IMG/VR virus record: IMGVR_UViG_3300050821_009637
Coordinates: 1 to 20,104 of that record
Source: a virus
DNA: 20,104 nucleotides
Strand: one strand, 5' to 3'
A program made the position numbers and the translations under genes. How positions within the stretch are numbered: the stretch's first letter is position 1; the number at the start of each line of letters is the position of its first letter. Below the pieces are notes generated by a model that searched no databases, had not been told where the DNA came from, and saw only the letters and a list, made by a program, of their open reading frames with translations. Below, piece by piece: positions 1 to 20,104 of this stretch.

Positions 1-222
1 GTGAAGTTCGCTTTGCCGTTCACAGAAGTCCGCTATGTCACGTAGGCATTGCCTTTCGTACACTGTGTTTGCCTTGGGATAAAAGGCATATTGACGCCAT
101 GACGGCCACCATCCTATCCACCCAAGGTGAAGGCGTTCCTGCTTGTTGATGACCCACCACATCCTGGTCTTCCTTTTGGGATCCTGTGGTGACAGTTCAA
201 ACGTGAGGTATTTGGCACTCAT
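1..222 (-). CDS. Conserved small phage-type hypothetical protein (3' end cut by window)
   Basis: The gene starts at the ATG at 222 and is open to the window edge, giving 74 codons. The start overlaps the stop of the upstream gene in an ATGA arrangement, which points to translational coupling. The protein is rich in Trp, Tyr and Arg. Its core has a Trp-rich patch (WIGWWPSWRQY), then FYPKANTVY, then a helix LRDIADFCE. This 'trp patch, YxFyP, nTVy, L.dI..F' layout resembles short orphan proteins common in tailed phages and some bacteria, from memory of the family rather than a search. No function is known to me. The true length cannot be seen. Confidence 0.8.
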   Translation of the reverse strand, partial: MSAKYLTFELSPQDPKRKTRMWWVINKQERLHLGWIGWWPSWRQYAFYPKANTVYERQCLRDIADFCERQSELH

Positions 223-500
223 TTGTTCCTAATGCACCTTACGGCAGGTCTGTGACTGCTGTATATGAGCCACACTGCAAAGCCGCCCTTCTTACCCAGC
301 TTGCCAATAACGCTGTAAGGATGCTTGCCTGTGAGCACCATGCCCTCAGCAGGTATGACCTGCTCACAGTACTTTGCCATGCGCCTGAATGATCGCTTGT
401 CGAGGTTGGGAATGCCTGCCAACTTGCACACCTCCAGCGCAGCGAGTGCGGGGTTGGTGATTCCCCTCAGCATGACATTATTTGCGAATCGTTTGGTCAT
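219..500 (-). CDS. Hypothetical protein, 93 aa
   Basis: This is a basic protein of 93 residues with no motif I recognise. The N-terminal half is helical (LAALEVCKLAGI) and the C-terminal half looks like beta strands (GFAVWLIYSS). Both ends use four-base ATGA overlaps: its ATG overlaps the stop of the gene at 497-823, and its TGA overlaps the start of the gene at 222. This tight packing is the main evidence that it is real. Function unknown. Confidence 0.7.
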   Translation of the reverse strand: MTKRFANNVMLRGITNPALAALEVCKLAGIPNLDKRSFRRMAKYCEQVIPAEGMVLTGKHPYSVIGKLGKKGGFAVWLIYSSHRPAVRCIRNK

Positions 501-823
501 GTTCGTTTAGGGATGCCCCATGCCTTGCGGAGGTCAGCTATCGTGTCGCCCTTGTCGATCTCAGGTGTTACCTTGTTTTGCGCGGGATGCCTTGTGGGTT
601 TTTCCATGCCTGCAATGACGGAGTACTTCCATATCCACCGGTGCTTGCCAGGGTTCTTCGCTTTGGACATGCCTCGTTCCCTTGTCATGCGCTTCAGCTC
701 ACATTGAGCCCTAAGCAGGGGTGCTATTGAAGTCGGTGTTGATTGCATCGCTACAGCCACCTCATTAGAACTGGAGCCTGGGTGCAGGGATACCCACTCA
801 AGTACTCTGGACGTCATACTCAT
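497..823 (-). CDS. Hypothetical protein with N-terminal winged-helix-like segment, 108 aa
   Basis: Residues about 3-50 read like a winged helix-turn-helix: a helix (RVLEWVSLHPG), a short turn, SSNEVAVAMQ, a recognition-like helix (TPTSIAPLLRAQCELK) and a basic wing (RMTRERG). A basic Trp-containing stretch (KHRWIWKY) and an acidic tail follow. It could bind DNA, but that is inferred from pattern only. The start is uncertain, because ATG codons lie at 823 and 817 and the second has a better-placed GGGTG upstream. The start sits only about 12 nt past a strong terminator hairpin, so expression would need readthrough or an internal promoter. Its stop overlaps the next start (ATGA). Confidence 0.65.
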   Translation of the reverse strand: MSMTSRVLEWVSLHPGSSSNEVAVAMQSTPTSIAPLLRAQCELKRMTRERGMSKAKNPGKHRWIWKYSVIAGMEKPTRHPAQNKVTPEIDKGDTIADLRKAWGIPKRT

Positions 824-829
824 TCACCC

Positions 830-862
830 AAAAACGGCGGGCACCAGTTACAGTGCCCGCCG
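830..862 (-). terminator. Intrinsic (rho-independent) terminator
   Basis: A perfect 10-bp GC-rich stem (CGGCGGGCAC pairing with GTGCCCGCCG, 835-844 with 853-862) has an 8-nt loop. On the minus strand it is followed directly by five T residues (830-834). It lies just downstream of the coiled-coil gene ending at 883, so it closes that transcription unit. Confidence 0.9.
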
Positions 863-882
863 GGTATTGTGTCCTGGTTGAA

Positions 883-1320
883 TCAGCCCGCTACCGAACC
901 GCTGGTCTGGCCGACCGGCTGGATCGGATTGGCCGGCGGTGTGGTCGGTGTTGTGGTCGCAGCGGTCGTCGCCGTGTCCAATGCTGCAGCGGATGCCTCA
1001 GCGGCGTCCAATGCGGACTGGGTGCTCGGTGACAGGGTGTCCCCCGTCGTCTGCAGCGTGGCGATCTCCGCCTTCAGAGCTGCAATGGCTGCCGCGTTGG
1101 CAGCGCTGGCATTGGCAACGCCGGTGGCGATGTTCTTCAGGTGTGCGGTCAGTGCCGCGATTTCGTCCGATATGTTCGACATATGTATCCTTATTTCCTC
1201 TCTTAGCTTCTGCAGGTCTTCGTGAGTGATGGAGACCATTGCGGACCTGCCCGCATAGGGCTCCAAATTGTTTATTTTGCGTTCAAGCTCTTTGACGCGC
1301 TGTTCAATTTCTCGTTCCAT
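883..1320 (-). CDS. Coiled-coil protein with Ala/Thr/Pro-rich tail, 145 aa
   Basis: The N-terminal 20 residues form a charged helix (EREIEQRVKELERKINNLE). A second helical stretch with heptad-like spacing runs from about 35 to 90 (EEIRIHMSNISDEIAALTAHL and beyond, Ala-rich). The last about 35 residues are a low-complexity Ala/Thr/Pro segment (TTAATTTPTTPPANP). This looks like an extended oligomeric rod with a flexible tail. Structural or scaffold-like roles are possible, but no family is recognised. The leader before the ATG is ACCACATACACAC, with no Shine-Dalgarno box. Codon 47 (ATG) is an alternative start. A strong terminator follows, so it is the last gene of its unit. Confidence 0.8.
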   Translation of the reverse strand: MEREIEQRVKELERKINNLEPYAGRSAMVSITHEDLQKLREEIRIHMSNISDEIAALTAHLKNIATGVANASAANAAAIAALKAEIATLQTTGDTLSPSTQSALDAAEASAAALDTATTAATTTPTTPPANPIQPVGQTSGSVAG

Positions 1321-1332
1321 GTGTGTATGTGG

Positions 1333-1605
1333 TTACCTAACTCTGTTCTGGATAAATTCGCGGCGGTCCGGTGGGTATGGATTGGTTACGTAAGTAGGAT
1401 AGACGCGGTGCCACCATTCGTTCGGCAGGCCAGTCCAATGGTACGCCTTCTTCTCAAGCTCCCAGCACCAATAGCGCCACCGGTACCACAACGGCAATGG
1501 CCTGGGATACATGGTGATTGTCGGGTAATACGGCCCCAGTGGTGGCTTCAGCGAACCGCGAAGGCCCCACCGCCACAACATATATTGTCTGATCAGCCGT
1601 TTCAT
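1333..1605 (-). CDS. Hypothetical Trp/Tyr/Arg-rich protein, 90 aa
   Basis: This 90-residue protein is highly enriched in Trp, Tyr, Arg and Pro (for example LPLWYRWRYWCWELEKKAY). It has no obvious membrane segment, because charged residues are spread throughout. It may be a small nucleic-acid- or protein-binding peptide, but I do not recognise it. The leader carries a GGACGACTACA copy of a motif also seen before the starts at 3884 and 9682. The gene fits snugly between neighbours (17 nt upstream, 12 nt downstream), which supports it being real. Confidence 0.65.
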   Translation of the reverse strand: MKRLIRQYMLWRWGLRGSLKPPLGPYYPTITMYPRPLPLWYRWRYWCWELEKKAYHWTGLPNEWWHRVYPTYVTNPYPPDRREFIQNRVR

Positions 1606-1612
1606 TACTCAA

Positions 1613-1623
1613 TGTAGTCGTCC
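1613..1623 (-). other. Intergenic GGACGACTACA motif, copy 1
   Basis: On the minus strand this 11-mer begins inside the TAG stop of the upstream gene and leaves 11 nt between GGACGAC and the next ATG. It differs from the copies at 3892 and 9694 by one base. It may be a leader or translation element. Confidence 0.35.
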
Positions 1624-1958
1624 TATCGGATGATTATCTCAGGCTGACAATCAGGGTGGCTTCGGTCCAGGTATATCACGATCAGGTGGCCTTTCGTCAT
1701 GTACCGTGCCAGGTCGTACACCACTTCCTTTGGCACCCTCATGCCCAATTCATGGAAGCGTGCCACGATGTTGATCCTAGCTACATCGTCCATGTCAATG
1801 TTGATGCCAATGTTCAGTTGCTTTTCAGCCATGGCTGCAGCGAAAGGAAACTTGGGCATAAGATCCTTGTTAAAGGACTTGAAGCTGATGTCACCCAGCA
1901 AGGTGGCTGGGAACTCCTTCCCACCGATGATCAGCTTATCCTTTGGCTTTTTCTTCAT
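1623..1958 (-). CDS. Hypothetical protein, 111 aa
   Basis: The start is taken at the ATG at 1958, whose ATGA overlaps the upstream stop. A longer reading from 2003 would overlap the upstream gene by 49 nt. The protein begins with a Lys-rich stretch (MKKKPKDKL), has a KEFPATLLGDISFKSFN region, and has helices near VARINIVARFHELGMRVPKEVVYDLARYM. It ends in a beta-like LIVIYLDR segment. No recognised family. It is a member of the coupled small-gene run from 3884 to 1623. Confidence 0.7.
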   Translation of the reverse strand: MKKKPKDKLIIGGKEFPATLLGDISFKSFNKDLMPKFPFAAAMAEKQLNIGINIDMDDVARINIVARFHELGMRVPKEVVYDLARYMTKGHLIVIYLDRSHPDCQPEIIIR

Positions 1959-2410
1959 ATTATGCTTACTATCGTTCCTTTGTAGAAACCGGATCGGTGG
2001 CAACCGATGGCCATGTCCCCGGCAGATTTGTCATGGGCGAATCTGATCGCCGAGTCAATGTCATTGACAGTCGCTGGCAGTCGTATGGCGACCTGTCCCT
2101 TGCCATTGCAATGAGTGCATTCCCAGAAGAAGGTGCTTGGCTTGGTGATGTGCTTGATGACCTCCAGCTTGTATTTCGAGTTGCGTGTGGTGACCGTGAA
2201 GCTTCCATCAGGATGGTTTTCAGCCGCCATCACCGTTGACGTTTGGATGTAATGGCCCGGCCGCTCAGGGTCATCAAATATCACAATGCTGCGGTTGAGC
2301 TCAAACCGGTGAAGCAGGCCTTCAGTGACATCGAGCTTCATCAACAGCACTTCGGGTGCTGTGGTTGTAGCGAGCCTGCTCAATCGTACCTTTGCGCCGG
2401 CGGCAATCAT
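1955..2410 (-). CDS. Hypothetical protein with CxxC motif, 151 aa
   Basis: The start is set at the ATG at 2410, one nt after the stop of the upstream gene. GGAGG sits five nt before it, a rare clear Shine-Dalgarno in this window. A longer reading from 2437 would overlap the upstream gene by 26 nt. The protein is mostly beta-like (RSIVIFDDPERPGHYIQTSTVMAAE, then GSFTVTTRNSKYKLEVI). It contains a short zinc-ribbon-like CTHCNGKGQ, but the second cysteine pair is missing apart from a lone Cys (IGCHRSG). Metal binding is therefore only possible. Function unknown. Confidence 0.7.
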   Translation of the reverse strand: MIAAGAKVRLSRLATTTAPEVLLMKLDVTEGLLHRFELNRSIVIFDDPERPGHYIQTSTVMAAENHPDGSFTVTTRNSKYKLEVIKHITKPSTFFWECTHCNGKGQVAIRLPATVNDIDSAIRFAHDKSAGDMAIGCHRSGFYKGTIVSII

Positions 2411-2411
2411 C

Positions 2412-2657
2412 TCAGCCTCCCGGATGAACACCACCAATGCTCTCAGCGATCAGGCCAAGCCACACGTCAAACATCATCATGCGGATTTCAGGTCCCAGGT
2501 CAGTAAATACCTCCATGGGAATCTCAGCACCCTTGGCATCACTCAGTTCGCGCAACCTTAGCAGGTGGTTGGTCGTAGCGAAGTAATCAGGCTTATCCCG
2601 CGCAAGCATAAGCTGCACCTGCTTGGTGCGGTCGATGAACTCTTGTTTGGTATCCAT
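2412..2657 (-). CDS. Hypothetical helical protein, 81 aa
   Basis: The start at 2657 (MDTKQEF) lies two nt after the upstream stop. An earlier in-frame ATG at 2687 would overlap the neighbour by 28 nt. The protein is largely helical and mildly acidic (EFIDRTKQVQLMLARDKPDY, then a C-terminal MMFDVWLGLIAESIGG). No recognised domain. The GGAGG box for the next gene lies in its last codons, so the two genes are coupled. Confidence 0.65.
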   Translation of the reverse strand: MDTKQEFIDRTKQVQLMLARDKPDYFATTNHLLRLRELSDAKGAEIPMEVFTDLGPEIRMMMFDVWLGLIAESIGGVHPGG

Positions 2658-2659
2658 GA

Positions 2660-3013
2660 TCAGTTTATTCCCAAGTTTCGACGCCATTTTTCACTATCAC
2701 GTTCTAGCCGCTTCCACTTGTTGCGTTCACGGATGCCGCGGAGGAATATCCGTGCGGTGGTATAGCTGTAAGCATGACCAATAACCTGCCATCGCAAGCC
2801 GGTTGGGAAGTCAGGTTCAACGGTGCACTTGACCGCCTTGACGATGTAGTACCCAGGCCCATCAAGCAGCTTCTCCAGGCTGAACTGGTGAAGGCACTTG
2901 GGATGTCGATACAACTCGTAGTCTGATTTGTTGTGTGGCAGCCTTTTACTGCTGCTGATCTCCCGAAGGTCGGGACGGAATACTGTCACGCCACCTTTCA
3001 GTTGTATTTTCAT
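2660..3013 (-). CDS. Hypothetical basic protein, 117 aa
   Basis: The start is placed at the ATG at 3013 (MKIQLKGG), which lies downstream of the preceding stop. A 16-residue longer reading would overlap that gene. The protein has an N-terminal beta region, a YELYRHPKCLHQFSLEKLL segment, a hydrophobic beta stretch (GYYIVKAVKC), and a strongly basic helical C-terminus (RGIRERNKWKRLERDSEKWRR). The basic tail could contact nucleic acid. No family recognised. Confidence 0.65.
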   Translation of the reverse strand: MKIQLKGGVTVFRPDLREISSSKRLPHNKSDYELYRHPKCLHQFSLEKLLDGPGYYIVKAVKCTVEPDFPTGLRWQVIGHAYSYTTARIFLRGIRERNKWKRLERDSEKWRRNLGIN

Positions 3014-3023
3014 GGGTGATTGA

Positions 3024-3884
3024 TTACCGGTTGCTGGCCGTGTTCCAGCGTTCCATGTCATCCCTCAGATCATTTATGGCAATGTTGATTTCCTCTCGGT
3101 CCTCCAATTCGTTGATACCTCGGAGTTGTACACACCAGGCACGGACCTTTTTCATAACAGCCAAGTTGAAGCTGTCTGGCTCGCGCAGTATTTCAATATC
3201 CTTTTCCACGGCCTTGTCAGAACGTTGGTAGATGGCCTTCATACCTTCCCGGTTAGCTTCCTCCGCCGACCTGCATCCCGCCAGGCTCAGGGTCTTATCC
3301 GGAGTGGCTGTGCGGTATAGGCGGTGCTTGCCGCTAGCCAATACCCTGCCTGCAGTCATCTCATCAGCAGGTGTAGCATAGGTCGGATCCCGCACAATCG
3401 ACACCCGCCGGCCGTTATCAACGCACATGCGGAAGAAATCGATCACAAGGTGATGACGTTCGGTAGCGCCTTTCCTTACCGGCATCTTCAAGCATTTCTT
3501 GAACATGGCCAGCAAGTCCTTGTCGCCGATCTTTCGGTAAACATGGCGACCGAAAGCCACCGCCAGTATCTGCATACACTCAAACCGTGCGATGTGGTTG
3601 CCTTGCGACCTTGGCTGCTTGCTGTGGCCCTTTGGAAAGGTGTTGGCATCAACCCTGATCTGTCTGTCAAGCAGGCTTGCACCGGGTGGACGGACTTTGA
3701 CCAGCTGTCGCACCACGCGCTGAATGTGGTCGGTGTATGAATCCATTGGGATGTCATGCTTCCACATTGACAAGGATTCATTGATCTGCCATTCGTTCCA
3801 AACTCGGACAACCTTTAGCGGAATACCATCGTGTTGGGCAATCAGGTTAGTGGCCTGATTCCATGTGAGGAGATGTGGTTTCAT
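3024..3884 (-). CDS. Hypothetical protein, 286 aa
   Basis: This is the largest unknown in the left block. It is basic and mostly helical, with a central region (FECMQILAVAFGRHVYRKI, then HHLVIDFFRMCVDNGRRVSIVRD) and a charged helical C-terminus (INELEDREEINIAINDLRDDME) that may form a coiled coil. I see no Walker, nuclease or zinc motif. It follows the probable small terminase gene by 17 nt, and its leader carries the GGACGACTATA motif. Its position suggests it belongs to the packaging-proximal transcription unit, but nothing in the sequence defines a role. Confidence 0.75.
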   Translation of the reverse strand: MKPHLLTWNQATNLIAQHDGIPLKVVRVWNEWQINESLSMWKHDIPMDSYTDHIQRVVRQLVKVRPPGASLLDRQIRVDANTFPKGHSKQPRSQGNHIARFECMQILAVAFGRHVYRKIGDKDLLAMFKKCLKMPVRKGATERHHLVIDFFRMCVDNGRRVSIVRDPTYATPADEMTAGRVLASGKHRLYRTATPDKTLSLAGCRSAEEANREGMKAIYQRSDKAVEKDIEILREPDSFNLAVMKKVRAWCVQLRGINELEDREEINIAINDLRDDMERWNTASNR

Positions 3885-3891
3885 ACGCCTC

Positions 3892-3902
3892 TATAGTCGT
3901 CC
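3892..3902 (-). other. Intergenic GGACGACTATA motif, copy 2
   Basis: The minus-strand 11-mer starts at the last base of a TAG stop, and the next ATG lies 11 nt after GGACGAC. This is the same geometry as the copy at 1613. The 11-mer is identical to the copy at 9694. Confidence 0.35.
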
Positions 3903-4690
3903 TAAGCAGGCAAAGCAGCCATTTCCTGCTGCACAGGCTTAGCGGACTCAGCTGCATAGGCTTCCATGGCTGTTTCAATCTCAAGTAAACACTCGGTGGA
4001 CAGCTTCAGCTTGTCCAATGGGATGGTGGTGTTCAATACGCTGTGCGCGTGCTCGATCCTTATCTTCTCGGAATAGCCTCGGTCAGCGTTCTTTGTCCGG
4101 TTCACAAACACTGTTGCGAGAGTATTGCCCTCCTTTACCAACTGGACCAGGCTGGCTTCGAAGAAGTTCTTCTTGTGGTGCTCGATCTCATCGAGTAGGG
4201 CTGGGAAAGAAGGGTCGTTTCTGAGCCACTGCTGCACTACGCCATATGATATGCCAACCTTCTTGCAGGCCTCTGACTGGTTAAAGTTGGCGGACACCAT
4301 AGCATGGATGAATAGCGATTGTCTGACTCTGATTGTTTCTTTTCCCAGGATGGATTCTATGCGCTCAAGTGCGTTGTCGGAATCACTCCACATTTCTATT
4401 CGATCCCACAAATCTCTTAGATTTTCAGGCAGCTGTCCATATACATAATCTTGGAAGGTTTCATTTGACTGGACACGAGCCCTTTGGAGGGCGTATGCTA
4501 TTGCTGGGTATTTGGATGCCCAGATTTTGAAGGTTGCCGGCTGCGTGCCTATGGCCTTTGAAATGGCAAGGTCAGACAGGCCTGTCCGTGCAAGGATATA
4601 CACATCAACAGCGAGGTTGTCTGTATACGCTGGTGACATGATCTTTGCGGGCCTGGCCTTGGGTGTTTTCTTTGACATTGGTTTTGGCAT
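3902..4690 (-). CDS. terS: Probable terminase small subunit (DNA-packaging, helix-turn-helix)
   Basis: Small terminase subunits bind the phage packaging site and feed DNA to the large-subunit motor. This 262-residue protein has a basic N-terminus, one HTH-like segment at about 35-60 (LSDLAISKAIGTQPATFKIWASKYP) and a second at about 128-160 (FNQSEACKKVGISYGVVQQWL). After these comes an EASLVQLVKEGNTLATVF...NADRGYSEK segment typical of TerS proteins of the 'HTH, oligomerisation helix, KxxxRGY' type. The C-terminus is a helical acidic tail. An upstream non-coding stretch of about 700 nt would be a natural place for a pac or cos site. No large subunit lies in the window, so a DNA-binding regulator with the same fold cannot be ruled out. 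Confidence 0.6.
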   Translation of the reverse strand: MPKPMSKKTPKARPAKIMSPAYTDNLAVDVYILARTGLSDLAISKAIGTQPATFKIWASKYPAIAYALQRARVQSNETFQDYVYGQLPENLRDLWDRIEMWSDSDNALERIESILGKETIRVRQSLFIHAMVSANFNQSEACKKVGISYGVVQQWLRNDPSFPALLDEIEHHKKNFFEASLVQLVKEGNTLATVFVNRTKNADRGYSEKIRIEHAHSVLNTTIPLDKLKLSTECLLEIETAMEAYAAESAKPVQQEMAALPA

Positions 4691-4742
4691 ATAGGGCGGT
4701 TGGTGGGTGGAGTCAATACAACAGATGCAACGTGACCTGAAA

Positions 4743-4776
4743 TCACCGGTATCCCATTTGATTGGAACACCGGTGA
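4743..4776 (-). promoter_or_regulatory. Strong 13-bp hairpin upstream of the probable terminase gene
   Basis: The minus-strand sequence folds into a 13-bp stem (TCACCGGTGTTCC with GGGATACCGGTGA, two G-U pairs) and an AATCAAAT loop. Only three T residues follow, so it is a weak terminator candidate. It could be a leader structure or a protein-binding site. The terminase start is about 50 nt downstream. Confidence 0.4.
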
Positions 4777-4872
4777 AGTGCCAGAATCTCGCCCCGGCAT
4801 CCGGCTACCCCACCCGGTAAGAGCCTCGTCAGGCATATCCTAGGCAGGAACTTGGTTATCTAACAAAGTGAG

Positions 4873-4949
4873 TTGGGTTGGACGCTCCAGGGCTGCGACA
4901 TCTTTTCCTTGCGGTGATCGTCAAACAGATAGGATTGCATCCAACCCAA
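4873..4949 (-). ncRNA. Possible structured small RNA (77 nt, closed by 10-bp stem)
   Basis: A perfect 10-bp inverted repeat (TTGGGTTGGA and TCCAACCCAA) closes a 57-nt interior that can form at least one further 6-bp helix (GACATC with GATCGTC, one bulge). The size resembles a tRNA, but there is no T-arm consensus and no CCA, so it is not called as a tRNA. Strand is assumed from the neighbours. Confidence 0.25.
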
Positions 4950-4986
4950 TTTCAAAGGCACCTGATTTGGAAACTGCCGATTCGCT

Positions 4987-5232
4987 TCAACTGAGAGAAC
5001 CCCTCGGCGCGTTCAAGCCACTAACTAGTATGTGTTGCCTTCTATCCAGCATAAGATTCGGACATTCCTCGGCGGTGGTGTGAATCGCTACCTCCTCCAA
5101 GCCCTGTTTCCAGGTCTCAGTGACGTATGGGTGCAAGTAACCCAGCGCCACATATCTGCGGCGCCTTAAGTTGGTCGCTTCTGAAACACCCTTCGCATCA
5201 TTACCGCCAGCTATCATCGCCCGCAACGGCAT
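4987..5232 (-). CDS. Doubtful small ORF, 81 aa
   Basis: This ATG ORF has no recognisable domain and no upstream extension, since a stop lies six codons before the ATG. It has a basic RRRR patch and an aromatic stretch (YVALGYLHPYVTETW). It lies inside the otherwise non-coding stretch after the tmRNA, without the tight overlaps seen for other genes here. It may be a real orphan gene or chance. Confidence 0.25.
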   Translation of the reverse strand: MPLRAMIAGGNDAKGVSEATNLRRRRYVALGYLHPYVTETWKQGLEEVAIHTTAEECPNLMLDRRQHILVSGLNAPRGSLS

Positions 5233-5390
5233 TGAGGAGCCTTCTGCTTATGCCAAACTGGAGCTGTCCCACGGGCGGCCAATTGTGTTGTATAGGAATG
5301 CTGCAGCACTCCCCACTCCTGGTCACTTACCGTAGTCAATAGAGGCAATACCCCCGAGGCTGTGTTACCACAACCGATGACAGCATAAAT

Positions 5391-5690
5391 TGGTGGACCC
5401 GCCGGGATTTGAACCCGGGTGCTCCTATCCTTCTCCCTTCGCATTGCACAGGCTTGTCCTATCATCTGGCGACTAACACCTCCACCAGCAGTTGATGACG
5501 TTCGGCCTCCCCTAACTGCGTCAGGGAGCGAACGGCTCACAGCTTAGGCTGCGAGAGCATGAACTTCCCGCGAGCTGAAGTTCACCGGAATAACATTGTC
5601 TGTTATTGTTTGCCGTCGGTTTATGGACTCATCGACCTCGTCCGCCTGCATCGTTGGGATCCAAACAAGAGTAGAATCCGGAACGGGCCC
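5391..5690 (-). ncRNA. ssrA: tmRNA (transfer-messenger RNA), phage-encoded
   Basis: tmRNA rescues stalled ribosomes by acting first as alanyl-tRNA and then as a short mRNA for a degradation tag. The 5' end GGGCCCG (5684-5690) pairs over 7 bp with CGGGTCC (5395-5401). The only wobble is G3-U70, the alanine identity element. The pair is followed by A73 and an encoded CCA (5391-5393). The T-arm is CCGGG-TTCAAAT-CCCGG (5402-5418). The 5' domain has GGATTCTAC, close to the tmRNA GGATTCGAC signature. GCAGGC near the 5' side can pair with GCCTGT near the 3' side (helix P2). A tag reading frame ends ALAA-UAA, and the UAA sits in the 4-nt loop of an 8-bp hairpin (5536-5555), matching helix H5. CGTTCG/CGAACG and CTCCC/GGGAG helices follow. 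At 300 nt it is shorter than the E. coli tmRNA. Confidence 0.93.
5544..5600 (-). other. tmRNA tag reading frame, predicted 18 aa
   Basis: The frame ending at UAA (5544-5546) reads DNVIPVNFSSREVHALAA if the resume codon is the GAC at 5598-5600. That codon was chosen because AAUAACA before it matches the UAGUC-like determinant position upstream of resume codons. The end (ALAA) is the classic protease-recognised terminus. The exact resume codon is inferred, so the tag could be a few residues longer. Confidence 0.6.
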
Positions 5691-5712
5691 TGATTCAAAG
5701 AACGATTTGACG

Positions 5713-5739
5713 CTTATATTGTCGACCAAAGCAAATCAA
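5713..5739 (-). promoter_or_regulatory. Possible promoter for the tmRNA
   Basis: On the minus strand TTGATT (5734-5739) and TATAAG (5713-5718) are separated by 15 nt. They lie about 22 nt before the mature tmRNA 5' end, leaving a leader that RNase P would remove. The spacing is short of the usual 17, so this is a weak call. If the host is Bacteroidota, the consensus would differ. Confidence 0.25.
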
Positions 5740-5747
5740 CGGCCGAA

Positions 5748-6185
5748 TTATACTGAGGGGCTGTTTGAGATGAAGTCGTCTTCATCGGTTGTCATCCTAA
5801 CTTGGACCTGTGCCTTTTTCTTGTAGCTTTTCCAGGTCAGCGTCAGGTTAACTCCTCGCTCTACTGACAACCCATAAGCATATGGACCAACCAACATGCC
5901 CTCCTCCTTGAGGACAAGTGCCGGGGCATCGCGCACAGCTCCATGTAGTTTAATATTGCGTGCGGGCACCTGGTCGTTCCTACGGGGTTGCTTGCGCCGT
6001 AGTATGTTCAGCTTGCAACCCAGGATGTCACCAATGGCGTAACCACAGTTGGCGTCGAGACCGTTCAAGCTGCCTTGGAGGTCATTGAGCGTGTTGATCA
6101 GTTCGAGGCGAGCCAACATCCGAAGCCTTGCTTCGGAGTGGATCATTAGCGCGGGGTTGCAATCCTTCAATTCGAGTGGTTTCAT
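5748..6185 (-). CDS. Hypothetical protein, 145 aa
   Basis: The ATG at 6185 overlaps the stop of the 57-residue membrane-protein gene (ATGA), so the two are probably co-translated. The N-terminal half is helical (SEARLRMLARLELINTLNDLQGSLNGL). The C-terminal half has beta-like stretches (MLVGPYAYGLSVERGVNLTLTW) and a basic KSYKKKAQ patch. No catalytic motif or known family is visible. The tmRNA begins 57 nt downstream. Confidence 0.7.
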   Translation of the reverse strand: MKPLELKDCNPALMIHSEARLRMLARLELINTLNDLQGSLNGLDANCGYAIGDILGCKLNILRRKQPRRNDQVPARNIKLHGAVRDAPALVLKEEGMLVGPYAYGLSVERGVNLTLTWKSYKKKAQVQVRMTTDEDDFISNSPSV

Positions 6186-6355
6186 GGGTGGTGCTTAATT
6201 GCTGTTGCTATCATGTGTAGTATTATGGCGATTGCTAGGCCCATCATTAGGCCGGAAAAGAAGGCCTGATGCCGAATTGTCCTTAATTGTGGCTTAACAG
6301 TCGCAAGGTAGGCCTCAGCCTGTTCCTCAGCGTGTTTGCCCAGTAATGTTTTCAT
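6182..6355 (-). CDS. Small membrane protein, 57 aa
   Basis: Reading from the ATG at 6355 gives 57 residues. An amphipathic charged N-terminal half (GKHAEEQAEAYLATVKPQL) is followed by a C-terminal hydrophobic segment at about 32-51 (FFSGLMMGLAIAIILHMIAT) and a short basic/His tail, consistent with one membrane span. Its TGA overlaps the next ATG. Small single-span phage proteins include holin- and spanin-like factors and superinfection-exclusion peptides. Nothing here separates these options, and no lysis enzyme is nearby. Confidence 0.7.
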   Translation of the reverse strand: MKTLLGKHAEEQAEAYLATVKPQLRTIRHQAFFSGLMMGLAIAIILHMIATAIKHHP

Positions 6356-6367
6356 ATGGTAAATGGT

Positions 6368-6396
6368 GGAGGGCCTGGTGATATGCCAGGCCCTCC
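6368..6396 (-). terminator. Perfect 11-bp hairpin after the AAA+ gene, possible terminator
   Basis: GGAGGGCCTGG (6368-6378) pairs with CCAGGCCCTCC (6386-6396) around a 7-nt loop, between the AAA+ stop at 6404 and the next start at 6355. The minus-strand sequence after it (ACCATTTACC) lacks a T tract. It is either a weak terminator or an RNA processing or stability element. Confidence 0.5.
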
Positions 6397-6403
6397 TTGT
6401 TGG

Positions 6404-8173
6404 TTATCCTTTGCGTCCCTTGGTCTGTTTCAGGTCGTAGTGGGCTTTCGGAAAGTCCACGAATTGGCACACCTTCCGGATGAGATCAGCAATCTCACCC
6501 TTCTTGTATTCCTTTTTCTTGGACACGGACACTGCAAGCTTGAGCAGCGTCTTGATGTTGCGGCCGCTGATCATCGGGAACTCCTTGGCGAGTGCGGCGA
6601 TTTCCTTGGGGAACAAGTCCACCTGGTAGTTGTCCGCAAGGACCTCCCAGATAAGCTTGGACTGATCCTCACTGGGCAGCTCATATTTGATGTGAGCAAT
6701 GCACCGCGACATGATGGCGTCATCAATTGCGGTGGCACGGTTGCTGGTCATGAACAGAACGCCCCTGTACCGTTCCAGCAGGCGCAGGAACACACCGACT
6801 ATGGCGTTCTGTTGGATGTCGTTCTCGCGTGTCCTGGTATACACGTCGGCCTCGTCAAGTAACAGCAACGCGTTCCAGCGCATGGCGCGCTTGAGCACGA
6901 TGATCAGTTCCTTCTCGAGTTGTTCGTGTGTGATACCGAGCTGCGAGCATTGCACCATGTAGATCGGTATCTTGATCTGCTCGGCGAACACCTCCGCGGT
7001 GAGCGTCTTGCCTGTGCCAGGTTCGCCGGTTGACATGACGATGACACCCCCCGTCTTGCCGCTCACGATGTCGTCCATGATGTTGGTGGCCGTTTCGATC
7101 AGGATGCTGACCAGCTCCTTGGTGTCGGATGGCAGGATCAGCTTCTTCTGGATGTCGGGCGCCCACTCATATTCCTGGAGGCAGTTGATGTGGCACTTGA
7201 TGAAGTCGTCCGAGTCGAAGTCGAAGACCTGGAGGTAGGGGTGAACGGGTAGGACAACTGAGTTGTCGTCCTGCTCGTCAACCTCCTCCGCTTCACCGTC
7301 GTCATCATCGTCCTCTCGGTCGACTTTGACGGGTTTGTCCAGGAGGTCGTACTTTTTCCAGAAGGTACCATTGACGGTACCCTTGGCGACTGACTTGTCG
7401 TCCTCCTCGTCCGGTTCCTCGTCACCGTTCCAATCAATGACAACCCGAGTGGGTTTGCCATCCTTGGTCAGCGAACGCACCTTGACAGTCCTGCTACCCC
7501 ACCAGTCGCTCTTGCCCTGAGCTTCGCAGCGACCGAACGCATTGAACTGCTTGCCGGTCAGCTTGTACGTGTCGAAGAACCGCTTGAGCTCGGTTTCATA
7601 TGTGCCGTAGGACTTTTCCTTTTCAGGGAAAAGCTCAGCCTCCTCAAGCAGGTCGGACACGGTGCGGCGTTCAGCTCCAAGCATATCGTCATTCCAATTG
7701 AATGACGCATTGACGACCGCTTCATCCCGGTACGCGCATACCCTGAGCATGCAGTATGCGGGGGTGTAGTATATCTCCCCGGAGTAACCGCGGTGGCGTT
7801 CCTTTTTGTGCCAGGTGATGCTGTTGACATACCATGGTAGAACCTGGCCGTCGTCAGCACGCATGAACAGCAGGTGGTGTGGCAGGCGCCGGACGAACTC
7901 GATCAATGCGGTCTCGAGCTGTACGGAGTTCTTGATCTTCACACTGTCCGGATCGGCACGCAGGTCCTTCCACATATTGAGGCGACGGGACAGGCCACGG
8001 TTATCCGTTTCGGATACCTTGGCGATCTTGTCGACCTCCTCCTTGCTGACCTTGGTGATGTCGAGAGCTATGTTCTGGAAATCATCCCGGTGGATGATCT
8101 CAGGCACGACCTCGAGAGCTCTTTGGCGACCCAGGGCGGCCACGAGCGAATTGACTTTTAGTTTAATGAGCAT
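6404..8173 (-). CDS. AAA+ ATPase, 589 aa
   Basis: The C-terminal third is a complete AAA+ module: Walker A GEPGTGKT (383-390), Walker B LLLLDEAD (436-443), sensor 1 FMTSNR (Asn478), an arginine-finger-like MSR (Arg490) and a sensor-2-like SGRN (about 536-539). The first about 370 residues are a phage-specific N-domain with no recognised family. It carries two acidic low-complexity patches (about 250-260 and 287-303). AAA+ proteins of this classic clade remodel proteins or complexes, so it may disassemble replication, recombination or capsid complexes. The substrate is unknown. The leader AAATAACCACAC has no Shine-Dalgarno. A perfect hairpin follows the gene. Assignment as an ATPase is certain; the role is not. 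Confidence 0.93.
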   Translation of the reverse strand: MLIKLKVNSLVAALGRQRALEVVPEIIHRDDFQNIALDITKVSKEEVDKIAKVSETDNRGLSRRLNMWKDLRADPDSVKIKNSVQLETALIEFVRRLPHHLLFMRADDGQVLPWYVNSITWHKKERHRGYSGEIYYTPAYCMLRVCAYRDEAVVNASFNWNDDMLGAERRTVSDLLEEAELFPEKEKSYGTYETELKRFFDTYKLTGKQFNAFGRCEAQGKSDWWGSRTVKVRSLTKDGKPTRVVIDWNGDEEPDEEDDKSVAKGTVNGTFWKKYDLLDKPVKVDREDDDDDGEAEEVDEQDDNSVVLPVHPYLQVFDFDSDDFIKCHINCLQEYEWAPDIQKKLILPSDTKELVSILIETATNIMDDIVSGKTGGVIVMSTGEPGTGKTLTAEVFAEQIKIPIYMVQCSQLGITHEQLEKELIIVLKRAMRWNALLLLDEADVYTRTRENDIQQNAIVGVFLRLLERYRGVLFMTSNRATAIDDAIMSRCIAHIKYELPSEDQSKLIWEVLADNYQVDLFPKEIAALAKEFPMISGRNIKTLLKLAVSVSKKKEYKKGEIADLIRKVCQFVDFPKAHYDLKQTKGRKG

Positions 8174-8179
8174 GTGTGG

Positions 8180-8275
8180 TTATTTTGATTTTTGGATTTT
8201 GTGGATCACCGGGAGCAGCACGACAGCGCCGAACCAGGCGAACCACCAGGCGATGTATGGGTTCAGATGCGGCAC
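8180..8275 (-). CDS. Putative membrane micropeptide, 31 aa
   Basis: A GTG at 8275 is preceded by GGAGG with four nt spacing. It opens a 31-residue frame that ends at TAA just before the AAA+ gene and overlaps the end of the upstream gene by 13 nt. The peptide is nearly all hydrophobic (YIAWWFAWFGAVVLLPVI) with a Lys-rich C-terminus, consistent with one membrane span. It could be a chance frame, since it has no ATG, but it fills the only gap here and has an unusually good ribosome-binding site. Confidence 0.45.
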   Translation of the reverse strand: MPHLNPYIAWWFAWFGAVVLLPVIHKIQKSK

Positions 8276-8757
8276 GTGTCCTCCAGGTTCGTGCTGATGT
8301 ACCTGCCGTTGATTCTCAACTTCAGCACACCGTGTTCGCTGCGGGCATGGGTGATGCGCGCTGCCTTGGTATCCTCCGTTGTGTTGCTGTTCTCAAACGA
8401 CCAGTACAACGCACGATGGCGCAGCGCCTGCCGGATCCTCGCCGCGCGTGTCACTGTTGACTCGAGCGACCGCAGCTTGCTTGAGGGGCGCTCAGGCGGT
8501 GGTGAAGCCGGACCGGTACGCGGACGCAGGTGGGGTGGTTGCTTCTCAGGGAAGCTAACACCGCCGCCGTACTTCCGTACCAGGTTCATTTCGTGAAACG
8601 ACCGGCGCACGGCACGGTCGTCCACGGGTTTTATAGGATCATCAATGACGATGTACGATGCTCTGTTTCCTTCGATGACTGGAGGCTTGGCGGGTTGTGA
8701 TCCGCTCAAGGCCTTCCGTTTCGCTAGCTTTTTCTGCTGTCGTAGGTTTAGGCTCAT
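8263..8757 (-). CDS. Hypothetical basic protein with TerL-like DDPIKP motif, 164 aa
   Basis: A basic N-terminus (LRQQKKLAKRKAL) leads into SYIVIDDPIKPVDDRAVRR (about 34-52). This resembles the 'iiiDDPikp.da' signature in the nuclease/ATPase junction of large terminase subunits. The rest is not terminase-like: a Pro-rich linker (PEKQPPHLRPRTGPASPPPERP) and a C-terminal Arg-rich region. At 164 residues it is far too short for a large terminase and has no Walker A. It could be a chance match or a relic fragment. The leader is A-rich (AACAACAAAACAAAAAC) without Shine-Dalgarno. Confidence 0.7.
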   Translation of the reverse strand: MSLNLRQQKKLAKRKALSGSQPAKPPVIEGNRASYIVIDDPIKPVDDRAVRRSFHEMNLVRKYGGGVSFPEKQPPHLRPRTGPASPPPERPSSKLRSLESTVTRAARIRQALRHRALYWSFENSNTTEDTKAARITHARSEHGVLKLRINGRYISTNLEDTCRI

Positions 8758-8773
8758 GTTTTTGTTTTGTTGT

Positions 8774-8986
8774 TTACTGACACTGACGAAATTTGAAAAG
8801 CTTGGGATGATCCAGCATCATCCTTATTAGTAGCCGGACAGGACCGGGTATGGGATTACCGTGCTCCCAACCACGAACAGACTGCTCAGTTGTGCCGAGT
8901 ATCTCAGCAAGTCGCTTTTGGGTTATGTCGTAACGCTCCCTGATGTCCAGTAATCGGTATCGGAATTTATCGTTGGTATTTTTCAT
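8774..8986 (-). CDS. XRE/Cro-family helix-turn-helix regulator, 70 aa
   Basis: Residues about 10-50 match the classic XRE fold: a first helix (YRLLDIRERYD), then ITQKRLAEILGTTEQSVRGWEHGNPIP. The TQKRLAEILG and TEQSVRGWE pair is the recognition HTH. A C-terminal helix (VRLLIRMMLDHPKLF) may dimerise. The layout is also seen in antitoxin-type regulators, but no partner toxin is recognised beside it. Its ATG overlaps the stop of the upstream gene (ATGA), so it is expressed with it. It probably represses a phage promoter; the target is unknown. Confidence 0.85.
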   Translation of the reverse strand: MKNTNDKFRYRLLDIRERYDITQKRLAEILGTTEQSVRGWEHGNPIPGPVRLLIRMMLDHPKLFKFRQCQ

Positions 8987-9489
8987 GTGACGACGCGCGG
9001 CGCAAGGCCGGGGTTCCTCACCGTTTCAAGTAGGGCAATGCACTCAGCGACCAGATCAGCCGGTTGCAGGTCCTGGCGCTTCAGGTGTATCGTGCATCCC
9101 ATCCGGTAATTGTAGCACAGCAGTTCGCCACCACTCTTGTCGAGGCGGTCCACGATCAGCACGCGGTCCTCACCGCATTGCACGTTCATGTACCGGTTGG
9201 CAACCTGCTTCACAATGACGAGTGGCTTCACGTTCTTTGCGGGTTTGGCTGGGGCTGGTGCGTCGTCATCGTCGTCTAACAGGCCCTTGGGTGGCCCCTT
9301 GCGTGCAGCCATGTCGATATGCGGGGGTCCTACCCTCCGAGTTGGTGCGATGATTGGGTTGTCATCATCGTCATCCAGCAGTCCTTTCGGGGGACCCTTA
9401 GGCCGGTTCTTGGGCCTATGAAGCACAATCGCCGCATTTACGCGGCGCATTGCAATACGATCCTTTTGAGTGATTTGCTTTTTGTTCAT
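8983..9489 (-). CDS. Hypothetical protein with twin KGPPKGLLDDDDD motifs, 168 aa
   Basis: The start at 9489 (MNKKQITQKD) was chosen because it lies one nt after the upstream stop. A 212-residue reading from 9621 would overlap that gene almost completely. A basic N-terminus is followed by two copies of KGPPKGLLDDDDD (about 31-43 and 64-76), each in a Pro-rich linker. The C-terminal half (about 85-165) looks globular with beta strands (KPLVIVKQV, RVLIVDRLD) and a Cys-containing CYNYRMGC. The twin motif may be a short peptide docked by a partner. Acidic runs also occur in the SSB and the AAA+ ATPase. Function unknown. ATGA overlap with the XRE gene. Confidence 0.75.
   Translation of the reverse strand: MNKKQITQKDRIAMRRVNAAIVLHRPKNRPKGPPKGLLDDDDDNPIIAPTRRVGPPHIDMAARKGPPKGLLDDDDDAPAPAKPAKNVKPLVIVKQVANRYMNVQCGEDRVLIVDRLDKSGGELLCYNYRMGCTIHLKRQDLQPADLVAECIALLETVRNPGLAPRVVT
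9258..9402. repeat. Direct repeat encoding the twin poly-Asp motifs
   Basis: Two 39-nt stretches (about 9262-9300 and 9364-9402) encode the same 13-residue motif within one gene. They differ at several synonymous positions, which indicates an old internal duplication kept by selection on the protein. Confidence 0.6.
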
Positions 9490-9490
9490 A

Positions 9491-9682
9491 TTACCATTTC
9501 GGTTCCGCTGCTGTGCGTTCCTTGTTCGACCGTAGATCGAACGTCTGTGAGTTGGGTTGATCGGGGTTTTGCCTGGGCGCGTACACGTTGCAGCGTGCAC
9601 CTCCGTTAAGGAGGAACACACGGTGAACGATGGGAGCGGGACCCTCGTCCTCCTCCCAAAATGTTGAGCGTTTGTTTTTCAT
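9491..9682 (-). CDS. Hypothetical protein, 63 aa
   Basis: This short polar protein (MKNKRSTFWEEDEG, then VHRVFLLNGGARCNVYAP) has no recognised domain and no membrane segment. It ends one nt before the next start, and its leader carries the GGACGACTATA motif. Reality is supported mainly by this packing and by an ATG following the shared leader motif. Confidence 0.6.
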   Translation of the reverse strand: MKNKRSTFWEEDEGPAPIVHRVFLLNGGARCNVYAPRQNPDQPNSQTFDLRSNKERTAAEPKW

Positions 9683-9693
9683 GTGATCAGTTG

Positions 9694-9704
9694 TATAGTC
9701 GTCC
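9694..9704 (-). other. Intergenic GGACGACTATA motif, copy 3
   Basis: Identical over 11 nt to the copy at 3892. GGACGAC lies 15 nt before the next ATG, and 3 nt after the TGA of the upstream gene. Confidence 0.35.
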
Positions 9705-9707
9705 GTT

Positions 9708-10097
9708 TCAGTTGATTACCCGGATGAGCGTGCCTTGGTAGTTGCTTTCAGTGATGACGGTGGGATCCTCGCGGTCGTTGTTGTCACCCTTGGTGACCCA
9801 CTTGCCAAACATGTTCTTCCGGACAATGCGGTGGATGACGAAATCGCATCGCACGTCATTATGTCCTGGAGGGCAAGGAAACCAACCGGGGTTGGCGTAT
9901 TGAACAATCATTCCGACCCTTAGGTCCTTGAACGGAATGCGAACCAGCCACACGTCCTTGCCCGCAAGGGGTCCCATCGAGTGTGTGTAGTTCCAAATAT
10001 GCGCTGTGTAGATTTCCCAATCAGCGCGCTGTGTGGTCGCGGCATGGAGGGAGGTCGTCAGGATGACGGCGAGTATTGCTGTTTTGAATGCGTTCAT
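9708..10097 (-). CDS. Exported S26B-like (signal-peptidase fold) protein, 129 aa
   Basis: A signal peptide is clear: MNAFKTAILAVILTTSLHA with likely cleavage near residue 19-20. The mature part has a Ser-Met-x-Pro motif (HSMGPL, Ser40). It also has a GMIVQY strand, VIHRIV (His89) and TKGDNN (about 102-107) followed by QGTLIRVI. This order matches the S26 signal peptidase fold. The VHR-type His, where bacterial enzymes have Lys, fits the S26B Ser-His form known from archaea, eukaryotes and some Gram-positives. Two Cys (75 and 84) could form a disulfide outside the cytoplasm. Most S26 proteins are membrane-anchored, whereas this one appears secreted and short. It may cleave phage or host envelope proteins, or be a non-catalytic relative. 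Confidence 0.65.
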   Translation of the reverse strand: MNAFKTAILAVILTTSLHAATTQRADWEIYTAHIWNYTHSMGPLAGKDVWLVRIPFKDLRVGMIVQYANPGWFPCPPGHNDVRCDFVIHRIVRKNMFGKWVTKGDNNDREDPTVITESNYQGTLIRVIN

Positions 10098-10128
10098 GGT
10101 TTTTCCATTAAACGTGGTTGATGTTGTT

Positions 10129-10380
10129 TTACAGGTATGCCGCCTGCTTGGATTGAATCGCTAACAGGGTTGAGTTGGCCTCGTCCTTGGTGGGATATGA
10201 CCCGTACCGAATTTGCCTTGCTTTGGTTCCCTTTGTCAGGGACCGAAATTCGCTTGGGACTCGGACTTCAAATTCGTTCGAGTCCACTTGTTCAATGTAC
10301 GCCTTGCGGGCGCATAGTTCGATATAAGCGCGCTTTGAAAGGCGCTCATATTTGATTCCGTCAATGATTTCGATTTTCAT
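10129..10380 (-). CDS. Hypothetical protein, AP2/integrase-arm-like pattern, 83 aa
   Basis: The C-terminal half (FEVRVPSEF..., then ARQIRYGSYPTKDEANSTLLAIQSKQ) shows beta strands followed by an 'f.T.deA..a...' helix. This pattern is shared by small AP2-like and integrase-arm DNA-binding domains. The match is weak and the DNA-binding idea is inference. ATGA overlap with the upstream gene supports it as a real gene. Confidence 0.65.
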   Translation of the reverse strand: MKIEIIDGIKYERLSKRAYIELCARKAYIEQVDSNEFEVRVPSEFRSLTKGTKARQIRYGSYPTKDEANSTLLAIQSKQAAYL

Positions 10381-10586
10381 GCTGTTTTGATATGTGGGTT
10401 GCTGTCAGTGATTGCTTCCGATCCAATGCTCAGGCGTGTGCCAGCGTACGGTTGATCCTCTGCGACGATGCACGCAACGCGTTCCGGACCTCCCCGGGAC
10501 GCCCTACGTGTCGTCTTGTAAACGATGACCTTGAGCCCCCGAAATGAGGGACTCGCGAGCTTCGTGTCCTTTTTGATCCAGCTCAT
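10377..10586 (-). CDS. Hypothetical protein, 69 aa
   Basis: The start at 10586 (MSWIKKDTK) overlaps the upstream stop as ATGA; a reading from 10619 would overlap the neighbour further. It is a basic, beta-rich small protein (GLKVIVYKTTRRASRGG, RVACIVAEDQ) with no recognised domain. The gene is coupled on both sides. Confidence 0.6.
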   Translation of the reverse strand: MSWIKKDTKLASPSFRGLKVIVYKTTRRASRGGPERVACIVAEDQPYAGTRLSIGSEAITDSNPHIKTA

Positions 10587-10861
10587 GTGGTGTGTATGTT
10601 GGCCACGGTACGGCCGCAAAGGCGTTGATACCGTGACGTTAGGATCCTGGGTTGATATGCGCTCGCATTGATCGTGCGGGTCTTGTGTCCCCGGGTGACT
10701 GTCAGGGTTTCGCGGATCGTGAAGGATTGATCACCCTTCATTCCGATTTCGCGTCCAGGTTGTTCCTCGCAACGGCGGGTGCCGTGGCACTTGGGGGACG
10801 CACCGTAAATGTCCTCCCATATTTCCTCGAAGAACCCGAGTTGCTCGAATTGTGAGTCCAT
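10583..10861 (-). CDS. Hypothetical protein, 92 aa
   Basis: The start at 10861 (MDSQFEQLGFFEEIWEDIYG) is preceded by an A/C-rich leader, CACAAAAACAAACATC. A longer reading from 10978 would run into the upstream gene. The N-terminal helix is acidic, followed by a Cys pair (KCHGTRRCEEQ) and a beta region (FTIRETLTVTRGHKTRTI). No function recognised. Confidence 0.6.
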   Translation of the reverse strand: MDSQFEQLGFFEEIWEDIYGASPKCHGTRRCEEQPGREIGMKGDQSFTIRETLTVTRGHKTRTINASAYQPRILTSRYQRLCGRTVANIHTT

Positions 10862-10889
10862 GATGTTTGTTTTTGTGGGTTGTGGGTGA

Positions 10890-11207
10890 TCAGCACATGA
10901 GATCGTAATGGGGATCCCCCGGGCGCGGGCAAAATGGCTTCCAAGCCTCACGGTGTCCGACCTTTTCGATTTGAACAATTCCCCATTGTGCGTCCGACGT
11001 ACCGTCTTCCTTTAGCTCCGTAGGATCAAATGCCCCTGAACCCGTGGGAAGGGGTGCGCGTTCATGCGAACATCCGGTAAACGTGACAAGGCCGTTGTCA
11101 CGGTAATTTATGTCAAATACCTGACATGATCTGACTTCCGTTCCCTTCCGCATCCTCGTGGTCATCAGGAGGACGTCACCAATTTTGTATGATTCCAGTG
11201 TATTCAT
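10890..11207 (-). CDS. Hypothetical beta-rich protein, 105 aa
   Basis: The N-terminal region (YKIGDVLLMTTRM..., then CQVFDINYRDNGLVTFTGC) suggests a small beta-barrel of the SH3/KOW kind, but the match is only to a general pattern. The rest is Pro/Gly-rich with scattered Cys and no known motif. The leader ACCCACAAAACCACATCAA lacks a Shine-Dalgarno. Confidence 0.65.
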   Translation of the reverse strand: MNTLESYKIGDVLLMTTRMRKGTEVRSCQVFDINYRDNGLVTFTGCSHERAPLPTGSGAFDPTELKEDGTSDAQWGIVQIEKVGHREAWKPFCPRPGDPHYDLMC

Positions 11208-11231
11208 TTGATGTGGTTTTGTGGGTTATGT

Positions 11232-11423
11232 TCAGTACAGGGGAAGGAATGATGCACCGTCAATCTTGTGACGGCGGGCAAAGGCGCGTGCATCCTTCTT
11301 TGTGTTGAACACACTAGCCTTGTCGATTGACGACGTAAACTCAGGATTCATTGTCCACGTCAGACGCATGAAGAATTGTGTTCCCCTCGCGTTTTGAATT
11401 ACGTATGATGTGCGATGTTTCAT
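11232..11423 (-). CDS. Small conserved-looking phage protein, 63 aa
   Basis: The start at 11423 (MKHRTSYVI) was chosen over 11471, which would run back toward the preceding terminator; the shorter form matches the usual size of such proteins. It has two beta strands (SYVIQNARGTQFF), a DKASVFNTKKDARAFARRHKI segment with a short strand then a helix, and a GASFLPLY end. Small proteins with this 'a.vF.tk.dAr.fa' ending are frequent in phages (family memory, not a search). The leader ends TGGAACAACC before ATG, nearly the same as the TGGAAAAACC before the gene at 10097. It is the first gene after the terminator at 11504-11531. Confidence 0.65.
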   Translation of the reverse strand: MKHRTSYVIQNARGTQFFMRLTWTMNPEFTSSIDKASVFNTKKDARAFARRHKIDGASFLPLY

Positions 11424-11472
11424 GGTTGTTCCATTTGTTTGGTTATCGTTGAGTAACATGCTGATAATCATG

Positions 11473-11488
11473 TTCCGGATACACGGAA
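11473..11488. promoter_or_regulatory. Dyad in the leader after the terminator
   Basis: TTCCG-GATACA-CGGAA is a perfect 5-bp dyad about 50 nt before the start at 11423. A promoter for the small-gene unit should lie here, because the terminator closes the unit upstream. A TTGCGA (-35-like) lies beside it but no good -10 is seen. An operator is possible but unproven. Confidence 0.2.
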
Positions 11489-11503
11489 TCGCAATAGCAG
11501 ACC

Positions 11504-11531
11504 CAAAAAAAGGACGGAATAAACCGTCCTT
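11504..11531 (-). terminator. Intrinsic terminator closing the replication block
   Basis: On the minus strand AAGGACGG pairs over 8 bp with CCGTCCTT around a 6-nt TTTATT loop. The stem runs straight into a further six T residues (11504-11509). It lies 30 nt after the nuclease gene and ends the long replication/recombination unit. Confidence 0.92.
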
Positions 11532-11560
11532 AGGTACCTACCAATCAACGACTTACGTTT

Positions 11561-12136
11561 TTACATCCGGAATGCGTCAGGACTGACAGCTTTTAGGAAC
11601 TCACTCAATTGAACCGCACAAACCGTCTGACGTGTGCGGGGCCCCTCTGGCCATCGAACAATGACACGCATCCGGAGGTACAGGTCACAATCCGCCTGCA
11701 GATGATGGCCCTTTTCCCGCAGGTAATGGTCCAAGTGGATCGAAAGGAACACAAGGGCTTCACGCTTGTCCCTGCGTGTGATCAATAGCCAATGCGGGGT
11801 TCCTGCGTGTTGAGCTGCCCGTTCAGCCTGCATGATGAACTGCTCAAACTCGGTTGCTTTGTGCCTGTAGCATCGGTCGAACACATCTGCGAAGGTGGTT
11901 TTGCGGTAGCCACGTTTCAGTTCGATTGTCACACACTTGAGCAGGGGTTGTCCTATGGGATCAACAGCAGCGATGTCACCTGCATGACCGAAGGTTTTCT
12001 TGCCACTTTGCCAACGCACAGTAGCACGGCCACCACTGTTCGATGATCGCCAGAACACATCATCTCGCTTGCCACCTGTCCACCACTTGGACAAGGTCAC
12101 ACACATCAGCCGTTCAAATGATGATCCTTTACCCAT
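11561..12136 (-). CDS. PD-(D/E)XK nuclease, Holliday-junction-resolvase-like, 191 aa
   Basis: From the ATG at 12136 the N-terminus matches the archaeal Hjc-type nuclease layout. It has GKGSSFER (Glu8), VFWRSSNSGGRAT (ligand-like RSSNSGG at about 30-37), HAGDIAAVD (Asp54), and VTIELKRG (Glu72 and Lys74, the ExK pair). The C-terminal about 100 residues are phage-specific. Such enzymes cut branched DNA or trim ends, which fits a place behind the recombination genes and just before the terminator. A start at 12184 would overlap the upstream gene by 56 nt, whereas 12136 overlaps by 8 nt. A restriction-like nuclease of the same fold is the main alternative. Confidence 0.75.
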   Translation of the reverse strand: MGKGSSFERLMCVTLSKWWTGGKRDDVFWRSSNSGGRATVRWQSGKKTFGHAGDIAAVDPIGQPLLKCVTIELKRGYRKTTFADVFDRCYRHKATEFEQFIMQAERAAQHAGTPHWLLITRRDKREALVFLSIHLDHYLREKGHHLQADCDLYLRMRVIVRWPEGPRTRQTVCAVQLSEFLKAVSPDAFRM

Positions 12137-12323
12137 GTTCGTGCTCAAATTTAACACTTCGGACTTCAACAGAGAATCCGTCATGGAATTTCACGATGTC
12201 ACCAGGCCTAGGAATACCAGCAAGTCCCACCCAGTAGAAAAAGTCGGGATAACCCTTCTGACTGTTCGTCATAAGCACCTTGAACCGATTGCCCGTTGAA
12301 TTAATTGGTATTCGTTGAAGCAC
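12129..12323 (-). CDS. Hypothetical beta-rich protein, 64 aa
   Basis: A GTG at 12323 with AAGGA five nt upstream is the preferred start. A GTG at 12341 would overlap the upstream gene by 41 nt. The protein has FKVLMTNS, FFYWVGLAG, GDIVKFHDGFSVEVRSVKF strands, suggesting a small SH3-like barrel. No known function. It overlaps the nuclease gene by 8 nt, so the two may be coupled. Confidence 0.6.
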   Translation of the reverse strand: MLQRIPINSTGNRFKVLMTNSQKGYPDFFYWVGLAGIPRPGDIVKFHDGFSVEVRSVKFEHEHG

Positions 12324-12678
12324 GGCGTTCCTTTTTGTCACGTTCAGTTAACCAATCGAAGTAATCCAATTTCGCTCGGCGCATCTCAGGCCATTTCCTT
12401 TTCACCTGCTGCATTGATCGCCCTAGGATTTTGCCGATGTCTGCGGGTGACCGTCCACATTGGACCTTCATGTATTGCAGGATGGATTCTTCACGCAGAG
12501 TCCAATCCCCATCATCGAACCCACCCCAGTCGGGTTTGAACGGACGCTTGCCCTTTAAGATGTCATCAATGGTGTTCCACAATTCGCTGAATTCAACCTT
12601 GAGTGTCTTAGCGATGAATTGCTTTGGACATCCCCTGATGTAAAGCCAAACCGCCGATCTAATGTCTTCTTCTTTCAC
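12301..12678 (-). CDS. Myb/SANT-like HTH protein, 125 aa
   Basis: The start is a GTG at 12678, overlapping the end of the 5'-nuclease gene by 20 nt. There are two helical domains. The first, at about 5-40, runs from IRSAVWLYIRGCPKQFIAKTL to a second helix (ELWNTIDDIL). The second, at about 58-100, has WTLREESILQYM, SPADIGKILGRSMQQVKRKW, the tryptophan-spaced three-helix pattern of Myb/SANT-like domains. It probably binds DNA. It may regulate the local unit or assist the nuclease genes on either side; neither is shown. Confidence 0.65.
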   Translation of the reverse strand: MKEEDIRSAVWLYIRGCPKQFIAKTLKVEFSELWNTIDDILKGKRPFKPDWGGFDDGDWTLREESILQYMKVQCGRSPADIGKILGRSMQQVKRKWPEMRRAKLDYFDWLTERDKKERRASTNTN

Positions 12679-13546
12679 GGGATGAATACGGGGTTGAGTT
12701 TCTCAATGATCGGATGCCGAGCAGTTCGCACACGTCCTGCCAACCTGTTTGCGTGACCTTGTCGTCAACGAGGTTGAACACCGGGGTGCCCTTCAATGGC
12801 AATTCGACCAAGGGTCGGTTGCGATGCACGATTGACCTGCCACGGTCGCTACGGATCGTCTGATAGGCTTTGCTGTCCTCCTTCAACCCACCATTCAGGT
12901 ATTTGATTGCGGTGATCTCACCGACTCCACCAACTCCAGGTATCTCATCGGTCGAGCAGCCTGCAATTGCCTTGACGTGCGCCCAGTGGCGGGGGCTGAT
13001 GCCGAACTTCCGTTTGAATGATTGCAGGGTGGTCATGACCGGAGGCACTTTGAAGTTGCCCGGCTTCCATACTGACACGTTGAACCGTATGAGCTGGAAA
13101 AGGTCGCGGTCAGCGCTGACGATGATCCCGGTGTCATCATCGCTCAAGTTTTCGGATACCGATGCAATGATGTCGTCCGCTTCATATCCCTTCTCGTACA
13201 GGACGTTCTTATATCCAATACGCGGCAGGTAATCCATCATCAGGAGGTCAACCTGGTGCGTGAGCTGTTGACGAGCAGTCTTTTCCTCGTTGCTCATCAT
13301 GTCGATTGACTGGGGACCATGCCGGTTGAGTTTGTACCCCCGGTAGATTCGTTGCCTTAGGGGTGCCCCATGATCGAAGCAAAACACCAGGCGGTCACAC
13401 ATAAATCGATCCTGCATCCCCGCCAGGTCGCGTAGAAACCCGTAGATCACCCCTGTCTTGATGCCATCATATGACAGCCTGCCCATCGCGTAGAAATTGC
13501 GATAGCACAGGAAGTTTACGTCTAGGATAAGGAACGTGCGCTCCAT
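12659..13546 (-). CDS. 5'-3' exonuclease / flap endonuclease (FEN/PolI N-domain type), 295 aa
   Basis: These enzymes remove RNA primers and 5' flaps during replication. All key acidic clusters are present: LILDVNF (Asp9), FCFDHG (Asp58), YEADDII (Glu122, Asp124, Asp125) and SADRDLFQL (Asp146, Asp148). Asp200 follows, in GCSTDEIPGVGGVGEITA (about 197-212). That is the helix-hairpin-helix of the family. The length is typical of phage stand-alone forms such as T5 D15, and the fold corresponds to the N-domain of Pol I. The split phage polymerase elsewhere in the block lacks this domain in the part visible, so this gene may supply it. The ATG overlaps the methyltransferase gene by 25 nt. Confidence 0.92.
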   Translation of the reverse strand: MERTFLILDVNFLCYRNFYAMGRLSYDGIKTGVIYGFLRDLAGMQDRFMCDRLVFCFDHGAPLRQRIYRGYKLNRHGPQSIDMMSNEEKTARQQLTHQVDLLMMDYLPRIGYKNVLYEKGYEADDIIASVSENLSDDDTGIIVSADRDLFQLIRFNVSVWKPGNFKVPPVMTTLQSFKRKFGISPRHWAHVKAIAGCSTDEIPGVGGVGEITAIKYLNGGLKEDSKAYQTIRSDRGRSIVHRNRPLVELPLKGTPVFNLVDDKVTQTGWQDVCELLGIRSLRNSTPYSSRERRRH

Positions 13547-14196
13547 TTGTATTCCCTGAGTCGCTCGTTGGCCATGGCAGCCACCTTGGGATCAATCTCG
13601 CTACCGAAGTAAAATCGGTTCTCACAAGCGCAGGCCAATGCAGTCGTGCCTGACCCCATGAATGGATCATAAACAGTTTGACCGGGGCTGGTGAAGTTTC
13701 GGACATGGCGTTGCACGATGCCCAATGGAATGCCGTATCCATATCCATTGTACTTCGTGTGCTCGTCCGTGAACACATCGTAACGCCAATTCTCAATTTG
13801 CGTCTGCTTGGGTTTGTTCGCCCTAGGACAAAACGTCATCAGGTGAAGGAAGTTCAGCCTGTAGAGGTTTATCTTGTTCGACTTGTGCCAAATCTTGTAC
13901 GCGACCACGCGCCAATCAGCCCGCTCAAACGAACGGATGATCCACGAGTGCTTGGGAATGATTCCACCACCAGCACGCCTGTCAGTGATTCCCACGGTAA
14001 TCAATGGCGCCAGTCGCCTGCAATGTGCTAGGACGTTCTCAGTCACGAACACCTGGTAAGTGCTGCAGTCATCCTCGTTGGTCGGGTCGAGCTTCAGCTC
14101 CTCGAAGTCAGGTGGAACGGTGAAGATGTAGTTCACATCCTGAAGCGTCAGCATTGTGACGCAGCAATCCTCTGCAGCGATGGTGTTCGGTTTCAT
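13522..14196 (-). CDS. N4/N6-type DNA methyltransferase, 224 aa, atypical motif IV
   Basis: The C-terminal half is diagnostic: IPLGIVQRHVRNF leading to VYDPFMGSGTTA (motif I, about 175-186) and GSEID (motif II, Glu200). This is the SAM-binding part of the beta-type (motif IV first, motif I last) amino-methyltransferases. The expected catalytic (D/N/S)PP(Y/F) lies near the N-terminus, but here it reads VPPDF (27-31), where Val replaces the usual acidic/Ser residue and Asp the aromatic. The enzyme may be altered in target or inactive. It could protect phage DNA from restriction. ATGA overlap with the RecA-like gene. Confidence 0.85.
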   Translation of the reverse strand: MKPNTIAAEDCCVTMLTLQDVNYIFTVPPDFEELKLDPTNEDDCSTYQVFVTENVLAHCRRLAPLITVGITDRRAGGGIIPKHSWIIRSFERADWRVVAYKIWHKSNKINLYRLNFLHLMTFCPRANKPKQTQIENWRYDVFTDEHTKYNGYGYGIPLGIVQRHVRNFTSPGQTVYDPFMGSGTTALACACENRFYFGSEIDPKVAAMANERLREYKWSARSLS

Positions 14197-15284
14197 ATGT
14201 AGCGGCTCTTGCGGTGGACTTCACACGCTTCTTCGATGTCGTTCCACACTTCACCGACAATGACACGGAGGTCTCGCTCCATGTTCTTGTCCTCAATGTA
14301 TGTGATCAGGTCGCCCCGGGATCCTTTGAATCGGAGTTCCTTCGCATGGATTTCACCACCCTCGTTTTTCCAATGCTTCTCCTCAAGGAGGTAGTCGATG
14401 CACGCGCCGATGTCATCAAAGCCAAAGCTGTGGTAAATCGGGAGGGTGACCGAACGGTCCTTGCCCGTGAAGCGGTTCTTTTTGATTTTGACATGGCAAA
14501 GCATTCCCACGGTGCGAGCCTTACCACGCACCGTCATCTTGATTTTACCTTTCACCGATGACCACATCTCGAGCATGGCATAGAACTTCAGCGCCCGGCC
14601 ACCTGCCCGGGTCTTTGGCTCAAACTGAGCACCAAAGCCCATGTTGTCACGGGTCTGCGAGATCATTATGAGGATGCTGTCGGTGTCGCGTAGATCGATG
14701 CAGGCTGCACGCAGATTGCGGCTGTGTACCTGTGCCTTTGAATCGGTCATGGTGCCCGCCGTCTCGGTGTCGTCAGCGATGGATTTGCGCTTCTCCTTTT
14801 GCTTCTTCTTTTCGGCATCGCTGGACAGGGCGTTCTCGGAGTCGATCACGTAGATAACCGACCGACCCTTTTTCTGGGCGCGTTGCATTGACAAGTGGAG
14901 GTGATAATAAAACTCCTCGACCGTCGTGCTGTAAACAGGCTGTCGATCCTCGTCGTATGCGGGTGGCTTTATCCGACTGGCGATCTTCTCGCCAAAGAAC
15001 TTGTCGAACATCAGCGCACCGTTTTCCACGTTGTCAAAGATCAGATCGTAGTCATCGAAGCGCTTATTGATAGCAGCCTCAGCAAAGCACGTGCCAGCAA
15101 GTACTGTCTTGCCTGACGTGGAGTCACCCACAACCAGGTAGAATGCCCCACGCGTAAAAGCTCCGAACGGTCGTCCGGAGCACGCAAGGTTGAGCAACGT
15201 ATTGCCCGAACTGAGCAGTCCCTTTGACGGCTTTTCAACCGTCTTTTCGGTGAGGGCATCTTTGATTTCATCTGTTTCTTTCAT
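14193..15284 (-). CDS. RecA/UvsX-like recombinase, 363 aa
   Basis: The protein has Walker A GDSTSGKT (53-60), Walker B VIYVIDS (about 143-149), a conserved Gln in MISQTRDNMG (about 207-216), and the L2-like GGRALKFYA (228-236). HVKIKKNRFTGK (about 264-275) corresponds to the RecA 'kvvKNK' strand. RecA-type filaments carry out strand exchange and repair and can prime replication. The region at 155-190 is a highly charged insertion (KKKQKEKRKSIADD) that replaces the usual L1 neighbourhood. A 6-bp GC-rich hairpin lies just upstream in the leader. It sits beside the SSB and UvsY-like genes, the usual partners of a phage RecA. Confidence 0.9.
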   Translation of the reverse strand: MKETDEIKDALTEKTVEKPSKGLLSSGNTLLNLACSGRPFGAFTRGAFYLVVGDSTSGKTVLAGTCFAEAAINKRFDDYDLIFDNVENGALMFDKFFGEKIASRIKPPAYDEDRQPVYSTTVEEFYYHLHLSMQRAQKKGRSVIYVIDSENALSSDAEKKKQKEKRKSIADDTETAGTMTDSKAQVHSRNLRAACIDLRDTDSILIMISQTRDNMGFGAQFEPKTRAGGRALKFYAMLEMWSSVKGKIKMTVRGKARTVGMLCHVKIKKNRFTGKDRSVTLPIYHSFGFDDIGACIDYLLEEKHWKNEGGEIHAKELRFKGSRGDLITYIEDKNMERDLRVIVGEVWNDIEEACEVHRKSRYI

Positions 15285-15295
15285 TGTAAATTGGT

Positions 15296-15315
15296 GGGGA
15301 GGTTACGTACTCCCC
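15296..15315 (-). promoter_or_regulatory. Leader hairpin before the recombinase gene
   Basis: GGGGAG pairs with CTCCCC around an 8-nt loop, ending about 11 nt before the ATG at 15284. It is short and could be chance or a translation-control structure. There is no T tract. Confidence 0.25.
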
Positions 15316-15372
15316 CTGAGTGATTAGCTCAACGTCCTGGTTGTGGTGGATTGCACCGCCCCAGCAACTTGA

Positions 15373-15948
15373 TCAGTCTTCCAACGAGCGACGCTTGCGC
15401 GGGGCCTCGTCGTCATCATCCCGTTTGCGGCGTGGCGCGTCATCGTCATCGGATGATTTCTTCTTGGGGGTCTCGTCACCCCAGTCATCATCGTCATCCT
15501 TCTTTTTCTTCGGGGCTTCGTCATCGTCGTCCCGACGTTTCTTTGGACGCTCGTCATCGTCCTCAGAAGCCTTCTTCTTGGGACGCTCGTCGTCATCGTC
15601 CAAGGCCCGCTTTTTCTTGGGGGCCTCGTCGTCATCATCGGCCTTCTTGCGAGGACGATCCTCTTCATCCTCGTCACGCTTGCGGCGCGGTGGCTCGTCG
15701 TCATCATCGAGCGCCTTTTTCTTGGGACGCTCATCATCGTCGTCCGAGGACTTCTTCTTGGGCTTTGCGTCCCAGTCGTCGTCATCGTCGGCCTTCTTCT
15801 TCGGCCTGTCCTCGTCGTCATCAGACGACTTCTTCTTTGGACGGTCTTCGTCCTCGTCGGCAGCCTTCTTTTTCGGCCGCTCGTCCTCATCCTCGTCCCG
15901 GCGCTTCTTCGGACGATCCTCGTCGTCCTCCTTTTTCTTGTCGTCGCC
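15373..15948. repeat. Degenerate in-frame repeat region encoding the SSB tail
   Basis: About 15 imperfect units of roughly 30-45 nt, rich in GTCGTCATC and CTTCTTCTT on the plus strand, encode Asp/Glu and Lys/Arg runs. Codons vary between units, so they are not recent exact copies. Such a tract is prone to slippage and length change. Confidence 0.85.
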
Positions 15949-16665
15949 ATCGACCTGGAGGAGGATCGCCTTCAACTTGTCGTATGACAGGAGACGGATC
16001 AGGTCGTCCAGGCAATGCGCCTTGTCAACGATTGAGTCCTTGTACGTCTCTTTCCGTTCCTTGAGGTCGATGGCCGTCACTTCACAGAACTCATTCTGCC
16101 CCATCTTCTTTTTGACGACTGTGAGCTTGAGGGTCTTCCCTTCGACTGGGTCGTGGAAGTTTTCCCAACCCTCGTCGTCCTCGTCGGCACTGATGCGTGC
16201 GTCCAGGAGCTTGCCGAACAGGTGATAGGACAGCTCCATCAACTGGATGCCCGAATCCCTGTCCTTGCAGTCGATGACGTTGAACATCTGCCGTTCCTTT
16301 GGTGCCATCCCCTTTATCTGGTCGGGGTCGGCATCCGGGTCCCGTGCCATCTTGCCACGGTACTCACAGATCGGGCACCGTTCCTTGTTTGTCTTGTGCA
16401 GACAGACGTAGGAGTCCCCACCGGGACCGATGTCCCTGTGGATGTAGAACGTGCGCTCGTAGTGCAGCGCACCCTTGTCGGCAAAAGGATTCCCCTCGCC
16501 GACTTCATACGGGATGATGTCAATATACATGACACCCTCCTTGAGCTTGAGGCGCTTGACGCCATCAGGCACTTTGATCGAAGTGGACTCGAAGCCACTC
16601 GTGTGTTTCTCCGCTCGGTCTCGTGCAGACGTGACCCGGCGGCGTTCCCTATCTTGTGAGCTCAT
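15373..16665 (-). CDS. ssb: gp32-like ssDNA-binding protein with long charged repeat tail, 430 aa
   Basis: The globular part (about 30-240) matches phage gp32-type SSBs. A zinc site is formed by Cys88, His90, Cys97 and Cys100 (CLHKTNKERCPIC). It is flanked by HYERTFYIHRDIGPGGDSYV and by QMFNVID...YHLFGKLL, ENFHDPVEGKTLKLTVV. It would coat single-stranded DNA at forks and recombination sites. From about residue 240 to the end lies a tail of about 190 residues built from some 15 units of 10-16 residues, each an Asp/Glu run, a Pro, then three or four Lys/Arg (DDDDERPKKKA). Ordinary SSB tails are short, acidic and end in a hydrophobic tip, and this ends RRSLED. The leader is A-rich without Shine-Dalgarno. 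Confidence 0.85.
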   Translation of the reverse strand: MSSQDRERRRVTSARDRAEKHTSGFESTSIKVPDGVKRLKLKEGVMYIDIIPYEVGEGNPFADKGALHYERTFYIHRDIGPGGDSYVCLHKTNKERCPICEYRGKMARDPDADPDQIKGMAPKERQMFNVIDCKDRDSGIQLMELSYHLFGKLLDARISADEDDEGWENFHDPVEGKTLKLTVVKKKMGQNEFCEVTAIDLKERKETYKDSIVDKAHCLDDLIRLLSYDKLKAILLQVDGDDKKKEDDEDRPKKRRDEDEDERPKKKAADEDEDRPKKKSSDDDEDRPKKKADDDDDWDAKPKKKSSDDDDERPKKKALDDDDEPPRRKRDEDEEDRPRKKADDDDEAPKKKRALDDDDERPKKKASEDDDERPKKRRDDDDEAPKKKKDDDDDWGDETPKKKSSDDDDAPRRKRDDDDEAPRKRRSLED

Positions 16666-16686
16666 ATTTCGTTTTATGGTTTTGGT

Positions 16687-16812
16687 TTATTCCTTGTCAG
16701 CGAACATCTTGTTTGCCCTGAGGAATCCCAGTCGGATTGCCTTGGTGCAGAAATAGCAGGTGATCGGCGCAGCGATCATCGTAGCGAGCATTTTGAAATA
16801 GTACGGATCCAT
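16687..16812 (-). CDS. Small membrane-type protein, 41 aa
   Basis: The ATG at 16812 directly follows the stop of the UvsY-like gene (TAAATG). The peptide has a hydrophobic stretch at about 5-22 (YFKMLATMIAAPITCYFC) and a basic C-terminus (KAIRLGFLRANKMFADKE), consistent with one membrane-associated helix. It lies between recombination genes, where small uncharacterised peptides are common. Function unknown. Confidence 0.6.
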   Translation of the reverse strand: MDPYYFKMLATMIAAPITCYFCTKAIRLGFLRANKMFADKE

Positions 16813-17286
16813 TTATTCCCTTTCCCTTGTTGCCCTGCCACGAGCGCGGAACTTGGCATCGTCCTCGACAGCGCGGCGGAGCTCGGGTGAGTTGGTGATC
16901 TTGGGGTCTGAGAAATAGTTTTGAGCGTGCAACGAAACCAACATGGTCAATGCGCGTTTGCGGTGTTCAAGCGCAGTGACTGCACCCTGCATGATATCCA
17001 TGTGGTGTCGTTTCTCCTGCACCACCTTTTGTGCTGCTATGTACCGGGGTCGAACGGTGACCGCGGCATTGATCGATGCCTCGGTGGTCTTCTCGGGCAG
17101 GTCGAACGCGGTTGGATCCTTGCGAATCTTAGCATTGATCTCAGCCGCGACGACCGAGAGGGCTGACGATGCTTGGTCGTAATCGCGCCGTGCGTCGGCC
17201 AGTCGCTGCGAGTACTCAAAGTAAAGGGCGGGTTGACCCAGCCATTCCTTGTCCAACTGCATCTTGTCAATGTCGAGAAAGCTCAT
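16813..17286 (-). CDS. UvsY-like recombination-mediator candidate, 157 aa
   Basis: The protein is almost wholly helical and charged. It has KEWLGQPALYFEYSQRLADARRDYDQASSALSVVAAEINAKI, a linker (RKDPTAF), a second helix (EASINAAVTVRPRYIAAQKVVQEK) and HHMDIMQGAVTALEHRKRALTMLVSLHAQNYF (about 94-125). Phage proteins with the 'W..qP..y..Y...La.a...', then 'al.hRk.aLe.L..L....Y' layout usually lie next to gp32-type SSB and RecA-like genes. They are proposed to be UvsY-type mediators that load the recombinase on SSB-coated DNA. That role is from gene context and family memory, not from a catalytic motif. Confidence 0.55.
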   Translation of the reverse strand: MSFLDIDKMQLDKEWLGQPALYFEYSQRLADARRDYDQASSALSVVAAEINAKIRKDPTAFDLPEKTTEASINAAVTVRPRYIAAQKVVQEKRHHMDIMQGAVTALEHRKRALTMLVSLHAQNYFSDPKITNSPELRRAVEDDAKFRARGRATRERE

Positions 17287-17298
17287 GTTGTGTGTATA

Positions 17299-18207
17299 TT
17301 ATCGACCGCTAACGCTGTGGCACGCCAGGATCAACCCAGCACGCTTGCTGTCATAGAAATTAAACTGAAAGCGCTCGATGACTTCCGCAGCACGCGGCGC
17401 CATTTTGCCGCCCCCTAGGATGACTTGTGACATGTACCCGAGCACCAGGTAACGTGTGCTCTCAGGTTCGTCGGGCATCGTCTTGAGGATTTTGGCGACC
17501 TCCACCCATGGCGCGTGGTTCAACAACGCACGCGCCAAAGCGATTGATTCGGTTTGGACGCCCGCCTTCTCAATCGTGTCGAGTTGCTCGGATTCATCCA
17601 GGCCCACAATCTTGTTGAGCAACACCAGCGCGTACCGTGCCGATCCCATTGAACATTCAATGATCTTTTCGGTGACCTCGTCGCTGAGCTTGATTTTCTC
17701 CTGGTCAGCAATGTCCTTAATTAGCTCCTGGAGGGATGACATCGCCATCTCACGCAGCTTCACTTCGGTGCAGCGCGTCAGGATCGTCTTGATCAGCTTT
17801 GCCGGGTCGGTTGTTGCGAGGATGAAATAGACATGCTTCGGTGTGTCCTCGAGCGCCTTCAGCAAAGCGTTCTGGGCGTCGTTTGAAAGCTTGTGCGCTT
17901 CATCGATCACCCATATCCGGCATTTGCCGTGGATCGGTGAAAGGGTCATGCGCGTGCGAATCTCGCGCACCGTGTCAATGCCCCGGAAGTCGGCGGCATT
18001 GATCTCCTGGAAGTCACCGGCGCTGCAATCCAGCTTCGAGACTAGGATGCGTGCCAAGGTCGTTTTGCCACACCCTGACGGACCAGTCAGCAGCAATGCG
18101 TGTGGTACGCGTTCATCCCTCACCATTTGATGCAGAACGCGCACAGCGTCAGGCTGGCCGACGACTGTCTTGAACGCCTTGGGGCGGTGTTTGAGATATA
18201 GTTCCAT
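17299..18207 (-). CDS. RFC/DnaX-like clamp-loader ATPase, 302 aa
   Basis: Motifs: YLKHRPKAFKTVVGQ at the N-terminus, Walker A GPSGCGKTT (42-50), an RFC box-like GDFQEINAADFRGIDTVREI, Walker B WVIDEAHKL (about 99-107), NALLKALEDTP, sensor 1 LATTDP (about 130-135) and the SRC-like TRC (144-146). These are the signatures of gp44/RFC-small/DnaX clamp-loader subunits, which open a sliding clamp and load it on primed DNA. The C-terminal collar domain (about 200-302) is short. No sliding clamp is recognisable in this window, and the polymerase is family A, so the partner clamp is either outside, host-derived or absent. The leader is A/T-rich without Shine-Dalgarno. Confidence 0.9.
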   Translation of the reverse strand: MELYLKHRPKAFKTVVGQPDAVRVLHQMVRDERVPHALLLTGPSGCGKTTLARILVSKLDCSAGDFQEINAADFRGIDTVREIRTRMTLSPIHGKCRIWVIDEAHKLSNDAQNALLKALEDTPKHVYFILATTDPAKLIKTILTRCTEVKLREMAMSSLQELIKDIADQEKIKLSDEVTEKIIECSMGSARYALVLLNKIVGLDESEQLDTIEKAGVQTESIALARALLNHAPWVEVAKILKTMPDEPESTRYLVLGYMSQVILGGGKMAPRAAEVIERFQFNFYDSKRAGLILACHSVSGR

Positions 18208-18214
18208 AAATTAG

Positions 18215-18397
18215 TTATTTGCTGCAATCCGCCCAGGCGTAAGCTTCCTCCTGAGCGCAATCTTCGGGTGACTCAGTCAAATCACCCTTCACATTTTCCA
18301 GTGCCGATCCAGACATGTCCCATCCTAGCAGCCATGAAACACCGATTAGTTTCCTGACTCGTCGAGTGTATCGAAATCTCCAGATTATGGTTTTCAT
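18215..18397 (-). CDS. Small conserved-looking phage protein, 60 aa
   Basis: It starts one nt after the polymerase stop (TAAC-ATG). It is basic at the N-terminus (MKTIIWRFRYTRRVRKLIG), has an aromatic/hydrophobic SWLLGWDMSGSALENV and an acidic C-terminus (LTESPEDCAQEEAYAWADC). Small proteins with this 'W..sG..lE...ddl.p.d.a.EE...W.D' pattern are common near phage replication genes in my recollection. No function known. Confidence 0.65.
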   Translation of the reverse strand: MKTIIWRFRYTRRVRKLIGVSWLLGWDMSGSALENVKGDLTESPEDCAQEEAYAWADCSK

Positions 18398-18398
18398 G

Positions 18399-19901
18399 TT
18401 AGTTGTTCATTGCTGCGAATAGGCCTTTGGCGCTTGAATACATCTGACCATCGAACTCGTAGATGATCTGATCCTGGTGGATATCGACCTTGACCTCCTT
18501 CTGTTGGAACCACGTCTTACCCGGCGGGGCGATCTTGGTTTCAACGACCAACGGCACAATGATCCACTTGTAGTGTTCCCTGAGCAGGACCTCCACGACA
18601 TGATGAACGATGCGTGTGTAGTCGTCCACCTCGTCAATCGGCACGTCTGCAATCAAGCAGTCGTGAATCTGACCGACGAGTTTGGTCTTCATCCCCCGCT
18701 TGCGAAGTATCTTCTGAATCTTGATCAGCGACCACAATAGGCAATGGAACGCTGACCCCTGCACCGGGAAGTTGATGACCTGGTTTCGCTCAAACGAACC
18801 CGCAACGCGGAAGCCCGTCAGTGTGTCGAAGTATCCCTTTGACACGTACTCATCAAACCAGCGGCGCTTCCACTTGCCGTACACAGTGAATCGGTTGTTC
18901 CAGAAGTCATGTTCGACCTCTTGGACGTGCCGCAAGAACGTGCCCTTCTCTGGCTTGGGATAATTACCCTCCTCGTCCTTTTCGATGCTACCCAGTTCCT
19001 CAATACCGTTCTCCTTCAGTCGTGTGTAAAGCGACTGGCCGTCAGGCAATTTGAACTCGCGCCGTTCAATGTTCTCCCACAAGTTTTGCGCGACGCTGTG
19101 CCACCAGTCGCCGTAGAACTCAGGGAACACGAAGTCGTTCTTCGCCGAGTGCCTTATCTCCTTGGTCACTTCCTTTTTCTTGAGAAAGTAAATCTGCATC
19201 GCCATGTCCCGGTGCATGTCCTTGGTTGAGTCCTCAAGGTACTCAATCATAACCGGGTCCTTGTGGTAACAAGCAGCCACACCAACCTCAGCACCCTTGA
19301 AATCGTGCTCAATCAGCACGCAACCTTTGGACGCAATGACGCAGTTGCGTATGAGTTCACCGATGCCAGGATCCCTGATGGGCATGTTCTGAACACTTGG
19401 TGAGTCGGCTGATCCCCTGTAAGTGATCACCGTGTGGAGGTTGTAGACCGGGTGTATTCGATCACCGACGACCTCCCTCCTGATGTTGCTCAGGTATGTC
19501 CCCTTGGCTTTGATCAGTTTCTCAAGCTTAAGGTACCCTTTGATGAAAGGCAGATTCAACCGCTCAAGTGCCTTCTCGTCAGCCTTTGCACGACCCCCGG
19601 ACGTTGAGTCGCGTGGTATGTATCCCAACCCGCCCATGCGCTTTGGTAGAAACAGGAGGTCGGCTAGTTGGTCGCGTGACCCAAAGTTTGTCTTTGCCCC
19701 AAACTTACGGCGCCAGGCCCTGCCGATCTCGTGGTCGCGGATTTTGTCACGCAAGTTTTGGATGCGCGTGCCTGTGTTCTCAATCGCCCAGTCAAGGTAC
19801 TCAACATCGATCCGTATGCCGTTCGCCTCCATCTGCGTCAAGGCGATAACGCCCTCATGCAGGAGCTCGTACCCGGGATCAATCGCTGGATTCAGTCGCA
19901 T
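18399..19901 (-). CDS. Family A DNA polymerase, polymerase domain (separate gene), 500 aa
   Basis: Motif A is VLIEHDFKGAEVGVAA (Asp200, Glu205). Motif B is RHSAKNDFVFPEFYG (Arg250, Lys254, aromatic Phe259, Tyr263, Gly264), with one residue more between Lys and Phe than Pol I or T7. Motif C is QIHDCLIADV (His413, Asp414), with Cys where Pol I has Glu. The start (MRLNPAIDPGYELLHEGVIALTQMEANGIRID) matches the beginning of the polymerase domain that in T7-like enzymes follows the 3'-5' exonuclease in one chain. Here the exonuclease lies in a separate upstream frame overlapping by 23 nt, so the enzyme is split. There is no insertion that could be assigned as a thioredoxin-binding domain with confidence. 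Confidence 0.93.
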   Translation of the reverse strand: MRLNPAIDPGYELLHEGVIALTQMEANGIRIDVEYLDWAIENTGTRIQNLRDKIRDHEIGRAWRRKFGAKTNFGSRDQLADLLFLPKRMGGLGYIPRDSTSGGRAKADEKALERLNLPFIKGYLKLEKLIKAKGTYLSNIRREVVGDRIHPVYNLHTVITYRGSADSPSVQNMPIRDPGIGELIRNCVIASKGCVLIEHDFKGAEVGVAACYHKDPVMIEYLEDSTKDMHRDMAMQIYFLKKKEVTKEIRHSAKNDFVFPEFYGDWWHSVAQNLWENIERREFKLPDGQSLYTRLKENGIEELGSIEKDEEGNYPKPEKGTFLRHVQEVEHDFWNNRFTVYGKWKRRWFDEYVSKGYFDTLTGFRVAGSFERNQVINFPVQGSAFHCLLWSLIKIQKILRKRGMKTKLVGQIHDCLIADVPIDEVDDYTRIVHHVVEVLLREHYKWIIVPLVVETKIAPPGKTWFQQKEVKVDIHQDQIIYEFDGQMYSSAKGLFAAMNN

Positions 19902-20104
19902 GGCGTGCTTCTAGTTGTCGGAATTGTTTGCGGGCGGCTTTGATCTCCAGGAATGTGTCCATGCCACAATACAGCAGCAGTTGGCGCATGTCTATTTCCT
20001 GCTTTGCGCGGTTGAGTTTCTGGCCTTGGGCGGGTTTGAGCAATCGCTTTATATGGTCGTCATATGCGGGCATCCCAAGCAGGACATACGCCTGGAATTT
20101 CAAA
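19879..20104 (-). CDS. 3'-5' exonuclease domain of the split DNA polymerase (5' part outside window)
   Basis: Only the C-terminal 75 residues are visible. They match the end of a DEDDy proofreading domain: a YDDHIKRLLKP helix, IDMRQLLLYCGMDTFLEIKAARKQ with the Exo III motif Tyr-x3-Asp (YCGMD), then a short tail (FRQLEARHATESSD). In T7-like polymerases this part is joined to the polymerase domain. The gene ends 23 nt inside the polymerase gene, in another reading frame. The first visible codon (TTG) is probably internal, since the domain is far from complete. Confidence 0.85.
   Translation of the reverse strand, partial: LKFQAYVLLGMPAYDDHIKRLLKPAQGQKLNRAKQEIDMRQLLLYCGMDTFLEIKAARKQFRQLEARHATESSD

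Follow-up and report, generated by a model that had tools for sequence, protein, structure and literature searches.

A phage-encoded one-piece tmRNA with a changed SmpB-facing core

Introduction

tmRNA rescues stalled ribosomes and tags unfinished proteins. Complete tmRNAs are encoded by mycobacteriophages Bxz1 and Wildcat, Bacillus phage G, huge phages and phage Melnitz. Ten phage tmRNAs were listed in 2014 (PMC4131195), and in 2021 data tmRNA was present in 402 of 18,146 phage genomes (PMC9004378). The sequence-only reading of the DNA analyzed here had called phage tmRNAs known but rare; known they are, and rare only in a relative sense, at about 2.3% of phage genomes in that one survey (PMC9004378). 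In huge phages, tmRNA has been found together with SmpB (PMC7162821).

The contact between tmRNA and SmpB has been described by cryo-EM, in which G19 stacks on the SmpB Leu90-92 patch, while A15, U17 and A334 form the pocket for SmpB Trp122 (PMC8363625). The passage of PMC8363625 that cites Hanawa-Suetsugu 2002 reports that the G19C change prevents SmpB binding and abolishes trans-translation in E. coli. G19 is taken to be highly conserved and necessary for SmpB to bind, yet several divergent phage tmRNAs whose architecture is otherwise intact carry U19, and U19 comes with a second change two bases ahead of the T-arm. Either the SmpB rule is looser than thought, or phages use SmpB differently.

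We analyzed a complete phage-encoded tmRNA in a 20,104-base IMG/VR virus record, the whole of which is called the window. It resembles bacterial one-piece ssrA in its G3-U70 acceptor, T-arm, P2, PK1, resume signal, ALAA end, H5 stop and PK2. It differs from it in having U for G19, C for G333, no PK3 or PK4, an 18-codon tag frame with its own hairpin, and a length of 300 nt compared to 353-397 nt. The Melnitz tmRNA is two-piece, whereas that of the window is one-piece; some huge phages encode SmpB, whereas none was recognized in the 20-kb window. Mycobacteriophage DS6A carries a TLD-only RNA, which is likewise a phage-borne tRNA-like domain but lacks the mRNA-like part that is complete in the window (PMC4131195).

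Results

Identification of the tmRNA gene

Infernal matched the Rfam tmRNA model RF00023 to positions 5391-5690 on the minus strand over its full length (model positions 1-374 of 374), with 87.8 bits and an E-value of 3.3e-33; the gathering score of this model is 47 bits. No second locus in the window attained any Rfam gathering score. The sequence-only reading had proposed a complete one-piece tmRNA within a phage gene cluster, and the end-to-end match and the co-oriented phage genes around it bear this out. Of the two programs it had named for this region, Infernal gave the good score expected, while ARAGORN reported nothing (no tmRNA and no tRNA in the window). With the same Infernal method, seven bacterial tmRNAs scored 113-198 bits and other phage tmRNAs about 84-109 bits. 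The two-piece (permuted) model RF04321, which that reading had also put forward for comparison, gave a partial, chance-level match of 17.4 bits against a threshold of 47, so the two-piece form was rejected and the one-piece form stands. A TLD-only form was rejected as well, the mRNA-like domain being complete. Minimum-energy folding of the window RNA gave a weak single-strand signal (z -1.75), so the evidence for a tmRNA comes from the covariance model and from comparison. These results support the presence of a phage-encoded tmRNA, a known kind of phage gene.

Structure of the window tmRNA

The RNA is 300 nt long, nt 1-300 running from window position 5690 down to 5391, and its helices were verified base by base. 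Its parts, in window coordinates, were as follows.

5391-5690, minus strand: complete one-piece tmRNA gene (ssrA); RF00023 87.8 bits, missed by ARAGORN
5684-5690, minus strand: acceptor stem, 5' strand GGGCCCG, with G3 of G3-U70; 7 of 7 pairs
5673-5673, minus strand: U at the E. coli G19 position (SmpB contact); read from sequence, role of G19 from PMC8363625
5644-5671, minus strand: P2 helix, 5' strand; 9 + 4 + 6 pairs with internal loops
5615-5643, minus strand: pseudoknot PK1, GGAC/GUCC and GUCG/CGAC (4 + 4); by pairing, stem 1 at nt 48-49 in all compared
5544-5600, minus strand: tag frame from resume codon GAC (RNA nt 91) to UAA, DNVIPVNFSSREVHALAA; UAACA signal, stop in the H5 loop
5559-5585, minus strand: extra 9-bp hairpin in the tag frame (GUGAACUUC/GAAGUUCAU); overlaps a 24-nt insertion relative to the Rfam model
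5536-5555, minus strand: helix H5, 8 bp, loop CUAA with the stop codon; by pairing, same layout in other phage tmRNAs
5488-5534, minus strand: pseudoknot PK2, stem 1 of 6 + 6 bp, stem 2 GCAGUU/AACUGC (6 of 6); by pairing, stem 2 covaries in other phages
5467-5487, minus strand: 5-bp hairpin at the expected PK3/PK4 place; by pairing
5422-5453, minus strand: P2 helix, 3' strand; distal 6 bp covary across phage tmRNAs
5420-5421, minus strand: A334 equivalent kept (5420) and C replacing G333 (5421); read from sequence
5402-5418, minus strand: T-arm CCGGG-UUCAAAU-CCCGG; 5 of 5 pairs
5391-5401, minus strand: acceptor stem, 3' strand CGGGUCC, discriminator A and encoded CCA; by pairing

The tRNA-like domain contained the elements that had been noticed from the letters, namely the 7-bp acceptor with G3-U70, the encoded CCA and the T-arm (7 of 7 and 5 of 5 pairs). 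The P2 helix and the H5 hairpin, whose 4-nt loop holds UAA after ALAA, were likewise found when checked base by base, and PK1 was present in addition. Two further P2 pairs, C38-G250 and G39-C249, were weakly suggested by eye only. Between PK2 and the 3' strand of P2 the helix check recognized neither PK3 nor PK4, only the 5-bp hairpin; the number of pseudoknots varies among bacterial groups (PMC1168896).

The full tag reads (A)DNVIPVNFSSREVHALAA, and its frame of 18 codons ends H-A-L-A-A-stop, with UAA inside the H5 loop; the commonest tmRNA tag length is 10 (PMC11915505). The resume signal UAACA precedes GAC and, aligned with UAGUC of E. coli, has A at -4. This A is thought to set the frame, and ACA as the -1 triplet was 100% active in an E. 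coli assay (PMC2481249). GAC was assigned as the resume codon because of the A at -4 and the permitted triplet ACA, and the stop in the H5 loop agrees with this assignment.

Changes in the SmpB-contact core

The 5' core of the window RNA is GGATTCTAC, compared to GGATTCGAC in bacteria, and the changed base corresponds to E. coli G19, which is replaced by U. A second core change replaces G333 by C, while A15, U17, C18, G332, A334 and C335 are kept. The E. coli numbering was obtained by counting along the E. coli sequence and agrees with A15, U17, C18, G19 and A334 of PMC8363625. The window thus lacks G19 and G333 of the canonical core, a conserved trait that RF00023 membership does not require, and has the Trp122-pocket bases A15, U17 and A334, as read from its sequence (GG-A-U-U-C and GC-A-C). 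The sequence-only reading had taken GGATTCTAC for the usual 5' signature; it is instead a deviation from the Rfam consensus GGaUUCGAC, and that reading overlooked that a base within the signature it called is the changed SmpB-contact position. Bacterial controls (L130-L136) had GAC, with GGAC before the T-arm, whereas the window and the phage tmRNAs had UAC and GCAC. The contact of the window tmRNA with SmpB is probably different from that of the host tmRNA, with the Trp122 pocket kept.

Distribution of the changed core

Viral contigs were scanned for the 5' core GGATTCTAC in acceptor context, a pattern that selects the 5' change and leaves the 3' change unselected. This gave 22 stretches, 20 of them with an Rfam tmRNA. 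Independent scans used the 3' end alone and then recovered the 5' end via acceptor pairing; many 3'-end matches had no recovered 5' end, some being tRNAs, two-piece genes or cut contigs. Unique sequences at all loci comprised 13 with U19/C333, 2 with G19/C333, 27 with G19/G333 and none with U19/G333. When the 5'-selected loci were left out, the counts in the same order were 5, 2, 27 and 0 (Fisher p 8e-5, an optimistic value because the sequences are related). U19 was accompanied by C333 in all 13 unique sequences; by tag and sequence these sorted into some five families, which share about 50% identity with the window RNA, and the phage families compared are few and related. C333 also occurred with G19, in the one-piece L167 and L172 and the two-piece L150, and is therefore not diagnostic by itself.

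The bacterial survey covered 3' ends with sampled end sequence in two phyla. Among 150 Pseudomonadota genomes, the GGAC 3' end was found in 90 and GCAC in none; in 199 Bacillota genomes, a pattern allowing GGAC or GCAC matched 110 places, all of which (110/110) were GGAC. For bacterial nt 19, the Rfam consensus GGaUUCGAC has G.

Architecture of the U19 phage tmRNAs

The window RNA was compared to IMG/VR families with the tags AKRNLAK... and GI...LAA/FAA (such as L005, L003 and L008) and to L010 and L181. They have the UAC/GCAC core, the position of the PK1 stem and the H5 stop loop in common with it, and several also the register of PK2 stem 2. They differ in sequence (about 50% identity), in length (most 355-404 nt) and in having more structure after PK2. 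Several family members lie in tRNA arrays, whereas the window is without tRNA.

Covariation was counted informally, by script and eye. Every sequence compared had the six distal pairs of P2, with substitutions in both strands (for example GCAGGC/GCCUGU, GCAAGC/GCUUGU, GCAUGC/GCAUGU, GCGCGC/GCGCGU and GCUAUC/GAUAGU), the script having chosen a neighboring register in L164, L193 and L214. PK1 stem 1 started at nt 48-49 in every compared sequence with varied pairs, and almost all of them had the stop codon within or at a hairpin loop. PK2 stem 2 was found in the register of the window in several (GCAGUU/AACUGC, GCAGAU/AUCUGC, ACAGAU/AUCUGU and CUCGCU/AGCGAG), and the script found none in the remaining compared sequences. 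Compensatory changes were also present in the acceptor and T-arm across phage tmRNAs about 50% identical. The sequence-only reading had made its claim depend on conservation of H5 and P2 in related phages; both recur with compensatory changes, as do PK1 and PK2.

The comparison included 16 complete one-piece tmRNAs with U19, and ARAGORN missed five of them (the window, L020, L024, L181 and L197), all of which were found with Rfam. Phage tmRNA counts based on ARAGORN are therefore likely to be low, and what is new here is a phage tmRNA member that ARAGORN does not see.

Genomic context

All recognized genes of the window share the minus strand with the tmRNA, which sits among phage replication and packaging genes; the order is family A DNA polymerase, clamp loader, gp32-like SSB, UvsX-like recombinase, methyltransferase piece, 5'-3' exonuclease, PDDEXK nuclease, AAA ATPase, tmRNA and terminase-small-like protein. 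The two context genes beside the tmRNA were as follows.

6404-8173, minus strand: AAA ATPase, 589 aa, relative of the PBS1/AR9 'ATP-dependent protease'
3902-4690, minus strand: terminase-small-subunit-like protein; PHROG 309, E 2e-8

The GC content is 0.56 in the tmRNA and 0.534 in the comparison. No integrase was recognized among the window ORFs scanned, no tRNA was found in the window by ARAGORN, and no smpB was recognized in the scanned ORFs of this 20-kb window, an incomplete genome. A second contig of the same population is 100% identical over 6533-18173 and ends at 6533 without covering the tmRNA, so that the tmRNA segment is supported by one contig alone.

No close match to the window was present in 50,697 phage records, and blastn of its tmRNA against these records matched only a 25-31-nt stretch of the T-arm/3' end. 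Neither a terminase-small search nor a tag-pattern search of viral contigs revealed relatives, and no close relative of the window phage bearing a tmRNA was found. A search for the host with a tag-like pattern produced 19 matches among 84,980 bacterial and archaeal genomes, none of them a tmRNA; blastn of the window tmRNA against 398 Pseudomonadota genomes gave no match, a result that is not informative as to the host.

Among 27 contigs searched for smpB, none with U19 was positive (sizes up to 225 kb, genomes incomplete). The two matches were in the L162 and L175 contigs, both with two-piece tmRNAs.

A partnership between the AAA ATPase and the tmRNA was rejected: a one-piece tmRNA was present in none of four isolate phages, and none of 22 IMG/VR records, one of which is from the population of the window, exceeded the RF00023 cut-off. 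Two of these 22 AAA-bearing records carry two-piece tmRNAs. The PBS1/AR9 homologues of the AAA ATPase are annotated as FtsH-like protease, and the window protein has no Pfam protease domain.

Discussion

The window RNA is probably a functional phage-encoded one-piece tmRNA of a class with a changed SmpB-facing core that uses host SmpB, judging from its sequence and the comparisons. The molecule is otherwise intact and conserved, and this is most simply explained if U19/C333 tmRNAs use host SmpB via a modified contact. Once expressed, the phage tmRNA would be trimmed by host RNases and charged by host AlaRS via G3-U70, and host SmpB and EF-Tu would bring it to ribosomes stalled on broken mRNA in infection. 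Translation would restart at GAC, append A-DNVIPVNFSSREVHALAA and end at the H5 UAA, and the ALAA end would direct the tagged product to a host protease for degradation, presumably to the benefit of the phage. The sequence-only reading had suggested that the RNA might stand in for a host tmRNA damaged by the infection or mark proteins with a peptide specific to the phage. Several points count against a functional tmRNA. In E. coli, loss of SmpB binding is reported for G19C (PMC8363625, where it cites Hanawa-Suetsugu 2002), and by analogy a U19 tmRNA might work less well, or not at all, with ordinary SmpB. Neither the window nor the U19 contigs searched had a recognized smpB, no close relative of the phage with a tmRNA was found, and the tag-frame hairpin and the missing PK3 and PK4 are departures.

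The location of U19/C333 at the SmpB contact would also suit a competitor RNA, which is charged or binds the ribosome or EF-Tu but interacts only weakly with SmpB, and thereby dampens host trans-translation or sequesters one of its components, as has been proposed for the DS6A TLD-only RNA (PMC4131195). However, the window RNA keeps a full mRNA-like domain with frame signal, ALAA end, H5 stop loop, PK1 and PK2, and the mRNA-like parts covary in other U19 phage tmRNAs, although a decoy would need none of them. A decoy is conceivable, but it leaves this conserved part unexplained, and we consider it unlikely.

It is less probable still that the contig is chimeric and the gene a host ssrA, or that a prophage captured a host ssrA through imprecise excision, even though tmRNA genes are common integration sites (PMC12595487) and the only other contig of the population stops at 6533, short of the tmRNA. 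The gene is complete and mid-contig, flanked by phage genes of the same strand; its GC is similar (0.56 against 0.534), the scanned ORFs contain no recognized integrase, and its core agrees with that of other phage tmRNAs and with none of the roughly 200 sampled bacterial 3' ends. A decaying, non-functional copy, to which the missing PK3/PK4, the ARAGORN miss and the changed core could be attributed, has the slightest probability of the three, as the acceptor, T-arm, H5 and PK2 stem 2 are without a broken pair and the tag frame is open with a proper end. Moreover, pseudoknot number varies (PMC1168896), and replacing pseudoknots need not cost activity (PMC2481249).

With a functional tmRNA as the preferred reading, we tentatively suggest, as one possibility that is itself rather doubtful, that the U19/C333 class was acquired or evolved once and was spread or kept across unrelated large phages, where a different contact with host SmpB might take over host trans-translation or escape interference with it. 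No description of the paired U19/C333 signature was found in the openly searchable literature, which is weak evidence of novelty.

Other observations

Genes are densely packed elsewhere in the array, but the roughly 700 bases at 4691-5390, between the terminase-small-like gene and the tmRNA, contain neither a convincing ORF nor a match to an RNA family. A strong 13-pair hairpin (GGAGGGCCTGG...CCAGGCCCTCC) at 6368-6396 immediately follows the AAA gene at its 3' end; it scored as terminator-like on the plus strand, whereas the genes are all on the minus strand, which the symmetric stem may serve. Two-piece tmRNAs (RF04321) were seen in large phage contigs with the AAA ATPase of the window, at 1272-1594 of L110 and 1449-2000 of L113, with the ARAGORN tags VTAPKAMAMAAAA and ANTVDTGRKTAKVLAFPAPVVAAPMVAMAA. 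In L162 and L175 (IMGVR_UViG_3300028585_000513 and IMGVR_UViG_3300007790_000278), the two-piece tmRNA, with the tag ANDNSFR[VM]AA, and smpB (L336, L337) are a candidate phage-encoded pair. Pistol ribozymes were located at L003 3996-4062, L018 7823-7889, L004 9453-9520, L008 11548-11599, L015 12393-12452 and L147 11486-11545. They are inside or next to tRNA arrays in large phages, and most of these phages have a U19 tmRNA as well.
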